A DNA stretch of 64,000 bases from Bacteroidetes bacterium 41-46. GTDB taxonomy: Bacteria; Bacteroidota; Bacteroidia; Bacteroidales; UBA932. The notes beneath the pieces are model-generated. The model saw only the letters and a list, made by a program, of their open reading frames with translations. It was not told the origin of the DNA and ran no database searches. This document shows positions 1-64,000 of the stretch, piece by piece; position 1 is the first letter of the stretch, and each line of letters begins with the position of its first letter. The DNA lies in the NCBI GenBank assembly GCA_001897515.1, contig MKTA01000032.1:1-64000 (forward strand), read 5' to 3'. The translations under genes and the position numbers were made by a program.

Positions 1-2
1 AC

Positions 3-1229
3 CTAATTAACGCTATTACTTCAAAGGGTAAGGCAATAACAGATGAGCTCAGCTACCTCAAAACCGCCCTCACCGGTACTACCGAGGTGGCGGGCGGGCT
101 TATCCTGGCCAGAATGATGATGCTCAAAAACGCGATGAATCAGGTGACGGCGGGTATTTCGGGCATGGACTCAAACGACATCTTCCTGTTTGCGAATGAC
201 ACTGACGCTCTCAACGCTGCGCTCAATAACATGGCCACCTTCTTACTGAGGAGAAACGGTACCGGTAACCTCGGCACTCTTAAGTTCACCAGGAATGGGT
301 TGGCATATTGTACGCGAAATGCCGATGGAACGCTCGGTAAGGCGATCATAGAGTTCAGAAACACGCCTATTCCGCCACTTTCAGACCTCGTGGCATCATT
401 CACCGATACAAAGGCCGCTCCGGGCGGAAATGCCTCAAAAATGGGCGGTGTGCAAACGGGAAACTTCGGCTTTGGAGTTCCTATCATTGTTTCGGCATAT
501 GATAACTTCTCTATGCGCATTACGGGTACCCTTGAAGCAAGCATCAACAATGTCGGGGATATGCCGATTCTTGACAGCCACGCTGCAATTAACCTGGTGC
601 TGTACAAATACGATGGCGGAGTGTACACTGTTGAGCAAAATGTCGCTTCTCTCTATCTCCTGAGGGACGTAACCGGAACTGACTCCGATTCTGTAGCTGT
701 TGATGAAACATACACCCTCGCAAAGGGCACTTACTACCTGAGAGCCGAGTATTACATCAACACCTCAGAAGGCAGTCATGACTCCGGCTTTGTATCAGCC
801 GCGAACCTGCAGATGGTGGCCAGTGGAGCCTCAGGCAATCAGACGATGATCTTCGGAAGTAACGGATTTGTACGGGTAAAAGATGGAAACAACTTTACCT
901 ACATGAGCGATGAGATGATGGCACATAGAGGAGTGTCGGATATGCCGGGGCTAAGGGGGAGCGGAAGCGTAGCCTCCAACGGAATATTGGCAAATGTGTT
1001 CGGCAAAGCTACGGACGCAGCAAAAAACAGTACCGGCTCATACACCGTTTCTCATTCAATTGGCCATTCAAATTATAGTGTAAACCTAAATCTTGTTTCA
1101 AGCAATGCGCAGCTTAACGCAGTTGTTACTGCAAAAAATAATAACTCTTTTGATATAAAGATAGTAAACGCAAGTAATAACGCACTTTCAGATAGTGCCT
1201 TTGACTTCTCGATCTATGCGAATAGCTAA
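3..1229 (+). CDS. Phage tail / receptor-binding structural protein, C-terminal part (5' partial)
   Basis: The reading frame is open to the left edge of the window, so the gene starts upstream; the GTG at 87 is internal. About 408 residues are visible. The first stretch (SKGKAITDELSYLKTALTG, then VAGGLILARMMMLKNAM) resembles the helical end of the tail-tip and minor structural proteins of Bacteroidetes phages. The last 60 residues form a Thr/Ser/Asn-rich beta-type domain (GSYTVSHSIGHSNYSVNL, then FDFSIYANS), as seen at the ends of tail fibres. It sits just upstream of the lysis genes, where tail genes usually end. The exact role (baseplate, fibre or adhesin) cannot be decided. No chaperone or peptidase motif is visible. 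Confidence 0.7.
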   Translation, partial: LINAITSKGKAITDELSYLKTALTGTTEVAGGLILARMMMLKNAMNQVTAGISGMDSNDIFLFANDTDALNAALNNMATFLLRRNGTGNLGTLKFTRNGLAYCTRNADGTLGKAIIEFRNTPIPPLSDLVASFTDTKAAPGGNASKMGGVQTGNFGFGVPIIVSAYDNFSMRITGTLEASINNVGDMPILDSHAAINLVLYKYDGGVYTVEQNVASLYLLRDVTGTDSDSVAVDETYTLAKGTYYLRAEYYINTSEGSHDSGFVSAANLQMVASGASGNQTMIFGSNGFVRVKDGNNFTYMSDEMMAHRGVSDMPGLRGSGSVASNGILANVFGKATDAAKNSTGSYTVSHSIGHSNYSVNLNLVSSNAQLNAVVTAKNNNSFDIKIVNASNNALSDSAFDFSIYANS

Positions 1230-1242
1230 TTGTATAACAATT

Positions 1243-1791
1243 TTAATTTTGGCCTGCAGCTTTAAGTGCTCGCCACTCTTCTCCGCTAGTTGGGGTGAAG
1301 GTGAACGCAACGTCAAAGAGCCTATAAACCTCCACGAAGTTGGAGTCGGCAAAAGCGGTTATTATCTTGCCCCTGGCCTCAGTAATTATTGCGTTTGGGA
1401 TATAGGCAATAGTGTCATATACGGGTGGAGTGGCGTTCATATCAACGGATTTTCTGAATACAAAATCTCTACCCTCAATAAAATCTCCGGTATACCTGCC
1501 GCTCTGGTCTATGATATCTGTTCCCCACATAAGCAGGCGAACATTGATTGTATCTCTTTGAGCTTCCGCGAATGCCCTTGTGAGTACTGTCCCGGATATA
1601 GCCGGATTATAAAAACTAATATTTCTGGTATTCTTGACAATGTCCTTCGCGGAGAGGTTGGATTTAACTCCCGCTGCAGGGCGGATGCTTATCAAAGCGT
1701 TAGGATTAAGTTTTCCCTTACTAGAGGGCTCCTTCTCGCAACTAGCGATCAGAATTACGGCGATAATAAAAAGCAGCTTTTTCATAGTCAA
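1243..1791 (-). CDS. Small lipoprotein of unknown function, probable prophage moron
   Basis: The 182-residue protein starts MTMKKLLFIIAVILIASC, a signal peptide with lipobox IASC, so it should be lipidated at Cys18 and held in a membrane. The mature part has no recognised domain. The gene is encoded against the direction of the late phage genes, between the tail gene (ends 1229) and the holin (starts 1932), and has its own -7 box upstream. Isolated reverse genes like this in a late operon are usually morons expressed from the lysogen. The second Met (position 3) is an equally good start. A long plus-strand frame over the same DNA lacks these features and is taken as its shadow. Confidence 0.72.
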   Translation of the reverse strand: MTMKKLLFIIAVILIASCEKEPSSKGKLNPNALISIRPAAGVKSNLSAKDIVKNTRNISFYNPAISGTVLTRAFAEAQRDTINVRLLMWGTDIIDQSGRYTGDFIEGRDFVFRKSVDMNATPPVYDTIAYIPNAIITEARGKIITAFADSNFVEVYRLFDVAFTFTPTSGEEWRALKAAGQN

Positions 1792-1811
1792 GTATTTAAA
1801 AACATATATAG

Positions 1812-1819
1812 CAAAAGTA
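1812..1819 (-). promoter_or_regulatory. Bacteroidetes-type -7 box for the lipoprotein gene
   Basis: Read on the minus strand this is TACTTTTG, an exact match to TAnnTTTG, about 20 nt upstream of the lipoprotein start. No convincing TTG -33 element lies at the usual 19-21 nt spacing, so this is a single-box call. Confidence 0.4.
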
Positions 1820-1866
1820 ACGATTTCATCAATAAAAAATTAAATGAAGTCAATAAGTTATAAACA

Positions 1867-1884
1867 CTACCCCTAAAAGGGTAG
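1867..1884. other. Small hairpin upstream of the holin gene
   Basis: CTACCC and GGGTAG form a perfect 6-bp stem with a 6-nt loop. No T-run follows on the plus strand, so it is a weak terminator candidate. It may instead mark the border between the moron and the lysis genes. Confidence 0.25.
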
Positions 1885-1931
1885 ATTATTAAATCAATCA
1901 ATTACTTAATTAAACAAAACTAGGAGGAAAA

Positions 1932-2426
1932 ATGGAAACGTGGGGAAAAATTGCAAGTTGTATCATCGCACAAGCGGGCTACTTATCATTTATGTATTTA
2001 GTCATTGTGTTTTTGGTGGCCATGGACTTATGGAGCGGGGTGAGGAAAGCGAAAAAGAGGGGAGAAGCGAGAATGTCGTTCGGGTACCGCAGAACGATTG
2101 ACAAACTTGCAAAATACTTCAATACCATTTTTGTTGTCGCCGTCGTGGATCTAGTATTTCTTATCTCTCCAATTTATGAGGGGTTAACGGTTATACCAGC
2201 ATTTCCTTACATAACGGCCATCGGAGTAATTTTTATCGGCTTCATAGAGTTTAAAAGCATTCAGGAAAAGGCAGAGGATAAGCTGCGATTCAAAAGCACT
2301 AGCATGCTTGCCGGGAAGATTATTGCGAATAAAGACGATATCTCAAAAATCGTTGAGGAGGTAATGTCTTACCTGAACACTCCGGATAGGGAGTATACTA
2401 AAGGGGATAAAAAAGCGGGCGAGTAA
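1932..2426 (+). CDS. Phage holin
   Basis: The 164-residue protein has at least three hydrophobic segments (roughly residues 15-35, 66-88 and 92-108) separated by a Lys/Arg-rich stretch (GVRKAKKRGEARMSFGYRRT). The charged C-terminal tail ends in KGDKKAGE. This layout fits the phage holin families of Bacteroidetes prophages. It would form the inner-membrane lesion that releases the endolysin encoded next. A near-perfect Shine-Dalgarno, AGGAGGA at 1922-1928, precedes the ATG; this is uncommon for Bacteroidetes genes and fits strong late phage expression. The stop codon overlaps the next start by one base (TAATG), so the two genes are probably translationally coupled. Confidence 0.75.
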   Translation: METWGKIASCIIAQAGYLSFMYLVIVFLVAMDLWSGVRKAKKRGEARMSFGYRRTIDKLAKYFNTIFVVAVVDLVFLISPIYEGLTVIPAFPYITAIGVIFIGFIEFKSIQEKAEDKLRFKSTSMLAGKIIANKDDISKIVEEVMSYLNTPDREYTKGDKKAGE

Positions 2427-2995
2427 TGGAAGAGCTAAAGAAAATTGTTGCCGGTATTGCGGGCGAATTCAACTTAGAGTTCGCCACGCTAATGGCATTT
2501 ATTGAGGTTGAAAGCGGGGGCCGAGGCTTTGATCCCGCAACGGGGAAGATAATAATTCAATTTGAGCCCGTGTGGTTCAGAAAGATGTCGCCTTATACCC
2601 CTTCAGGCAAATGGTCTTTAAACGGAGTTGAAAGGCAAAAGCAAGAGTGGGAGGCCTTCAACGAAGTATTTGACCTCAATAGGGTGGCAGCTATGGAGAG
2701 CACCTCAATTGGCCTGGGCCAAATAATGGGGTTGCATTGGAAAAGGCTGGGATATAAAACCGTTGGCCAAATGTGGGACGACGCTAAAAGTGGACTTGAT
2801 CGCCAAGTATGGCAAATTGCAAAATTCATCGGCACCGATGTGAAGCTGCAGAAAGCTCTGAGCGAGAAAGACTGGCACGCAGTTGCGAGCATTTACAACG
2901 GGCCAAAATATAGGGAGCTGGCAATTAAGCTTGGCCGCACTCCCTACGACCAGTCGATGAAGCAAGCTTACAAAAAGTATTCAGTAATAAAGTAA
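2426..2995 (+). CDS. Phage endolysin, N-acetylmuramidase (DUF3380 type)
   Basis: The 189-residue protein matches the N-acetylmuramidase domain of PF11860. The N-terminal helix carries IEVESGGRGF (residues 26-35), with Glu27 and Glu29 as catalytic candidates, followed by IIQFEPVWF. The middle has TSIGLGQIMG (93-102), a lysozyme-superfamily active-site signature. It would cleave the glycan strands of peptidoglycan during lysis. There is no signal peptide, so export must depend on the holin immediately upstream. No separate cell-wall-binding domain is present and the catalytic domain fills the whole protein. Function is inferred from motifs and lysis context. Confidence 0.85.
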   Translation: MEELKKIVAGIAGEFNLEFATLMAFIEVESGGRGFDPATGKIIIQFEPVWFRKMSPYTPSGKWSLNGVERQKQEWEAFNEVFDLNRVAAMESTSIGLGQIMGLHWKRLGYKTVGQMWDDAKSGLDRQVWQIAKFIGTDVKLQKALSEKDWHAVASIYNGPKYRELAIKLGRTPYDQSMKQAYKKYSVIK

Positions 2996-2999
2996 TGTC

Positions 3000-3602
3000 A
3001 TGTTTAAGAAAGCGACTATAATTTTGTTTATGCTGCTGGCCATTGCCATCGCAGCTATCTCTGTTTCGTCGGGAATAATTAAGCGCCAGCGCCTGGATCT
3101 GCGAAGGCTCGAAAATAATCAAAACGCTCTTCTTTCCGGGATTGAAACTTACAAAGCGAAAAATGGAGTTTTGGCCTATTCTATAAAGCAGCTGGTTTTA
3201 ACAAATAGTGAGCTGAAGAAGGACAAAGGAAATCTTGCCAAAGTCGTTAATAACTTAAGAATTAGGCTGAGGGATGTTCAAACAATATCAACAACTGTCA
3301 CGCAGACAGCTGTAGAAACGCCTGTTGTGCCGCTTAGGGATTCTGCGGTAAACGTCGGAGGAAAAATTGAGCCGGCAAAGGCATTCAGCTGGAGCGACAG
3401 CTGGTGCAAAATGTCTGGGGTGGTTTACAACGATAGCGCAAAATTATCCTATAATGGCACTGACTCAATTTACACAGTGGCCCATAGAGTGCGGTACCGT
3501 TTTTTGTTTTTCAGATTTGGCACTAAAGAGATTAGGCAGACTGTTACAAACACAAATCCGAATACTAAAATTGTATATAATGAGATTGTGAAGCTGGAGT
3601 GA
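3000..3602 (+). CDS. Spanin-like membrane-anchored coiled-coil phage protein
   Basis: This 200-residue protein starts 4 bases after the endolysin stop. Residues 6-25 are one hydrophobic segment. A long heptad-like charged helix follows (about 30-95: RLDLRRLENNQNALLSGI, then NSELKKDKGNLAKVVNNLRIRL). The C-terminal half is beta-rich and ends in NPNTKIVYNEIVKLE. Small anchored coiled-coil proteins directly after holin and endolysin typically act as i-spanins or Rz analogues. I do not see a nested o-spanin lipoprotein frame. Proteins of this type in Bacteroidetes phages are mostly annotated as a DUF of unknown function, so the spanin role rests on topology and position. Confidence 0.6.
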   Translation: MFKKATIILFMLLAIAIAAISVSSGIIKRQRLDLRRLENNQNALLSGIETYKAKNGVLAYSIKQLVLTNSELKKDKGNLAKVVNNLRIRLRDVQTISTTVTQTAVETPVVPLRDSAVNVGGKIEPAKAFSWSDSWCKMSGVVYNDSAKLSYNGTDSIYTVAHRVRYRFLFFRFGTKEIRQTVTNTNPNTKIVYNEIVKLE

Positions 3603-3608
3603 GCATGT

Positions 3609-3630
3609 TGGGGCAAGAAAAAGTGCCCCA
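3609..3630 (+). other. Hairpin following the lysis genes
   Basis: TGGGGCA (3609-3615) and TGCCCCA (3624-3630) pair perfectly over 7 bp around an A-rich 8-nt loop, just after the spanin-like stop. CCCCTTAATA follows rather than a T-run, so it may stabilise the 3' end or belong to the structured leader starting at 3645. Confidence 0.45.
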
Positions 3631-3644
3631 CCCCTTAATACAGT

Positions 3645-3735
3645 ATCTCACCACCATATTTAAACGCAACCGCGCAGGAGCAAGGCACTAGGCCTAGAAC
3701 TGTCAAGGTTGCGTTACTTTTTTAAGTGGTGAGAT
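3645..3735 (+). ncRNA. Structured RNA leader element upstream of the ABC-GNAT cassette
   Basis: Two nested perfect stems are visible. The outer one is ATCTCACCAC (3645-3654) with GTGGTGAGAT (3726-3735), 10 bp. The inner one is AACGCAACC (3663-3671) with GGTTGCGTT (3707-3715), 9 bp. The apical 35 nt contain the 10-nt palindrome CTAGGCCTAG (3688-3697). The segment lies between the lysis genes and the 43-residue gene whose ATG is at 3756, and has no reading frame of its own. I do not recognise it as a known RNA family. It could be a cis-acting translational switch, an RNA-stability element or a separate small RNA. The structure is seen directly; the role is inferred. Confidence 0.55.
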
Positions 3736-3755
3736 GAACAAAATTAAAGATTAAA

Positions 3756-3887
3756 ATGGAAAAGAAAAAATTTAATTACAAGCCGCAGTACGGCATTGTA
3801 GTGATTTGCTCTGGAGAGCAGGAGCAAAAAGAGGTTTACGAAATGCTCGAGAAAATGGGTTTAAATTTAAAAGTTGTAGTGGTATGA
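3756..3887 (+). CDS. 43-residue phage protein translationally coupled to the ABC-GNAT gene
   Basis: The protein begins MEKKKFNYKPQYGIVVICSG and ends KVVVV. It looks like one compact beta-alpha-beta unit: strand GIVVIC, helix EQEQKEVYEMLEKMG, strand NLKVVVV. Its TGA (3885-3887) overlaps the ATG of the next gene in the classic ATGA arrangement, which supports both being real and coupled. AT-rich sequence precedes the start and there is no strong Shine-Dalgarno, so the structured element upstream may control it. I recall similar short proteins beside comparable phage genes, but no function is known to me. It has no cysteine cluster, so it is not a zinc-finger regulator of the Mu Com type despite the similar gene layout. 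Confidence 0.7.
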   Translation: MEKKKFNYKPQYGIVVICSGEQEQKEVYEMLEKMGLNLKVVVV

Positions 3888-5005
3888 AAGTGGAGGTTAA
3901 TCACAGGTGTAGCGATTTTAATGGCTACAGGTCTAACAGAGTCAAAAGTTTATTTAATGCAGAGTCGGGATGCAATTGGTCCCATGTTGCCGAGCTTCCC
4001 ATTGAGGACCTCAGCTGGAAGGTAGGTCTTATTGTTGGCCCTTCCGGGAGCGGAAAAAGCTCCATAGGAAAAATGATGTTTGAGGGTGTTGATATACACA
4101 ACCTTTCATCCGGATGGGGTGACGGCCCAATCATCGAGGAGATATCGCCAAACGGGCTATTCAACGAGGTTACTTCGGCGCTGTCTGCAGTAGGGCTTGG
4201 AGACGTTCCGGCATGGTTGAGGCCATTTGGGGTACTTTCGAATGGTGAACAGTTCCGGGCGGGTCTGGCCAGGCTAATTTGTGAAAAGCCGGATGTAGTA
4301 ATTGTTGATGAATTTACTAGTGTCGTGGATAGGCAAATTGCAAGAGTAGGCGCTGCTGCGTTTGGTAAGTCATGGAAGAAAACGGGGGGGAAAGCTGTGC
4401 TGCTCAGTTGCCACTACGATATTATTGAGTGGCTTCAGCCCGATTGGGTTTATGATACAGCTGAGGCGCGGTTTTACCGCGGATGTCCCCGGCGTCCTGC
4501 AATCAAACTTGACATTTTCAAGGTCAGTGGAAGCAACTGGAAGTTTTTTAAAAAGCATTATTATCTAAACCTTCCGCACCCCGTGGCGGCTCAATACTTT
4601 GTGGGGATAGTCGATGGCCAGCCGGTTGCCCACGTTGCAGTTACGCCAATGTTTACGGCAAAAGCATATAGGGCGACAAGGTTGGTTGTAATGCCGGAGT
4701 GGCAGGGGGTTGGAGTAGGCACCGCCTTTTTAAATGCCGTTTGCCAGATGCACCTGGAGGGAGGCGGTCGGAAAAATTACCGGTTTCCAACATTTTTTCA
4801 CACTAGTCACCCCCAACTGTGCGGGTATCTTAGATCCAGCGGGAAGTGGGAGCAATCATCTGCCAGCTTGATTGGCAGCAATAAGATGAAATCTGCAGCG
4901 AGCATTCAAAAGGCTCACGATAAAAAAAGCATTAGTATAAACACCGGCTCAGGTTACGGCGGCCATTTTAGGGCCGTACAGGGCTTTAAATATGTAGGAG
5001 GGTAA
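3884..5005 (+). CDS. ABC-type ATPase fused to a GNAT acetyltransferase domain
   Basis: The 373-residue protein starts at the ATG overlapping the preceding stop; the longer frame from 3806 is discarded because it would overlap the small gene. Residues 45-190 are a complete ABC ATPase: Walker A GPSGSGKSS (52-60), signature-like LSNGEQFRAGLAR (118-130), Walker B VVIVDEF (138-144), D-loop near 149 and H-loop His177. There are no membrane segments, so it is soluble and not a transporter. Residues 205-360 are GNAT-like, with the acetyl-CoA motif RLVVMPEWQGVGVGTAF (266-282) and then FHTSHPQLCGY. ATP-driven ABC modules joined to transferases suggest work on nucleic acid or another polymer. Phage Mu Mom, a DNA-modifying enzyme, is also a GNAT-fold protein. 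A role in modifying phage DNA is inference. Confidence 0.75.
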   Translation: MKVEVNHRCSDFNGYRSNRVKSLFNAESGCNWSHVAELPIEDLSWKVGLIVGPSGSGKSSIGKMMFEGVDIHNLSSGWGDGPIIEEISPNGLFNEVTSALSAVGLGDVPAWLRPFGVLSNGEQFRAGLARLICEKPDVVIVDEFTSVVDRQIARVGAAAFGKSWKKTGGKAVLLSCHYDIIEWLQPDWVYDTAEARFYRGCPRRPAIKLDIFKVSGSNWKFFKKHYYLNLPHPVAAQYFVGIVDGQPVAHVAVTPMFTAKAYRATRLVVMPEWQGVGVGTAFLNAVCQMHLEGGGRKNYRFPTFFHTSHPQLCGYLRSSGKWEQSSASLIGSNKMKSAASIQKAHDKKSISINTGSGYGGHFRAVQGFKYVGG

Positions 5006-5006
5006 A

Positions 5007-5492
5007 ATGGTTATAAAACTATATGGAGACTTAAAAGAAGAGGCCGTATGTAAGTCAAGAGAGCTAATACTGTCGCTTGGCCACGCGATAGACGAGGGAC
5101 ACTTTGCAGTTGACATGGGAGTGGCCCCTCTATTGAGGCAAAAGGTAGACGAGGAGGAAATATCTCAGTTCAAATATGGCCTGCTGGTATTTCACCCTTC
5201 TCTTTTGCCGCATAGGAGGGGAGCCTCTGCGATAAAGCATACTTATCTTGCCGGTGATCCTGTTACCGGGGCAACATGGTTCTGGGCAAATGGGAAGCTT
5301 GACGCGGGCGATATCTGCGAAATGGAGGTGGTAAGAGTAAACTATTTTAAAACCTTCCGGCAGTTCTACCAGGAGGATATGGTTCCCGCGCTGCTTCGCA
5401 CACTAGAAAGAAGTCTTAGGGCCATTGAGGCGGGACACGTTAGGAAAGTTCCCCAAGTTGAGGAGTATGCATCTTATGATCCAAAAATATAA
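5007..5492 (+). CDS. Formyltransferase-like protein (formyl_trans_N core)
   Basis: The 161-residue protein starts one base after the ABC-GNAT stop. The core VFHPSLLPHRRGASAIKH (61-78), VTGATWFW (86-93) and KLDAGDI (97-103) matches glycinamide-ribonucleotide and methionyl-tRNA formyltransferases, which normally read NxHPSLLP, GxTxH and DxGxI. His63 and Asp99 of the catalytic triad are kept. The Asn two residues before the His is replaced by Val61. The N-terminal Rossmann half is shortened compared with the usual 200 residues or so. It may therefore transfer a one-carbon unit or another acyl group, or be a non-catalytic relative. Tight linkage to the ABC-GNAT gene suggests both act on the same substrate. 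Confidence 0.7.
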   Translation: MVIKLYGDLKEEAVCKSRELILSLGHAIDEGHFAVDMGVAPLLRQKVDEEEISQFKYGLLVFHPSLLPHRRGASAIKHTYLAGDPVTGATWFWANGKLDAGDICEMEVVRVNYFKTFRQFYQEDMVPALLRTLERSLRAIEAGHVRKVPQVEEYASYDPKI

Positions 5493-5507
5493 GAATAATG
5501 TATGAAA

Positions 5508-5532
5508 AAGGGGAGCAGTATAAGCTCCCCTT
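5508..5532. terminator. Intrinsic terminator between convergent prophage transcription units
   Basis: AAGGGGAGC (5508-5516) and GCTCCCCTT (5524-5532) form a perfect 9-bp stem with a 7-nt loop. On the minus strand it is followed by TTTTTCAT, so it best terminates the YodC-side operon. On the plus strand the T-tract is weak. Confidence 0.7.
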
Positions 5533-5536
5533 ACTT

Positions 5537-5734
5537 CTAGCTAAAATTGCTATAGCCAGACCCAGAAACAGTTGAGCTATACTTTTTTAAAACCTCTTTT
5601 ACAAATGTTGCGCCTTTAATGTTACTGCCTTCAAACCATTGGCAGGAAACATCATTATCGTTTATTTCGTTGACGGTCATAACGGGACCCCCAGATTTTA
5701 GCATTACTCTATCACCTACTTTAATTTCAGCCAT
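5537..5734 (-). CDS. YodC family small protein (DUF2158)
   Basis: The 65-residue protein reads KVGDRVMLKSGGPVMTVNEI near its start and then VSCQWFEG, the diagnostic pattern of the DUF2158/YodC family. These small SH3-like proteins have no established biochemical role and are common in mobile elements. It is the last gene of the minus-strand group that begins with the integrase, and it ends 5 bases from a strong hairpin. The C-terminal tail (KYSSTVSGSGYSNFS) is low complexity. Family membership is clear; function is unknown. Confidence 0.8.
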   Translation of the reverse strand: MAEIKVGDRVMLKSGGPVMTVNEINDNDVSCQWFEGSNIKGATFVKEVLKKYSSTVSGSGYSNFS

Positions 5735-5784
5735 TTTATGCCTCCTTTTATTTATAGTTTTATATTCTTTGAAAATTGTTAGCC

Positions 5785-5973
5785 TTATTTTTTCCCGGGT
5801 TGTGTTGGGCTTGGTCTACCAACGGGAGGGGGTGGAGCGCCTTTCGTTTGCCCAGGCATAGATGGAAAGCCCGGACCTGGAGACGGAGACGGAGACGGGG
5901 GAGGAGGTGTGGGCCTTTGATTTTGCCCATCGCATGTAAAGTCTTTTACTTGCAAATCATTTAGTAAACTCAT
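5785..5973 (-). CDS. Small proline-rich protein, hypothetical
   Basis: The 62-residue frame begins MSLLNDLQVKDFTCDGQ and then becomes almost entirely Pro/Ser/Gly (PTPPPPSPSPSPGPGF and PPPPVGRPSPTQPGKK). It has a single Cys and no signal peptide or membrane segment. It starts 10 bases after the membrane-protein stop and ends 50 bases before the YodC gene, which fits a small operon. No clear ribosome site is visible. Low-complexity composition makes chance reading frames more likely, so this is a moderate call. If real, it is probably an extended, unstructured peptide. Confidence 0.45.
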   Translation of the reverse strand: MSLLNDLQVKDFTCDGQNQRPTPPPPSPSPSPGPGFPSMPGQTKGAPPPPVGRPSPTQPGKK

Positions 5974-5983
5974 AGCTTAAATT

Positions 5984-6412
5984 TTAATTAATATTTAGAA
6001 CAAAAAATATTACTTGAAATACTATGCCTGCTGTGAGGCAGAGAAATATTACGGTCAAAATATTTTTCAGTTGCTTATGACTTTTAGCCCACTTATAGTA
6101 AAGGGTAGTATCGTCGTCCTCAGAATTTTCCTTCATATCGTCAATAAAATCCATTAAGCTAAGGTCATCGTGCTTCGCCTTATACTTTCTGACAAGTACC
6201 AAAATAAATGATATCGCTAGCAGGCAGAGGCTCACAATCAGGGCCCACTTACATGTTGCCGTTTCTAACGAAATAAACTTATCGTTGATTGTAATAAAAA
6301 ATCCCAGCGCCGCTATTGAAATATAGCCCGTTGTAGTTTCTATTTCCATGTCCTTGTCGGAAAACTCTTTGGCCAAAATTCTCCGGTACTCTTCGATTTG
6401 TGTATCTTTCAT
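5984..6412 (-). CDS. Small membrane protein of the prophage integrase operon
   Basis: The 142-residue protein has a charged N-terminus (MKDTQIEEYRRILAKEFSDKD), two hydrophobic segments around 28-38 and 55-74, a charged middle (RKYKAKHDDLSLMDFIDDMK), and one strong hydrophobic segment at 119-140 near the C-terminus. I recognise no family. It lies 12 bases downstream of the integrase gene on the same strand and is probably cotranscribed. Small membrane proteins beside integrases often act in superinfection exclusion or immunity, but nothing in the sequence proves this. Confidence 0.65.
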   Translation of the reverse strand: MKDTQIEEYRRILAKEFSDKDMEIETTTGYISIAALGFFITINDKFISLETATCKWALIVSLCLLAISFILVLVRKYKAKHDDLSLMDFIDDMKENSEDDDTTLYYKWAKSHKQLKNILTVIFLCLTAGIVFQVIFFVLNIN

Positions 6413-6424
6413 AAGACGTTTTTT

Positions 6425-7645
6425 TTATTTCGCTTGAAAAAATTCGTGACTTGCCAGCACTTGCGCATTTTGCTCCTTGGTAACTTTAATATACTTAAGA
6501 AATGCTTTTTCCGTTGTGTGTCCGGTGATCATCATAATTGAAATTGATGGTATTCCATTTAGGTACATATTAGTTGCTCCCGATCTTCTGGCAGTATGCG
6601 TTGTAATTAGTTCATACTTTTTGAAAGTCCTGGAAATTTTTTTCCCGCCCTCAGTTTTAGTAATGATTATCGGCTCGTTCATGTCGACCAACTTACCAAC
6701 CTCCTTAATATATTTATTAAGCTTCGCCTCAGAAAGTATCGGCAGCTTGTAATCATATCTTTCTAAAATTTCCTTGGCAATAGGGTGAATTGGGACAACT
6801 ACTCTCTCCCCGGTTTTTTTTGTGGCCTTGTATATCATGCCATCTCTAATGTTGTCTTTTGATAAACTTTTATAGTCCGAAATTCTCATTGCGGTGCAAC
6901 ACCCAACCAGGAATAGATCTCTAGCTTTCTCTAGCCTTTTAGGAAGCTCGAGCTTATGCAATTTCTCAATTTCCTGCATAGTTAAGTAAATGCTGTCTGC
7001 CTCCTCCTCGCTTTTAGTATAGTCATCTATGGTGTCGCTAATTGGAACACCCTTTTTTTGAAAGTCGTGAAGCACAGCTTTAATATTTTTTATCTGAAGA
7101 GATGAGTAGTTAAGCGATGGCAGTTGACCTTCCTTATTTTTGTAACGCTTAATTTTCTTTGCCTGAAAAAGCTTTTGGAATTTTTCAAGGTAAGCGTAGT
7201 CGACTTGCCCGATTTCTACCGAGTCAGGCATTAGCTCACATATGGCGCTATAAGTAGTTGTGTACGCGTTAATATTTGGTTTGGTGGCATTAGTATCAAG
7301 ATAAAGCTTGAAGTAAGTTGTAAACCGGGTATCTTCTTTTACTTCCTTTTTTTTACCCAGAAAAACGTCAAGCTTCTCCCGCAGATCATCAGCATCAATG
7401 GCGCTTTTCTCTTCGTAGTAGCTTTCTACGAACTTTCTGCAACGATCAATTTTTTTATTTATTGCCTTGGCACGCTGAAATTCCATAAGTTCTCGCGTCT
7501 TCTGCGTATCCTTGTTCCAATATTTAACTGGGACAATTTCTGAAATGGAATACTTAAACGGTTTTTTCTGTCCGGAAAAAACATAAATATAAATTAGGCT
7601 GGTTTCTTTGTTTGGCTCTTTTAAAATAAATTTTATTGAAAGCAT
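6425..7645 (-). CDS. Tyrosine recombinase / phage integrase
   Basis: This 406-residue protein has the two- or three-domain layout of Bacteroidetes phage and conjugative-element integrases: an N-terminal beta-rich arm-binding region, a SAM-like core-binding domain (about 105-210), and the catalytic domain. All catalytic residues are visible: Arg254 in CTAMRISDY, Lys276 in KATKKTGERV, His350 and Arg353 in HTARRS, His376 in TGHTTEKAF and the nucleophile Tyr385. It is therefore probably active. It is the outermost prophage gene on this side, transcribed inwards, with a tRNA-like fragment about 130 bases behind its start that is a plausible attachment core. Confidence 0.92.
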   Translation of the reverse strand: MLSIKFILKEPNKETSLIYIYVFSGQKKPFKYSISEIVPVKYWNKDTQKTRELMEFQRAKAINKKIDRCRKFVESYYEEKSAIDADDLREKLDVFLGKKKEVKEDTRFTTYFKLYLDTNATKPNINAYTTTYSAICELMPDSVEIGQVDYAYLEKFQKLFQAKKIKRYKNKEGQLPSLNYSSLQIKNIKAVLHDFQKKGVPISDTIDDYTKSEEEADSIYLTMQEIEKLHKLELPKRLEKARDLFLVGCCTAMRISDYKSLSKDNIRDGMIYKATKKTGERVVVPIHPIAKEILERYDYKLPILSEAKLNKYIKEVGKLVDMNEPIIITKTEGGKKISRTFKKYELITTHTARRSGATNMYLNGIPSISIMMITGHTTEKAFLKYIKVTKEQNAQVLASHEFFQAK

Positions 7646-7772
7646 CAGGGGAATGATTAGGGGAATGATTACAAATATATTATTTAATTATTATCGAAAA
7701 AAATAAAAAACAATTATATTTAAAATGCTGTAAATTAACTATTGTAGTAAAATAAAGTAAATTAAAATTAAA

Positions 7773-7795
7773 GGGTTCTACTCCCAACCGAATCA
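7773..7795 (+). other. tRNA 3'-end fragment, probable prophage attachment core
   Basis: The sequence GGG-TTCTACT-CCCAA-CCGAATC-A reads as part of a T stem, a 7-nt T loop starting TTC with A at position 58, the 3' half of the T stem, the 3' half of an acceptor stem, and a discriminator A. The full T stem would need TTGGG, but here the bases before GGG are AAA, so homology stops exactly where phage DNA would begin. No tRNA body lies upstream. This is what remains at one end when a phage integrates into the 3' end of a tRNA gene. The isoacceptor cannot be told. Confidence 0.5.
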
Positions 7796-7810
7796 CAAAG
7801 CAAAAAAATG

Positions 7811-7842
7811 TAAGCCGCACATTTGTGCGGCTTATTTTATTA
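7811..7842 (+). terminator. Terminator hairpin downstream of the tRNA remnant
   Basis: TAAGCCGCACA and TGTGCGGCTTA form an 11-bp perfect stem with a 2-nt loop, followed by TTTTATT on the plus strand. On the minus strand CATTTTTTTG follows, so it can work both ways. Its place just after the tRNA fragment fits the terminator of a former tRNA transcription unit. Confidence 0.6.
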
Positions 7843-7891
7843 TGCTTTGACGGATCAAGCTCGCTTGAATCCGTCAAACCGCATAATAAAT

Positions 7892-7917
7892 AGCTCCATC
7901 GGAGCTTACATTTTTTT
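7892..7917 (+). terminator. Second intrinsic terminator-like hairpin
   Basis: AGCTCC (7892-7897) and GGAGCT (7901-7906) pair around ATC, followed by TACATTTTTTT. It is a short but well-formed plus-strand terminator shape, although no plus-strand gene ends immediately upstream. Confidence 0.4.
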
Positions 7918-7969
7918 CTTTGTTAGAGCCCCCCACCAGGGAACGCCGACAGAAAGGAGGCAATCCCAA
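7911..7969 (+). repeat. 59-bp direct repeat, copy 1
   Basis: The unit runs from the seven Ts at 7911 to CAATCCCAA at 7969. It recurs at 7995-8053 with a single base difference (GCCGAC against GCCAAC). Within copy 1 and its flank, GCCCCCCACC (7928-7937) can pair with GGTAGGGGGC (7974-7983) to make a 10-pair arm with one wobble on the minus strand. It looks like a dispersed structured repeat rather than a coding fragment. Confidence 0.75.
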
Positions 7970-7994
7970 GGTTGGTAGGGGGCGAGCTGTTTAG

Positions 7995-8053
7995 TTTTTT
8001 TCTTTGTTAGAGCCCCCCACCAGGGAACGCCAACAGAAAGGAGGCAATCCCAA
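7995..8053 (+). repeat. 59-bp direct repeat, copy 2
   Basis: Second copy of the unit at 7911-7969, exactly 84 bases downstream. It includes the T-run, CTTTGTTAGAGCC and AGGAGGCAATCCC. The flank after copy 2 (AGGCGTAAAATGG) differs from that after copy 1, so the long pairing arm of copy 1 is not preserved here. Confidence 0.75.
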
Positions 8054-8074
8054 AGGCGTAAAATGGTCTCCTCC

Positions 8075-8554
8075 CTACAAACCCCTCTCTAACACCGGAA
8101 AAGCAGGCTCGCAAAATCCAAAACTTCTGTAAAGTCTTTCACCATCCTTTGAGGTGTGAAGAGATATTTTGCTTACTCCTCTTCTTTCAGCTTCATCAAT
8201 TAAAGCCTTTAACACTGCTGATGAGTAACCCTTTTTACGAGCCTCCGGCAAAGTGTACATATTTAAAATTTCACCCTCAGTATATAACGGCTTATTTATA
8301 TCCCCGGGAATCTCCTTCAATACCATACCTCCAAAGCTTACCTCTTTATCATCTTCCTTTAACACATATCCAAAGAAACGCCCCTCGTCAATCGCTCCTG
8401 TAAAGTAAGCATTAAACTTCTCCCTTAAAATCTCTTTATAGCTATCAGAGATGAATCCCTGCATCTCTTCCAAATACTCTATTCTGTAATTTACAAAGGA
8501 AGATATCTTCCCTCTATCCAATAAATTTAACTCAATTAAGCCCATTATTGACAT
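8075..8554 (-). CDS. GNAT family N-acetyltransferase
   Basis: The protein of about 159 residues is a single GNAT domain. It has the acetyl-CoA binding region EGEILNMYTLPEARKKGYS followed by helix SAVLKALIDEAERRGV, and a typical ending LYRSFGF. The ATG at 8554 is preferred because it lies 4 bases after the upstream AraC gene's stop; a GTG at 8572 would overlap that gene by 14 bases. It is last in a minus-strand series with the regulator, so it is likely cotranscribed. The substrate cannot be read from the sequence; small-molecule or antibiotic acetylation is common for this subfamily. Confidence 0.82.
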   Translation of the reverse strand: MSIMGLIELNLLDRGKISSFVNYRIEYLEEMQGFISDSYKEILREKFNAYFTGAIDEGRFFGYVLKEDDKEVSFGGMVLKEIPGDINKPLYTEGEILNMYTLPEARKKGYSSAVLKALIDEAERRGVSKISLHTSKDGERLYRSFGFCEPAFPVLERGL

Positions 8555-8558
8555 ATTT

Positions 8559-9365
8559 TTATCCCTGTTCACACTCTTTGCCTGACATAATCCTCACATT
8601 GCTTAAATCTCTCCTGAAAAATTTGTCAGGTGTCTCTCCTGTAATCTCTTTGAAATCTTTAATAAAGTGAGACTGATCATAGTATCCTCCTTTATAAATA
8701 AGATTTTGATAATCTATAGTATCCATACCTGATATTGACTCCCAAACTCTGTTGAGCCGTGTAATTCTCTCTAGCTTCTTTGGAGAGACCCCAACTCTCT
8801 TAATAAACTGCCTCTGAATGGTTCTGGGTGAAACTGTAAATTCTGTCTCAATTTCAGAAACACTTTTTTCAGTTTCAGGGTCAATTATTGTATTGTAAAA
8901 AATATCTATATGGTCTGGAGTGTATTCTTCACCAGCCCGGGTTTCCAAAAACATCTGAAAGCAATCAATTTTATCTGTAAAACTATCCATGGAAGAGAGT
9001 TCTCTCCATAATCCAAAAAATGGATTGTCTGGCAATTTTACATATATATTATTACCTGCATTAATGTCAATTTTAAATACTTTTGAGAGTACAGATGGGA
9101 TACAAGTGACTATAAATGAGAGGTTAGATGCGTTGATTCTCATTAATTTACAGTCAGAGACTACAGGTGCAATAAAAAAAGAGGGGAGGTAACCTCTTTG
9201 TGGTTCTATCAAATATGGAGAGGTCCCAAAATGAAACACAAGAGATACATCTTCCCTTGGAATAAACTTTTCAAGAATATCTGTGCTCTCTATTGCTATG
9301 ATCTGCTCATACTGTTTTACCAACCACCTGAACCGCTCCTCCGGCTTGCGAAAAACCACCTCCAT
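8559..9365 (-). CDS. AraC family transcriptional regulator
   Basis: The 268-residue protein has an N-terminal sensor region of about 150 residues with no clear ligand motif (HFGTSPYLIEPQRGYLPSFF). The C-terminal AraC DNA-binding domain has the first helix-turn-helix around SEIETEFTVSPRTIQRQFIK and the second around YKGGYYDQSHFIKDFKEITG, ending PDKFFRR. The N-terminus resembles the DUF6597-type domain common in Bacteroidetes regulators. It is encoded just upstream of the GNAT gene and 17 bases downstream of the PurF-like gene. It may control the GNAT gene or the operon, but no operator can be recognised. Confidence 0.85.
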   Translation of the reverse strand: MEVVFRKPEERFRWLVKQYEQIIAIESTDILEKFIPREDVSLVFHFGTSPYLIEPQRGYLPSFFIAPVVSDCKLMRINASNLSFIVTCIPSVLSKVFKIDINAGNNIYVKLPDNPFFGLWRELSSMDSFTDKIDCFQMFLETRAGEEYTPDHIDIFYNTIIDPETEKSVSEIETEFTVSPRTIQRQFIKRVGVSPKKLERITRLNRVWESISGMDTIDYQNLIYKGGYYDQSHFIKDFKEITGETPDKFFRRDLSNVRIMSGKECEQG

Positions 9366-9382
9366 AACAATAAGCCTTAAAA

Positions 9383-11212
9383 TTAGTAGGATCTCTCATC
9401 TCTACCTTCGTACCAGTTAATAAAAGATGTATTTACAACCTTGTTTCCGCCAGAAGTAGGGTAGTCTCCTGAAAAATACCAATCTCCGGTATGATCGGGT
9501 ATCGCTCTGTGCAGATTTTCTATGGTCTGAAAAACAATTTTAACCTCTGCCTTTATGGACGAGTTTCTTACCATACTGGCGATTTTCAGAGATATATCAC
9601 TATCTGTAAACTGCTCATATATCTTTTTAACATAGTTCTTCATCATCTCTTTGTCCATACCCTGCTGCTCTTTACATTTTTTATAAACCTCATCAATAAT
9701 ATTCATCATCCCCCTCTCTCTAAGAAGTTCAACTGCAGCATTAAAAGCAATAAATTCACCCATACGTGTCATATCAATTCCATAGCAATCAGGATATCTT
9801 ATCTGAGGTGCAGAAGATACAATTACTATCCTTTTTGGTCCCAAACCATCAAGTATTCTTAAAATGCTCTCCCTGAGAGTAGTACCTCTTACAATTGAGT
9901 CATCCATTACCACGAGACTATCTCCTGGGTCAATAACTCCATATGTAACATCATATACATGACCAGCCATCTCGTCTCTGTCTGAATCCGATGTAATAAA
10001 GGTTCTTAATTTCGCATCTTTTATTACTATCTTTTCAACTCTAGGCTTTCTACCTATTCCCTTATACCTGCAGTAGTTCTCAAGACCCTCAACCATGCCT
10101 AAAAAAGAGGTCTCTGCAGTATTTGGTATAAACGAGAGAACGGTCTTCTCAAGTTCCCCCTCAACAGATTCTACAATCTGCTCTGTTAAAAGTTCACCCA
10201 ACCTTTTTCTCTCTTTATATATGTGTCTGTCATTGCCTCTGGAAAAGTAGATCCTTTCAAAAGAGCAGCAAGAACGTTTTTGAGGCTCTCTGACCTTTAT
10301 ATGGTTAATTTCTCCGTTTTTTTTGATAATTAGCGCAAATCCTGGTGATACCTCTTTAATTTTCAGGTCGTCAATATTGAAAGCAGTCCTGATTACAGAG
10401 GCTTCCGATGCTACAACAGCGACCTCGTCATCGGTATAATAGAATGCGGGCCTTATGCCCCAGGGGTCTCTCATTACAAAAGCGTCTCCGTGTCCTGCAA
10501 CTCCTGCAGCCGCATATCCGCCATCCCAATCTGAACAACTTTTTGATAGAACCTCCTGCCAATTAAGATTATCCTCTATCTGCAGAGATATCTCCTCCCT
10601 TGAGTATCCTAAATCTCTGTAATGTCTGTACTTATTTTGAATCTCATCATCCATAAAATAACCAACCTTTTCTAAAATGGTCACGGTATCTGAATAGTTT
10701 CTTGGATGTTGTCCTGCAATAATAAGACTTCTGAACAGTTCATCTGTATTTGTGAGGTTGAAATTGGCTGCGAGTGCAAGATTTCTGCTTCTCCAGTTGC
10801 TGGCCCTTTTAAGTGGATGCACCAGATCAATATTGTTCTTCCCAAAAGTAGCATACCTTAGGTGACCCAGGTATATTTCTGATATGAAGGGAATCTCTCT
10901 TTTAGCCCTCTCTGGATCTGATGTGCTGATAGTTTTACTCTCTATCTGACTGTTAATAGATCCAAAAACCTCCTGAATTGGATTTGATCCGCATGATCTA
11001 ACCCGGTCCATATATTTGTATCCCGGCTCCATGTTCAATTTTACCCCCACAATCCCGGCTCCCTCTTGTCCTCTGTTTCTCTGCTTCTCCATCAGTATAT
11101 ACAGTCTTTTGAGTCCGTACATAATGGTTCCGTACCTCTCTTTGTAAAATTCAAGAGGCTTTCTTAGCCTTATAAGAGCAATACCGCACTCATGGTTGAT
11201 TCTGTCGCTCAT
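9383..11212 (-). CDS. PurF-like amidophosphoribosyltransferase paralogue
   Basis: This 609-residue protein is about 100 residues longer than housekeeping PurF. The Ntn glutaminase domain starts HECGIALIRL, so Cys9 would be the nucleophile after propeptide cleavage, and GHLRYATFG follows. The glutamine-binding loop, usually HNGNLTN, reads AANFNLTN here. The phosphoribosyltransferase half keeps the PRPP loop VVMDDSIVRGTT. A long C-terminal extension (about residues 500-609) has no known motif. The start codon follows the stop of the PEP-binding gene directly (TAA then ATG), so the two are coupled. In family terms it would move an amide nitrogen onto PRPP. The altered loop and unusual partner leave true de novo purine synthesis in doubt. 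Confidence 0.75.
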   Translation of the reverse strand: MSDRINHECGIALIRLRKPLEFYKERYGTIMYGLKRLYILMEKQRNRGQEGAGIVGVKLNMEPGYKYMDRVRSCGSNPIQEVFGSINSQIESKTISTSDPERAKREIPFISEIYLGHLRYATFGKNNIDLVHPLKRASNWRSRNLALAANFNLTNTDELFRSLIIAGQHPRNYSDTVTILEKVGYFMDDEIQNKYRHYRDLGYSREEISLQIEDNLNWQEVLSKSCSDWDGGYAAAGVAGHGDAFVMRDPWGIRPAFYYTDDEVAVVASEASVIRTAFNIDDLKIKEVSPGFALIIKKNGEINHIKVREPQKRSCCSFERIYFSRGNDRHIYKERKRLGELLTEQIVESVEGELEKTVLSFIPNTAETSFLGMVEGLENYCRYKGIGRKPRVEKIVIKDAKLRTFITSDSDRDEMAGHVYDVTYGVIDPGDSLVVMDDSIVRGTTLRESILRILDGLGPKRIVIVSSAPQIRYPDCYGIDMTRMGEFIAFNAAVELLRERGMMNIIDEVYKKCKEQQGMDKEMMKNYVKKIYEQFTDSDISLKIASMVRNSSIKAEVKIVFQTIENLHRAIPDHTGDWYFSGDYPTSGGNKVVNTSFINWYEGRDERSY

Positions 11213-14188
11213 TTACTGGTTCTGAATTTTAATGATTCCTTTATTTTTTCTTCCGTCAATAAATATGTAAAGAGGCTCTTTAAAGCTGACTGCTCTGAGA
11301 AAGTGACTTTCGTATGATGCCTCCATATTGTTAAGTCTTTCAAAGTCCATAATTCCATCTCCGTTGAATGGATTAATTGTGAGATATCCAATGCCAAATG
11401 ATGTCAGGTTTTGGAAAAAGTGTGTTCCCTGACTGGGCTCAATTTGAAAATTCTTAAGCCCGCATTCTACAATAACTTTTGCTTCTGATATATGAGGCCA
11501 CTTAACAGGAATACCTAACCACGGATCACTTGATCCCCATCTGCCTGGCCCAATCAAAACATAACCTTTACTACCCTCTTTATACCTCTTATTGAGCATA
11601 TCTATCTCATCTGCCATCTCTTTAGTCTTTGCACTGTCAAAGTTATCCTCCTTGACATAGACAATATCCTGTACTTTGTCAATGAAACCGGCTCCAAGGG
11701 CTCTCTGTGAATAGATTATAGATTCAGACAAGTTAATTTTATCCCACTCCAGTGATTTGTTATCCAAACTCTCTGTTACCGGCCTTATCTGAAGAAAGTT
11801 AAATACAGCATCCTCTCCGGCCGGGACATCCATGTTTACTGCAAACTCAATTTCAACAGCAGATCTCATCTCTTTCTGACAAATCTCCAAAAGATCGCTA
11901 ATTATATCGGCCAATGGCATTACATCATACTTCAGGATGTGTGAGAATGTAATAACTTTTCTTCCCTCCTCAAAGTTATTATCAACCATTCTCTGGTAAT
12001 TGAAATCCCATGTTGAGGCAACGTGGTTCATATTTCTGAAATGTTTTGCTTCGCCAATCTTAAATATTTCTAGATTTACTGCATCATCAACGGATGTTTT
12101 GAATTTTTCCGGTTTAAGGCTTAGGGCATACATCTCATTTTGAGTTTCATTGAGTGCCATTGAAGGTGTTGATAGTTGCAGTATATGCTTTGGGTGTCTG
12201 GGCGAAAACCTAAGTGTTTTACCACCTTCTACAACAATTTTTCCAAGACCGAAGGCCATATTGACAATCCCATCTTCTGGTCGTTCAGAGCCAATCGGGT
12301 AAAAATTAATTGATCTGGCAACCCCGGAGAGAGTAGGGAAGAAGTAACCGGAATCTTCAGTTCCGCATACATCCTGCAGGACTACTGCCATCTTCTCCTC
12401 ACTCAGAAGGTTTGATGTTGCCTGAATATAAGATCTGCTTGCTGCGAAATATACAGATGCATAGACACTCTTAATTGCCTTTCCAAGAAGCCTGAGCATC
12501 TGATCCTTATTATGAGTAAGGGGAATCATATATGTTGAATATATTCCCGCAAAAGGTTGATAATGAGAATCTTCAAGTTTGGAACTTGATCTTACAGCGA
12601 TTGGGCCGGCAGCATTATCAATATAAACTCTTAAGTCCTGTACAAGAGCTTCTGGTAGTCTTGAGCTTACAAATTCTGACAGAATCTCCTCATCTGAAAT
12701 ATCAGAATTGATAACATACTGAAGTCCGTTAACCTTAATGAACTCGTCAAAATAGTCAGTGGCAACGACAGCTGTTCTGGGTATAAGTATTTTTACTCCA
12801 TTGTATTTGTTAAGCAAGTTATACTTCTCCAGCATATTATTTATGAATGCAAGACCTCTGGCTTTACCGCCAAGCGAACCCTCGCCAATTCTTGAAAACC
12901 AAATGTAGCGGCTATATGTTGCCGGGTCAAACCTTGCTACAACTCCGTGGCCAAGAAGTATCCTGTAATCAATAATTGCCTGTACAATATATTTTCTTAG
13001 CTGATTTGTATCTTTAAAATGGCTTTTATCTGCTTTTCTTATTTTAGATGCCAGAGAGAATAGCCCCCTTGAGTACATCCACTTGGAGAGCCTGTTTCTG
13101 GAACCGTGAAATAGCAGAACATCTTCAGGTATCTCCATCACAAGATATTGTAAATCCCTCAAATCCCTGGCCTTTCCCAAAACCTCTCCTGTATGCAGAT
13201 CTCTGAACACAAAGTCGCCAAAGAGGAACTCCTCGCTAATGTAGTCGCTTAGCTCAATCAGTAAAGTTTTTGAATACTTTACAAGGAACCCGACCCCAAG
13301 TTCTCTGGCCACCTCCCTCATGCTCTCCTGTGAAGATTGCATAAGAAACGGCATATGAGGATTATCAGCTTTAATCATTTTACAAAGGTCAACTCCGGCA
13401 TCCATCTTCTCTGTGTGAGATGGATCGTTTTTGTTGATTACAAATGCAACGTCTGAAATAATTCCAAGAAGGTTCTGCTTATATTTCCCATATAATTCTA
13501 CAGCCTCAGAATAGTTTGTTGCAAGTAATATTTTTGGTCTGGCTCTTTTTCTCAGTTTTTGTTGCTGTTCATTAAGTGCCTCTTTAAGGAACTCAGCACT
13601 TTGTTGTAGTACAAGCTTGTAGAGTGCTGGTAGATAGGTAGAGTAATATCTTACTGAGTCCTCTACCAGTAGGATACTCTGCACTCCGGACCCAATAATA
13701 TCATCATCGGCATTTATTCTGTCTTCAAAAAGTTTGATGATGGCAAGAATAAGATCAGCATTTCCCTGCCAGCTGAATATGTAATCAATTCCGGATTTGT
13801 CCTGACTGTCAATTATTCTATAAAGCTCTTTTGAAAAGTGGGTAAGCAGAACAAATGGAATAGTTGTTCCTCCCTCTTTAAGCTGTCTGGAGAACTTGAA
13901 TACATCAAGCTCTCCGACATTAAACATGCTAATTATAAGATCAAAATCGTGATCACCTGCAAGAATTTTAGAGGCTTCACTTGAAGAAGTAACCCATGTA
14001 AAAGTTGGAGGATTACTGAGGTTCAGATCTACGTACTCTTTATAAATCTGAACCTCAATTCTTCCGTCCTCTTCAAGTGTATATGCATCATAGCTGCTGC
14101 AAATCATAAGAACACGCCGCACTCTTCTTTGCATGAGACCCTTATAGTTTGTCCGGGTGCTTTTCTGAACTGTTCGGCTATGTGGCAT
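11213..14188 (-). CDS. PEP/pyruvate-binding domain protein with receiver-like N-terminus
   Basis: The 991-residue protein has three parts. Residues 20-340 look like two receiver-type domains in tandem (RRVLMICSSYDAYTLEEDGR with DFDLIISMFNVGELD, then SILLVEDSVRYYSTYLP). Residues 425-800 match the ATP-grasp PEP/pyruvate-binding domain of PEP synthase and pyruvate phosphate dikinase (EGSLGGKARGLAFINNML, IAVRSSSKLEDS, PFAGIYSTYM). The end carries GYVLIGPGRWGSSDPWLGIP. The swivelling phosphohistidine domain and the PEP TIM barrel are missing, so it cannot be a full PEP synthase. Annotators usually name it PEP synthase. A regulatory ATP-dependent phosphotransferase is possible. It sits 13 bases after hbd. 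Confidence 0.75.
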   Translation of the reverse strand: MPHSRTVQKSTRTNYKGLMQRRVRRVLMICSSYDAYTLEEDGRIEVQIYKEYVDLNLSNPPTFTWVTSSSEASKILAGDHDFDLIISMFNVGELDVFKFSRQLKEGGTTIPFVLLTHFSKELYRIIDSQDKSGIDYIFSWQGNADLILAIIKLFEDRINADDDIIGSGVQSILLVEDSVRYYSTYLPALYKLVLQQSAEFLKEALNEQQQKLRKRARPKILLATNYSEAVELYGKYKQNLLGIISDVAFVINKNDPSHTEKMDAGVDLCKMIKADNPHMPFLMQSSQESMREVARELGVGFLVKYSKTLLIELSDYISEEFLFGDFVFRDLHTGEVLGKARDLRDLQYLVMEIPEDVLLFHGSRNRLSKWMYSRGLFSLASKIRKADKSHFKDTNQLRKYIVQAIIDYRILLGHGVVARFDPATYSRYIWFSRIGEGSLGGKARGLAFINNMLEKYNLLNKYNGVKILIPRTAVVATDYFDEFIKVNGLQYVINSDISDEEILSEFVSSRLPEALVQDLRVYIDNAAGPIAVRSSSKLEDSHYQPFAGIYSTYMIPLTHNKDQMLRLLGKAIKSVYASVYFAASRSYIQATSNLLSEEKMAVVLQDVCGTEDSGYFFPTLSGVARSINFYPIGSERPEDGIVNMAFGLGKIVVEGGKTLRFSPRHPKHILQLSTPSMALNETQNEMYALSLKPEKFKTSVDDAVNLEIFKIGEAKHFRNMNHVASTWDFNYQRMVDNNFEEGRKVITFSHILKYDVMPLADIISDLLEICQKEMRSAVEIEFAVNMDVPAGEDAVFNFLQIRPVTESLDNKSLEWDKINLSESIIYSQRALGAGFIDKVQDIVYVKEDNFDSAKTKEMADEIDMLNKRYKEGSKGYVLIGPGRWGSSDPWLGIPVKWPHISEAKVIVECGLKNFQIEPSQGTHFFQNLTSFGIGYLTINPFNGDGIMDFERLNNMEASYESHFLRAVSFKEPLYIFIDGRKNKGIIKIQNQ

Positions 14189-14201
14189 AGTTATCTATTT
14201 T

Positions 14202-15047
14202 TTATTTTGTGTAATCGTAGAAACCCTTTCCGGTTTTTCTTCCAAGAAGGTTTGCCCTTACCATTTTTCTAAGTAAAGGGTGAGGTCTGTATTTGCTGTC
14301 TCCAAACTCTTTGTAAAGAACTTCCATAATTGCCAGACAGACATCCAGCCCAATTAAATCTCCCAATGCCAAAGGTCCCATAGGATGGTTGGCACCGAGT
14401 TTCATTGCCTCATCAATCTCTTCAGCCTTAGCTACTCCATCTGCGAGTATTGATACCCCCTCATTAACAAGTGGGATTAGAATTCTGTTTACGACGAATC
14501 CTGGAGCCTCGTTTACATTTACTGGAGTCTTCCCTATCTTAACGGCTAACTCCGTAACAGATTTCTGCACCTCGTCAGATGTAAGCTGGCCCTTTATTAC
14601 CTCTACAAGCTTCATAACAGGAGCCGGATTGAAAAAGTGCATTCCAATTACCCTGTCAGCTCTTTTTGTAGATGCTGCAATTTCAGTAATTGAAAGCGAG
14701 GAGGTGTTAGATGCCAGAATAGTTTCAGGTTTGCATATTTTATCCAGCAATCCAAATACTTCACGTTTGATTTCTATAGTCTCAAGGATAGCCTCTACAA
14801 CAATATCTGCATCTGCACATGCTTCATATTCAGTTGTTCCAGTAATGTTTGAGAGAACTTCATCCATCTGCTCCTGAGACATTTTACCCTTCTCAACAAG
14901 TTTTGAGAGACTTTTTTTTATTATTCTCTCTCCGGCTTCAAGTTCTGATTTGTTGTACCCTTTCATAATTACAGGTACTCCAGCCTGGGCAAAGGCCTGA
15001 ACAATACCGCTGCCCATTGTTCCTGTACCAATTACTGCTGCTTTCAT
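14202..15047 (-). CDS. hbd: 3-hydroxybutyryl-CoA dehydrogenase
   Basis: The 281-residue protein has the usual length and order. The Rossmann nucleotide loop [20 protein letters not shown] is at the N-terminus. The motif [18 protein letters not shown] carries the catalytic His with its Glu partner. [12 protein letters not shown] precedes the C-terminal helical dimerisation domain, which ends [12 protein letters not shown]. It interconverts acetoacetyl-CoA and 3-hydroxybutyryl-CoA. The crotonase gene lies 22 bases upstream, and together they link acetoacetyl-CoA with crotonyl-CoA. That connects this pair to the lysine operon 29 kb away, which produces crotonyl-CoA and acetoacetyl-CoA. Confidence 0.93.
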
Positions 15048-15069
15048 CTAATGATTATTAAGTGATTAT

Positions 15070-15849
15070 TTATCTGTTAGTAAATTCAGGTTTACGTTTC
15101 TGAAGGAACGCCTTCATGCCCTCCTTCTGATCAAGTGTGTCAAAGCAACTTCCAAAAAGCCTGTTCTCCAGAGAGGCCGATTCCTCTGCTGGGTAGTCGG
15201 CGGAGTAGTTTATTGCCTTTTTTGAGAGCCTCACTGCAACCGGAGCCTTAGAGGCAATTGTCTCGGCCATCTTAAGAGCTTCACCAATCAGCTCCTCTGC
15301 AGGGACCACTTTATTTACCAATCCAATTGAGAGAGCCTCCATGGCATCAATAACCCTTCCGGTAAATATTAGCTCTTTTGCCTTTGCTGGTCCAACAAGC
15401 TTAGTCATCCTTACCGTACCTCCAAAACCAGGAGTTATGCCCAAGCCAACTTCCGGTTGTCCGAATTTAGCGCTATCTGATGCTATTCTTATATCGCAAG
15501 ACATTGCAAGTTCACATCCTCCTCCCAGTGCAAAACCATTAACTGCTGCTATTACTGGTTTTTCTAGTGTCTCAATTTTTCTGAAAAGATCTGTCCCTCT
15601 TTTTCCAAACGGCTCCCCATCAGCTGAGTTTAACCCAGCCATCTCCTGTATGTCAGCTCCGGCAACAAAAGCACGTCCTTCTCCTGTAATAATGACCACA
15701 TTGATAGTGTCGTCATTACTGATCTCTTCAATTGTGACAGATAGTTCCGTCAAAATCGCAGAATTTAAGGCGTTAAGCGCAGATGGATTGTTAATTGAGA
15801 GAGTGGCTACGCATCCCTCTCTTTTTAGAGATACAAATTGGAGATTCAT
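15070..15849 (-). CDS. crt: Enoyl-CoA hydratase / crotonase
   Basis: The 259-residue protein is a typical crotonase. The oxyanion-hole motifs are GRAFVAGADIQEMAGL and NGFALGGGCELAMSCDIRI, and the two catalytic glutamates lie in GGCELA and FGQPEVGLGITPGFGG. It hydrates crotonyl-CoA to 3-hydroxybutyryl-CoA and leads into hbd. It opens a minus-strand run of six genes with short gaps (crt, hbd, PEP-binding, PurF-like, AraC, GNAT). No acyl-CoA dehydrogenase or electron-transfer flavoprotein gene accompanies it, so the butyryl-CoA step must be encoded elsewhere. Confidence 0.92.
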   Translation of the reverse strand: MNLQFVSLKREGCVATLSINNPSALNALNSAILTELSVTIEEISNDDTINVVIITGEGRAFVAGADIQEMAGLNSADGEPFGKRGTDLFRKIETLEKPVIAAVNGFALGGGCELAMSCDIRIASDSAKFGQPEVGLGITPGFGGTVRMTKLVGPAKAKELIFTGRVIDAMEALSIGLVNKVVPAEELIGEALKMAETIASKAPVAVRLSKKAINYSADYPAEESASLENRLFGSCFDTLDQKEGMKAFLQKRKPEFTNR

Positions 15850-15931
15850 AGTGTGTTACTTTATTTTTTTAATTCATAAAGGTAACACTTTTTGATCAAT
15901 ATATTCCCCTTAATGGCTGATATGACTCTGC

Positions 15932-16957
15932 TCAGACAAAGAGCAGAGAATAGAGCAGGTATAAAGAGCCTGATATCAGAAGAGTTGCCGGAATTGTAAA
16001 TATCCATGCTGCAACAATGTTCTTTGCAGTAGCCCACTTAACAGAGGCAACCCCTTTGGTAAGTCCAACACCAATAATTGAACCGGTAATAGTGTGAGTG
16101 GTACTTACAGGTATTCCGCCAAGTGCTGTCCCAATAAGGGTAAGAGCACCAGCTGTCTCCGCACAGAAGCCTTGTACAGGCTTTAGCTTTGCCAGACCAT
16201 CTCCCAGGGTTCTGATTACCTTCCATCCACCTGTAATAGTGCCAAGGGCAATTACTGAGTAGCAAGTGATTATTAACCATACCGGTACATGAAACTCTCC
16301 TGTATTCTCATAAAGATAAGTGTCAATAAATGTATTTGTCCCTGACACACTAAATAATAGTATTGCAATGATTCCCATTGTTTTCTGAGCATCATTACCA
16401 CCATGTCCAAGTGAGAAAATTGCAGATGAAAAGAGTTGCATCCCTTTGAAGACGCTCTCAACTTTCAATGGGTGACTTCTTTTGAATACCCATAGTGTTA
16501 AAGACATCATAAAGAAACTCAGGAGGGAGCCAATTAATGGTGAAAGTACAATAAAAAGTGCAATCTTAAGGATTCCCGATGTTACTAGTGCATCTGCTCC
16601 AAAGACAAACCAAGCAGGTCCAATCATACCACCGATTAGTGCATGGGAAACACTTATTGGAAGTCCATAATGAGTGCAAACCCAAACCCAGATAACAGCG
16701 CCGGTAAGGGCAGATAAAATTAGTGGCGGGCTTACAATCCCAGGATCAATTATTCCTTTGCCAATTGTGTTAGCAACATGGATCCCAAAAATAAAATAAG
16801 CGGCAAAATTCCAGAAGGCAGCCCATAGAACCGCCAAACCAGGGGAGAGTACTTTTGTAGAAACAATTGTTGCAATTGAGTTGGCAGCGTCATTCATCCC
16901 GTTTAAAAAATCGAAGAGAAGCGCCAGTATTATACCTGCAATAACTATTGTGAGCAT
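15932..16957 (-). CDS. PiT family inorganic phosphate transporter
   Basis: The 341-residue membrane protein has the duplicated PiT signature: FDFLNGMNDAANSIATIVST near the N-terminus and FSLGHGGNDAQKTMGIIAI in the middle. About ten hydrophobic segments are present, with ISVSHALIGG and VSTTHTITGSIIGVG as the paired helices of the family. It imports phosphate with a cation. The start lies 1 base after the stop of the DUF47 gene, a pairing seen in many bacteria where the partner modulates the transporter. Some PiT relatives carry sulfate, but the DUF47 partner favours phosphate. Confidence 0.9.
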   Translation of the reverse strand: MLTIVIAGIILALLFDFLNGMNDAANSIATIVSTKVLSPGLAVLWAAFWNFAAYFIFGIHVANTIGKGIIDPGIVSPPLILSALTGAVIWVWVCTHYGLPISVSHALIGGMIGPAWFVFGADALVTSGILKIALFIVLSPLIGSLLSFFMMSLTLWVFKRSHPLKVESVFKGMQLFSSAIFSLGHGGNDAQKTMGIIAILLFSVSGTNTFIDTYLYENTGEFHVPVWLIITCYSVIALGTITGGWKVIRTLGDGLAKLKPVQGFCAETAGALTLIGTALGGIPVSTTHTITGSIIGVGLTKGVASVKWATAKNIVAAWIFTIPATLLISGSLYLLYSLLFV

Positions 16958-16958
16958 A

Positions 16959-17609
16959 TTACGCCAGTTTTACGATGATTGATCTGATACTGTCTGCAAT
17001 CTCTTTAGCTTTATCTGTTGCATCCTCAAGGCTTTGAACTATATTCTTATTTTTCACCAGTTCAATTGCATCCTTCTCATTTTGGAACAGAAAAGTATTA
17101 TACTCCTCGTATAGTTCATCCACTTTATGCTCAATATCCTTAATTTTTTTACATTTATGAATAATCTCATTGTCTCTTTTTGTGAGATTTTCCAGCTCTT
17201 TGGCAATTTCAGCAACCAATCTTGCATCCTCAAGTATTAAGTCAACAATTGTTATTAGGTCTTTTGCGGGAGAAGAGGGTTTGTACATCACCAGTTTTCT
17301 TCCGGAATCGTGAATAAAATCAAGGAATGTATCAATTCTTGAGGCGAGAATATGAATATCCTCTCTGTCAAACGGAGTGACAAAAGTTTTATTCAGCTCC
17401 TCATATATTCGTGCTGTAATTTGGTCTCCTTTTGTCTCAATCTCCTTTATTTTTCTGTAACTCTCCCTTTGAAGTTCGTAATTGCTCTCCAGAAATAATC
17501 TTTTCAACTCCTCTGCGGCGAGTACAACATTTTCTGTCTGAGAGATGTAAAGCGGGTAGAATTTTTTCTCTTTAACTACGAATAGCTGGAAAAATTTATC
17601 AATTTTCAT
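16959..17609 (-). CDS. DUF47 family PhoU-like accessory protein
   Basis: The 216-residue all-helical protein resembles PhoU. It has ESYRKIKEIETKGDQITARI and FDREDIHILASRIDTFLDFI in the first half, and CKKIKDIEHKVDELYEEYNT in the second, giving the two three-helix bundles and acidic metal-binding pattern of the family. It lies immediately upstream of the PiT gene and is cotranscribed. Homologues regulate or stabilise the phosphate transporter. The start at 17609 gives MKIDKFFQLF, the usual N-terminus length. Confidence 0.88.
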   Translation of the reverse strand: MKIDKFFQLFVVKEKKFYPLYISQTENVVLAAEELKRLFLESNYELQRESYRKIKEIETKGDQITARIYEELNKTFVTPFDREDIHILASRIDTFLDFIHDSGRKLVMYKPSSPAKDLITIVDLILEDARLVAEIAKELENLTKRDNEIIHKCKKIKDIEHKVDELYEEYNTFLFQNEKDAIELVKNKNIVQSLEDATDKAKEIADSIRSIIVKLA

Positions 17610-17687
17610 AAAACTTAAATTTCGCGCAAAATTATTCTGTAATTATGAGAAAAAAGAATAATCAGACATTAATATCTAAAAATTAAC

Positions 17688-17717
17688 AAAAGCGTAACAA
17701 TTTTGCTACGCTTTTTG
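17688..17717. terminator. Intrinsic terminator downstream of htpG
   Basis: AAAAGCGTA (17688-17696) and TACGCTTTT (17707-17715) form a 9-bp stem, extended inside by CAA/TTG. T-rich tails follow on both strands. It separates htpG from the DUF47-PiT operon on the minus strand. Confidence 0.75.
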
Positions 17718-17740
17718 TCAAGTATCTATATAATAGATAT

Positions 17741-19789
17741 TTAGCTTATTAAACTCAGGCTTCTTTTAATAAACCTATTCAGATCTTCTCCCTTTAACAT
17801 TCCGTTTGAAAGTAGTGCCAGATCGCAAACCTGTCTTACTATTTCATTCTCTTTCCCGAATGTGGCCAGTAATTTTTTCCTCTCATCATTAATCCCCTCA
17901 ATCTCCCTCTCTAAGCTCTCCTTTCTCTCTTTTACTGATAAATCAATATCATCCTCTTTTTTACCCTTAATACTCTCTTTTATCTCATCCAGCGCCTTTA
18001 CCGGATCAGCAACCCGGGAGTCAAATGCACTGATATCTAGAGAGAGTTTATCACTCTTCTGTTCCATAATTTTTTTAATTGCAGAGTGGCTGTAATTAAT
18101 TGTTAAGTTGTAAGATTCGGGAAGAGATCCGTAGAAGTTCATACCACCGTTGAGAGCAGACATCTCTCTGTATCGTCTCATGAATTCGCTCCTTGTTATC
18201 AGTACTGCCGGTTCGTTCTCTCCAAGGTTTTCAATTGAGACGCTATAGTGACTTCCGGAAGGCATAACTGCTTCAAATACAGTTGAAATATCTTTTACTT
18301 CACTTTCGCTAATTAAAGGCTTCTCTTTATCTGTCTTCTGGATTAATTTGTCAATATGGTCAGAATCAACCCTCATAAAAGAGGAGTCCTTAAACTTTGA
18401 TTCAAGTAAATTCACAAAGTGTGAGTCCAGCTGACTGTCAAAAACCAGGACGTCATAACCTCTGTTTCTTGCACTCTCTATGTAAGAATACTGCTCCTGG
18501 ACATCTGTTGAATAGAGGTAAACCAGCTTCTTGTTTTTATCAGTCTGCTCACTTTCAATCAGTTTCTTATACTCGTCGTAGCTGAAGAACTTGCCGACCG
18601 TGTTTTTAAGAAGCGAGAACTTCTCCGCTCTTTCGTAGAATTTCTCGTCAGTAAGCATTCCATACTCAATAAAAATCTTAAGGTTATCCCATTTCTCTTC
18701 AAGTGACTTTCTGTCGTTCTTATAGATATCCTCAAGTCTGTCTGCTACCTTTTTTGTAATATGAGAGGAGATCTTTTTTACATTGGAGTCTGACTGCAGG
18801 TAACTTCTTGATACATTAAGCGGAATATCCGGTGAATCAATTACTCCATGCAGAAGAGTCAGAAAATCCGGTACAATATTTTCTACAGAGTCAGTTACAA
18901 ATACCTGATTGCAATATAACTGAATCTTATTGCGTGAGACCTCAATTTTATCCTTGATCTTTGGAAAATAGAGTATTCCTGTCAGGTTAAAAGGATAGTC
19001 AACGTTAAGGTGTATGTGGAACAGAGGATCCTCTTGCATTGGATATAGCTCCCTGTAAAAATTTGCATAATCCTCATCTTTGAGTTCAGAAGGTTTTCTT
19101 GTCCACAAAGGTGAGGGATTGTTTATTATTTTATCCTTTCCGGTTTCTACCTGTTTTCCATCTTTCCACTCTGTCTCTTTTCCATATGCAATCTCAACAG
19201 GAAGGAATTTACAGTACTTGTTAAGCAGATAGTTAATCTTATCTTCAGAGGCAAACTCTTTTGATTCATCATCCAAATAGAGGATTATATCAGTACCTCT
19301 CTCTTTTCTCTTCCCCTTGCCTATCTCGTATGCAGGATCTCCTTCACAGCTCCATTTAACAGGTTGTGCCTCCTCTCTCCATGAAAGAGTCTGAATTTCA
19401 ACTTTTTTTGACACCATAAAGGCCGAGTAAAATCCTAAACCAAAGTGCCCGATAATATTGCTGAGTTGATCCTTATATTTATCCAGAAACTCTCCGGCAC
19501 TTGAGAAGGCAATCTGATTGATATATCTGTTTACCTCATCTTCAGTCATCCCTATACCGTTATCGCTAATTGTGATGGTTCCCTTTTTCGGGTCTGAAGA
19601 GACCTTCACCCTTAACTCACCGGTCTCTCCCTTAAATTCACCTGACAGAGCAAGAGCTTTGAGTTTCTGAGTTGCATCAACCGCATTTGACACAAGCTCT
19701 CTTAAGAATATTTCGTGGTCTGAATAGAGAAATTTTTTGATTATCGGAAAGATGTTTTCGCTTGTTACACCAATAGTCCCTTTCTGCAT
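17741..19789 (-). CDS. htpG: Molecular chaperone HtpG (bacterial Hsp90)
   Basis: The 682-residue protein has the complete GHKL ATPase domain: FLRELVSNAVDATQKL, DNGIGMTEDEVNRY and the lid IIGHFGLGFYSAFMVS. The middle domain holds PLNVSRSYLQSD with the catalytic Arg. The helical C-terminal dimerisation domain ends SLSLIS. It folds client proteins in the cytoplasm under stress. It is slightly longer than E. coli HtpG, as expected for Bacteroidetes. The gene stands alone between two terminators. A loose promoter (TTG, 21 nt, TATTTTCA) lies in the 110 bases upstream. Confidence 0.95.
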   Translation of the reverse strand: MQKGTIGVTSENIFPIIKKFLYSDHEIFLRELVSNAVDATQKLKALALSGEFKGETGELRVKVSSDPKKGTITISDNGIGMTEDEVNRYINQIAFSSAGEFLDKYKDQLSNIIGHFGLGFYSAFMVSKKVEIQTLSWREEAQPVKWSCEGDPAYEIGKGKRKERGTDIILYLDDESKEFASEDKINYLLNKYCKFLPVEIAYGKETEWKDGKQVETGKDKIINNPSPLWTRKPSELKDEDYANFYRELYPMQEDPLFHIHLNVDYPFNLTGILYFPKIKDKIEVSRNKIQLYCNQVFVTDSVENIVPDFLTLLHGVIDSPDIPLNVSRSYLQSDSNVKKISSHITKKVADRLEDIYKNDRKSLEEKWDNLKIFIEYGMLTDEKFYERAEKFSLLKNTVGKFFSYDEYKKLIESEQTDKNKKLVYLYSTDVQEQYSYIESARNRGYDVLVFDSQLDSHFVNLLESKFKDSSFMRVDSDHIDKLIQKTDKEKPLISESEVKDISTVFEAVMPSGSHYSVSIENLGENEPAVLITRSEFMRRYREMSALNGGMNFYGSLPESYNLTINYSHSAIKKIMEQKSDKLSLDISAFDSRVADPVKALDEIKESIKGKKEDDIDLSVKERKESLEREIEGINDERKKLLATFGKENEIVRQVCDLALLSNGMLKGEDLNRFIKRSLSLIS

Positions 19790-19845
19790 AATTATTATAT
19801 TTTTTTAAGTTTTGAAAATATTATCTGTGGGTTACAAAAATCAAA

Positions 19846-19873
19846 AGGCATACCATTGTTAAAATGTATGCCT
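19846..19873 (-). terminator. Terminator downstream of the cysteine desulfidase gene
   Basis: AGGCATAC (19846-19853) and GTATGCCT (19866-19873) pair over 8 bp. On the minus strand the hairpin is followed by TTTGATTTTT, so it fits the end of the cyuA-like transcript and insulates htpG. Confidence 0.7.
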
Positions 19874-19898
19874 CTTTCTGACATTTCGTCATATACGG

Positions 19899-21206
19899 TT
19901 ATTTACAGACCATTATGTCAAGAATCATATTGTCCGTAATCTTCATACCCTCAGATCCTATTGTCCCAAGGTTTTTTATTGTCTTCTCAATATCTTTCTC
20001 AATGATACCGTCATTCTCTGAGATACAGATATTGTCAAGTGCCAGTATTGATGATTGTACTGCTGATGAGACACCTGAAGCAACTTTAAGAGCGCACCCT
20101 ACCTTTGCTCCGTCGCACACCATGCCAGTAATATTACCTATCATATTCTTTATGGCGAAAGTAACCTGTTCATAATTTCCGCCTCTAAGATATACTATCC
20201 CGCAAGAGGCTCCTGTTGAGGCTATAACACAGCCACACAGTGCCGATAGTTTGCCAAGATAGCGTTTGATGTGAATAGCTACCAGATGTCCCAGAACCAG
20301 AGCTCTTGCCAACTCCTCATTTGTGCTCTCAAGTTTGTCTGCTGCAGCAATTATTGGCATAGTTACAGTAATTCCCTGATTGCCGCTTCCAGAATTGCTC
20401 ATGGCAGGGAGAGTACATCCGGCCATTCTGGCATCAGAGGCAGCTGCAGTAACAGCCATAGAGTAGGTGAGAAGCCCGTTTCCAAATATGTTTTTGTGAA
20501 CATTATCCTGAATTGTCCTGCCGACCTGAAGCCCATATCTGTTCTCCAAACCCTCTGCAGCAAGAGCTCTGTTCATTCTCTCTGATTCAAGAATAAACTC
20601 AATATCAGAGAAATTTACATTAATGGAAAAATCCCATATTTTTTTTATAGTTAATTTGTATCTTGTATCTCTCTCCTCAGCGCTATTTTCTTCCCCGCTA
20701 TCTCTGGTTTCCGGAGTATTCTTAAATAATACCTTATTGTCCAGCACAATACTTGTTATTGAGTCATGGTTGTCCTCTATGGTAACTTCTGCCTTATGTT
20801 CTCCTGAAATACAAGTTGCCTTAATGAATAGTTTTTTCTCAGAATCGGAAAGTGAAATCTCCACTCTCTTTTCTTCAAGCATTCTCTTTGCACTCTCTAT
20901 AGACTCATGGTCAATGTCTCTTAGTACCTCCAACCTGTATGAACTTTTGCCACAGGTTACTCCCAATGCGGCTGCAATATGAAGTCCAACCATGCCTGTG
21001 CCTGGTACCCCTACGCCCATCCCGTTTTTAAGTATGTTAGCACTAACCTCCGCAATTACCCTTTCAGGCTTAAGCCCAAATTTTTCAATCTCTTCAGAGG
21101 CTACAGCAACAGCCAGAGAGACGGCTACAGGCTCAGTGCACCCCAATGCAGGCTTCACCTCTCTCTTTATCAATTCAATTATTGACTTTTCACTTGGTGT
21201 TGTCAT
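19899..21206 (-). CDS. cyuA: L-cysteine desulfidase / serine dehydratase alpha family (YhaM/CyuA, UPF0597)
   Basis: The 435-residue protein has the family N-terminus REVKPALGCTEPVAVSLAVA, with the first cluster-binding Cys. It also has GNGLLTYSMAVTAAASDARM, SGSGNQGITVTMPI and the C-terminal MVCDGAKVGCALKVASG, which supplies further cysteines for a [4Fe-4S] cluster. Characterised members break L-cysteine into pyruvate, ammonia and sulfide in anaerobes. The gene lies 13 bases downstream of the secreted amidase gene on the same strand. The role fits an organism fermenting amino acids. A serine dehydratase activity cannot be excluded by sequence alone. Confidence 0.87.
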   Translation of the reverse strand: MTTPSEKSIIELIKREVKPALGCTEPVAVSLAVAVASEEIEKFGLKPERVIAEVSANILKNGMGVGVPGTGMVGLHIAAALGVTCGKSSYRLEVLRDIDHESIESAKRMLEEKRVEISLSDSEKKLFIKATCISGEHKAEVTIEDNHDSITSIVLDNKVLFKNTPETRDSGEENSAEERDTRYKLTIKKIWDFSINVNFSDIEFILESERMNRALAAEGLENRYGLQVGRTIQDNVHKNIFGNGLLTYSMAVTAAASDARMAGCTLPAMSNSGSGNQGITVTMPIIAAADKLESTNEELARALVLGHLVAIHIKRYLGKLSALCGCVIASTGASCGIVYLRGGNYEQVTFAIKNMIGNITGMVCDGAKVGCALKVASGVSSAVQSSILALDNICISENDGIIEKDIEKTIKNLGTIGSEGMKITDNMILDIMVCK

Positions 21207-21219
21207 TATAATCTTTGTA

Positions 21220-24216
21220 TTACTCGTTGAAGAAATTAATTGCGTTTTTAATAATCATCTCAATTTGTTCTTTGCTTTTTAGAGTTTCTATAGGGAATCC
21301 AATAGAGAGTGAGCGATACTCCCCTCTGTATGCAACTCCAGCTGATATATTATTATCCTGATACCTAAGCACCGTCCAGGCATCTTTGCCAACCGGATCA
21401 ATTCCATCCGGAGCCTCTGATGTGTATGAAAATTCGTTAGGAACAGTATGGAATGAGAAATGTCCACTGAACTTGTAAGGGCTCTGAACAGCTCTTGCAT
21501 ATCCTGTCTTGCTGGCATGGTTTGTTCTCCACTCATATTTCAATACTCTCTTAACAAAGTTCTTTGTTGAGTCATCCATCTCTATGCTATCCCAGACATC
21601 TGTTCCAATATAAGCTCCGCTTAACAGAATATTGCCTCCTATCTTAACATAATCTTCAATTGCTCTCATTAATTCCGGAGTGAATACTTTGAATTTCACA
21701 TCTCCAGTACCTCTGCCAATTTTATATTGTCTCTGTTTCCCCATTATTATGTCAATAATAGGGTAGGCCTTCAGCTCCACAGCACCGCTCTCTACAGCAG
21801 CTCTTCCTGCCGATACAAAGCTATATCCCTCTTTTGCAAATGCATTGCCGTGAATTGCCGTATAATCAAAAGTATTTCCGGCTATCACTTTTGATTCGTA
21901 ATCGGCATAAGAGGCTCCAAAACCCGGAGAGTCGTCATCCATCCATGGAATCTCTCTTCTGAACTCATATTGGCTTCCAATGTATGATATATCTCTAATG
22001 TATGGCACTCCATTATCATCAAAGTCTGCAAAGCCCCCCATAGTTGTGTCCGGAGTTGCAAAATGGGCTGGTGCAGAGACTCTGGTGAAGCCATTAACAA
22101 TCAAAACTTTTCCCCTCTCAGCCGATGAGCTGTAAAGTGATAGTGTCTCAGAAGGGAAACTCTCACCACCTTTGTTTACAGCCGTTACCCTGAAAGAGTA
22201 AACAACATCTTTATCAATATCTATTGCGAGAGAGTTGCCCTCAACAACTCTTCCTTTGTCAAAGCCCGAATCCCCCTTTCTTGTATAGACTATATATCTC
22301 TCCGGCGTTGCGGTCATCTCTAAGCTATCCTCAACACCCCTCCACCGTAGTAGAGCGATATCGTTGTGAAGTGAAACTGAAAACTCCTCAACGGGAAGAG
22401 GTTGTACAACATAGTCTCTGTTCTCAGTTGAAGAAATATATTTTAGCATCCCCTTATATATTGCCCTGGACACAGTAAATCGGAACATAGGGTCCAGCCC
22501 GTATCTCATATCTGCAAGATTCTGGTGAGACAGAAGCTCAAGGAGCATTGTTGGCACATTGGGAGATCTGGATTCGGCATACGATCTGTCCCAAAGGCCT
22601 CTTCTCTGCCAGATGGGTTCGTATTTCGCTTTTACATCATCAACAATTTGAGTCTGAATAAAGTCTGAAAGATATCTTCCCTCAACTCTGTCTCTGCCAT
22701 CCGGGTATTGATCATTACCATTTGACGACCTGGTATAGATTCCTAATGTCCCTATTATTGAGTCATTGAGGGTAGTGCCAGCATCTGTATGAAATGCGAA
22801 TGCCAGATCTACAGGGATATTGAGTCCTCTCTCCTCGGGATTTACCCTGGACCCTCCGCTTATAACATTGACCCATCTTCCTCTGGACATATAGTCGTCA
22901 TTATAGTCATTGGCATTTTTGTTTGGTGAATAGATTGTATCTGAAAAACCTGCCCATTGAAGCCAATATCTGGCACCCTCTGTAAATCTGGGATACCCGC
23001 TAATTTCTGGAACAACATCCAGGTCAATTTTTACACTTTTAACAGGCTCGCTGGAGGAGCTCTTAATATTCATTTGAGAGCCCTCATCAGATGGTTTCCT
23101 TGCAATATTGCCAAAGCCACCTCCAATTTTTACAGCATCTGCCGTCACATAGTCTCGGTTGCTTCCGGTGTAGTTTGAAAGAGAGATAAGCTGATTAGCA
23201 GCTCCTTTCTTGAAATGAAATGTGCCAAGATATACCCATGTACCGCCACCCATCTTTTGGTTTACATAGAATGAGCTCTCACCTGTGGAGTGGTGTACTG
23301 TATATTTTGCCTTTTCAGAGCTTCTGGGTAGAGTTTGATAAGATACATATACTGCATAGTCTCCCGTTTCCGGTATCTCTGCTCTCCATAATGCAGCGCT
23401 TTCATCCTCTTTATCATCGGTCCCCCTTACATACCTTGCAGTTCCCATCCTGAAGGGATTCTCTCCGGTTTCATAGATCTCTTTTGGTGATGAAAATCCG
23501 GCTGAGTCTGTAGTATTCCATCGCCTGGAACCAGTTCTCTCTTCATAGCCTGATCCTTCTTTGTCATTGTCAATAATAAGTTCATTCAACTGAACATCTC
23601 TCTCTCTTGGCATAAGTACATAAGCTCCTGAGTTCTCAAGCATTGGGACAAGAAATGGCAGAATATATGATTGAGTGTAAAGATCTTCAACAGTCTGGAA
23701 GATTCTTGCACGTTGCCACTCCCATCTTAAAAGCTTTTGTTCATAATAATATCCGTGGCTTTGCCATAAAGCAATATGTTTGCCTTCTAGACCGTCTGAA
23801 AAGGTTGTAATACTGTTAACTGATCTTACAAGAGGATTTTCACTCTTTTTAGTATTCTTTACAGTACTATGCGAGGGGTTTGGAATATAGTCGTCTATAG
23901 GTAGTCTGCTACTTATTATTTTAAGCCCCAAACCTCTGTACTGAGCAGGGATATTTTCTCTTACAATTTCATAAGCCTTTTTTACATTTTCATTCCTAAA
24001 AGGGTATTCAGAGAGTGCATTTGAAAATGTAATAGTTAATGTGTTACCGGTTTTATCCGCTCTGGTAACTGTTATCTTTCCCAGAACCTTCGCCTGACTC
24101 TTAAAATAAGACTGCAAAGAGTCAGCTGCAGCATTAAATTGTTTTGAGTCCAGTCGCTGTGCATTTAAAATTATGGTAGAAAACAGGGCAAAAAGCAGGG
24201 GAAAGATTTTTTTCAT
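21220..24216 (-). CDS. Secreted multidomain protein: amidase-like with golvesin and FnIII-type domains
   Basis: This 998-residue protein starts with a signal peptide (MKKIFPLLFALFSTIILNAQ). The motifs IALWQSHGYYYEQKL, DLAFAFHTDAGTT and PTMLLELLSHQNLADMRYG resemble the zinc-binding His/Glu/His set and the catalytic Glu of amidase_3 peptidoglycan amidases. Between them, residues 230-370 form a jelly-roll like the golvesin C-terminal domain (GDYAVYVSYQ, WVYLGTFHFKKG). Residues 615-710 look like a fibronectin type III unit (PERYIVYTRK, YSFRVTAVNKGGE). The C-terminal 280 residues resemble a glutamine-amidotransferase-type Rossmann fold (GGNILLSGAYIGTDVWDS). Bacteroidetes homologues are often called xanthan lyase. 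A cell-wall hydrolase in the periplasm or outside the cell is more likely. Confidence 0.72.
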   Translation of the reverse strand: MKKIFPLLFALFSTIILNAQRLDSKQFNAAADSLQSYFKSQAKVLGKITVTRADKTGNTLTITFSNALSEYPFRNENVKKAYEIVRENIPAQYRGLGLKIISSRLPIDDYIPNPSHSTVKNTKKSENPLVRSVNSITTFSDGLEGKHIALWQSHGYYYEQKLLRWEWQRARIFQTVEDLYTQSYILPFLVPMLENSGAYVLMPRERDVQLNELIIDNDKEGSGYEERTGSRRWNTTDSAGFSSPKEIYETGENPFRMGTARYVRGTDDKEDESAALWRAEIPETGDYAVYVSYQTLPRSSEKAKYTVHHSTGESSFYVNQKMGGGTWVYLGTFHFKKGAANQLISLSNYTGSNRDYVTADAVKIGGGFGNIARKPSDEGSQMNIKSSSSEPVKSVKIDLDVVPEISGYPRFTEGARYWLQWAGFSDTIYSPNKNANDYNDDYMSRGRWVNVISGGSRVNPEERGLNIPVDLAFAFHTDAGTTLNDSIIGTLGIYTRSSNGNDQYPDGRDRVEGRYLSDFIQTQIVDDVKAKYEPIWQRRGLWDRSYAESRSPNVPTMLLELLSHQNLADMRYGLDPMFRFTVSRAIYKGMLKYISSTENRDYVVQPLPVEEFSVSLHNDIALLRWRGVEDSLEMTATPERYIVYTRKGDSGFDKGRVVEGNSLAIDIDKDVVYSFRVTAVNKGGESFPSETLSLYSSSAERGKVLIVNGFTRVSAPAHFATPDTTMGGFADFDDNGVPYIRDISYIGSQYEFRREIPWMDDDSPGFGASYADYESKVIAGNTFDYTAIHGNAFAKEGYSFVSAGRAAVESGAVELKAYPIIDIIMGKQRQYKIGRGTGDVKFKVFTPELMRAIEDYVKIGGNILLSGAYIGTDVWDSIEMDDSTKNFVKRVLKYEWRTNHASKTGYARAVQSPYKFSGHFSFHTVPNEFSYTSEAPDGIDPVGKDAWTVLRYQDNNISAGVAYRGEYRSLSIGFPIETLKSKEQIEMIIKNAINFFNE

Positions 24217-24235
24217 ATTGCTAAAAGTTGAAGTG

Positions 24236-24243
24236 CAAAAGTA
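24236..24243 (-). promoter_or_regulatory. -7 box for the secreted amidase gene
   Basis: Minus-strand TACTTTTG matches TAnnTTTG exactly, 20 bases upstream of the ATG at 24216. It faces the divergent box at 24256 with 12 bases between them, so the two promoters probably interfere or share control. Confidence 0.45.
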
Positions 24244-24255
24244 ATCATAAAAGAG

Positions 24256-24263
24256 TAAATTTG
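24256..24263 (+). promoter_or_regulatory. -7 box for the TlpA-like lipoprotein gene
   Basis: TAAATTTG matches TAnnTTTG exactly, 31 bases before the ATG at 24295. The nearest upstream TTG is 25 bases away, longer than the usual 19-21. Confidence 0.45.
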
Positions 24264-24294
24264 CATTAACAGTTAAATAATAAAATAGCTAAAA

Positions 24295-24867
24295 ATGAAG
24301 AGGAGCTTAGTTCTATTAACAGCTTTTGTTTTGCTGACTCTTGGATGCAGAAACAGGAGCGAGAGTACAGAAGTATCAGTATTGTCATCTGAGGTTGACA
24401 GCAGAGGTTATATTGTAAAGATAGGGGATATCTCCCCCGATTTTACTATTAATTATCTGGACGGATCAACTCAACTACTCTCAGATTTGAGGGGAAAGGT
24501 TGTGATGATTCAGTTTACTGCGAGTTGGTGTGGAGTATGCAGAAAAGAGATGCCACATATTGAGGATGAAATTTGGAAAAAGCATTCATCTAATAATGAG
24601 TTTGCATTAATTGGAATTGATTATAAGGAGAGTGCAGAGACAACTGCAAAATTTGCAAAAGATATGAATATCTCATATCCTCTTACACTTGACGAGGATG
24701 GGGCGATATTTAATAAATTTTGCGGGCCAGATGCCGGTGTAACAAGAAATATAATCTTAGACAGAGAGGGAAAGATAATAATGCTTACAAGACTGTTTGA
24801 TATGGAGGAGTTTGCTGAGATGGTAAAAGTAATTGACAGTGAATTAAATAAAACTTCAGATAAATGA
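24295..24867 (+). CDS. TlpA/thioredoxin-like lipoprotein
   Basis: The 190-residue protein has a lipoprotein signal (MKRSLVLLTAFVLLTLGC). A thioredoxin fold of the AhpC-TSA/TlpA type follows: GDISPDFTINYLDGS, GKVVMIQFTASWCGVCRKEM with redox pair Cys-Gly-Val-Cys, then IGIDYKES and VTRNIILDREGKI with the cis-Pro region replaced. It would act in the periplasm as a membrane-anchored thiol reductant or peroxidase-like protein. The stop overlaps the start of the PLP desulfhydrase gene (ATGA), so both are coupled, although that partner looks cytoplasmic. Confidence 0.85.
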   Translation: MKRSLVLLTAFVLLTLGCRNRSESTEVSVLSSEVDSRGYIVKIGDISPDFTINYLDGSTQLLSDLRGKVVMIQFTASWCGVCRKEMPHIEDEIWKKHSSNNEFALIGIDYKESAETTAKFAKDMNISYPLTLDEDGAIFNKFCGPDAGVTRNIILDREGKIIMLTRLFDMEEFAEMVKVIDSELNKTSDK

Positions 24868-25844
24868 TTGAGAAAATTTCTTTGGCAAATCTGCCTACAA
24901 AGATTTCCAAGCTAGAGCGTCTTTCTAAGGAGTGGGGAGTAAACCTGTTTATAAAAAGAGATGATCAAACAGGATCAGAAATTTCCGGCAATAAAATACG
25001 GAAACTTGAATATTTACTTAAGATTGCTTTGGATGAGAATTGCGATACACTTATTACAACAGGGGGTATTCAGTCTAACCACTGCAGGGCTACTGCAGCC
25101 TCTGCAGCTCTCCTGGGTCTTAAGTGCGAGCTTTTACTAAGAGTTGGCGATGTACCTAAAATTGAGGGTAACTATTTTCTTGACAAATTATTTGGTGCCA
25201 GTATTAATTTCTGCAATGCCGATGAGTACAGAGAGTCCCGGGATAAGATAATGTCGGAGATAGGAGAGAGGCTTGAGAAAGATGCCGGAAGAAGGTGTTT
25301 TATTATTCCGGAGGGAGCATCTAATGCAGCCGGAAGCCTGGGTTACTTTGATGCAATGAGAGAGATTGTTTCCCAGGAGAGAGCGAGCGGACTATATTTT
25401 GATACAGTTGCAGTAGCCGTTGGATCCGGCGGAACATATTCTGGATTGTGTACTGCAAACAAGGAGCTTGGTTTGAAAAAAAGAGTGCTGGGCTTTGCAG
25501 TAGCATCAGACAGAGAATATTTTACGGAGAAGATCAATAAGATTAATAATGAGGCCGCCAAGCTAGCAAGACTAATATCTCAGTTCTCAAGGGAGGATAT
25601 TGAGATAAACGATAAATATATTGGAGAGGGATATGCCATCAGCAGGCCTGAGGAGCTGGAGTTTATATCTTATATAGCCTCTAAAGAGGCACTTGTGCTA
25701 GATCCGGTTTATACAGGCAAGGCTATGTTCGGCCTTTATAATGAAATAAAAGAGGGCAATGTCCCTCTAGGGGCCAATGTCCTCTTTATTCATACAGGTG
25801 GCATATTTGGACTATTCCCTAAACAGGAGCAGTTCCGTTTCTGA
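24864..25844 (+). CDS. D-cysteine desulfhydrase / ACC deaminase family PLP enzyme
   Basis: The 326-residue enzyme of the fold-type II PLP family has the PLP lysine in EISGNKIRKLEYLLKIA, preceded by FIKRDDQTG. ITTGGIQSNHCRATAASAA binds the substrate carboxylate. The glycine-rich phosphate loop is VGSGGTYSGL, and LDPVYTGKAMFGL closes the protein. Related enzymes convert D-cysteine to pyruvate, sulfide and ammonia, or deaminate 1-aminocyclopropane-1-carboxylate. D-cysteine desulfhydrase is the more likely label in an anaerobe that also has a cysteine desulfidase. The gene ends exactly where the convergent pruA gene ends. Confidence 0.82.
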   Translation: MIEKISLANLPTKISKLERLSKEWGVNLFIKRDDQTGSEISGNKIRKLEYLLKIALDENCDTLITTGGIQSNHCRATAASAALLGLKCELLLRVGDVPKIEGNYFLDKLFGASINFCNADEYRESRDKIMSEIGERLEKDAGRRCFIIPEGASNAAGSLGYFDAMREIVSQERASGLYFDTVAVAVGSGGTYSGLCTANKELGLKKRVLGFAVASDREYFTEKINKINNEAAKLARLISQFSREDIEINDKYIGEGYAISRPEELEFISYIASKEALVLDPVYTGKAMFGLYNEIKEGNVPLGANVLFIHTGGIFGLFPKQEQFRF

Positions 25845-27470
25845 TTATTTCATATAACCGTAAAGGATATCTTTTGGCGGGATAAAGGTCTCCTTTACGG
25901 TTCTAGGACTTACCCATCTAATCAGGTTAAATTCTCCTCCCGCTTTATCGTTTGTTCCTGAGCCTCTTGATCCTCCAAACGGCTGTTTTCCAACAACTGC
26001 ACCTGTTGGCTTGTCATTTATATAGAAGTTACCTGCTGCGTATTGCAACTTGGAGCATGCCTTTACAATCTCCATTCTGTCCTTTCCAAATACGGCTCCG
26101 GTCAATCCGTAAGGTGAGGTATTATTGCACATGTCCAGAGTCTCTTCAACATCTGAGTCCTTATATACATAAGCAGTTATTACAGGCCCGAATATCTCCT
26201 CCTCCATTGTTTTGAAGTGAGGATCACTCGTCTTAATCATTGTTGGAGAGATGAAGTAGCCTTCCGACTTATCATATGTACCGCCAAATATGATTTCAGC
26301 TTTCTCAGAACCTTTTGCATAATCTATGAAAGAGACAATATCATTGAACGCCGATTCATCTATAACTGCATTGACAAAGTTCATTGGATCCGTAGGTGCA
26401 CCCATTTTTGCGACCTTGCTGAATTCTGTCATCTTATCTCTTATGCTTTCCCAAAGTGATTCAGGAATATACATTCTGGATGCAGCTGAGCATTTCTGAC
26501 CCTGGTATTCAAACGCTCCGCTAAATGCTCCGGCTGCAACCTCGTCTGTGTCAGCTCCTGGAAGCACAAATATGAAATCTTTGCCTCCTGTCTCTCCTAC
26601 AAGTCTTGGATAAGATTTGTAGTTCTCCAGATTATTTGCCACGCTTTTCCAAAGTGAGTTGAATGTAGAGTTTGAACCTGTAAAGTGAATGCCGGCAAGA
26701 TCCGGAGAAGAGGTTAAAATAGACCCAATCTGAGCTCCGCTTCCGGGAATAAAATTGACAACTCCTGCGGGAACACCTGCCTCCATGAATATCTCCATAA
26801 GGTAGTAGTTAGATAGCAGAGATGTTGTTGCAGGTTTCCATACGGTTGTGTTGCCCATCATAACAGGTGACATATTGAGGTTAGATGCAATTGCTGTAAA
26901 ATTGAAAGGACTGACAGCAAAGACTACACCCTCAAGAGCTCTGTACTCCATTCTGTTTAGCTGATTAAACGATGAGAGAGGTTGAGTTTTGTATATTTCA
27001 GATGCAAAATAGACATTGAATCTGAGAAAATCTGCAGTTTCACATATTGCGTCAATTTCAGACTGATAAATATTTTTACTTTGACCCAACATTGTTGCTG
27101 CATTTAGCTTTGCCCTGTATTTGACGGTAATGAGTTCTGCAATTTTTAACATTATTGATGCCCTTGTTGTCCAGTGCTGAGAGTTCCAGCTGTCATGAGC
27201 AGTTTTGGCTGCCTCAACTGCCATTTTGATCTCTCTCTCTCCGGCTTTGTGATACCTGGCAATAACATGTCCGTGTTTATGTGGCATAACAACCTTTCCG
27301 ATACTCCCGGTAAAGATTCTCTCTCCACCAATAATCAAAGGAATCTCTTCTACTGTACTGCTTTGTCTGTTAAGCTCCTGTTCAAGAGCTACCCTCTCCG
27401 GAGATCCTTGAAGGTACTGCAAAACTGGTTCGTTTGCAGGAAGATTAAAATTATAGATTGAGTTATTCAT
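25845..27470 (-). CDS. pruA: L-glutamate gamma-semialdehyde (1-pyrroline-5-carboxylate) dehydrogenase
   Basis: The 541-residue aldehyde dehydrogenase shows the long N-terminus and motifs of the P5C dehydrogenase group. PRLVGETGGKDFIFVLPGAD carries the general base Glu. The nucleophile Cys is in EYQGQKCSAASRMYIP. The C-terminus has GAVVGKQPFGGSRGSGTNDK. It oxidises glutamate semialdehyde to glutamate in proline and arginine breakdown. The ATG at 27470 (MNNSIYNFNLPANEPVLQYL) is chosen because the frame from 27515 adds a non-conserved, hydrophobic 15-residue start. No PutA proline dehydrogenase domain is attached. Confidence 0.9.
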   Translation of the reverse strand: MNNSIYNFNLPANEPVLQYLQGSPERVALEQELNRQSSTVEEIPLIIGGERIFTGSIGKVVMPHKHGHVIARYHKAGEREIKMAVEAAKTAHDSWNSQHWTTRASIMLKIAELITVKYRAKLNAATMLGQSKNIYQSEIDAICETADFLRFNVYFASEIYKTQPLSSFNQLNRMEYRALEGVVFAVSPFNFTAIASNLNMSPVMMGNTTVWKPATTSLLSNYYLMEIFMEAGVPAGVVNFIPGSGAQIGSILTSSPDLAGIHFTGSNSTFNSLWKSVANNLENYKSYPRLVGETGGKDFIFVLPGADTDEVAAGAFSGAFEYQGQKCSAASRMYIPESLWESIRDKMTEFSKVAKMGAPTDPMNFVNAVIDESAFNDIVSFIDYAKGSEKAEIIFGGTYDKSEGYFISPTMIKTSDPHFKTMEEEIFGPVITAYVYKDSDVEETLDMCNNTSPYGLTGAVFGKDRMEIVKACSKLQYAAGNFYINDKPTGAVVGKQPFGGSRGSGTNDKAGGEFNLIRWVSPRTVKETFIPPKDILYGYMK

Positions 27471-27555
27471 ACAAAATGTATATTTTTTTCTTAAAATTAT
27501 ATAATAATGCAACATTCAAAAAGTGATTTCGTTTAATAGGCAGAAAGAAGATATA

Positions 27556-28086
27556 ATGAATCGGATTTTTGGCAGTTCAAAAAGGGGTGTTCCCAGAGAG
27601 GAACAGATTTACAACGAATGTCATAAAAAGCTGTATTATACAAGCTTAAGGATCCTTAACAACACAATGGAGGCTGAAGAGGTGATGCACGACACACTAC
27701 TTAAATATTTTGCAAGAGAGGAATTTGATTCACAGAGAGAGAGAGATTCATGGCTCACCAGGGTATGTATTAATTTGTCTATTGACAGGTTAAGAAAGAG
27801 ACGATCTGAAGATAATCTTTTAAAGAGGGAAGAGCTTAAGGGTGAATTAGAGGAGAGTGATAGCTACGAGGAGTATTCATTCAAGGGTGTTACAGTAAGT
27901 ATGGTAAAAGAGGCATTGCAGGCATTGGCTGAGGGATATAGAGTTATTCTCTCGTTAGTATTGTTTGAAGGATATGATTACGAGGAAATAGCACAGATTA
28001 TTGGCGTTAAAGAGGTATCAGTCAGAACTCAGTATATCAGAGGTAAGGCAAGGTTAATCGAGGAGTTGGAAAAGAGAAGAGGATAA
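27556..28086 (+). CDS. ECF-type RNA polymerase sigma factor
   Basis: The protein of about 176 residues has sigma region 2 (IYNECHKKLYYTSLRILNN and AEEVMHDTLLKYFA), then SWLTRVCINLSIDRLRKRRS, and a region 4 helix-turn-helix (YDYEEIAQIIGVKEVSVRTQ). A charged linker (ELKGELEESDSYEEYSF) joins the two. The ATG at 27556 (MNRIFGSSKRGV) is preferred over a GTG at 27523. It is followed by a small membrane protein and a surface-type DUF2807 protein. That arrangement suggests a cell-envelope stress regulon in which the downstream genes are anti-sigma and target. The divergent pruA gene starts 85 bases away. Confidence 0.87.
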   Translation: MNRIFGSSKRGVPREEQIYNECHKKLYYTSLRILNNTMEAEEVMHDTLLKYFAREEFDSQRERDSWLTRVCINLSIDRLRKRRSEDNLLKREELKGELEESDSYEEYSFKGVTVSMVKEALQALAEGYRVILSLVLFEGYDYEEIAQIIGVKEVSVRTQYIRGKARLIEELEKRRG

Positions 28087-28103
28087 TAAAAGGAGGAATA
28101 AAG

Positions 28104-28589
28104 ATGGACAGTTTAAGAAATTTTATTGACGAAAATAGGGAGTCATTCAACACTTCTGAATTGAGATCAGGACATAAGGAGAGGTTTCTGAAGAGACTTA
28201 AAGACCAGAAAACAGAGTCCCATACTAAGTTTATTATTATGCCCCAGTGGGCACGAATGGCAGTTGCATCTGTAGTCGTTATTTTAATGGCGATACCAAT
28301 TTTTGTAAATCAGAGGTTTTCTCAAATGGAATCTGGTGAATATTTCACCCAATTACTGGAAAATCAAAGCGATAGAATTGAGAAACTTGCAAATACACTT
28401 GATCCTGAGACTCAGTACAATGTAAAATCTACTTTGAGACAGCTGACAGAAGATCCAATACCACTTGTTCAGCAACTTCCAAACTCTATCAGCAGAAAAG
28501 AGAGAAGAGAGATTGTAAAGGGCTATTACAATAATAAGTTAGAGGGTGCCGAAAGGTTGGAAACATATGTAAAATCCTTGGTGGAATAA
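28104..28589 (+). CDS. Single-pass membrane protein, probable anti-sigma factor partner
   Basis: The 161-residue protein has a cytoplasmic N-terminus of about 48 residues (RNFIDENRESFNTSELRSGH), one membrane segment (about 49-68, MAVASVVVILMAIPIFV) and a periplasmic helical domain of about 90 residues. It begins 17 bases after the sigma factor stop and has a strong Shine-Dalgarno (AAAGGAGG). There is no zinc-binding HxxxCxxC motif, so it is not a ZAS-type anti-sigma. Position and topology support the assignment; the sequence itself does not match a family I know. Confidence 0.6.
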   Translation: MDSLRNFIDENRESFNTSELRSGHKERFLKRLKDQKTESHTKFIIMPQWARMAVASVVVILMAIPIFVNQRFSQMESGEYFTQLLENQSDRIEKLANTLDPETQYNVKSTLRQLTEDPIPLVQQLPNSISRKERREIVKGYYNNKLEGAERLETYVKSLVE

Positions 28590-28651
28590 AAATGAAATTA
28601 TGCATAATTATCTAATATTAAAATGATTGTAAAATTTAAAATTATAAAAAG

Positions 28652-29536
28652 ATGAAAAAGATCTGTTCTCTATTGATGACTTTAATCCTGACTATTACAC
28701 TATCTGCTCAGGACGTAACAAAGAACTACAATGTATCCTCTTTTACTGGTATTGATGCCGGAGGAGTATTTGACATTGCCTTAACAAAAGGAGTTTCTCA
28801 TTCAGTTGCAATTATCTCCGATAAAGAGTTATTACCCTATGTTGAGGTTAATGTAAAGAACGGGATGCTATACCTGGAGCTTGATACAGACAAAATGCCT
28901 GTTACTCTGAAGAGAAAGATGAAATACATAAAGGCAAATATCTCCACTCCTCAGCTTGAGAGAATTAATTTGTCCGGTGCTGCAAAGCTTATTTCTTCAG
29001 GTAAGTTTAATCCACAAAGCTTCAAAGGCGATTTTAGCGGAGCTGTTTCAGCAAAGGGGCTTGATATAAAATCTGAAACAGCAACAATAGTTGCCAGCGG
29101 AGCGTCAAGACTTGAGATAGCAGGAAACTTCCAAACCGTAAAATATGACATATCCGGAGCTTCTAATGTAACAATTGAACAGGATGCAGCCGATGTAAAG
29201 CTGGGTGGAAGCGGTGCGTCAGTTATGGCATATTCCGGAAAGAGTTCCAGAGTAGATGTTTCAGTCTCAGGTGCCACTAACATGAAAATGAAGGGCTCTG
29301 CATCTAATGCTGTATTTGAAGCCTCTGGTGCCTCTGTACTTGATGCTGAAAATTTTGAGGTGAAAGATGTTGAGATAGAGGCTAGTGGAGTAAGCAACAT
29401 AAGGACAAAAGTGACTGGCAGTATCTCTGCAGAGATCTCCGGAGGCTCGGTTGTAAGATACTTAGGCAGCCCTGTTATGAAAAAAGTTGAAACAAGCTCT
29501 CAGGGATCAATTAAAAGAATTGGAGAGGCAAGATAG
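28652..29536 (+). CDS. Head GIN domain (DUF2807) secreted protein
   Basis: The 294-residue protein starts with a signal peptide (MKKICSLLMTLILTITLSAQ). It then has the right-handed beta-repeat pattern of DUF2807: short repeated units such as INLSGAAKLIS, ASGASRLEIAG, DISGASNVTIEQ, VSGATNMKMKG and EASGASVLDAEN, each with a G/S-A-S turn. These proteins are common in Bacteroidetes and sit in the periplasm or outer envelope with no known activity. Downstream of an ECF sigma and its membrane partner, it is a likely target of envelope-stress control. The end is reached within the fold, so it appears full length. Confidence 0.85.
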   Translation: MKKICSLLMTLILTITLSAQDVTKNYNVSSFTGIDAGGVFDIALTKGVSHSVAIISDKELLPYVEVNVKNGMLYLELDTDKMPVTLKRKMKYIKANISTPQLERINLSGAAKLISSGKFNPQSFKGDFSGAVSAKGLDIKSETATIVASGASRLEIAGNFQTVKYDISGASNVTIEQDAADVKLGGSGASVMAYSGKSSRVDVSVSGATNMKMKGSASNAVFEASGASVLDAENFEVKDVEIEASGVSNIRTKVTGSISAEISGGSVVRYLGSPVMKKVETSSQGSIKRIGEAR

Positions 29537-29585
29537 GAGTGGCTGAACTTTTTGCTATCTTTATCAAAATTTCCAAAAAGATAGT

Positions 29586-30665
29586 ATGAAAGGTAAAGAT
29601 CTCCATAAAAAGTTATTTGTTCTTGATTCTCATTGTGATACACCAATCAGGCTATTAGCCGGTTATGACATAAACATAAGAGGAGAGGAGGGACATTTTG
29701 ATTTTATAAGAATGGAAGAGGGTGGCCTTAACGCTGCCTTCTTTGCCATATATACCCCTAACACAATAGAACCGGATACTGCAACCAGAAGAGCATTGCA
29801 AATGATAGCCCGCACATACGATGCGGTAGAGGCAAGTAATGGCAAAGCTGCCGTTGCTCTTGATGCTCAGGATGCAAGAGATAACTTTGAGTCTGGAGTG
29901 CTTTCAGTTTTCTTGGGAATGGAGAATGGCCTCCCTATTCAGAAGGATTTAAGTCTGTTAAGACTGTTCTACGATATGGGTGTGAGATATATGACACTTA
30001 CTCATGCCGGCAATAATGAAATTTGTGACTCTTGTGCAACAAAGGAGAAGAGATGGAACGGTTTGAGTCCATTCGGAGAGGAGGTTGTAAAGGAGATGAA
30101 CAGACTTGGCATGCTGATTGACGTCTCTCATATTTCAGACGATTCTTTCAAAGATATAATAAAACTCTCAAAGGGACCAGTGGTTGCAACACACTCATGT
30201 TGCAGAGCAATAGCCAACCACCCAAGAAACCTTACAGACGATATGATAAAGGATATTGCCTCTACAGGAGGCGTTGTCCAGATAAACTTCTATCCGCCTT
30301 TTTTAGACAGTGAATATGCAGAGAAATTCTGGCCACTGTGCGATGCATTTGAAGAGGCCGAAAAGAGGTGGAAGGAGGATCCGGTCAAATATATTGACGA
30401 GTATGAACAAGCTAAAAGAGAGATGTTTGCACTTAAGAGGCCCTCTTATAAACAGGTTGTGGACCACATAGACCACGTAGTTAAACTTGTCGGAGTACAA
30501 CATGTCGGGATAGGAACAGATTTTGACGGCATTGAGGTTGCACCTGAGGGGGTGGAGAGTGTTGACAAATTAGTTGTAATTACTGAAGAACTTTTAGAAA
30601 GAGGTTATTCAGAGGATTCTGTCAAACTTATTCTGGGTGAAAATTTTCTTAGATTGCTTGAATAG
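29586..30665 (+). CDS. Membrane dipeptidase family metallopeptidase (M19)
   Basis: The 359-residue protein matches renal-type dipeptidase (PF01244). The first zinc motif is FVLDSHCDTPIRLL, the bridging Glu is in FLGMENGLPI, and zinc His residues lie in MTLTHAGNNE and VVATHSCCRA. HVGIGTDFDGI is the typical C-terminal motif. It hydrolyses dipeptides, often with a D-residue at the C-terminal position. No signal peptide is visible, so it is probably cytoplasmic here. It is followed after 2 bases by an SDR gene and may be cotranscribed. The role fits peptide-based nutrition. Confidence 0.92.
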   Translation: MKGKDLHKKLFVLDSHCDTPIRLLAGYDINIRGEEGHFDFIRMEEGGLNAAFFAIYTPNTIEPDTATRRALQMIARTYDAVEASNGKAAVALDAQDARDNFESGVLSVFLGMENGLPIQKDLSLLRLFYDMGVRYMTLTHAGNNEICDSCATKEKRWNGLSPFGEEVVKEMNRLGMLIDVSHISDDSFKDIIKLSKGPVVATHSCCRAIANHPRNLTDDMIKDIASTGGVVQINFYPPFLDSEYAEKFWPLCDAFEEAEKRWKEDPVKYIDEYEQAKREMFALKRPSYKQVVDHIDHVVKLVGVQHVGIGTDFDGIEVAPEGVESVDKLVVITEELLERGYSEDSVKLILGENFLRLLE

Positions 30666-30667
30666 AT

Positions 30668-31429
30668 ATGGGTAAAATTGCACTTATTACAGGCGCCACT
30701 TCCGGCATTGGAGAGGCTGCAGCTGTTGTATTAGCTGAAGCAGGATATGATCTTATTATTACGGGCAGAAGGCTTGCTCAATTGACAAAAATTGCAAAAA
30801 GAATTGAAAAAGAGCATCATGTAAAGGTGCTTCCTCTGAGTTTTGATGTAAGAGAAATCCAACAGGTAGAGCACTATCTGGGAGCATTGCCATCAACCTG
30901 GTCAGAGATTGATCTTCTTATAAATAATGCAGGGTTGGCTGTTGGTTTAAACCCAATAAATCAGGGTGTTCTGGATGATTGGGAGAGAATGATTGACACC
31001 AATATTAAGGGTTTACTTTATATTACAAAAATTGTCTCCAATTTTATGATAAAAAGGGGTGGGGGACACATCATTAATATAGGGTCAATTGCAGGCAAGG
31101 ATGTATATCCAAACGGAAATGTATACTGCGCAACCAAACATGCTGTAGATGCACTTTCCAGAGGAATGATGATGGATCTTTACAAGCACAATATAAAAGT
31201 ATCCCAAGTCTGCCCGGGAGCTGTTGAGACAGAATTCTCAATGGTTAGATTTAAAGGAGATACTAATAGAGCCGTAGCAGTTTATAAGGGTTTTCAACCT
31301 CTTTCAGCCAAGGATATTGCTGATGTTATAAAATTTGTGGCATTAGCCCCTGCACATGTCAATATTAGCGATGTAACCGTTATGCCTCTTGCTCAGGCAA
31401 GTGTGTCTTTAATTGATAGAAAGGAGTAG
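30668..31429 (+). CDS. Short-chain dehydrogenase/reductase
   Basis: The 253-residue classical SDR has the cofactor loop LITGATSGIGEAAAVVLAEA, the motif NNAGLA, the catalytic Ser in INIGSIAGKDVYPNGN, and the YxxxK pair in YCATKHAVDA. An Arg after the second strand (ITGRRLAQL) suggests NADP preference. It resembles the YdfG group (3-hydroxy acid or serine dehydrogenases), but the substrate is not certain. It follows the dipeptidase gene by 2 bases and ends against the convergent serine hydrolase gene. Confidence 0.9.
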   Translation: MGKIALITGATSGIGEAAAVVLAEAGYDLIITGRRLAQLTKIAKRIEKEHHVKVLPLSFDVREIQQVEHYLGALPSTWSEIDLLINNAGLAVGLNPINQGVLDDWERMIDTNIKGLLYITKIVSNFMIKRGGGHIINIGSIAGKDVYPNGNVYCATKHAVDALSRGMMMDLYKHNIKVSQVCPGAVETEFSMVRFKGDTNRAVAVYKGFQPLSAKDIADVIKFVALAPAHVNISDVTVMPLAQASVSLIDRKE

Positions 31430-31430
31430 G

Positions 31431-32534
31431 CTAGATTAGTCCACCTTTTTTAAGAATTGAGTCAACTTTAGCGGCATTTCCCTCCCTGTCTCTGTCATTC
31501 CTGTTAGAAAAGATTAGAATCAGAATTTTTTGATCAGGATATCTTGCTGCATAAATTTGAAATCCTCCATTATCTCCTGTATGATATATTTTATCAGGGA
31601 AGCCAGCTCTTTTTTCTATAAACCATCCATATCCGTAATAATGACCAGGCATGTCAAGAATATCTATTTTTGCTGAATGTGCATTTTTTAACACACCCTC
31701 TGAAACAAGCAGGTTCTCCCTTAGTGCCATCTCCCATTTAATAAATTCCATTACTGAGGTATATATTCCACCATCAGCTTTTGTGGCAAAGAAACTCTCT
31801 TCACCATAGTCAAATTCGTCATACACACCGGCTTCATTATTGTAAAGATATCCTCTGGCCATTCTTGGGATAGCTCTTCCCTCTTGGAAGTATAGAGTCT
31901 CCTCCATCCCGGATGGGCTGAAAATTCGTTCTCTCATAAAATCCTCAAATTGCATTCCTGAAGCCTTCTCTACGATTGTGTACATAAGCTGAAATGTAGG
32001 ATTCATATACTCATAGCGTGTTCCAGGTTCAAAATTTAATTGAGTCAACTCTGCTATATATGAGTAGGACTCAACATCGGTAGCCTTGGTAACGAACTCT
32101 CTGTTACTTCTGTCCCTTGAGTCGGGTATCCCGGATGTATGTGAAAGAAGATGCCTCAATGTAATTTTGTCAAAAAAATCTGCCTTAAAATGTGGAAACC
32201 ACTTTTTTAGATTGTCATCAAGTGAGAGTTTACCCTCCTCCTCAAGCATTAAAAGAGCAATTGCTGAAAACTGCTTTGATACAGATGCTATGTTGTAAAA
32301 GGTGTTTTCATCAGCTGTAATCCCGCTTTCCATATCTGCCACTCCATAACCTTTGCTGAAAATTATTGAGTCTTCAACTAATATCATTACAGAGGCGCCG
32401 GGTTGGTCATCTGGGTATTGAAGTTTAAAAAGAGAGTCAATCTCTTTTATTACTCCAAGAATATTATCTGCTCTTTTTTCTTTACAAGAAGCCACCATAA
32501 TTAAAGCTGTTAAAAATATAATTATGTATTTCAT
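31431..32534 (-). CDS. Beta-lactamase / class C-type serine hydrolase lipoprotein
   Basis: The 367-residue protein starts MKYIIIFLTALIMVASC, a lipoprotein signal. The beta-lactamase (PF00144) fold is indicated by the SxxK motif in NIASVSKQFSAIALLML, the Tyr motif in RYEYMNPTFQLM, and the KTG-box equivalent HTGDNGGFQIY. Members act as D-aminopeptidases, esterases or penicillin-binding-like hydrolases in the periplasm. Real antibiotic resistance is not implied. It is isolated, convergent with the SDR gene, and has about 80 AT-rich bases upstream with no clear promoter. Confidence 0.87.
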   Translation of the reverse strand: MKYIIIFLTALIMVASCKEKRADNILGVIKEIDSLFKLQYPDDQPGASVMILVEDSIIFSKGYGVADMESGITADENTFYNIASVSKQFSAIALLMLEEEGKLSLDDNLKKWFPHFKADFFDKITLRHLLSHTSGIPDSRDRSNREFVTKATDVESYSYIAELTQLNFEPGTRYEYMNPTFQLMYTIVEKASGMQFEDFMRERIFSPSGMEETLYFQEGRAIPRMARGYLYNNEAGVYDEFDYGEESFFATKADGGIYTSVMEFIKWEMALRENLLVSEGVLKNAHSAKIDILDMPGHYYGYGWFIEKRAGFPDKIYHTGDNGGFQIYAARYPDQKILILIFSNRNDRDREGNAAKVDSILKKGGLI

Positions 32535-32612
32535 AATTAGGGTATTTAATAATTATGTAATAAATACTGTTAGAAATAAACAATAGAGTTAAATATGTTG
32601 TAAATAAAACAA

Positions 32613-33878
32613 TTATACATTTATAAAATTTAATTCTACCCCCATTGTTTTTCTTAAGAAATCAACTGCTCCTGATGAAAACCTTGTGATATTTCTTTCA
32701 CGATCTCCAAAATATACGGACTTTTTTGTAACCAGGACATTGGGGCCGGATACAGCTATCCACAGTGTACCTAAAGGTTTCTCATCCGTACCCCCGTCTG
32801 GTCCGGCTATTCCGGATGTTGATATTGACCAGTCTGTTTTGAACATCTTTTTAACTGAAATGGCCATTGCTACTACGCACTCTTCACTAACAGCTCCGAA
32901 TTTCTCAATTATTCCCGGGTCAACCCCTAAAATATCTGTTTTAGCAGAATTATCGTATGCAGTTATGCCACCTTTAAATAGAGATGATGATCCGGGTATT
33001 GATGTGAATATTCTTCCAATATTACCTCCTGTACAGGATTCGGCAACTGAAAGAGTCTCTCCTCTCTCTGCCAGAGCCTTTGAAACGACAGATTCTAAGG
33101 TATCTTCCCCCTCTCCGTACAGACTATTACCAAGAATACCTTTAAGCTCATTAAATAGCCCTTTAATGGTCTCTTTATTTGATAACTCCTCTCCATCATA
33201 GACCGAGAGCCTTAGTTTCACCCCTTTTGCCGGATTGGGAAGGTATGCCAGTTTAAACCCTTTGGGGAGATTATCCTCCCACTCTGAAAGTTTTTGGGCC
33301 AACTCAGATTCTGGAATTCCATACGAGTTAAAAGAGTGATGTATTATTTTTTCACATCTTCCAAGAGTTTCAATATCTTTGATTACCAGCTCTATAAGAT
33401 GCTGCATCTCATATGGCACTCCTGGAAGAGAATATAAGAGCTTATCTCCAATAATGAATTTCATGGCTGGAGCGGTGCCGAAACTATTCTGAAATACAGT
33501 GCAGTTTACTGGAACGAGGGCCTGATCTTTGTTTAGATCAGATAGCAACACCTCTCTCTTAAGACAAATGCTTTTAATTATTTCCAATTGTTTGGAATCA
33601 TAGAACATTTCACTATTCCCGGAAATTTTTGCCAGTACTCTCTTAGTAATATCATCTTTTGTAGGACCAAGTCCTCCTGTCGCAATAACAATGTCAGACG
33701 AACTTAAGGCACTATTAATAGTACTCTCAATTGAATTCTCATCGTCACCGGTTGTTAAGTGGGATATTACCTTTATTCCTGCTGTGTTTAGAGCTGAAGA
33801 TATATAGGATTTATTTGTGTCCACTATCTGGCCTATCAATATCTCATCGCCAATGGTACAAATAGAAGCAGTCAGCAT
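32613..33878 (-). CDS. cinA: CinA family nicotinamide-nucleotide amidohydrolase
   Basis: The 421-residue protein has both CinA domains. The N-terminal MoCF-like domain has TIGDEILIGQIVDTNKSYI and ATGGLGPTKDDITKRVLAK. The C-terminal PncC amidase domain has SVAESCTGGNIGRIFTSIPG with the nucleophile Ser, STSGIAGPDGGTDEKPLGT and the closing RFSSGAVDFLRK. Full-length CinA hydrolyses ADP-ribose and deamidates NMN in pyridine nucleotide recycling. The start overlaps the 3' end of pyrD by 7 bases, so it is the third gene of the HTH-pyrD-cinA operon. Confidence 0.92.
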   Translation of the reverse strand: MLTASICTIGDEILIGQIVDTNKSYISSALNTAGIKVISHLTTGDDENSIESTINSALSSSDIVIATGGLGPTKDDITKRVLAKISGNSEMFYDSKQLEIIKSICLKREVLLSDLNKDQALVPVNCTVFQNSFGTAPAMKFIIGDKLLYSLPGVPYEMQHLIELVIKDIETLGRCEKIIHHSFNSYGIPESELAQKLSEWEDNLPKGFKLAYLPNPAKGVKLRLSVYDGEELSNKETIKGLFNELKGILGNSLYGEGEDTLESVVSKALAERGETLSVAESCTGGNIGRIFTSIPGSSSLFKGGITAYDNSAKTDILGVDPGIIEKFGAVSEECVVAMAISVKKMFKTDWSISTSGIAGPDGGTDEKPLGTLWIAVSGPNVLVTKKSVYFGDRERNITRFSSGAVDFLRKTMGVELNFINV

Positions 33879-34912
33879 AATGACTTTTTACTTAAATGTT
33901 TTAGAATTTTTCTTACAAAGCCCGGGCCGTTATAAATAAAACCAGTGTATATTTGAACAAGGCTTGCTCCTGCATTTAGCATCTCCTCTGCCTGCCTTGG
34001 CGTCATAATTCCACCCACGCCAATAATTGGAAGTTGCCCACCTGTTTTTCGGCTTATGTATCTTATAATCTCCAGACTCCTGCTATAAAGAGGTGCTCCA
34101 CTGAGGCCTCCGTCTCCAATGGACTCAATTTGTTGTGGTTCAATTGTTAAATTGTTTCTGGATGTTGTTGTATTAGTGGCTACTATGCCATCCAGCCCGG
34201 AAACTAGTATCAATTCAATAATCTCATCCAGTTGCTCATCTGTCAGGTCTGGTGAGACCTTTAGTAGTATTGGGCGGTAATCATCAAAGTATTTTCGCAG
34301 CTGTGTCAGCTTGTCAATGATTTCTGAAAGAGATGTTATGTCCTGAAGCTTAGTTAACCCCTTGACATTTGGGCATGATACATTGACAACAAAGTAATCT
34401 ACAAAATCATAAAGCTGAGCAAAGCTCTTCTCGTAATCCAATGGTGCCTGCTCATTACGGCTTGCAGTACTTTTGCTTATGTTTCCTCCAATAATAACTC
34501 TTGGCTTATTCTGTTTGAGTTTTGAAACAACGCTCTTCACACCCTTATTGTTGATTCCCATTCTGTTGATAAGAGCATTATCCTGTGGAATTCTAAAAAC
34601 TCTCGGCTTTGAATTACCAGGCTGTTCAACAGGTGTTACTGAACCAATTTCAATAAAACCAAAACCAAAATCAGACAATTGATTGTATAGCTCTCCATTC
34701 TTGTCAAATCCGGCTGCCATACCAACAGGATTTGGAAACTTTATGCCTATCACCTCTCTCTCAAGTGAAGGAGAGGAGTATCTGTAGAAAAGTCTTATGA
34801 TATGCCTTGAAAAAGGGATATAAGAGAGCAACAGCAACAGCCTTGCCACAATATTGTGGGCGGTTTCAGGCGAAAAAGCAAATAGAAGTGGTTTGATGAA
34901 AATTCGGAACAT
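33872..34912 (-). CDS. pyrD: Dihydroorotate dehydrogenase, class 2 (quinone)
   Basis: The protein of about 346 residues has the hydrophobic N-terminal helix of class 2 enzymes (FRIFIKPLLFAFSPETAHNI). FMN-site motifs follow: FPNPVGMAAGFDKNG, the catalytic Ser loop VVNVSCPNVKG, LLKVSPDLTDEQ and GVGGIMTPRQAEEML, then IYTGFIYNGPGFV. It oxidises dihydroorotate to orotate at the inner membrane, passing electrons to quinone. The ATG at 34912 is chosen over an upstream TTG at 34930. Upstream by 38 bases is the HTH regulator, and cinA overlaps its end. Confidence 0.93.
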   Translation of the reverse strand: MFRIFIKPLLFAFSPETAHNIVARLLLLLSYIPFSRHIIRLFYRYSSPSLEREVIGIKFPNPVGMAAGFDKNGELYNQLSDFGFGFIEIGSVTPVEQPGNSKPRVFRIPQDNALINRMGINNKGVKSVVSKLKQNKPRVIIGGNISKSTASRNEQAPLDYEKSFAQLYDFVDYFVVNVSCPNVKGLTKLQDITSLSEIIDKLTQLRKYFDDYRPILLKVSPDLTDEQLDEIIELILVSGLDGIVATNTTTSRNNLTIEPQQIESIGDGGLSGAPLYSRSLEIIRYISRKTGGQLPIIGVGGIMTPRQAEEMLNAGASLVQIYTGFIYNGPGFVRKILKHLSKKSLC

Positions 34913-34950
34913 TTCCAAAAGTTTGCACAAAGATATAATTATAACGCCGA

Positions 34951-35391
34951 CTAGACAATTTTCCCGGGCGTAATATCTTCAAAAGAGTTGTCAGAGTATA
35001 TCAACAAAACCCGTTTTAAACTGCGATTTTTCCCACCACTATCCATCGTTGAAGAATTTAGGCGATTCTCAATGAGTTCAGATTCGTCAATAAGTGTTCT
35101 ATCATCCTCATTATCTGCGTATAAGTCTGATGTGCCAATATTAGGCTCATCTCTGCCTAATAATTTTTCTGATCTGTTTTGATCTTTGTACATCTTCCCC
35201 TTTCCTGTTATCAGCCATTCTGCATTGAGTGCAGGAAATTTTACAAGCAATTTCTGAATAAAATCAAAACCCGGTTTATTTCTGCCAGATAAAATATGAG
35301 AGAGTCCTGATCTTTGTATTCCCATAATCTCAGATAATCTAGCCGGAGAGAGCTGCTCAACCTCTAAAAATTGCTGTAAACGACCCTTCAT
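34951..35391 (-). CDS. Helix-turn-helix (XRE-like) transcriptional regulator
   Basis: The 146-residue protein begins with an HTH_3 domain (SPARLSEIMGIQRSGLSHIL, then GRNKPGFDFIQKLLVKFPAL). The tail ALNAEWLITGKGKMYKD is typical of Bacteroidetes XRE proteins. The rest (about 80-146) is acidic and probably flexible. The ATG at 35391 is preferred; the longer frame begins at a TTG at 35403 inside a palindrome. Two matching palindromes flank its promoter, so self-repression is likely. It is the first gene of an operon with pyrD and cinA, so it may also set their expression. Confidence 0.85.
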   Translation of the reverse strand: MKGRLQQFLEVEQLSPARLSEIMGIQRSGLSHILSGRNKPGFDFIQKLLVKFPALNAEWLITGKGKMYKDQNRSEKLLGRDEPNIGTSDLYADNEDDRTLIDESELIENRLNSSTMDSGGKNRSLKRVLLIYSDNSFEDITPGKIV

Positions 35392-35392
35392 A

Positions 35393-35440
35393 ATTGTAAA
35401 CAATAATAATTACAAATGTAGTAATAAAATTGTTTACAAA
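35393..35440. promoter_or_regulatory. Double operator and promoter of the HTH-pyrD-cinA operon
   Basis: Two copies of the dyad ATTGTwwACAAT are centred 36 bases apart: ATTGTAAACAAT at 35393-35404 and ATTGTTTACAAA at 35429-35440 (last base off). Between them, on the minus strand, lies TACATTTG (35413-35420), an exact TAnnTTTG -7 box reading towards the regulator. One dyad covers the start of the leader and the other the -33 region. This is the classic layout for autorepression by the HTH protein. Confidence 0.6.
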
Positions 35441-35890
35441 GTTATATTGCCTATTGGGTACAACTGTAATCACTAAAACAAGCAGTATTCCGGAATCAAA
35501 TTAAATATAAGCACTTATGTAAATTCCTACTATTAATCCATTTGTTTAACTATAAATTGATATGAAGAGGTGTAAATAGCTGGTTATAAATTCATTAAAA
35601 TTCGCTTAGACTGGGAAATTGCAAAAAATACCTAAAAATTACAAAATATTCAGGTTTAAAGAGGTTATAAAACTTTATATGACTTCTATAAATAATTGAT
35701 AAACAATGTAATAAGCAACCAGATTAAGACTAATAGGCACCATCTATGACGACTTTATACTATTGTCATCAATTAAACTAAATAAATTCCTAAATGGTTA
35801 CACTATGCTTGAGCTGTGTTTATATAAGTGAACTACAAATGTAAACAAAAAATCAAATTTCCGTTATTTCCCAGTAAACCTAGAATTGTA
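35441..35890. other. AT-rich intergenic region without a recognisable gene
   Basis: About 450 bases between the regulator and queA contain no supported reading frame, RNA fold or repeat. A weak relative of the operator half-site (ATGTAAACAAA, near 35838) is present. The AT-rich tract may hold further control sites. Confidence 0.4.
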
Positions 35891-35898
35891 TAGCTTTG
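35891..35898 (+). promoter_or_regulatory. -7 box for queA
   Basis: TAGCTTTG matches TAnnTTTG exactly and ends only 10-16 bases before the two possible queA start codons. The transcript leader would therefore be very short. Confidence 0.45.
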
Positions 35899-35908
35899 CA
35901 AAAAATAA

Positions 35909-37144
35909 TTGATTGTGGAGCCTGAAATCAAGATTAAAGACTATACCTATATTTTGCCTGAGGAAAAAATTGCCAAATATCCTCTACCCTCAAGAGATGA
36001 TTCCAAAATTTTAATTTTTCAAGACAATAAAATTTTTGAGTCAAAATTTTCTAATCTGGCCGACTTTATCCCTTCTGATTCAATGATGGTTTTTAACAAT
36101 ACCAGAGTTGTACCGGCTAGACTCTTTTTTAAAAAAGAGAGCGGAGCTCATTTGGAAATATTTTGCATTGAACCACTCTCTCCTCCTGATTATGCAAGAT
36201 CTTTTGAGACAACCGGGGAGACAACTTGGCGATGCATTGTCGGCAATAGTAAGAAATGGAAGAGTGACGATGTGAAGTTTGATCACTCAGGAAATTCTCT
36301 TCTGGAGTTGTGCAACCTAACTGCAACCAGGGTCTCAATTGATGGTGAAACCTCTGTTGTCAAATTTACCTGGGAGGGTGGTTACTCCTTTGCGCAAATT
36401 ATGGAGATGTGCGGTAAAGTACCCATCCCTCCTTATCTAAACAGAGAGTCTGAGGAGTCTGATAGGGATAGATACCAAACTCTTTATGCTAAATACAGAG
36501 GTTCGGTAGCAGCTCCAACTGCTGGGCTCCATTTTACTAATAGTGTGCTTGAATCTATTGATAAAAAGGGTATTATCAGGGAAGAACTCTCTCTTCATGT
36601 AGGTACTGGTACATTCAGACCTGTAAAAAGCGAACTTATTAAAGATCATCCTATGCACTCAGAACCATTTTCTGTCTCTTTGTCTTTTTTAAGAAGTCTG
36701 ATTGAGTGTATGGAACGGAAAACCATAGTATCAGTCGGGACTACATCTGCGAGAACATTAGAGAGCCTATATTATATAGGTATAAAACTCAACAGAGGTG
36801 AGAATGAAGTTAAGGATGTTGAGCAATGGGAACCTTATGGTGCTGATTTTCAATTGTCACCTTTAATGGCTATTAAATCTATATGCGAATGGATGGAGAG
36901 AAGGAAGATTGATTCATTTGAGGCAAAAACAAGGATAATTATTGTACCAGGCTATAAATTCAAAATTATTGACGCATTGATTACAAACTTCCATCAGCCG
37001 TCAAGCACACTCCTTTTATTAATTGCATCATTTGTAGGCAAATCCTGGAGAGAGATTTACAATTATGCTTTAAATAACAATTTCAGATTTCTAAGTTATG
37101 GAGACAGCTCCTTACTTTTCAGAAATCAAACCAAACTCCATTAG
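35909..37144 (+). CDS. queA: S-adenosylmethionine:tRNA ribosyltransferase-isomerase
   Basis: The protein of about 411 residues matches QueA from end to end: YILPEEKIAKYPLPSRDDSK, MVFNNTRVVPARLFF, GKVPIPPYLNRESEESDRDR, YAKYRGSVAAPTAGLHFT, HVGTGTFRPV and LITNFHQPSSTLLLLIASF. It transfers the ribosyl part of AdoMet onto preQ1 in tRNA to make epoxyqueuosine. There is no ATG at the start: the frame begins with TTG (35909), or GTG at 35915 gives MEPEIKIKDY, which I think equally likely. An insert near residues 95-120 is longer than in E. coli. The 3' end overlaps the convergent YyaL gene by 33 bases. Confidence 0.93.
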   Translation: MIVEPEIKIKDYTYILPEEKIAKYPLPSRDDSKILIFQDNKIFESKFSNLADFIPSDSMMVFNNTRVVPARLFFKKESGAHLEIFCIEPLSPPDYARSFETTGETTWRCIVGNSKKWKSDDVKFDHSGNSLLELCNLTATRVSIDGETSVVKFTWEGGYSFAQIMEMCGKVPIPPYLNRESEESDRDRYQTLYAKYRGSVAAPTAGLHFTNSVLESIDKKGIIREELSLHVGTGTFRPVKSELIKDHPMHSEPFSVSLSFLRSLIECMERKTIVSVGTTSARTLESLYYIGIKLNRGENEVKDVEQWEPYGADFQLSPLMAIKSICEWMERRKIDSFEAKTRIIIVPGYKFKIIDALITNFHQPSSTLLLLIASFVGKSWREIYNYALNNNFRFLSYGDSSLLFRNQTKLH

Positions 37145-38860
37145 TTTATGAGCCCAGCTTGATAGAAGGGGACCGGAACGGGTGATTGAAGGCAGGATAT
37201 TACCAATCTGCTGACTTGCAATATTTAAATACCTTTTCTCGCCTGTAAGCTTGTACATTTCTATCATTACACCTGCCATAACAGAGTTTGCAGAGGGTTT
37301 AATCAGATCAATATTTGACTCTCTTTTAAATGGAACGACAGGAACTTCAGCTCCTTTCTCTGATTTGCTGAACATACCGTTCTCTGGCTTGTAGAAGTTG
37401 TCAATTATAAAGTCAAGATATGTTGTGGCTATATCTCTGTACTCTCTCTTTCCTGTAACTTTATACATGGTAACAGCAGCATCGGTAAATCCTGCATAAT
37501 CAGAGAGGAATCCAAACCGGCATCCATTAGCACAGCAGGTGTATCTCAATAGTCTGCCCTTAGCATTGATATTGTTATTCAGGATATATTCAAAGAGGGT
37601 AGAGGCTTCCTCAAGCATCTCTTCATTATCCAATGCAACAGATGCAATTGCAAGTGATTTTGCCAGCTGTGAGTTATATGATGTAATGATTCTGGTGTCT
37701 TTAATGTAGCCCCTGTGCTCCTTTCTCCTCTCTTTTAGACTATCTAGTTCCTCTCTGTTTATTATGTGATATGTGTCGCTGTTTCTAACGGGTATCTGCT
37801 TTGCATTTATCTCTTTCCGAGTGTCCAAACCCAGTGCAACTGATATCTCCTGATATCGCTCAGGAAACATAATCTGTAACTCTTTTATTGAGCATGAAAA
37901 GTAAACAGCAGTTGAAGGATCTTCTGATATTGTTGTATTGCTGAAATAGCCACCTGAATGACTGGACATTTCATTTAAAATGAAGCTGTATGTTTGCATT
38001 GCAGTCTCTCTGAATGACTCTTTTCTGAATAGTTCCCATGCGGTTGAGTAAAGTACGATATACTGACTGTTGTCTTCTAAGCTCTTTTCATACAAGGGGT
38101 TTGAACATGTATAATCAGCTGCCTGCCTGAAAAACCCACCGTCAATAGGGTCAAATAGAGGAGAAAACTGCAGATCTTCAAGGAGAGAGAGCATGGAATC
38201 CTTTATCTCCTTATCTGGAAAGTGCCTTAAATATTCTATAATTGTAATTAAGCTACCGGGATTTGGTGTATATGGTCTCAGATTCTCCAAAAAATCTGAA
38301 TGAAACATAATATTGTGCCAGTTCTTTACATATTTACGAAGTGTCTCCAATTCATCCCTGGGCTCTTCTGCAATATCTGTTATTACTCCTGACAGTTTTG
38401 TCCTGTGCGAGAGCTCATTTGCCAATTTATCCAACAGCTCTCTCTTGGTTAATTTTGCCTGGAGAATTTTATTTATTACATTGATGAACTCTTTTGGATC
38501 TGTCTCAGAAGTACAAAGTATCGGCCTTCTGTCCGGCATTATAAAAAGGTTCATTGGCCCGTATGAGTAGTCGTTATTCAATAAGAGCATATCTAACGCG
38601 ACAAGGAAAGACTCAGGATTATCGTCTTTATCTTCAGCTATGCATATGAAGTTGTCATTGAGTTTTGATGAGACTTCACTGTCTGAGAATAATCTTACTG
38701 AGCCCTCTCTGACCTTGACGTTACTCAAGTACCCTATATGCAAAAAAATGAGTTTATCCTCTTTTTTTGCCTTAGACAAAAGATCTGAAGATAGAGTATA
38801 GTTCCATTCTATACCCTTTCCGGACAACAACTTAAGATATGGTGAACAAATCTTGGACAT
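37112..38860 (-). CDS. YyaL/DUF255 thioredoxin-domain protein, degenerate
   Basis: The 582-residue protein aligns with the YyaL (DUF255) family. The N-terminal thioredoxin-like domain has SKAKKEDKLIFLHIGYLSNV and GPMNLFIMPDRRPILCTSE. The six-hairpin-type C-terminal domain has SDYAGFTDAAVTMYKVTGK and IKPSANSVMAGVMIEMYKLT. The family hallmark CHWCHVM after IGY is replaced by LSNVKVR, and the length is roughly 100 residues short. The redox role therefore looks lost and the thioredoxin part may be only structural. The cellular role of the family is not established. It diverges from the acyl-CoA synthetase gene. Confidence 0.82.
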   Translation of the reverse strand: MSKICSPYLKLLSGKGIEWNYTLSSDLLSKAKKEDKLIFLHIGYLSNVKVREGSVRLFSDSEVSSKLNDNFICIAEDKDDNPESFLVALDMLLLNNDYSYGPMNLFIMPDRRPILCTSETDPKEFINVINKILQAKLTKRELLDKLANELSHRTKLSGVITDIAEEPRDELETLRKYVKNWHNIMFHSDFLENLRPYTPNPGSLITIIEYLRHFPDKEIKDSMLSLLEDLQFSPLFDPIDGGFFRQAADYTCSNPLYEKSLEDNSQYIVLYSTAWELFRKESFRETAMQTYSFILNEMSSHSGGYFSNTTISEDPSTAVYFSCSIKELQIMFPERYQEISVALGLDTRKEINAKQIPVRNSDTYHIINREELDSLKERRKEHRGYIKDTRIITSYNSQLAKSLAIASVALDNEEMLEEASTLFEYILNNNINAKGRLLRYTCCANGCRFGFLSDYAGFTDAAVTMYKVTGKREYRDIATTYLDFIIDNFYKPENGMFSKSEKGAEVPVVPFKRESNIDLIKPSANSVMAGVMIEMYKLTGEKRYLNIASQQIGNILPSITRSGPLLSSWAHKLMEFGLISEK

Positions 38861-38867
38861 TAATTTT

Positions 38868-38875
38868 TAAATTTG
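38868..38875 (+). promoter_or_regulatory. -7 box for the acyl-CoA synthetase operon
   Basis: TAAATTTG is an exact match to TAnnTTTG, 15 bases before the ATG at 38891. The only TTG upstream is 13 bases away, so the -33 element is unclear. Confidence 0.4.
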
Positions 38876-38890
38876 CATAAAAACACTGCT

Positions 38891-40762
38891 ATGAAAAACG
38901 AAGCAAGCAACATTCATAAAAGAACCCTTCTGGACCTTTTTGAAGAGTCCGTAGCCAAATACTCAGAGAAACCATTTCTTCTTGAGAAAAAGGATGGTGA
39001 ATTTCGCCCCACATCATATTCAAAGACTAGATTGCTTGCACAACAATTTGGCGCAGGCCTTTGTTCACTTGGTTTTAAAAAGGGGGAGAATGCTTCAATT
39101 CTTGCTGAGGGGTGCAATATGTGGATCATTGGAGAGTTGGCCATATTTTATGCAGGTGGGATAAACGTTCCTCTCTCTGTTAAACTGGAGGAGAGTTCGG
39201 ACCTTACCTTCAGACTTATCCACGCAGATGTCGTTTTGATAATGGTCTCAGAGAGGCAATTGCCAAAAATAAGGGCCATCAAAGATAAATTGCCGTTGTT
39301 AAAAACAGTTATTGTCTTTGATCCCGTAAACCCTCTGGAGAGTGGCGAAGTTAGCTCTGAGAATATCATAGAGGAGGGAAAGAGTTATTTGAAAGACAAT
39401 TATTCAGATTTTCTTAATATCGGAAAAAGTATAAGAAATGATGATATTGCAACAATTACTTATACATCAGGCACTACCGCAGACCCTAAGGGGGTTGTTT
39501 TAACACACAGAAACTATACAGCAAATGTAGAGCAGTCACTGACATGCATGACCATTCCGGAGGGATACAAGAATTTTATCATATTGCCTCTGGATCACTG
39601 TTTTGCACACGTAGTCGGTTTTTATATAATGATAGCCAGAGGAGCGATTGTTGCTACAGTACAGCAAGGAAGAACAGCAATGGAGACATTGAAGAATATT
39701 CCTCAGAATATTCAGGAGGTCAAGCCAAATATAATATTGTCTGTGCCTGCACTGGCGAAAAGTTTCAGAAAGAACATAGAAAACTCCGTAAAGTCAAAAG
39801 GGAAGGCCACATGGAAACTTTACAATTTTGCACTTAAACTAGCCTACATATACAATGGAGAGGGGTGGGACAGAGGCCGGGGATGGAGACTTTTGTTGTA
39901 TCCCCTTAAGTCGCTCTTTGACAAAATCCTTTTCTCAAAAGTTAGACTGGCAATGGGCGGTGAACTGGATTTCTTTGTAGGAGGAGGAGCCCTTCTGGAC
40001 AAGGAGCTTCAAAGATTTTATTACGCTATCGGCATCCCTATGTATCAGGGATACGGGCTCTCAGAAGCAACCCCTGTAATCTCCACTAATACTCCAGACA
40101 AACATAAACTTGGCTCCTCAGGAATATTGGTAAAGCCATTGGAAATTAGAATATTAGATTCAGAGGGAGTTGAGCTTCCATTAGGAGTGCCAGGTGAAAT
40201 AGTTGTTAAGGGTGAGAATGTTATGGCGGGTTATTGGAAGAATCAGAAGGCTACAAACGAGACAATCAAAAATGGATGGTTGTACACTGGGGATATGGGA
40301 TATATGACAAAAGAGGGTTTTTTATATGTTAAAGGCAGGTTCAAAAGTCTTTTGATTGGTTCCGATGGTGAGAAATATGCACCAGAGGAGATTGAGGAGA
40401 TGCTGGTATCTCAGTCCAGAATCATACAGCAGGTTATGCTCTACAATAACCAGTCCCCCTATACAATAGCTATTATTACTCCTGACCGGGGTGCGGGATT
40501 AGATGGGAAGGACTTGGTTAAAGCAGTATGGGATGAAATAGAGAAGTATAAAGGAAGAGGTATCTATGCCGGAATGTTTCCGGAAAGATGGCTTCCGGCT
40601 GCATTCATATTTACATCTGAGCCATTTAGTGAACAAAACAGAATGATTAACTCCACTATGAAGATGGTAAGGGGTAAAGTTGAGGAGAGATACAGAGAGG
40701 AGATTGCTTTTGCATATACTCCTGATGGTAAGAATATTTATAACAGGTACAATCTGACATGA
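38891..40762 (+). CDS. Long-chain acyl-CoA synthetase (AMP-binding)
   Basis: The 623-residue enzyme has the AMP-binding signature ITYTSGTTADPKGVVLTHRN, the motif MYQGYGLSEATPVISTN, the hinge YTGDMGYMTKEGFLYVKGR and the late FKSLLIGSDGEKYAPEEIEE. It would activate fatty acids to acyl-CoA or acyl-AMP using ATP. The final catalytic Lys is expected in NRMINSTMKMVRGK. The ATG at 38891 is chosen over a TTG at 38873. The last codons overlap the next gene (ATGA), so it is coupled with the M28 peptidase gene. A lipid role also fits the acyltransferase a further gene downstream. Confidence 0.92.
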   Translation: MKNEASNIHKRTLLDLFEESVAKYSEKPFLLEKKDGEFRPTSYSKTRLLAQQFGAGLCSLGFKKGENASILAEGCNMWIIGELAIFYAGGINVPLSVKLEESSDLTFRLIHADVVLIMVSERQLPKIRAIKDKLPLLKTVIVFDPVNPLESGEVSSENIIEEGKSYLKDNYSDFLNIGKSIRNDDIATITYTSGTTADPKGVVLTHRNYTANVEQSLTCMTIPEGYKNFIILPLDHCFAHVVGFYIMIARGAIVATVQQGRTAMETLKNIPQNIQEVKPNIILSVPALAKSFRKNIENSVKSKGKATWKLYNFALKLAYIYNGEGWDRGRGWRLLLYPLKSLFDKILFSKVRLAMGGELDFFVGGGALLDKELQRFYYAIGIPMYQGYGLSEATPVISTNTPDKHKLGSSGILVKPLEIRILDSEGVELPLGVPGEIVVKGENVMAGYWKNQKATNETIKNGWLYTGDMGYMTKEGFLYVKGRFKSLLIGSDGEKYAPEEIEEMLVSQSRIIQQVMLYNNQSPYTIAIITPDRGAGLDGKDLVKAVWDEIEKYKGRGIYAGMFPERWLPAAFIFTSEPFSEQNRMINSTMKMVRGKVEERYREEIAFAYTPDGKNIYNRYNLT

Positions 40763-42381
40763 TCTCAATAAAGAGGGCTGTTGCATTTGCGATAATAACG
40801 GCTTTTACAATTTTTGCAACACTTCTCTATGCCTGGTTGCCTGAGCCTCAAAACAGAGAGTCGCTCAATTTCTCGGCTAAGCGCGCAGCTGATGATATTA
40901 AAGAGATTAGCATTGAGCCTCACTCTCTTGATCATCCAGAGGCCAGAGACAGGGTAAGGGACTATCTTAAAACAAGGCTTGATGAGGCAGGCTTCAGAAC
41001 TGAAATTGAGTTTTACGATACTATTGGCAATATTTATGCTTATTTACCTCCAGTTGACAATGACTCGCTTAATGGGAGCTATTTGTTGCTTATGGCACAT
41101 CTTGATTCCAGGCATGCTTATACTGTTAATGGAAAGGTTCACTATTCGCTTGGTGCGGCTGATGACGGGTATGGTCTGGCATCCATTATAGAGCTTGCAG
41201 CAAATTCTCTGAAATATCATGAGTACTGGTCTCAGGGTCTTAAGATTTTATTCACTGACGGAGAGGAGAAAAATTTATATGGAATAAAGGCAGCACTGAA
41301 GAATAGAGGAGACTTTTTTAAGGATGTAGGATTAATAATCAATATTGAGGCCAGAGGTGTTAAAGGGCCTGCTGTCCTTTTTGAAACATCGCCGGGGAAC
41401 AGAGAGCTTGTGAAACTTTTTTCTAAAAGTTCCCACCCGTCTGGATATTCACTTTCATCTTTTGTATATGGAATCTTGCCAAATTATACAGATTTCTCTT
41501 TGATAAAGGATGATTATCCGGGAATGAATTTCGCTGTTATTGACAATCTTGATTATTATCATACTGAGCTTGACAATTATGAGAATATATCCCTGTCCTC
41601 TTTACAGCATTACGGGGTTCAGATTGCTCCAATAATTGAAGAGTACCTTGTAAATTCTAAATACTCAGATAACAAATATTTGTTTGCTAACAGAGACCTT
41701 GTCTATTTTACCATACCCTTTGCAGGACTTTTTACATTCTCAAGATGGGGCTATTTTCTTTTGAATATATCGTTTGCTTTTTTGCTTTTGTTTAAAGTTA
41801 TATGGTTGAGAAAATCCGGTGGACTAAGCATAAATAGACTAGTGCGCACAATGGCAACGATGCTTAGTGTCCTTATTTTAATCTCATTTTTCACATTTGC
41901 GCTTTCGTTTATTTTATCATTAATTAACGGAGTTGATTATAAGTTAATTGGGTTAGCACATATCAAATTTGACAACTTGCTGGCCATTCTTGCTTTTGCT
42001 GCCACAATCATTTTTATATCAATTGCTTATTCGGTGTTATCTTATAATAGAAGGGTATCATACGTTGAATTTCATATTTCAGCAGAGATACTCTGCATCT
42101 TTTTCTCTGGAATATTCCTGATCTTTTCTGGAGAGAATTTTTTCCTGTTTATACCATTTTTATTTTCAATGATTTCCGGACTATTCATAAATTTTAAGTA
42201 CGGATGGATTGTGTTTGGTGCCTTTCTTTTTATCTCTTTGATGACTGTGCTTCCATTTCTTCACTTAATATATATGGCATTATATTCAGGTGCACTTTTT
42301 CTTCCCTTGACTATCTTTTCACTAATATGGTTTATGTTTTTTCCACATATTCATCGGCTTAGCATAAAACTTGCTAAATAG
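40759..42381 (+). CDS. M28 family metallopeptidase with C-terminal membrane domain
   Basis: The 540-residue protein has an N-terminal membrane anchor (about 5-27). The zinc aminopeptidase domain has LLLMAHLDSRHAY, SLGAADDGYGLASI, LFTDGEEKNLYG and INIEARGVKGP; the last zinc ligand is His in LDYYHTELDNYENI. The C-terminal half (about 310-535) is made of roughly six to eight hydrophobic segments. It resembles the ER/vacuolar-type M28 proteins with membrane tails. The active site would face the periplasm, trimming peptides for uptake. The start overlaps the preceding stop by four bases. Confidence 0.88.
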   Translation: MISIKRAVAFAIITAFTIFATLLYAWLPEPQNRESLNFSAKRAADDIKEISIEPHSLDHPEARDRVRDYLKTRLDEAGFRTEIEFYDTIGNIYAYLPPVDNDSLNGSYLLLMAHLDSRHAYTVNGKVHYSLGAADDGYGLASIIELAANSLKYHEYWSQGLKILFTDGEEKNLYGIKAALKNRGDFFKDVGLIINIEARGVKGPAVLFETSPGNRELVKLFSKSSHPSGYSLSSFVYGILPNYTDFSLIKDDYPGMNFAVIDNLDYYHTELDNYENISLSSLQHYGVQIAPIIEEYLVNSKYSDNKYLFANRDLVYFTIPFAGLFTFSRWGYFLLNISFAFLLLFKVIWLRKSGGLSINRLVRTMATMLSVLILISFFTFALSFILSLINGVDYKLIGLAHIKFDNLLAILAFAATIIFISIAYSVLSYNRRVSYVEFHISAEILCIFFSGIFLIFSGENFFLFIPFLFSMISGLFINFKYGWIVFGAFLFISLMTVLPFLHLIYMALYSGALFLPLTIFSLIWFMFFPHIHRLSIKLAK

Positions 42382-42402
42382 GATTAATATTTAGTAACTT
42401 TG
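42371..42402 (+). promoter_or_regulatory. Promoter of the acyltransferase gene
   Basis: TTG (42371-42373), 21 bases, then TAACTTTG (42395-42402), a full Bacteroidetes -33/-7 pair. The ATG follows 20 bases later. The TTG lies inside the last codons of the upstream peptidase gene. Confidence 0.65.
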
Positions 42403-42422
42403 TTTAAACTAAAGAGAGCGTA

Positions 42423-43547
42423 ATGACAGAGGATAAGTATTCAGATATTAGACCCTATAACGACCAAGAGTCTGTTGAAGCCCTGGCTAGAATCTCAGAA
42501 CATCCGGTACTTGAAAAGATATCGGCTTTTCTTTTTCCCGGCAAGGATCCTACGGTTTTAAGAAGCCTCATTGCTTCTGTTGGAGGGGTTTTTGAATTTC
42601 AGGCAAAAGTGATGAGAGTGGCCGTGAAAAAAATCCTTGAAGACACCTCAACGAATCTGACTTATTCAGGAATTGATTCACTTGACAAGGGGAAGAGATA
42701 CCTTTTCATCTCTAACCACAGAGACATTATGCTTGATTCTGCAATACTTCAGATGATACTTTTTGAGACCGGAATGAGTACTTCTGAGATGGCTGTTGGA
42801 GACAACCTTATTACAGACCCTCTTTTGGAGGATATTGCTAGGGTAAATAAGATGATTAAGGTTGTAAGGAACACAAATGCACGCGAGATGTATGCCTCCT
42901 CAGTACTTCTTTCAGAATATATAAGAAAGAGGGTTGCAAATGAAGAGAGTTCTGTGTGGATTGCCCAGAGAAACGGACGGACTAAGGATGGCGTTGATAT
43001 GACTGAGCAAGGACTACTTAAGATGCTTGACATGAGTGGCAAAGGGAACTTTGCAGAGGATTTTTCAGAGCTTTCAATAGTACCCGTTTCTGTATCATAT
43101 GAGTTTGAACCCTGCGATATACTGAAGTCTAAAGAGCTATATATAAGCAGAAGACAAAAGTATATTAAGAGCGAAGGTGAGGATCTTAACAGTATACTTA
43201 CTGGTATCATGCAGTTTAAAGGAAGCATACACTTCAATTTCTGCAACGTTGTTACTAGTGATGACCTGGCAGATTGTGTTAATATGGAAAAGAATGAGCG
43301 CTTTAAAGCTTTGGGTGAAATTATGGATAGCAGGATTAACTCTACTTTTCATCTCTGGCCTAATAACTTTATTGCTTATGACATTCTGAATAAGACTAAT
43401 AAATACACAGCTAACTATACCCCCTCTGAAAGAGAAAAGTTTGAGAAATACCTTGCTTATAAAACATCTGATTTTGAAGGAAATATGGAGGAGATTAAGG
43501 AGATTTTTCTCTCAATTTATGCAAATCCCGTTTCTCATAATGGCTAG
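42423..43547 (+). CDS. 1-acyl-sn-glycerol-3-phosphate acyltransferase-like (PlsC/LPLAT)
   Basis: The 374-residue protein has the acyltransferase core LFISNHRDIMLDSAILQ (the NHxxxxxD block), then KVVRNTNAREMYASSVLLSE and VWIAQRNGRTKDG. Late motifs are SIVPVSVSYEFEPCD and FNFCNVV. It adds an acyl chain to lysophospholipid or a related acceptor at the inner membrane. This long form is typical of Bacteroidetes and lacks the transmembrane helix of E. coli PlsC. It stands alone, with its own promoter and a strong terminator at 43589. Confidence 0.85.
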   Translation: MTEDKYSDIRPYNDQESVEALARISEHPVLEKISAFLFPGKDPTVLRSLIASVGGVFEFQAKVMRVAVKKILEDTSTNLTYSGIDSLDKGKRYLFISNHRDIMLDSAILQMILFETGMSTSEMAVGDNLITDPLLEDIARVNKMIKVVRNTNAREMYASSVLLSEYIRKRVANEESSVWIAQRNGRTKDGVDMTEQGLLKMLDMSGKGNFAEDFSELSIVPVSVSYEFEPCDILKSKELYISRRQKYIKSEGEDLNSILTGIMQFKGSIHFNFCNVVTSDDLADCVNMEKNERFKALGEIMDSRINSTFHLWPNNFIAYDILNKTNKYTANYTPSEREKFEKYLAYKTSDFEGNMEEIKEIFLSIYANPVSHNG

Positions 43548-43588
43548 TTGCGAACAAAATTGTAATTAATTACTTATAAATTATAATC

Positions 43589-43614
43589 AAACCCTGCTGT
43601 ACGCAGGGTTTTTT
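43589..43614 (+). terminator. Rho-independent terminator after the acyltransferase gene
   Basis: AAACCCTGC (43589-43597) pairs with GCAGGGTTT (43603-43611) around a 5-nt loop and continues as TTTTTT. It separates this unit from the lysine operon promoter that begins 16 bases later. Confidence 0.85.
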
Positions 43615-43629
43615 GTTGAATGTTAGGTA

Positions 43630-43660
43630 TTGTTTAAAGCCAATAAAATTCATAAATTTG
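43630..43660 (+). promoter_or_regulatory. Promoter of the lysine fermentation operon
   Basis: TTG (43630-43632), 20 bases, then TAAATTTG (43653-43660), a close match to the Bacteroidetes consensus. The ATG of the first gene is at 43707, leaving a leader of about 40 bases. No regulator gene lies next to it and no dyad is evident. Confidence 0.7.
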
Positions 43661-43706
43661 CGTAATTTGTACATAGCTTGAAAAAAGTTAAATAAACAGA
43701 ATTTTT

Positions 43707-44360
43707 ATGGATAAACTGATCTCTGTAGAGGAGGCCGCTTCCAAGGTTAAAAGCGGGATGACATTAATAATAGGGGGATTTCTTACAAACGGAGGCCCTA
43801 ACAAAATTATGGATATTCTGGCTGAATCTGATCTTAAGGATTTGACAATAATTGCAAATGATGCCGCATACCCCGATAAGGGACTTGGAAAGCTTATAGC
43901 TAAAAAAATGGTTAAAAAGATCATAACATCATACATTGGTTCAAATTCAGCGGCAATAGACCAGATGAATGCAGGAGAACTTATTGTTGAATTCTCTCCT
44001 CAGGGAACATTAATAGAAAGAATCAGGGCATATGGCGCAGGACTTGGTGGAGTCCTGACTCCTACCGGTCTAGGAACGGTAGTACAAGATGGTAAGCAAC
44101 TGGTTGAAGTTGAAGGGAAAAAATATATTCTTGAGAGACCATTGAAGGGGGATATTTCGTTTATAGGTGCCTCAATGGCTGATATGTCGGGTAATCTCTA
44201 CTATAAGGGGACAACCAGAAACTTCAATCCTATTGTGGCTATGGCTTCTGAAATGGTAATAGCAGAGACGGAGGAGGTTGTTCCTACCGGTACCTTTGAA
44301 CCGGAAAATGTCCATACGCCGGCAATTCTTGTAGACAAAATTTGTAATATCAAAAAATAA
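43707..44360 (+). CDS. atoD: Butyryl-CoA:acetoacetate CoA-transferase, subunit A
   Basis: The 217-residue protein matches 3-oxoacid CoA-transferase subunit A. The nucleotide motif is GMTLIIGGFLTNGGPNKIMD, then DAAYPDKGLGKLI and LVEFSPQGTLIERIRAYGAG, with GVLTPTGLGT. It would act with the subunit B gene 9 kb downstream to move CoA from butyryl-CoA onto acetoacetate, giving butyrate and acetoacetyl-CoA. It is the first gene of the lysine operon and starts after a strong promoter. Subunit A and B genes are usually adjacent; here the rest of the pathway sits between them. Confidence 0.9.
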   Translation: MDKLISVEEAASKVKSGMTLIIGGFLTNGGPNKIMDILAESDLKDLTIIANDAAYPDKGLGKLIAKKMVKKIITSYIGSNSAAIDQMNAGELIVEFSPQGTLIERIRAYGAGLGGVLTPTGLGTVVQDGKQLVEVEGKKYILERPLKGDISFIGASMADMSGNLYYKGTTRNFNPIVAMASEMVIAETEEVVPTGTFEPENVHTPAILVDKICNIKK

Positions 44361-44366
44361 TAAATT

Positions 44367-44759
44367 ATGGTTAAGAGTGCAATGATAAGAGTGCGTATGA
44401 GTTCTCATGATGCGCACTATGGTGGCAATCTGGTTGACGGAGCAAAGATGCTGCAACTTTTCGGAGATGTAGCCACAGAACTTCTCATCTTAAGAGATGG
44501 TGACGAGGGTTTATTCAAGGCTTATGACAATGTTGAATTTCTTGCACCTGTTTATGCCGGTGATTACATTGAGGCTACTGGTGAGATTGTCTCAGAGGGA
44601 AACACATCCAGAAAAATGAATTTTGTTGCAAAAAAAGTTATCGTTCCAAGAGCTGATATTTCACCTTCAGCTGCAGATATACTTGCAGAACCAATAATTG
44701 TTTGCAAAGCCAGTGGTACCTGTGTAACTCCAAAGCAGTGTCAAAGAAATAACAAATAA
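44367..44759 (+). CDS. kal: 3-aminobutyryl-CoA ammonia lyase
   Basis: This 130-residue hotdog-fold protein begins [20 protein letters not shown]. It has [20 protein letters not shown] and [20 protein letters not shown], the pattern of the Kal family from lysine-fermenting bacteria. It removes ammonia from 3-aminobutyryl-CoA to give crotonyl-CoA. The size agrees with the known small Kal proteins of Fusobacterium. It lies 6 bases after the first operon gene and 11 bases before kce, whose product is its substrate, so the context is decisive. Confidence 0.9.
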
Positions 44760-44770
44760 TTAATACAGAC

Positions 44771-45595
44771 ATGGATAAACTTATTATTACAGCTGCCATA
44801 TGTGGCGCAGAGGTGTTAAAAGAGCACAATCCGGCTGTTCCATATACAGTTGAAGAGTGTGTAAGAGAGGCTAAAAGTGCGTATGATGCAGGTGCCTCTA
44901 TAATCCATCTGCACGTCAGGTATGATGATGGGACACCAACTCAGGATAAAAACAGATTCAAAGAGGTAATGGACGCCATTTATAAGGTTTGTCCAGATGT
45001 GATAATCCAGCCATCAACCGGGGGTGCTGTAGGTATGACAGATGATGAGAGGCTTCAGCCTACTGAATTAAATCCGGAAATGGCTACCCTTGACTGCGGG
45101 ACTCTTAATTTCGGCGGAGATGAGGTATTTATGAATACTGAGAATACCATAAAGTATTTTGGTCAGAGAATGATTGAAAGGGGTATAAAGCCAGAACTTG
45201 AGGTTTTTGACAAAAGTATGATTGACATGGCGTTGAGGCTTCATAAGAAGGGCTTCATACAAAAACCTATGCATTTTGATTTTGTAATGGGTGTCAATGG
45301 AGGAATCAGCGGTGAGTTAAGAGATTTCGTGTTCCTAAGAGGCTCTATTCCACATGATGCTACCTATACAGTTGCAGGAATTGGCCGATTTGAATTCCCT
45401 CTTGCGGCAGCAGCAATTATTGATGGTGGCCATGTAAGAGTTGGATTTGAGGATAATGTGTTTATATCCAAAGGAGTTCTTGCCAAATCAAACGGAGAAC
45501 TAGTAGAGAAGGTCGTAAGAATGGCAAAAGAGCTGGGAAGAGATATTGCAACCCCGGCTGAGGCACGTGAAATACTAGGCCTTAAACCAAGATAA
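44771..45595 (+). CDS. kce: 3-keto-5-aminohexanoate cleavage enzyme
   Basis: The 274-residue member of the BKACE (DUF849) family has the zinc His pair in SIIHLHVRYDDGTPT (His46 and His48) and IIQPSTGGAVGMTDDERL. FDFVMGVNGGISG and HVRVGFEDNVFI provide the other active-site residues. It condenses 3-keto-5-aminohexanoate with acetyl-CoA to give 3-aminobutyryl-CoA and acetoacetate. The flanking kal and kdd genes separate this protein from other BKACE enzymes with different beta-keto acid substrates. It appears full length. Confidence 0.93.
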   Translation: MDKLIITAAICGAEVLKEHNPAVPYTVEECVREAKSAYDAGASIIHLHVRYDDGTPTQDKNRFKEVMDAIYKVCPDVIIQPSTGGAVGMTDDERLQPTELNPEMATLDCGTLNFGGDEVFMNTENTIKYFGQRMIERGIKPELEVFDKSMIDMALRLHKKGFIQKPMHFDFVMGVNGGISGELRDFVFLRGSIPHDATYTVAGIGRFEFPLAAAAIIDGGHVRVGFEDNVFISKGVLAKSNGELVEKVVRMAKELGRDIATPAEAREILGLKPR

Positions 45596-45620
45596 TTATT
45601 GAATCTAAACAACAAATCAT

Positions 45621-46661
45621 ATGAAAAAAGGTAATAAATACGGTGTACACAGAGTAATTGAACCTAAGGGTGTTCTTCCACAACCGGCAAATAAGATTGA
45701 CAACAATATGGATGAGATCTATGACAATGAGATTCTCATAGATGTTCAAACTCTTAATATTGATTCTGCGAGCTTCACTCAAATTGAAGAACAGGCTGGA
45801 GGTGATAAGGCGAAAATTGCAGAAATAATGCTTGGAATTGTAGAGAAACAGGGTAAGCACAGAAATCCGGTTACAGGATCTGGCGGTATGTTGCTTGGTA
45901 CTGTGGAGAAGATTGGTGATGCATTAATAGGCAAAACAGATCTTAAGGTAGGTGATAAAATTGCAACTCTTGTCTCCCTCTCTTTGACTCCTCTAAGAAT
46001 TGACAAAATAAAAGATATTCGTCCTGATATTGATCAGGTTGATATTGATGGTAAGGCAATTCTGTTTGAAAGCGGAATCTATGCAAAGATTCCTGATGAT
46101 ATGCCTGCAAATTTAGCGCTCTCTGCATTAGACGTGGCCGGAGCACCCGCTCAGACTGCAAAGCTGGTTAAACCCGGTGACACAGTACTGATTATTGGAG
46201 CCGGAGGAAAGTCTGGTATGCTTTGTTGTTATGAGGCCAAGAAGAGAGCCGGCGTAACAGGTAAGGTAATTGGACTATGCCATAGCGAGAGGAGTACAAA
46301 AAGGCTTATGGATTTAGGCTTCTGTGACCATGTTTTCTCTGCTGATGCAACTCAACCTGTACCGGTACTTGAGAAGATAGAGGAACTTACAGGCGGAGCA
46401 ATGTGCGATGTAACAATAAATAACGTTAATATTACAGATACAGAAATGACTAGTATCCTGTGCACAAAAGATACAGGATTGGTATATTTCTTCTCAATGG
46501 CAACAAGCTTTACCAAAGCCGCTCTTGGTGCTGAAGGTGTCGGAAGTGATGTGACAATGATCGTGGGTAATGGGTACACTAGAGGTCATGCGGAGATTAC
46601 TCTTCAACTCCTCAGAGAGTCTGATAAGCTAAGAAAAGTATTTGAAGAACTATACGCATAA
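45621..46661 (+). CDS. kdd: 3,5-diaminohexanoate dehydrogenase, copy 1
   Basis: The 346-residue protein has a zinc-free MDR-like fold. The substrate part has YDNEILIDVQTLNIDSAS and NPVTGSGGMLLGTVEKIG. The Rossmann part has VLIIGAGGKSGMLCCYEAKK. Late motifs are TINNVNITDTEMTSILCTKD and FFSMATSFTKAALGAEGVGS. It oxidises L-erythro-3,5-diaminohexanoate to 3-keto-5-aminohexanoate with NAD(P). The match to the Kdd family is over the full length. A second, diverged copy follows after 8 bases. Confidence 0.9.
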   Translation: MKKGNKYGVHRVIEPKGVLPQPANKIDNNMDEIYDNEILIDVQTLNIDSASFTQIEEQAGGDKAKIAEIMLGIVEKQGKHRNPVTGSGGMLLGTVEKIGDALIGKTDLKVGDKIATLVSLSLTPLRIDKIKDIRPDIDQVDIDGKAILFESGIYAKIPDDMPANLALSALDVAGAPAQTAKLVKPGDTVLIIGAGGKSGMLCCYEAKKRAGVTGKVIGLCHSERSTKRLMDLGFCDHVFSADATQPVPVLEKIEELTGGAMCDVTINNVNITDTEMTSILCTKDTGLVYFFSMATSFTKAALGAEGVGSDVTMIVGNGYTRGHAEITLQLLRESDKLRKVFEELYA

Positions 46662-46669
46662 AACAGTAG

Positions 46670-47704
46670 ATGAAAAAAGGGTGCAGATATGGTACGCACA
46701 GGGTGTTAGAGCCGGCAGGAACATTGCCTCAGCCGGCCTATCGTCTTGACAACTCAATGAGTGTGTATGACAATGAGGTATTGATTGAGGTTTCAACTTT
46801 AAATATTGACTCAGCGTCATATACTCAAATAAAGAAGGCTTGCGGCGGTGACGCCTCAAAAATGGAGCAAATGATTTTGTCAATTGTAAGTGAAAGGGGA
46901 AAAATGCAGAACCCTGTCACAGGTTCCGGAGGTATGTTGATAGGAACAGTAAAGGAGATTGGATCTGCATTCCCATCAAACAGACTAAAGGTAGGTGACA
47001 AAATTGCAACTCTTGTCTCTCTTTCGCTGACTCCTCTTAAGATAAAACAGATAAAAAAATTGACACCTGATTCAGATCAGATTGATGTTGAGGCAGAGGC
47101 CATTCTCTTTGAGAGCGGTCTCTTTGCCGTTTTGCCTGACGACATTCCTGAAAAACTGGCCCTAGCTGTTCTTGATGTAGCAGGTGCTCCTGCTCAGGTT
47201 GACAGACTTGTTACAGAGGGAGATATTGTCTGCATATTGGGTGGAGGTGGAAAGTCTGGAATACTTTGCTGCTATCAGGCTATGCAGAATGCAGGATCTT
47301 CAGGCAAGGTGATAGTGGTGGAATATTCAAAAGAGAACGCAAAGAGAATAGAGGATCTTGGACTAGCAACCGATGTAATTGTAGCAGATGCTACAAATGT
47401 AATGGATGTGTATAACAAGGTAATGGCAATTACAGGTGGAAGGGGATGCGATGTAACTGTAAATAATGTCAATGTTCCCTCAACAGAGATGACCTCTATT
47501 TTAATTACTAAGGGACAGGGAAGCGTTTACTTTTTCTCAATGGCTACAAGCTTTACAAAGGCGGCGCTTGGTGCCGAAGGCGTTGGGAAGGATATTAATC
47601 TTATTGTTGGAAACGGTTTCGCTAAAGGGCATGCAAACTTAACTCTTAACATTATAAGAGAGTCTAAACCAATAAGAGAGTTATTTGAAAAACTTTATAT
47701 TTAA
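46670..47704 (+). CDS. kdd: 3,5-diaminohexanoate dehydrogenase-like paralogue, copy 2
   Basis: The 344-residue protein is a full-length relative of the preceding Kdd and shares more than half its residues by eye. NPVTGSGGMLIGTV, LKVGDKIATLVSLSLTPLKI and YFFSMATSFTKAALGAEGVG are kept, and the cofactor loop is CILGGGGKSGILCCYQAMQ. The two diverge in the nucleotide-ribose region (VVEYSKENAKR against GLCHSERSTKR), so cofactor or substrate choice may differ. Both genes look intact. It may be an isoenzyme, a partner in a hetero-oligomer, or specific for another diamino acid. The start is 8 bases after copy 1. Confidence 0.85.
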   Translation: MKKGCRYGTHRVLEPAGTLPQPAYRLDNSMSVYDNEVLIEVSTLNIDSASYTQIKKACGGDASKMEQMILSIVSERGKMQNPVTGSGGMLIGTVKEIGSAFPSNRLKVGDKIATLVSLSLTPLKIKQIKKLTPDSDQIDVEAEAILFESGLFAVLPDDIPEKLALAVLDVAGAPAQVDRLVTEGDIVCILGGGGKSGILCCYQAMQNAGSSGKVIVVEYSKENAKRIEDLGLATDVIVADATNVMDVYNKVMAITGGRGCDVTVNNVNVPSTEMTSILITKGQGSVYFFSMATSFTKAALGAEGVGKDINLIVGNGFAKGHANLTLNIIRESKPIRELFEKLYI

Positions 47705-47708
47705 TAAT

Positions 47709-48956
47709 ATGGCAGAAAGCAGAAGGAAAACGTTATTTCCGGAGGTTACCGACGAACAGTGGAATGACTGGAAATGGCAAGTAAAAAATAGAGTAGAGAC
47801 CCTTGATGATCTCAAAAAAATTATTCCTCTTACAAAAGAGGAGGAGGAGGGTGTTAGCAAATCTCTTCAGACACTGAGAATGGCTATTACTCCATATTAC
47901 CTGACTTTGATTGATCCGGACAACCCGAATGACCCGGTAAGAAAACAGGCCATTCCTACAGGCTCGGAAACTCATATATCTCCGGTTGACCTGCTGGATC
48001 CTCTTCATGAAGATGAGGACTCACCTGTAAAAGGATTGACACACAGATACCCTGACAGAGTTCTGTTACTTATAACAGACATGTGCTCAATGTACTGCAG
48101 ACACTGTACAAGAAGAAGATTTGCAGGGCAAAAGGATGATGAAGCCCCTGCCGATTATATCCAAAAGGCCATTGACTACATAGCCGCCACTCCACAAGTG
48201 AGAGATGTATTGCTATCCGGGGGAGATGCACTTATGGTATCTGATGCAAAACTTGAATCCATTATTAAACGATTGAGGGCAATTCCTCATGTTGAGATTA
48301 TTCGTATAGGTTCACGTGTTCCTGTAGTTTGCCCTCAGCGGATTACTGTCAATCTGGTTGATATGCTAAAGCAGTATCATCCAATTTGGCTTAACACTCA
48401 CTTCAACCATCCGAATGAAATAACTCCTGAATCAATTGCTGCTTGTGAGAGAATGGCAAACGCAGGAATACCCCTGGGAAATCAATCTGTGCTGTTGAGA
48501 GGAGTAAACGATTGTGTCAATATAATGAAGAGACTTGTTCATGGGTTGGTGAAAATGAGGGTTAGACCTTACTATATTTACCAGTGTGACCTATCTATGG
48601 GACTTGAGCACTTTAGAACACCAGTCTCTAAAGGGATTGAGATAATTGAGGGGCTGAGAGGTCACACTTCCGGGTATGCAGTACCGACATTTGTTGTTGA
48701 TGCACCCGGAGGAGGAGGTAAGACTCCTGTCATGCCTACCTACATAATTTCGCAATCACCCGGGAAGATAATACTCAGAAATTTTGAGGGTGTAATTACG
48801 ACTTACTCAGAACCTGAAGAGTATAAAAATAATTGTGAATGTGATGATTGCAAGGCAAATATACCTGCCGATGGGGTTGCTTCACTACATAAAGGAGATA
48901 GATTATCCATTGAACCTGCCCATTTACTAAGAAAAGAGAGGTCTCACAATAATTAA
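47709..48956 (+). CDS. kamA: Lysine 2,3-aminomutase
   Basis: The 415-residue radical SAM enzyme has the cluster motif CSMYCRHC (Cys126, Cys130, Cys133). The PLP-binding lysine is expected in APGGGGKTPVMP (Lys338). C-terminal zinc cysteines lie in NNCECDDCKAN. GSETHISPVDLLDPLHED and LLSGGDALMVSDAKLESI are classic KamA blocks. It converts L-lysine to L-beta-lysine, the first step of the pathway. The ATG at 47709 is used because the frame from 47685 overlaps the previous gene and adds a non-conserved start. Confidence 0.95.
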   Translation: MAESRRKTLFPEVTDEQWNDWKWQVKNRVETLDDLKKIIPLTKEEEEGVSKSLQTLRMAITPYYLTLIDPDNPNDPVRKQAIPTGSETHISPVDLLDPLHEDEDSPVKGLTHRYPDRVLLLITDMCSMYCRHCTRRRFAGQKDDEAPADYIQKAIDYIAATPQVRDVLLSGGDALMVSDAKLESIIKRLRAIPHVEIIRIGSRVPVVCPQRITVNLVDMLKQYHPIWLNTHFNHPNEITPESIAACERMANAGIPLGNQSVLLRGVNDCVNIMKRLVHGLVKMRVRPYYIYQCDLSMGLEHFRTPVSKGIEIIEGLRGHTSGYAVPTFVVDAPGGGGKTPVMPTYIISQSPGKIILRNFEGVITTYSEPEEYKNNCECDDCKANIPADGVASLHKGDRLSIEPAHLLRKERSHNN

Positions 48957-48960
48957 GGAT

Positions 48961-49980
48961 ATGCCTTTTGTTCAGGAGATTATGAGCTACAGAAGCATCT
49001 CTGTGGTTGGTCTCGGAAAAAACACCGGAAAAACCGAGTGTCTTAACTACATTCTTAACCGTCTTCCTGCGGAGGGATATACAGTAGCTGTTAGCTCCGC
49101 CGGAATAGACGGTGAAGGTGTAGATCAGGTTACAGGTACTTCAAAACCGGAAATTTTTCTAAGGGAGGGAACTCTCTTTGCCACCAGCGAAAAGCACTAC
49201 AGAGAGCGCCAGTTAATCTCAGAACTTCTGGAGATATCTAACAGAAAGACTTCGCTTGGAAGAGTTGTCACAGCAAGGGCTATTACAGGTGGAAAGAGTC
49301 AACTCTCTGGTCATCCCACCACTCAATCTCTAAAAAGGTGGATTGAGAGAGCATCTAAAATTTACGGAGCTAATCTTACAATTATAGACGGAGCTCTTTC
49401 CAGAGTAAGTATAGCCTCACCAGCTGTAACAGAAGCTCTTCTCCTAGCAACAGGAGCAGCACTCTCTGCAAATATTGATAATCTGGTATTCAGAACATCA
49501 CATATGGTCTCCCTCATAAAACTGGAAAAAACCACTTTATTGAATGATTGTGGATCAATACCGGAAAGGGGCATTTGGGGAGTAAACTCTGAAGGAGAAC
49601 TTTACTCAATTGTTGAAGGGGGGGTATTCTCCTTCTCTTCAATACATCCTCAAGCCATTGAGGGTGCAAGTGCTGTTTTTATTTCAGGAGCACTTACCGA
49701 CAGGTTTCTTAATCATATTAGGTCACTTTGTCTTGATAATGATATTGAGCTTATTATAAGAGACTTTACAAAAGCATTTATTTCCCCTCAGGTATTTTCG
49801 TCATTTCAACGGGCCGGAGGGAAGATTAAAGTGCTTGACAAAAGCAGGTTAATTGCTGTTTGTGCCAATCCTGTATCCCCTGAGGGTTACATTCTGGATT
49901 CAAAGAGATTGTGTAATAAATTATCGGAAACACTTGATCTTCCGGTTTACGATATTAGAAGAATAAATGATGAAGCTTAG
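48961..49980 (+). CDS. kamB: KamB-like P-loop protein of the lysine operon
   Basis: The 339-residue protein has an N-terminal P-loop SVVGLGKNTGKTECLNYILN (Walker A about residues 17-25). A Walker B-like strand lies in LTIIDGALSRVS, and a second half is without recognised motifs. Genes like this, paired with a MutS-like gene, sit between kamA and kamD in the lysine clusters of Fusobacterium and Porphyromonas. Their biochemical role is not established as far as I know. The association with an adenosylcobalamin mutase that inactivates during catalysis makes an ATP-dependent reactivation or cofactor-loading role attractive, but this is inference. It overlaps the next gene. Confidence 0.75.
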   Translation: MPFVQEIMSYRSISVVGLGKNTGKTECLNYILNRLPAEGYTVAVSSAGIDGEGVDQVTGTSKPEIFLREGTLFATSEKHYRERQLISELLEISNRKTSLGRVVTARAITGGKSQLSGHPTTQSLKRWIERASKIYGANLTIIDGALSRVSIASPAVTEALLLATGAALSANIDNLVFRTSHMVSLIKLEKTTLLNDCGSIPERGIWGVNSEGELYSIVEGGVFSFSSIHPQAIEGASAVFISGALTDRFLNHIRSLCLDNDIELIIRDFTKAFISPQVFSSFQRAGGKIKVLDKSRLIAVCANPVSPEGYILDSKRLCNKLSETLDLPVYDIRRINDEA

Positions 49981-51322
49981 GAGTTATTTTGAAATGCCAT
50001 GCGGGATGAGAGAGGTGTTTGCATCTTTGCAACTCTCATCTCCTCTCTCTGGTCATCTTTTGCTAGAAAGGGAGATGCCTGTAGCTTCATATAAAATAGC
50101 ATTGCTTTACAGGCAGCTTGAAGATGCTGTAAATGCTCTGAGAGACAATAATATTTGTAATAGAGCTGAGATTGCAAAGAGCGTACTTACTGGGCTGAGA
50201 GATATTCGAAACACGCTGTCATCAATATCTGCCGGCAAAGTCCCTGACGACATAGAGCTTTATGAGATCAAGAATCTTGCTATGATTTCTGAAAGAGTAA
50301 GACCTATTCTTAAAGAAATATCACAATCTCTCCCGGGACTTCCTGTTTTGGAACCTGTTGTAGATTTGTTGGATCCGGAATCTTTCAGAGTTCCATCATT
50401 CTATATTTATGACTCTTATGACTCCAGACTTTCAGAAATAAGAAGAGAGATTAAAGCCTCTTCAGCCTTTTCCGAAGAGTTGTACAGTCAATGTGCCTTA
50501 ATTGAAGATGAAGTAAGAAGAGATCTTTCTGTCAGATTAATACCATTTGTTAATGATCTAAATGATGCGATGCACTCTCTGGCAGAGGCGGATATTTTGC
50601 TTGCAAAGGCCAACTTATTCATAAAGTGGCATTTAGTCATACCTGAAATTTCAGAAAAAGAGACAAGCTATACTGAAATGTTCAATCCGGAGATATCTGA
50701 ATTACTTGGACATAAAGGGATGGTTTATCAGCCAGTAAGCTTAATGATAAGAAAAGGAACTCCTACATTACTTGTGGGAGCAAATATGGGAGGGAAGAGT
50801 GTAACATTAAGAACACTAGCTTTATCACAGTTAATGTTTCAATTTGGTCTTGGAGTGCCTGCACAATGTGCAGAGGTTATTCCAATTCATCAGATTCATT
50901 TTTTAAGCGGTGATTACCAAGATATTAAAAAGGGGCTCTCTTCATTCGCCGCTGAAATGAGGCAAATAGACAAACTATTAAGAGACTCCGAAAAGAGCAG
51001 CTCAATACTGGCTTTGCTTGACGAACCGGCAAAAACCACTAACCCATATGAGGGAAGAGCCCTTGTGGAATCTCTTTTATCAATACTAAAGGAGAGAGGA
51101 ATATTGTCCATTACGGCTACTCACTATAACGCAGATCCAGAGGGGTGTGTAAAATTGAGAGTTAAGGGAATGGAGAACGGTGTGATGAACTACCAGATTG
51201 TTTGTGCAGATGGAGGCGAGGCTCCAAGGGAGGCGATAAATATTGCAAAATCACTTGGTATTGATGAGAGGTGGTTAAACGAGGCTGTTAGGCTGATGGA
51301 GAATAAATACAACAATATTTAA
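49967..51322 (+). CDS. kamC: KamC-like MutS-related ATPase of the lysine operon
   Basis: The 451-residue protein ends in a MutS-type ABC ATPase: P-loop VGANMGGKSVTLRTLALSQL (271-278 core), QIHFLSGDYQDIKKGLSSFA, Walker B LALLDEPAKTTNPYEGRALV with Asp352 and Glu353, and ITATHYNADPEG. Upstream is a helical core similar to MutS domain III. The mismatch-recognition and connector domains are missing, so mismatch repair is unlikely. Its start overlaps kamB by 14 bases and it is followed by kamD after 8. It probably cooperates with KamB on the aminomutase; no experiment is known to me. Confidence 0.78.
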   Translation: MMKLRSYFEMPCGMREVFASLQLSSPLSGHLLLEREMPVASYKIALLYRQLEDAVNALRDNNICNRAEIAKSVLTGLRDIRNTLSSISAGKVPDDIELYEIKNLAMISERVRPILKEISQSLPGLPVLEPVVDLLDPESFRVPSFYIYDSYDSRLSEIRREIKASSAFSEELYSQCALIEDEVRRDLSVRLIPFVNDLNDAMHSLAEADILLAKANLFIKWHLVIPEISEKETSYTEMFNPEISELLGHKGMVYQPVSLMIRKGTPTLLVGANMGGKSVTLRTLALSQLMFQFGLGVPAQCAEVIPIHQIHFLSGDYQDIKKGLSSFAAEMRQIDKLLRDSEKSSSILALLDEPAKTTNPYEGRALVESLLSILKERGILSITATHYNADPEGCVKLRVKGMENGVMNYQIVCADGGEAPREAINIAKSLGIDERWLNEAVRLMENKYNNI

Positions 51323-51330
51323 ATCAAGAT

Positions 51331-52884
51331 ATGCAGAGTAAATTAGGATTAGACTTTAAAAAAGTGGATTATGCCAGAGAGTTGGCAGGTAAAATTGCCA
51401 CTGAGGTCCAGGCTTTTGCTGAGAAATACTCAACTGTAGCAGTTGAAAGAACTCTATGCAGGCTGGTTGGTATTGACGGTGTGGATGAGAATATGGTGCC
51501 ACTTCCAAATGTTTTGGTTGACCATATAAAGGAGAGAGGACTACTTGGAGAGGGAGCACTCTTCTTCATAGGGAATGCAATTTTATCTGAAAAGTTAACT
51601 CCACAGGAGATAGCAGAGAGGGTTTCCATGGGTTCATTGGACATAACAAAGCTTCCGATAGCATCTGAGAGTGAGATATCATCAGCTTTAAAACCAGTTG
51701 TAGAGGAGAGCATTAAGAAAATTGTTGACAGAAGAGAGAGGAGAGAGGCTTATTTGAAAAATCTTGGAGAGGGCCCCAGACCATATCTCTACGTTATTGT
51801 TGCAACCGGCAATATCTATGAAGATGTAGTCCAGGCTGAGGCTGCCGCAAGGCAAGGGGCAGATATTATTGCTGTAATAAGAACAACTGGACAATCCCTT
51901 CTGGATTATGTCCCATATGGAGCCACTACAGAGGGTTTCGGAGGTACCTTTGCAACTCAGGAGAACTTCAGAATCATGCGGTCTGCTCTGGATAAAACAG
52001 GAGAGGAGCTTGGTCGGTATATTAGATTATGTAATTACTGTTCTGGACTTTGTATGCCTGAAATAGCTGCAATGGGTGCTTTTGAAGGGCTTGATGTAAT
52101 GCTGAATGATGCTCTCTACGGGATTTTATTCAGAGACATCAATATGCAAAGAACATTGGTTGACCAGTTTTTCTCCAGGGTTATAAATGGTTTTGCGGGT
52201 GTAATAATTAATACAGGAGAGGATAACTATCTTACAACAGCAGACGCTTTTGATGAAGCTCATACTGTACTTGCATCTGATTTTATCAATGAGCAGCTGG
52301 CTCTTATTGCAGGATTGCCTCAAAGCCAAATGGGGCTTGGGCACGCTTTTGAGATGAATCCTGATCTTGAAAATGGTTTTATATTTGAACTTGCTCAGGC
52401 ACAGATGACTAGAGAAATATTCCCCGATGCTCCGCTGAAATATATGCCCCCTACAAAATTCATGACAGGAAATATATTCAGAGGCCATATTCAGGATGCA
52501 CTTTTTAATATGATTGGGATATGGACCGGTCAGGGTATTCAGCTACTTGGTATGCCCACAGAGGCTATTCATACCCCTTTTATGTCGGACAGATATCTAT
52601 CTATTGAGAATGCTAAATATATATTCAGCAACATGAGAAAAATAGGAGATGAAATGGAATTCAAGGAAGGGGGGATTGCCAGACAAAGAGCTGCAGAAGT
52701 TATTGACTCGGCAATTCTGTTGCTTGAAAATATTGATAAGGAGGGACTCTTTTCTGCACTTGAAAAGGGGATTTTTGGTAATGTAAAGAGACCCAGAAAT
52801 GGTGGAAAAGGGCTGGAGGGGGTCGTGGAGAAGGGGATTAATTATATGAATCCATTTGTTAATATAATGATGGGAGGTAAATAA
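51331..52884 (+). CDS. kamD: D-lysine 5,6-aminomutase, alpha subunit
   Basis: The 517-residue protein matches the PLP-barrel subunit of lysine 5,6-aminomutase. It starts LGLDFKKVDYARELAGKIAT and holds ADIIAVIRTTGQSLLDYVPY, GATTEGFGGTFATQENFRIM, YCSGLCMPEIAAMGAFEGLD and AGLPQSQMGLGHAFEMNPD. With KamE it moves the terminal amino group of beta-lysine (or D-lysine) from C6 to C5, using adenosylcobalamin and PLP. Length is normal. It sits 1 base before kamE, so the two subunits should be made in equal amounts. Confidence 0.95.
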   Translation: MQSKLGLDFKKVDYARELAGKIATEVQAFAEKYSTVAVERTLCRLVGIDGVDENMVPLPNVLVDHIKERGLLGEGALFFIGNAILSEKLTPQEIAERVSMGSLDITKLPIASESEISSALKPVVEESIKKIVDRRERREAYLKNLGEGPRPYLYVIVATGNIYEDVVQAEAAARQGADIIAVIRTTGQSLLDYVPYGATTEGFGGTFATQENFRIMRSALDKTGEELGRYIRLCNYCSGLCMPEIAAMGAFEGLDVMLNDALYGILFRDINMQRTLVDQFFSRVINGFAGVIINTGEDNYLTTADAFDEAHTVLASDFINEQLALIAGLPQSQMGLGHAFEMNPDLENGFIFELAQAQMTREIFPDAPLKYMPPTKFMTGNIFRGHIQDALFNMIGIWTGQGIQLLGMPTEAIHTPFMSDRYLSIENAKYIFSNMRKIGDEMEFKEGGIARQRAAEVIDSAILLLENIDKEGLFSALEKGIFGNVKRPRNGGKGLEGVVEKGINYMNPFVNIMMGGK

Positions 52885-52885
52885 T

Positions 52886-53683
52886 ATGAGTGGCGGACTA
52901 TATTCTATGCAATCAAAAGAATTTGATAAAACACTAGATCTTAAGAGTGTTAAGCCATATGGAGACACAATGAACGATGGGAAGGTGCAGTTAAGTTTCA
53001 CACTTCCTGTGCCTGTTGGAGATGAAGCAATTGAGGCAGCTAAGCAACTCATTAAGAAAATGGGTTTAGAGAATCCACAAGTTGTATTCTATAAAGAACT
53101 TACTTCAGGTTACACCTTCTTTAACTGCTATGGCAGCTGCGTTCATACAGTGGACTATACATCTATATATGTTCCAAAAGTAGAGTCTGGAGTGATGGAT
53201 ATGCATCAGACGGATGAGTATATTAAAGAGAACGTTGGAAGGCCGTTGATTGTAGTTGGTGCAAGTACCGGAACAGATGCTCATACAGTTGGAATTGATG
53301 CTATTATGAATATGAAGGGTTATGCAGGGCATTACGGATTGGAGAGATATGAGATGATTGAGGCATTTAACCTGGGTTCTCAGGTACCAAATGAGGAGTT
53401 TATAGCTAAGGCTCTTGAATTGAAAGCAGATGCCTTGCTAGTTTCACAGACTGTTACACAGAAAGATGTTCATGTTAAGAATTTGGTTGAATTGGTTGAG
53501 CTGTTAGAAGCAGAGGGTTTAAGAGATAAGGTGATCTTAGTTTGCGGAGGTCCACGAATTTCTCATGAACTGGCAAAAGAGTTAGGATATGATGCAGGCT
53601 TTGGAATGAACAGCTATGCAGACGATGTTGCCTCTTATATTGCGCAAGAGTATGTTAAGAGAGTTTCTAATATGAATTTATAA
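52886..53683 (+). CDS. kamE: D-lysine 5,6-aminomutase, beta subunit (B12-binding)
   Basis: The 265-residue protein has the cobalamin motif DAHTVG (Asp131, His133, Gly136), where the His replaces the lower axial ligand of the cofactor. Lys144, in NMKGYAGHYGLE, matches the lysine known to hold PLP from the beta subunit. The B12 domain continues with LLVSQTVTQKDVHVKNLVEL and VILVCGGPRISHELAKELGY. The N-terminal dimerisation part holds NCYGSCVHTVDYTSIY. It binds KamD to form the active enzyme. Intact catalytic residues suggest function, and the organism must make or import B12. Confidence 0.95.
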   Translation: MSGGLYSMQSKEFDKTLDLKSVKPYGDTMNDGKVQLSFTLPVPVGDEAIEAAKQLIKKMGLENPQVVFYKELTSGYTFFNCYGSCVHTVDYTSIYVPKVESGVMDMHQTDEYIKENVGRPLIVVGASTGTDAHTVGIDAIMNMKGYAGHYGLERYEMIEAFNLGSQVPNEEFIAKALELKADALLVSQTVTQKDVHVKNLVELVELLEAEGLRDKVILVCGGPRISHELAKELGYDAGFGMNSYADDVASYIAQEYVKRVSNMNL

Positions 53684-53700
53684 TTATCAAAATATTACTT

Positions 53701-54360
53701 ATGGATAAGAATCAGATAAGGGAGGTTATTGCCAAAAGGGCTGCCCTTGAGCTAAAGGACGGAGATGTGGTTAACCTTGGTATTGGTTTGCCAACGCTTA
53801 TTCCAAACTATCTTCCTGAAGGTATCAATGTTACGCTTCAGTCTGAAAATGGCCTTTTGGGAATGGGCCCAGAGCCAGCTCCGGGTGAAGAGGACAGCAA
53901 CTATACAAATGCAGGAGGAGGACATATCACCTATTTTCCAGGGGCATCCGCCTTTGACAGCTCTCTGTCATTCTCAATTATAAGAGGCGGGCATGTTGAT
54001 GTAACATTTCTGGGAGCTTTGGAGGCAGATGAAGAGGGCAACCTTGCAAACTGGATGATTCCCGGGAAAAAGACACCTGGTATGGGTGGAGCTATGGATC
54101 TTATAGTTGGAGCCAAAAGAGTGATTTTGGCAATGGAGCATACCGCTAAAGGTTCACATAAAATATTAAAAAGATGCAACCTCCCGCTTACTGCTGCAGG
54201 CCAGGTGAATATGATAATTACAGAGATGGGGGTAATGGATATTACAGCTGAAGGAATAGTATTAAGAGAGATACACCCTGAATTTACTGTAGATCAAGTT
54301 CAGGAGGCCACAGGAGCAAAGCTTATTATACCGGACAATTTATTAAAAATGAGACTGTAA
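53701..54360 (+). CDS. atoA: Butyryl-CoA:acetoacetate CoA-transferase, subunit B
   Basis: The 219-residue protein is a 3-oxoacid CoA-transferase subunit B. The catalytic Glu lies in LQSENGLLGMGPEP. NLGIGLPTLIPNYLP and GHVDVTFLGALEADEEGNLA are also standard. It completes the enzyme with the subunit A gene at the start of the operon. Together they use butyryl-CoA as CoA donor for acetoacetate, so butyrate is released and acetoacetyl-CoA formed for the thiolase that follows 1 base later. Confidence 0.92.
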   Translation: MDKNQIREVIAKRAALELKDGDVVNLGIGLPTLIPNYLPEGINVTLQSENGLLGMGPEPAPGEEDSNYTNAGGGHITYFPGASAFDSSLSFSIIRGGHVDVTFLGALEADEEGNLANWMIPGKKTPGMGGAMDLIVGAKRVILAMEHTAKGSHKILKRCNLPLTAAGQVNMIITEMGVMDITAEGIVLREIHPEFTVDQVQEATGAKLIIPDNLLKMRL

Positions 54361-54361
54361 T

Positions 54362-55567
54362 ATGAAAAAAGTTTACATTGTAGCAGCTAAAAGAACTGCC
54401 ATAGGGAAATTTATGGGCTCTCTCTCGCCGTTTAATCCTGGAGAGCTTGGTGCTATTGTCATCAAAGAGATTATAAAGGAGACGGGTATATCGCCTGATA
54501 AAATTGATTCTGTTATTGCCGGAAATATTCTATCAGCAGGCCAGTTGCAAGGTGTAGCTAGACAGGCTGCAATTAAAGGCGGAATTCCTCAAGAGGTTCC
54601 CGCGTACTCTCTCAATATGGTTTGCGGTTCTGGAATGAAGTCTGTAATGAATGCATATGCTGAAATACTATCTGGTGCTGCTGAAGTAATTATTGCCGGA
54701 GGAACTGAATCAATGTCAAATGCCGGCTTTGTAATGAGCGGTAATTTGAGAACAGGTAACAAAATGGGTAACATTCAGGCTGTTGACCATATGGTAGCCG
54801 ACGGACTTACAGATGCTTTCAATAATTACCATATGGGTATAACAGCAGAGAATATTGCTTCTAAGTTTGGAATTACAAGAGAGGATCAGGATAAGTTTGC
54901 TTACTCTTCTCAGAGAAAAGCTATAGAGGCGGTTGATGCAGGTAAATTTGACAAAGAGATTGTTCCTGTTGAGATTGTTTCAAAGAGGGAGAGCACAATA
55001 TTCTCCAGAGATGAATTCCCTAACAGAACCACCTCTCCTGAAAAGCTAGCAGGATTGAAGCCTGCATTTAAAAAGGATGGAACTGTAACAGCCGGAAATG
55101 CATCAGGTGTTAACGATGGAGCCTCATTTGTTATGGTAGCGTCGGAAGATGCTGTAAACAAGTATGGACTTAAACCTCTGGCCGAAATAATTGCTTGTGG
55201 CCAGGGTGGGGTAGATCCTCAAATAATGGGAATGGGTCCTGTTCCTGCTATTAGAAGTGCTCTGAAAAATGCTGGTATGAAGCTTTCAGAAATGGATCTG
55301 GTTGAACTTAATGAAGCTTTTGCAGCGCAATCGCTAGGTGTTATCCATGAACTTATTGAGGAGCATGGAGTGAGCAGGGAGTGGATTGATAAGGTTACTA
55401 ATATAAATGGCGGAGCTATTGCCTTGGGTCACCCGATAGGAGCATCAGGAAACAGAATAATCGTTTCTCTTATACACTCTTTAATGGCCGAAAATAAACA
55501 AGTCGGTCTTGCATCACTTTGCATAGGAGGGGGAATGGGGACAGCCATCATTGTGAAAAGAGCTTAA
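54362..55567 (+). CDS. atoB: Acetyl-CoA C-acetyltransferase (thiolase)
   Basis: The 401-residue thiolase has the nucleophile Cys in SLNMVCGSGMKSVMNAYAEI, His in GGAIALGHPIGASGNRIIVS and the second Cys in ASLCIGGGMGTA. It starts KKVYIVAAKRTAIGKFMGSL. It splits acetoacetyl-CoA into two acetyl-CoA. One replaces the acetyl-CoA used by Kce and the other can give ATP through acetate. It is the last catabolic gene of the operon. Confidence 0.95.
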   Translation: MKKVYIVAAKRTAIGKFMGSLSPFNPGELGAIVIKEIIKETGISPDKIDSVIAGNILSAGQLQGVARQAAIKGGIPQEVPAYSLNMVCGSGMKSVMNAYAEILSGAAEVIIAGGTESMSNAGFVMSGNLRTGNKMGNIQAVDHMVADGLTDAFNNYHMGITAENIASKFGITREDQDKFAYSSQRKAIEAVDAGKFDKEIVPVEIVSKRESTIFSRDEFPNRTTSPEKLAGLKPAFKKDGTVTAGNASGVNDGASFVMVASEDAVNKYGLKPLAEIIACGQGGVDPQIMGMGPVPAIRSALKNAGMKLSEMDLVELNEAFAAQSLGVIHELIEEHGVSREWIDKVTNINGGAIALGHPIGASGNRIIVSLIHSLMAENKQVGLASLCIGGGMGTAIIVKRA

Positions 55568-55585
55568 ATTTTAATCTTAGACAGA

Positions 55586-56059
55586 ATGAAAAGGGTTATT
55601 TTCATCTGCCTGGGAAATATCTGTAGATCTACTGCTGCTGAGGCAATCTTTAATAAGATGATTTCAGAGGCAGGAGATATTCGTTTTCCTAAAGCAGATT
55701 CTGCAGGTTTACATGATTACCACAGCGGGGAGAAGGCTGATGTAAGAATGAGACGACATGGAGCCAAACGGGGGTACGACCTTACCTCTTGTTCCAGAAA
55801 AATTACAATTAACGATTTCGCAAACTTTGATCTTATTGTTGCAATGGACAGAGATGTTCAGAGGTCTCTTACAAAAATTGCTCCAGATGGCAGATCAAGA
55901 GAGAAAATAAGATTGTTTACGGATTTTTGTACTAATGCTATGTATGATGAAGTTCCAGATCCCTATTATGGTGGAGATGAGGGATTTGAATTGGTGCTGG
56001 ATATTCTTGAGGATGGGATGGGTAAACTAATTGACTCTTTGATCAAGGTCGGCTCTTGA
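55586..56059 (+). CDS. Low-molecular-weight protein tyrosine phosphatase
   Basis: The 157-residue protein begins RVIFICLGNICRSTAAEAIF, with the CX5R phosphate loop (CLGNICR). The acid/base Asp lies in VPDPYYGGDEGFELVLDIL. This is the usual size and order of the family. It removes phosphate from tyrosine of regulatory or capsule-related proteins. It follows the thiolase gene by 18 bases and may be carried by the lysine operon transcript, but it has no obvious role in the pathway. It overlaps the convergent EamA gene by 33 bases. Confidence 0.9.
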   Translation: MKRVIFICLGNICRSTAAEAIFNKMISEAGDIRFPKADSAGLHDYHSGEKADVRMRRHGAKRGYDLTSCSRKITINDFANFDLIVAMDRDVQRSLTKIAPDGRSREKIRLFTDFCTNAMYDEVPDPYYGGDEGFELVLDILEDGMGKLIDSLIKVGS

Positions 56060-56953
56060 TTTTGAAGTTATTACAAGATATACCCCTGTAAAAATCAAGA
56101 TGGCGGAGAGTGGTTTTGTCCAATTCAAAACATCTTGTCCAATAACAATTGCAATGGTAGAAGCAATCAGAGGCTGTACATAATTAAACATACTTACTGT
56201 TGTAGGTCTTAGCAATTTAAGAGAGAAAGCAACCAAAAGATAGGCTGCAAATGTGCCCATAAATAGAGCGTAGGCTAGTTGAAACCACTCCTGAGAGGAG
56301 GAACCGTTGTTTATCCCCAGTTTGTTCCATGTTAATGGCAGGGCGATTATTGCTCCGTACATAAAGGTCCATTTCATAACATGCACGGGAGAGTGTTTTG
56401 CCATAAATGGTCTGATAATAACGAGGTATAGACCATATACAAAGCAACTTATTAAAACCACAAGGTTCCCCTTTAGGGTTCCACTTTGATCAAAATGTCC
56501 GTATTGTGCTGTATAAAGTATTATGGCAGCCCCTGACATTCCAACAATTACACCTACTGACTTCTTAAGTGAAATAGGCTCTTTGATAATTATAGCCGCA
56601 AAGACCATTGTGATAATTGGGGTTATCGTAATAATCAGGGATGCGTCAACTGGTGAAGTCATAGATAGGCCGGCTAGAAAAGAGAGTTGATTTGCCGCAG
56701 TACCCATCAGTCCTGCAAGAATAAGTATCAGGTGCTCTTTAAAAGTGAATTTACCCCCTTCATCCTTAACAAAGAGACCTAGAATGTATAGGGTGATAAA
56801 GGCAAATGTTATTCTGTATTGAGAGAGACCAAACGGGTCAATCCACTCTGGGGTTAATTCTCTTGACACCGGCATATTGATGGCAAATAGAACATTTGCC
56901 GCCATAATTAATAAAACACCTTTAAACTTTGGAGGCAGAGATTTTCTACTCAT
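56027..56953 (-). CDS. EamA/DMT family membrane transporter
   Basis: The 308-residue protein has ten predicted membrane segments in two EamA repeats, with typical lines GLMGTAANQLSFLAGLSMTS, ITPIITMVFAAIIIKEPISL and FNYVQPLIASTIAIVIGQ. Members export amino acids and other small metabolites. It is the last gene of the MarR-FNT-cysteate synthase-SulP series, and its start overlaps the SulP stop by 8 bases. A sulfonate or amino acid such as cysteate is a reasonable cargo, but this is only context. Confidence 0.85.
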   Translation of the reverse strand: MSRKSLPPKFKGVLLIMAANVLFAINMPVSRELTPEWIDPFGLSQYRITFAFITLYILGLFVKDEGGKFTFKEHLILILAGLMGTAANQLSFLAGLSMTSPVDASLIITITPIITMVFAAIIIKEPISLKKSVGVIVGMSGAAIILYTAQYGHFDQSGTLKGNLVVLISCFVYGLYLVIIRPFMAKHSPVHVMKWTFMYGAIIALPLTWNKLGINNGSSSQEWFQLAYALFMGTFAAYLLVAFSLKLLRPTTVSMFNYVQPLIASTIAIVIGQDVLNWTKPLSAILIFTGVYLVITSKSRADLDQRVN

Positions 56954-58685
56954 TTCTCAGCCCCTTTTTAACAGCAAGTTCGTTTTGATGCCTTACAATT
57001 TCTGCAGCTCTCTCAAGCGCAAGCTGTATATGCGGAAATATATTCTCTTTCCCAACCTCATCTGCAAAACCAGATTTTATCAGTGTTTGTAGTACCGAAT
57101 CGCTAACACCTGAGAGTATCAACTGAATCCTCTCTTTTTTTGATCTTTTCCAAAGATTCCTAAGATTATTTAATCCAGTTGAGTCCACAAATGGAACTTT
57201 CCTCATTCTTATAACTCTGGCCTTTACTATGTGGTGAGATGCTGTATCAATCTCATCAAGTTTGTTTGCAAGACCAAAGAAGAAAGGCCCGTCAATCTCA
57301 TATACCTCAACTCCTCTGGGAATGTCTAATATCTCCACATCTGATGTGTATTCACTACGTTCAGTTGCAGGCAGGAAATTATTATCAATCTGGGTAATAC
57401 TTGAACTCTCAGAAACTCTTTTTACAAATAGAATGATTGCGAGCAAAACACCAACCTCAATTGCAACAGTAAGATCAATTATAACAGTCAGGAAAAAAGT
57501 GAGTAGCAGAACTGCTACATCTGCCCTGTGTCCTTTAAGGAGGTATTTGAATGTTCTCCACTCACTCATGTTGTATGCAACAATAATAAGAATTGCTGCT
57601 AATACTGAAAGTGGAATATAAACTGCGTAAGGCATTAAAAAGAGGAAAATCAAGAGAAGGACAATAGCATGGATTATACCTGCAACCGGAGTTTTCCCTC
57701 CATTGTTTATATTTGCCATTGTTCTGGCTATTGCTCCTGTAGATGGGATACCTCCAAAAAAAGGAGTAACTATATTTGCAATCCCTTGGCCAATAAGCTC
57801 TGTATTTGAATCATGTCTTTTTCCGGTCACTCCGTCTGCCACCATAGCAGCCAACAGAGATTCTATAGCGCAGAGCAATGCAATTGTGAAGGCTGGCTGA
57901 AACAGCATTTTAACAGCTTCAAAATCAATTTTAGGGGCCTCTGGTCTTGGAATTGGTATTCCTCCTGCCAGTTCAGGAAATTTGCTCCCAATAGTAGCAA
58001 AATCCACACCGCCAAATTTACTAAGTAACAGAGCAGTAATGGTTCCTGCAAAAATTGCAATCAGAGATCCAGGTACTTTAGATGTTACTTTTGGCCAGAA
58101 AACAATAATAAGCAGGCTGAATATTCCAAGTCCCGCCTCCCAGAGATTTATTGTGGATAGATTTTTAAAATAAGATATCCATTTTGGAATAAACTCTGAT
58201 GGAACCTCTTCAATTTGAAGGCCTAAAATATCTTTTATCTGAGTTGAGAAAATAACAAGAGCTATTCCGCTTGTAAAACCAACAACAATTGGATAGGGTA
58301 TAAATTTTATAATATTGCCAAGTTTAAAAACACCCATTGCAACAAGCATAATCCCGGCTAAAACAGTGGCGATAATCAACCCAGATACCCCATATTGAGA
58401 GACGATACCAAAAACAATCACTATAAAAGCACCTGTAGGACCTCCAATCAGAAAATTTGAGCCTCCAAAAAGAGACATAAGAAGGCCGGCTACAATTGCG
58501 GTTATAAGACCCTGCTGTGGTGTAACACCTGAGGCAATACCAAATGCTATTGCCAAAGGGAGGGCAACTATACCCACAATTATACCTGCTATAAGATCTG
58601 ATGTAAAAGTCTTCTTGTCGTAAGCACCTTTACGGAAAAGGGAGAAAAATTTCGGCCGGAAGGTCGAAGCAAAATTTAAATCCAT
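56946..58685 (-). CDS. SulP family anion transporter with STAS domain
   Basis: The 579-residue protein has an N-terminal membrane part of about 12-14 segments with SulP lines: LIAGIIVGIVALPLAIAFGI, GGPTGAFIVIVFGIVSQYGV, ITPF-like VTPFFGGIPSTGAIARTMAN, and HAIVLLLIFLFLMPYAVYIP. The C-terminal STAS domain (about 455-560) contains VYEIDGPFFFGLANKL and VPFVDSTGLNNLRNLWKR. SulP proteins carry sulfate, bicarbonate or other anions. Since it follows the cysteate synthase-like gene, sulfate or sulfite uptake is favoured. The stop overlaps the EamA start. Confidence 0.9.
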   Translation of the reverse strand: MDLNFASTFRPKFFSLFRKGAYDKKTFTSDLIAGIIVGIVALPLAIAFGIASGVTPQQGLITAIVAGLLMSLFGGSNFLIGGPTGAFIVIVFGIVSQYGVSGLIIATVLAGIMLVAMGVFKLGNIIKFIPYPIVVGFTSGIALVIFSTQIKDILGLQIEEVPSEFIPKWISYFKNLSTINLWEAGLGIFSLLIIVFWPKVTSKVPGSLIAIFAGTITALLLSKFGGVDFATIGSKFPELAGGIPIPRPEAPKIDFEAVKMLFQPAFTIALLCAIESLLAAMVADGVTGKRHDSNTELIGQGIANIVTPFFGGIPSTGAIARTMANINNGGKTPVAGIIHAIVLLLIFLFLMPYAVYIPLSVLAAILIIVAYNMSEWRTFKYLLKGHRADVAVLLLTFFLTVIIDLTVAIEVGVLLAIILFVKRVSESSSITQIDNNFLPATERSEYTSDVEILDIPRGVEVYEIDGPFFFGLANKLDEIDTASHHIVKARVIRMRKVPFVDSTGLNNLRNLWKRSKKERIQLILSGVSDSVLQTLIKSGFADEVGKENIFPHIQLALERAAEIVRHQNELAVKKGLRNE

Positions 58686-58741
58686 TGCACCGTGAAATTT
58701 GTAAGAGGGTGCAAATTTATGAAATAAAAGCTAGTATCCAA

Positions 58742-60016
58742 CTAAAAAAGAGATTCGGCAGAGCGGATGATCTCTTTTAAATCACGGTCGTTATTTAATA
58801 TTAGCGATGGCTTTAAAAAGTGTATACGGTTCTCTTTTTTAAACCGCTTCTCTCCGCCTCCTGTAATATTTAGCATAAGCAATGAATCTTTGCCGGCTTT
58901 TCCAGACTCTATGCTCTTCATCATTCCTGCCAGGGCGACTCCGGCTGCCGGGTGAATATCAATTCCCTCAATCTCCTCAAAAGTTCTGCAAGCAGCCTCC
59001 AGCTCCATATTGTCCACAATTTCAATGTCTCCTCCGGTATCCTTCAGAGCGTCGTATAGCCCTCCAGGAATAGAGTAGGGTGGTCTCCTGTTAGATAGCA
59101 CTTTTGCCTTGATTTTTAATGCCTTCTCCCTCTCCAGATTGTCGTCAAAAGGCAGTAGTGCTCGGCTCCCTGCTCTCCATGCATCATACATAGGAGTGAA
59201 TGGGTAGTTTTGAGAAGGTAAAAGGACCATTTTTCTATCACCGTATCTTCCATCTTCAATTAGCCTCAGATTTGCCTCCCATGCTGCAATTGTACCTGTT
59301 CCGCTACCAATTGACTGGAAGTAATATTCCGGAATTTCTCCAATTGCAGATGCTGCGGATAGGACTGTTGTTCCCATACCATCACGTCTGGCAACATTTT
59401 TTGCACCACCCTCTTCGTAAAACATCTCAGACATGCAAATTTTTGCTGCAAGATCTATCGCATCAAAGTAGTCACTTCCTCTTGGAGTTGATATAAGCTT
59501 TACACAAGATGCAATCTCAGAGCTAAACCATAGAGCATCGCAATTTTCTTCAGGTACAACCAAGAGAAGTGGAATGTCATTATCCGAACAAACCTTTGCA
59601 AATGCCCTTGCTGTATTACCTGCTGAAGCAACAACCATTACGCCTTTTTGTGCAGACCCCATTCTTCCGCATACAGAGTAAGCCTCGGTCTCCTTGAATG
59701 AGCATGTGCTCATTCTTGCCCCCCTCTCTGGCCAGTAGCCATTGAAGGTAACCCATAAATTTGATAGTCCAAGAGACTCTCCGAGCATATTTGCTTTATA
59801 TGTTATAGGAGAAGAGGATCCTCCAAGTTCTCTGCAGATTGGCAACCAGTCGGCAAATCTGTAAAAACCAGATTTCTCATCTTTAAAATTCGGCTGCTTT
59901 ACTTCATAGATACTCCTTATAAGAGATGGCTTTTCATAAAACGGGTCTGTAAGTAGCCATCCACTATCCTCAAATACTCTTCCTGTTGAGCAATTGCTTA
60001 ATTTATAACTTGTCAT
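58742..60016 (-). CDS. Cysteate synthase homologue (threonine synthase-like PLP enzyme)
   Basis: The 424-residue fold-type II PLP enzyme keeps the lysine in STCSFKETEAYSVCGRMG (Lys108), SAGNTARAFAKVCSDND and the phosphate loop IGSGTGTIAAWEANLRLIE. It shows the lines PITYKANMLGESLGLSNLWV, GYWPERGARM, GGAKNVARRDGMGT and RRPPYSIPGGLYDALKDTGG. These match the cysteate synthase of Methanosarcina far better than threonine synthase. That enzyme makes L-cysteate from O-phosphoserine and sulfite. In Bacteroidetes cysteate feeds sulfonolipid (capnine) synthesis. It lies between an FNT channel and a SulP transporter. Substrate is inferred. Confidence 0.78.
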   Translation of the reverse strand: MTSYKLSNCSTGRVFEDSGWLLTDPFYEKPSLIRSIYEVKQPNFKDEKSGFYRFADWLPICRELGGSSSPITYKANMLGESLGLSNLWVTFNGYWPERGARMSTCSFKETEAYSVCGRMGSAQKGVMVVASAGNTARAFAKVCSDNDIPLLLVVPEENCDALWFSSEIASCVKLISTPRGSDYFDAIDLAAKICMSEMFYEEGGAKNVARRDGMGTTVLSAASAIGEIPEYYFQSIGSGTGTIAAWEANLRLIEDGRYGDRKMVLLPSQNYPFTPMYDAWRAGSRALLPFDDNLEREKALKIKAKVLSNRRPPYSIPGGLYDALKDTGGDIEIVDNMELEAACRTFEEIEGIDIHPAAGVALAGMMKSIESGKAGKDSLLMLNITGGGEKRFKKENRIHFLKPSLILNNDRDLKEIIRSAESLF

Positions 60017-60019
60017 GAA

Positions 60020-60865
60020 CTATTTAGTAACTCTTTTATACGCCCACCAATACCAAGCTCCAATAAACAGAGCCCCTCCGACAAGATTACCCAATGTTAC
60101 AGGAATCAGGTTATCGGTAAATGCGTTCATTATTGATAGATTATTTAGAATATCAGATGAGACTTCCAGCTCATTTGCCGCTTTCATGGCAAAGGATGAA
60201 CTGCTTTTTGCCATAAGGCCGGCTGAAAGATAATACATGTTTGCCACAGAGTGTTCATACCCGGATGCGATAAAAAGCCATATTGGGAAGAATATAGCCA
60301 GTACTTTGCCTGCAATATCTTTTGCTGCATAAGACATCCATACAGCAAGACATACCAGCAGATTGCATAAAATTCCGGATGTGAAGGCCTGAGTAAAGGA
60401 GAGTGACGTCTTGGTGGAGGCTACCTTTATTGTGTATGCACCCAGCAAACCCTCTGAATAGTCAAGTTGCCCCGACATGTAGATCAGAAGGGCTATGAAA
60501 ACAGATCCGATCAGGTTTCCAAGCCAAACCAGCGAAAGATTCCCCAGATACTTGCTCCATTTTACTTTTCCTGCTAGTAGTGCTACAGAGATTAAGTTAT
60601 TACCAGTAAAGAGCTCTGCACCGGCAACAACCACTAAAATAAGCCCGGTAGGGAATATCAGCCCTGCCAGATACTTTGCTAAACCAATATCCTCAATATT
60701 ATGAGATATTATATTGCTCCCAACTGAGGCGAGAGCAATAAATACTCCCGCCATAAAGGAGAGGAGCATAGTTCGCTCAAAGGGAAATGAGGCCTTCTTA
60801 ACGCCGGCATCTTCTGCAAAATCAACTATCTCAGGAGGTGTTAAAAAATTATTGCCCATTGTCAT
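60020..60865 (-). CDS. FNT (formate/nitrite/hydrosulfide) family channel
   Basis: The protein of about 281 residues has six hydrophobic segments and the FNT pore motifs: FPFERTMLLSFMAGVFIALA, VVAGAELFTGNNLISVALLA, LVWLGNLIGSVFIALLIYMS, SGILCNLLVCLAVWMSYAAK and LGNLVGGALFIGAWYWWAYK. The family passes formate, nitrite or hydrosulfide. Placement between a MarR regulator and cysteate synthase favours a sulfur anion (sulfite or hydrosulfide) over formate. The ATG at 60865 is used (60859 is also possible); the TTG at 60880 would overlap the regulator further. Confidence 0.87.
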   Translation of the reverse strand: MTMGNNFLTPPEIVDFAEDAGVKKASFPFERTMLLSFMAGVFIALASVGSNIISHNIEDIGLAKYLAGLIFPTGLILVVVAGAELFTGNNLISVALLAGKVKWSKYLGNLSLVWLGNLIGSVFIALLIYMSGQLDYSEGLLGAYTIKVASTKTSLSFTQAFTSGILCNLLVCLAVWMSYAAKDIAGKVLAIFFPIWLFIASGYEHSVANMYYLSAGLMAKSSSSFAMKAANELEVSSDILNNLSIMNAFTDNLIPVTLGNLVGGALFIGAWYWWAYKRVTK

Positions 60866-61298
60866 GAGATAGTGAATCAATATTTTCTGCCATTTTGTGA
60901 AGAACCTTAACGAAGCTTATAAGCTCCTCCCTTGGAATCTCTTTGATTATCTTATCTGTTGACTCAAGAGCTATCTTGGTTATTGCCTCTTTCACCTCAA
61001 CAGCTTTTTCAGTAAGATGGATTATTTTTTGTCTTCTGTCTGATTCACCTGCAACTCTAATCACCAATCCCTTCTTCTCTAGTGCATCAATTAACTTGGT
61101 TACCGAGTTTTTGTCTTTGAGGATAATGTCGGCAATCTCCTGCTGAGACATAGTGCCTTCATCCCAAAGCGTGTCCATTACAAGAAACTGCTCTGCTGTC
61201 AAGTTGAATCCATGTTCTGCAAATATTGAGTTCATAAACTGCTTGAATTTGCAATGGACTAGATTCAGGAAAACACCAACTTGTTTGTTCAGAATCAT
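60849..61298 (-). CDS. MarR family transcriptional regulator
   Basis: The 149-residue winged-helix protein has the recognition region MSQQEIADIILKDKNSVTKL and IDALEKKGLVIRVAGESDRR, with the wing in RRQKIIHLTEKAVEVKE. Long helices at both ends serve dimerisation. It is the first gene of the FNT-cysteate synthase-SulP-EamA series. A dyad overlaps its own promoter, so it probably represses the operon until a ligand binds, perhaps a sulfur compound. The ATG at 61298 follows a GTG at 61301; the ATG is taken as start. Confidence 0.88.
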   Translation of the reverse strand: MILNKQVGVFLNLVHCKFKQFMNSIFAEHGFNLTAEQFLVMDTLWDEGTMSQQEIADIILKDKNSVTKLIDALEKKGLVIRVAGESDRRQKIIHLTEKAVEVKEAITKIALESTDKIIKEIPREELISFVKVLHKMAENIDSLSHDNGQ

Positions 61299-61309
61299 CA
61301 CAAAATGAT

Positions 61310-61333
61310 ATTTGTACTATTTATACAAATATA
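61310..61333 (-). promoter_or_regulatory. MarR operator overlapping the operon promoter
   Basis: ATTTGTA (61310-61316) and TACAAAT (61324-61330) are perfect inverted arms with a 7-base spacer. The minus-strand -7 box TATATTTG (61326-61333) overlaps the distal arm, so bound repressor would block the polymerase. It lies between the carB stop and the MarR start. Confidence 0.55.
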
Positions 61334-61345
61334 GCGATTTAAAAT

Positions 61346-64000
61346 TTATGATTTATACTCATCCCAGCTCTTTATCTGTATCTGCTCCACAGACATAGCT
61401 GAGAAGGATCTGATGAAAGCTGTTGCTAATCTGGCATTTGTTATCAACGGAATATTAAGGTCAGTTGCAGTTCTCCTTATTCTGTATCCATTATCCAACT
61501 CCTCACGGGTTAAATTTTTTGGGATGTTAATTACAAAATCAACCTCTTTAGCATGAAGAAGATCCATCGCCTGAGGCTTCATTCCCGTTTCGCTGGGCCA
61601 AAAGACATGAGTTGAGTCAATTCCATTATCTTTCAGAAACTTATGTGTTCCTCCTGTGGCATATAGGTTGAACCCCTTCTCTAGAAGTAATCTGCATGCC
61701 ATCAACATCTCAACTTTCTGTTTCGCATCTCCTGTAGACAACAGAATGCCCTTTTTTGGTAACTTATAACCAACGGAAAGCATCGCCTTTAGTATTGCTT
61801 CATTTGTATCATCCCCAATACATCCTACTTCACCTGTTGATGCCATATCCACTCCAAGTACAGGATCTGCCTTCTGAAGTCTTGTAAAAGAAAATTGAGA
61901 TGCTTTGATCCCAACATAATCTAGGTCAAAGGCACTTTTACTCGGAGCTTCAACTTTCTCACCAATCATCACCCTAGTAGCCAATTCAATAAAATTTATT
62001 TTCAAAACTTTAGATACAAAAGGAAAACTTCTTGAAGCTCTTAAATTACACTCAATTACCTTGATGTCATTCTCCTTTGCCAGGAATTGAATATTGAATG
62101 GACCGGAAATCTCAAGCTCCTGAGCTATTTTGCGTGCTATTCTCTTAATTCTTCTGGCTGTCTCAACATATAGCTTTTGAGGCGGAAACTGTATAGTAGC
62201 ATCGCCTGAGTGCACTCCTGCAAATTCTATATGTTCTGATATTGCATATGCTTTTACCTCCCCATTCTGAGCAACTGCATCAAATTCAATCTCTTTTGCA
62301 TTTTGTATGAACTCAGAGACCACAACAGGATGCTTCTTTGAGACATTGGCTGCAAGCTTAAGAAACTCTTCAAGCTCAGAATCGTTTGAGCACACATTCA
62401 TAGCCGCACCTGAGAGAACATATGAGGGTCTAACCAAAACCGGATATCCTACCTGTGAAACAAACTCATGTACATCCTCTAATGTTGAAAGCTCTTTCCA
62501 TCTTGGTTGATCAATCTGTAATCTGTCTAACATTGATGAAAACTTGTGCCTGTCCTCTGCATTGTCAATACTTTTGGCTGATGTGCCAAGAATTTTTACA
62601 TCGCTTTTATCAAGTCTGAGGGCAAGATTGTTTGGAATTTGTCCTCCAACCGATACAATTACTCCTCCGGGGTTCTCCAGTTCGTAAATATCCATAACCC
62701 TCTCATAGGTAAGCTCATCAAAATAGAGCCTGTCGCACATGTCATAATCTGTAGAGACAGTTTCCGGGTTGTAGTTTATCATCACACCCCTCCATCCCTG
62801 TTTCCTTATTGTATCAAGTGCGTTAACGCTGCACCAGTCAAATTCTACAGAGCTGCCAATTCTGTATGCTCCAGAGCCAAGTACAATAATTGATTTTCTG
62901 TCTCCAAGGTATTTAACATCATTATGTGTTCCGTTGTATGTCAGATAAAGGTAGTTGGTAACTGCAGGAAACTCTGCAGCAAGAGTGTCAATCTGTTTTA
63001 CAACGGGTACTATTCCCATCTCTTTTCTCAGAGCTCTTACTTTTGCAGATGCGTCATCCACATCAATTATATCCTTATAAAGCAATCTTCCTATCTGGAA
63101 ATCCGAAAATCCCTGTTGTTTTGCCAGTTTTAGCAAATCTGAAGAGAGGGATTCTATATCGTTAAATTCTGCCAATTCAACAGATGTCTTGTGGATATTA
63201 TACAATTTGTCAAGAAACCATCTGTCAATTTTTGTAAGTTCATGGATCTCGTCAACTGTGTAACCCTTTTTAAATGCTTTAGAGATTACAAAAATCCTAT
63301 TGTCAGTAGGCTCCCTCAAGGATTTATCAATATCAGGAACTGTTATCTCTCTGTTGGCCACAAAACCGTGTGCACCTTGTCCAATCATCCTTAAACCTTT
63401 TTGGATAGCCTCCTCAAAGGTTCGGCCTATTGCCATTACCTCGCCTACACTCTTCATGCTTGAGCCTATCTCTCTGGACACACCCTGAAACTTTGAGAGA
63501 TCCCATCTTGGAATTTTGCAGACAATATAGTCCAGAGCGGGTTCAAAGAATGCTGGTGTACTCTTTGTTACAGAATTTTTCAGATCAAACAGGCCATATC
63601 CCAAACCCAATTTGGCTGCAACAAAGGCAAGTGGATAGCCTGTTGCTTTTGATGCCAATGCAGAGGACCTGCTAAGTCTTGCATTTACTTCAATAACTCT
63701 GTAATCTTCAGAAAGTGGATCAAATGCATACTGTACATTGCACTCCCCAACAATTCCAATATGTCTGACAATTTTTATTGCGAGTTCTCTTAGAAGATGA
63801 TACTCGCTGTTAGTAAGGGTTTGTGACGGGGCTACCACTATACTCTCTCCTGTATGAATTCCCAGCGGGTCAAAGTTCTCCATATTGCATACAGTAATGC
63901 AATTGTCAAATCTGTCTCTTACCACTTCGTACTCAATCTCCTTCCATCCTTTAAGGGACTTTTCAACTAAAACCTGAGGAGAGTAGGAGAATGCCTTTTC
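61346..64000 (-). CDS. carB: Carbamoyl-phosphate synthase large subunit (5' partial)
   Basis: The frame is open to the right edge, so the N-terminal part is outside; about 884 of some 1,070 residues are visible. From the edge, the first ATP-grasp domain includes QVLVEKSLKGWKEIEYEVV and VIEVNARLSRSSALASKATG. The helical oligomerisation domain follows. The second ATP-grasp half holds VLGSGAYRIGSSVEFDWC, YPVLVRPSYVLSGAAMNV and VIECNLRASRSFPFVSKV. The C-terminal MGS-like regulatory domain has YATGGTHKFLKDNGI. It makes carbamoyl phosphate for pyrimidine and arginine synthesis. It reads towards the MarR operon, separated by that operator. Confidence 0.96.
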   Translation of the reverse strand, partial: EKAFSYSPQVLVEKSLKGWKEIEYEVVRDRFDNCITVCNMENFDPLGIHTGESIVVAPSQTLTNSEYHLLRELAIKIVRHIGIVGECNVQYAFDPLSEDYRVIEVNARLSRSSALASKATGYPLAFVAAKLGLGYGLFDLKNSVTKSTPAFFEPALDYIVCKIPRWDLSKFQGVSREIGSSMKSVGEVMAIGRTFEEAIQKGLRMIGQGAHGFVANREITVPDIDKSLREPTDNRIFVISKAFKKGYTVDEIHELTKIDRWFLDKLYNIHKTSVELAEFNDIESLSSDLLKLAKQQGFSDFQIGRLLYKDIIDVDDASAKVRALRKEMGIVPVVKQIDTLAAEFPAVTNYLYLTYNGTHNDVKYLGDRKSIIVLGSGAYRIGSSVEFDWCSVNALDTIRKQGWRGVMINYNPETVSTDYDMCDRLYFDELTYERVMDIYELENPGGVIVSVGGQIPNNLALRLDKSDVKILGTSAKSIDNAEDRHKFSSMLDRLQIDQPRWKELSTLEDVHEFVSQVGYPVLVRPSYVLSGAAMNVCSNDSELEEFLKLAANVSKKHPVVVSEFIQNAKEIEFDAVAQNGEVKAYAISEHIEFAGVHSGDATIQFPPQKLYVETARRIKRIARKIAQELEISGPFNIQFLAKENDIKVIECNLRASRSFPFVSKVLKINFIELATRVMIGEKVEAPSKSAFDLDYVGIKASQFSFTRLQKADPVLGVDMASTGEVGCIGDDTNEAILKAMLSVGYKLPKKGILLSTGDAKQKVEMLMACRLLLEKGFNLYATGGTHKFLKDNGIDSTHVFWPSETGMKPQAMDLLHAKEVDFVINIPKNLTREELDNGYRIRRTATDLNIPLITNARLATAFIRSFSAMSVEQIQIKSWDEYKS

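Follow-up and report, generated by a model that had tools for sequence, protein, structure and literature searches.

We describe a phage gene cassette encoding a small protein, an ABC ATPase fused to a GNAT domain (ABC-GNAT) and a formyltransferase-like protein (FT). The cassette is real, widespread and selected, and it probably modifies its target covalently, the target most probably being phage DNA; which group it adds is a guess. We put at roughly 55% the probability that the trio is, as its genes and their neighbours suggest, a late-expressed phage DNA-modification module whose third enzyme makes the donor. Its purpose is probably to place an acyl group, possibly formyl, on phage DNA, hiding that DNA from bacterial defences. 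A role for ABC-GNAT as a DNA modifier was already predicted and is not new: according to PMC7824862, Iyer et al. 2013 (NAR 41:7635) predicted that ABC-GNAT acylates a DNA base.

The cassette and its three proteins

The 64,000-nucleotide stretch of DNA analysed here (the window) opens inside a prophage. The features in and around the cassette are as follows.

1932–2426, plus strand: holin-like gene (Pfam)
2426–2995, plus strand: N-acetylmuramidase endolysin (Pfam)
3000–3602, plus strand: DUF6549 protein (Pfam)
3645–3735, plus strand: structured leader hairpin (folding z, covariation)
3756–3887, plus strand: small protein of 43 aa, P0003 (phrog_28816, 7.2e-14)
3884–5005, plus strand: ABC ATPase-GNAT fusion of 373 aa, P0001 (phrog_11143; Pfam ABC_tran and Acetyltransf_1)
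4511–5005, plus strand: GNAT half of the fusion, with a C-terminal GYGGHFRAVQGF motif (family alignment)
5007–5492, plus strand: reduced formyltransferase-like protein (FT) of 161 aa, P0002 (Formyl_trans_N, 2.7e-13)
6425–7645, minus strand: phage integrase (Phage_integrase, 6.3e-9; phrog_1, 1.6e-23)

Read directly from the sequence, the three same-strand ORFs are stacked as tightly as the first-pass annotation had described: an ATGA overlap at 3884–3887 joins the 43-aa ORF to the ABC-GNAT ORF, and a single base separates the ABC-GNAT stop from the FT ATG. The start of the cassette, which that annotation had set at 3645, has to be moved, as the small protein starts at 3756 and 3645–3735 is the hairpin (z −4.72 for 3630–3760). 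The trio had also been located between the lysis genes and the early module of the prophage. The holin-like, endolysin and DUF6549 genes do lie on its 5′ side, but the 3′ side holds small minus-strand ORFs and then the integrase, and we infer that the trio sits at the right end of the prophage. ARAGORN found no tRNA in window positions 1–12000.

A second trio, with an ABC-GNAT 82% identical and a hairpin of its own, lies on contig 24 of the same genome. Of the 149 genomes in the family, counting this one, five show a match with an E value no higher than 1e-30, a number to be expected for prophages. The three genes are under purifying selection. Against a same-genus genome, dN/dS is 0.076 for the tail (as we call the small protein, for reasons given below), 0.025 for ABC-GNAT and 0.018 for FT; against the second copy in the same genome the values are 0.044, 0.078 and 0.077, which are rough ratios with dS (1.9–3.7) near saturation. 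Against locus L004 the tail gives 0.092, and ABC-GNAT and FT are saturated.

The earlier reading of P0001 as an ABC ATPase fused to a GNAT domain is borne out. Phrog_11143 spans residues 1–372 at E 1.8e-140, which is full-length membership of that family, and Pfam finds ABC_tran (5.4e-9) and Acetyltransf_1 (5.3e-5, over cut-off), with Acetyltransf_7 (2.3e-5) just under its cut-off. The ABC motifs (Walker A, signature, Walker B Glu and H-loop) are intact, with G52, S54, G55, G57, K58, S119, G121, D142, E143 and H177 invariant among 35 sequences, as are R266, P271, G275 and G277 in the GNAT half. A profile of the GNAT half has weak matches to spermidine acetyltransferase (6e-4) and RNA cytidine acetyltransferase (0.01). 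The suggested kinship of this half with Mom of phage Mu finds no footing in sequence: compared with Mu Mom, hhalign returns a probability of 0.2% (E 0.38) and hmmsearch --max an E of 0.21. When genome contigs were scanned with generic ABC motifs, 32 of 33 loci matched less than half of the query; only L106 (33% identity) matched over most of it.

FT, described beforehand as a reduced formyltransferase, deserves the name: it matches Formyl_trans_N and is N-terminally reduced, at 161 aa versus 205–216 aa in Komp_PAO1_1 and Sisko, and the window FT may have lost part of the folate site. Its profile matches 10-formyl-THF dehydrogenase (FDH) best (7e-42), ahead of Fmt (9e-26) and HypX (6e-16), and by this measure its closest likeness is the hydrolase domain of FDH. 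Residues H63, S65 and D99 are invariant among 41 sequences. The Asn of the N-x-H motif is relevant to formyltransferase chemistry; it is missing from 76 of 76 phage FTs (Gly in 49, Ile in 22, Val in 4, Ala in 1), whereas the host Fmt has NLH. A His-Ser-Asp triad with no Asn in N-x-H is the pattern of FDH (ALDH1L1). Unlike FDH and the HypX N-domain, however, FT stands alone as a single Pfam domain with a reduced N-terminal half, the carrier and dehydrogenase domains being absent. Its scores fall below the cut-offs both for methionyl-tRNA formyltransferase (TIGR00460; 56.6 versus 201.5 bits, with that Asn absent) and for PurN/GAR transformylase (TIGR00639; 28.8 versus 150.1 bits). According to PMC6802093 and PMC8748788, the FDH hydrolase domain uses a His-Ser-Asp triad to hand formyl over to the thiol of phosphopantetheine; for HypX, the making of formyl-CoA is no more than a proposal.

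The 43-aa protein matches not only phrog_28816 but also, through a tail profile, the last ~40 residues of proteins encoded 5′ of ABC-GNAT elsewhere, Gordonia gp1 among them. By these matches it corresponds to the C-terminal tail of phage ParB-like proteins, encoded here as a protein in its own right. The gene just before ABC-GNAT is ParB-like in Gordonia Sourvirus phages, Jace, MismyG, Pmp13 and LE4, the ParB assignment being that of the record annotations. One IMG/VR protein matches ParB_N at 1.2e-4, under the Pfam cut-off; Gordonia gp1 matches no Pfam family, and the tail profile finds no match in Pmp13 or LE4. The tail may be a docking piece for ABC-GNAT, kept alone in the window, and we presume that the 43-aa protein is the partner of ABC-GNAT. 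Because the small protein is a ParB-type tail, we doubt the label 'acr candidate' that it carries in Porphyromonas phages.

Co-occurrence, the third gene slot and Com

In tblastn searches of 50,697 phage records, ABC-GNAT matched 52 records (E 1e-5) and FT 36 (E 1e-3), and among the records opened the two genes adjoin in a Porphyromonas phage, Pseudomonas phage Komp_PAO1_1 and three Gordonia Sourvirus phages. In IMG/VR, the best 80 of 538 stretches encoding ABC-GNAT relatives have FT in 68 and the tail in 79. Of the 12 loci without FT, there are nine in which the contig runs out inside ABC-GNAT or shortly after it, and three (L056, L071, L077) in which it does not. Seeding in reverse with full-length FT, 332 of 341 stretches were relatives, and the best 80 of these yielded 79 new loci, 78 with a neighbouring ABC-GNAT; in the sole miss, L232, the contig begins 119 bases before the FT ORF. 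The first-pass annotation had named this count in other phages beforehand as the test on which the trio could fail, and the trio holds together from both seeds. The two sets share contigs and the FT seed presupposes FT; de-duplication leaves 132 loci, of which 120 have FT, in every case encoded on the same strand. ATGA, GTGA or TTGA closes the tail ORF in 111 of the 132. The order of the three genes is retained across very different phages.

FT was found in none of 50 loci seeded with SL25, none of 80 seeded with P12024S, none of four seeded with LE4 and one of 39 seeded with Jace (L297). Because the ABC-GNAT clades of the SL25, P12024S and LE4 seeds are without FT, FT is dispensable for a basic reaction of the family. 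This counts against the function proposed below, as do four loci of the FT clade that have downstream sequence yet no FT (L056, L071, L077 and L103). We built a midpoint-rooted tree from the 71 of 333 rows that remained after 70% clustering, leaving out hits shorter than ~270 profile positions and with them split ABC/GNAT genes. All 26 FT rows, L297 included, fall in one clade (100/100) with five FT-less rows, two of which are contig ends. The FT label needs six changes on this tree, four of them forced by well-supported branches; a single origin of FT with later losses would explain this most simply, although that does not prove it. All eight rows with CoA-related genes in the slot fall in a separate clade (99/94) with five others, and Jace (L087) is labelled 'none' in the tree, since the PanD/CoaT scan covered later loci only; Jace has both genes.

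In Jace, the genes 3′ of ABC-GNAT encode an aspartate decarboxylase, PanD (PF02261, 2e-33), and a class III CoA-transferase (PF02515, 2.2e-8). Among the 39 Jace-seeded loci, several of them near-copies, 14 have both, four have the CoA-transferase alone and 20 have neither these nor FT; a second ABC-GNAT gene is present in seven. The pair suggests a route from aspartate through beta-alanine to beta-alanyl-CoA. Because this sister clade has an aspartate decarboxylase and a CoA-transferase in the third slot, the slot may supply an acyl donor, a reading that we hold tentatively and at somewhat less than even odds. That FT itself might supply formyl-CoA, by the same analogy, is a bolder guess, and it counts against this guess that HypX is not the nearest relative of FT, Fmt being a better match, and that formyl-CoA formation by HypX is itself only a proposal.

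In part of the loci, terminase is encoded among the genes that come next on the 3′ side, and in the Gordonia phages it follows directly; there is no terminase gene beside the cassette in the window or in the shown stretches of the Porphyromonas phage and Komp_PAO1_1.

In phage Mu, com (35768–35956) overlaps mom (35877–36602) near the right end, and Com activates mom translation by binding a hairpin before the mom start (PMC6483171). In 15 of our loci a protein is encoded just 5′ of the tail, and the one representative tested is Com (PF10122, 3.4e-18). From these proteins, 11 of them at most, we derived a profile that matches 56 loci, all 56 within ~70 bases of a stand-alone tail ORF; the counts include the seeds and duplicate contigs. 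The profile finds Com in 43 of the 47 FT-seeded loci that have a stand-alone tail, and Mu Com matches it at 5.9e-13 in a two-sequence search. Komp_PAO1_1 is one of the 56 and has a Mu Gam-like gene as well. None of the window-type loci (L001–L030) is among them, and the Com inference for the window therefore passes through relatives. In these Com-bearing relatives the Com gene abuts the first ORF of the cassette or runs into it, much as com overlaps mom, and both systems have a GNAT-type enzyme. By contrast, the GNAT half of the cassette is not detectably homologous to Mom, the cassette adds an ABC ATPase, a tail and FT, and the window type is without Com. A phmmer search with Mu Mom picked up relatives in L343 and L376 alone, two loci of the P12024S clade that have no FT. 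A comparison of the Com RNA motif CC(N)2-3GAG had no valid negative set, as the 36 loci taken to be 'non-Com' had been selected with a strict regex.

Proposed function and alternatives

Because of the Com link, the ParB-like partner and the terminase neighbours in part of the loci, the target is predicted to be nucleic acid, most likely DNA. To this extent the first-pass proposal of a base or nucleic-acid modification is supported; a kinship with Mom is not, the GNAT half showing no sequence relation to that enzyme. We consider it fairly likely that the target chemistry is DNA-base modification, and doubtful that formyl would be the group finally placed on the DNA. To our knowledge, N-formylated DNA bases have not been described.

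In the pathway that we propose, the ParB-like protein or its tail would dock ABC-GNAT, on DNA where a ParB domain is present. The ABC half would spend ATP in loading or moving on DNA or in exposing a base, and the GNAT half would transfer an acyl group from acyl-CoA to an exocyclic amine of that base, with the enzyme of the third slot producing the donor. In the window clade, FT would take formyl from 10-formyl-THF to the thiol of CoA, giving formyl-CoA; the Jace clade would obtain beta-alanyl-CoA through its aspartate decarboxylase and CoA-transferase. Expression would be delayed until late by the leader hairpin (window type) or by Com (Com-bearing relatives), and the modification would protect phage DNA from restriction, as momylation protects Mu DNA. 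In its most ambitious form this would be a modular DNA-acylation machine, in which exchangeable donor enzymes serve a shared ParB-tail/ABC-GNAT writer to make N-formyl bases in the window clade and beta-alanyl ones in the Jace clade, and which replaced mom in the Com-bearing relatives; we think it unlikely that all of this holds.

The same co-occurrence and Com data also fit the reverse order of steps, in which GNAT would add an aminoacyl group such as glycyl to the base and FT would N-formylate its free amine, as Fmt does on Met-tRNA. FT is homologous to Fmt, and Mom is described in PMC7824862 as a user of acyl-CoA such as glycyl-CoA. However, phage FTs uniformly lack the N-x-H Asn that the host Fmt retains, and FT is more similar to FDH, an enzyme with a thiol as acceptor, so that we regard this order as distinctly improbable. 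TmcA joins a helicase-type ATPase to a GNAT that acts on a base amine. The ATPase-GNAT architecture of the cassette, and the appearance of RNA cytidine acetyltransferase among the weak matches of its GNAT half (E 0.01), would suit acylation of cytidine or another base in RNA or tRNA in the manner of TmcA/NAT10; yet the likeness in profile goes no further than that weak match, the cassette has an ABC ATPase where TmcA has a helicase, and the ParB-like partner, Com and the terminase neighbours in part of the loci indicate DNA, leaving RNA with little probability.

Morons are commonly located at prophage ends, a position that would suit a cassette acylating a protein of the host, such as RNA polymerase in the case of Rac of phiKMV-like phages. 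Other phage GNATs are thought to do so (PMC7824862), but such a role leaves the ParB tail, the ABC ATPase, Com and the formyl and CoA accessory enzymes unexplained, and we give it very little weight. We give still less to a part in packaging or genome partition, in which an ABC/ParB-like complex would act on DNA with no covalent change and the enzymes would be vestigial: terminase does come next downstream in part of the loci, directly so in Gordonia phages, but it is not beside the cassette in the window or in the other two stretches named above, the catalytic residues of ABC, GNAT and FT are conserved, and dN/dS is low.

The reading that we prefer, DNA modification with a donor-making third enzyme, gives a loosely predicted family a pathway that can be tested, since the accessory enzymes name candidate groups, formyl and beta-alanyl, with different predicted mass shifts. 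Isolated phages exist for each version: the Gordonia Sourvirus phages, Pseudomonas phage Komp_PAO1_1 and the Gordonia/Rhodococcus phage Jace. If this reading is true, folate- and CoA-based acylation would join the known phage DNA modifications, and Com would serve an enzyme unrelated in sequence to Mom. Tenacibaculum phage pT24, which has an Iyer-type ABC-GNAT system, belongs to the same family, in that the window protein finds pT24 genes and the family profile matches the pT24 ABC gene at 3.2e-58; it differs in that neither FT nor the tail profile has a match in the pT24 stretch, nor in the 80 loci of the P12024S clade. The available sections of PMC7824862 mention neither FT, Com, the tail nor the hairpin, and a term search of the main text of the Porphyromonas phage paper (PMC10367356) found neither 'formyl' nor 'DNA modification'. 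Searches of the open-licence literature brought up no account of the FT trio, the ParB tail, the hairpin, the PanD/CoA-transferase variant or the pairing of Com with ABC-GNAT, although Iyer et al. 2013 could contain some of these.

The leader hairpin

The leader (3645–3735) has an outer stem ATCTCACCAC/GTGGTGAGAT, an inner stem AACGCAACC/GGTTGCGTT, an apical stem and a U-rich 3′ side, and 0 of 200 shuffles of 3630–3760 fold as well as the sequence itself. Among the upstream folds of 29 loci, judged by eye, 16 have a similar three-tier hairpin whose arm sequences differ, and 13 do not (L012, L013, L015, L018–L020, L023, L024, L026, L028, L068, L103 and L104). Searches of Rfam gave no known family for the leader: no match falls within it, one window match (E 0.78) lies outside it and below the gathering score, and a match in L027 is a retron-type RNA elsewhere.

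The 16 loci and the window made up a 17-row alignment for covariation. Automatic hairpin picks reach z −5.5 or lower in 16 of the 17 (60 shuffles each, a z inflated by choosing the largest hairpin); L005, a wrong pick (z −2.3), was replaced by hand, and the bounds of L009, L011 and L014 were also set by hand. For the named structure, which was drawn from per-sequence folds of the same sequences and is favoured by the test to that extent, 60 cells show double changes versus 26.6 ± 4.2 in shuffled alignments (0 of 500). Paired cells amount to 76.6% versus 65.1% shuffled, and 19 pairs have a double change versus 13.9 shuffled (3 of 500). Every one of these measures falls once partners slide by 1–3 columns. 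RNAalifold on this alignment, made with MAFFT, gives only five pairs, located elsewhere, a result that tells against either the alignment or the structure. The leader is predicted to be a cis-regulatory RNA, either an attenuator or a translational switch; a DNA element is also possible.

Several of the hairpin-less loci carry upstream, as read by eye, TAnnTTTG-like motifs, which we take to be promoter motifs; matches to Porphyromonas phages suggest that the hosts of these loci are Bacteroidetes.

Relabelled cassette proteins in other phages

Two cassette proteins carry other names in phage records:

L086 (Gordonia phage Sisko) 1814-2464, gene 3, annotated as a tRNA-methyltransferase
L084 (Porphyromonas phage007a_Bg4) 5876-6004, 42-aa gene, annotated as "acr candidate protein"

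Sisko gene 3 matches Formyl_trans_N (4.5e-10) and is the cassette formyltransferase, despite its annotation. The product of the Porphyromonas phage gene is the cassette's ParB-type tail protein, which makes the anti-CRISPR label doubtful.

Neighbouring genes and RNA

The surroundings of related loci include:

L071 4669-7025, apparent ParB-like protein and apparent D12-class adenine methyltransferase (both by eye)
L343 8355-8822, Mom relative
L376 2224-2919, Mom relative
L027 2973-3062, RT-17 RNA (Rfam RF03020)

Locus L071 belongs to the formyltransferase clade and lacks the formyltransferase; the two genes listed lie downstream. Both Mom relatives lie 1-4 kb from an ABC-GNAT gene of the P12024S clade, and thus one contig can carry both systems. 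The RT-17 RNA lies ~2 kb upstream of the cassette, and an apparent reverse transcriptase, judged by eye, is among the upstream neighbours in 5 loci.

Paired ABC-GNAT genes and a small window ORF

In seven Jace-clade loci (L269-L274 and L279), several of them near-copies, two ABC-GNAT genes flank PanD and the CoA-transferase; the pair perhaps represents two base or donor specificities. In the window, a small reading frame lies between cassette and integrase:

5785-5973, minus strand, proline-rich ORF (PTPPPPSPSPSPGPG)

This ORF may not be a gene.
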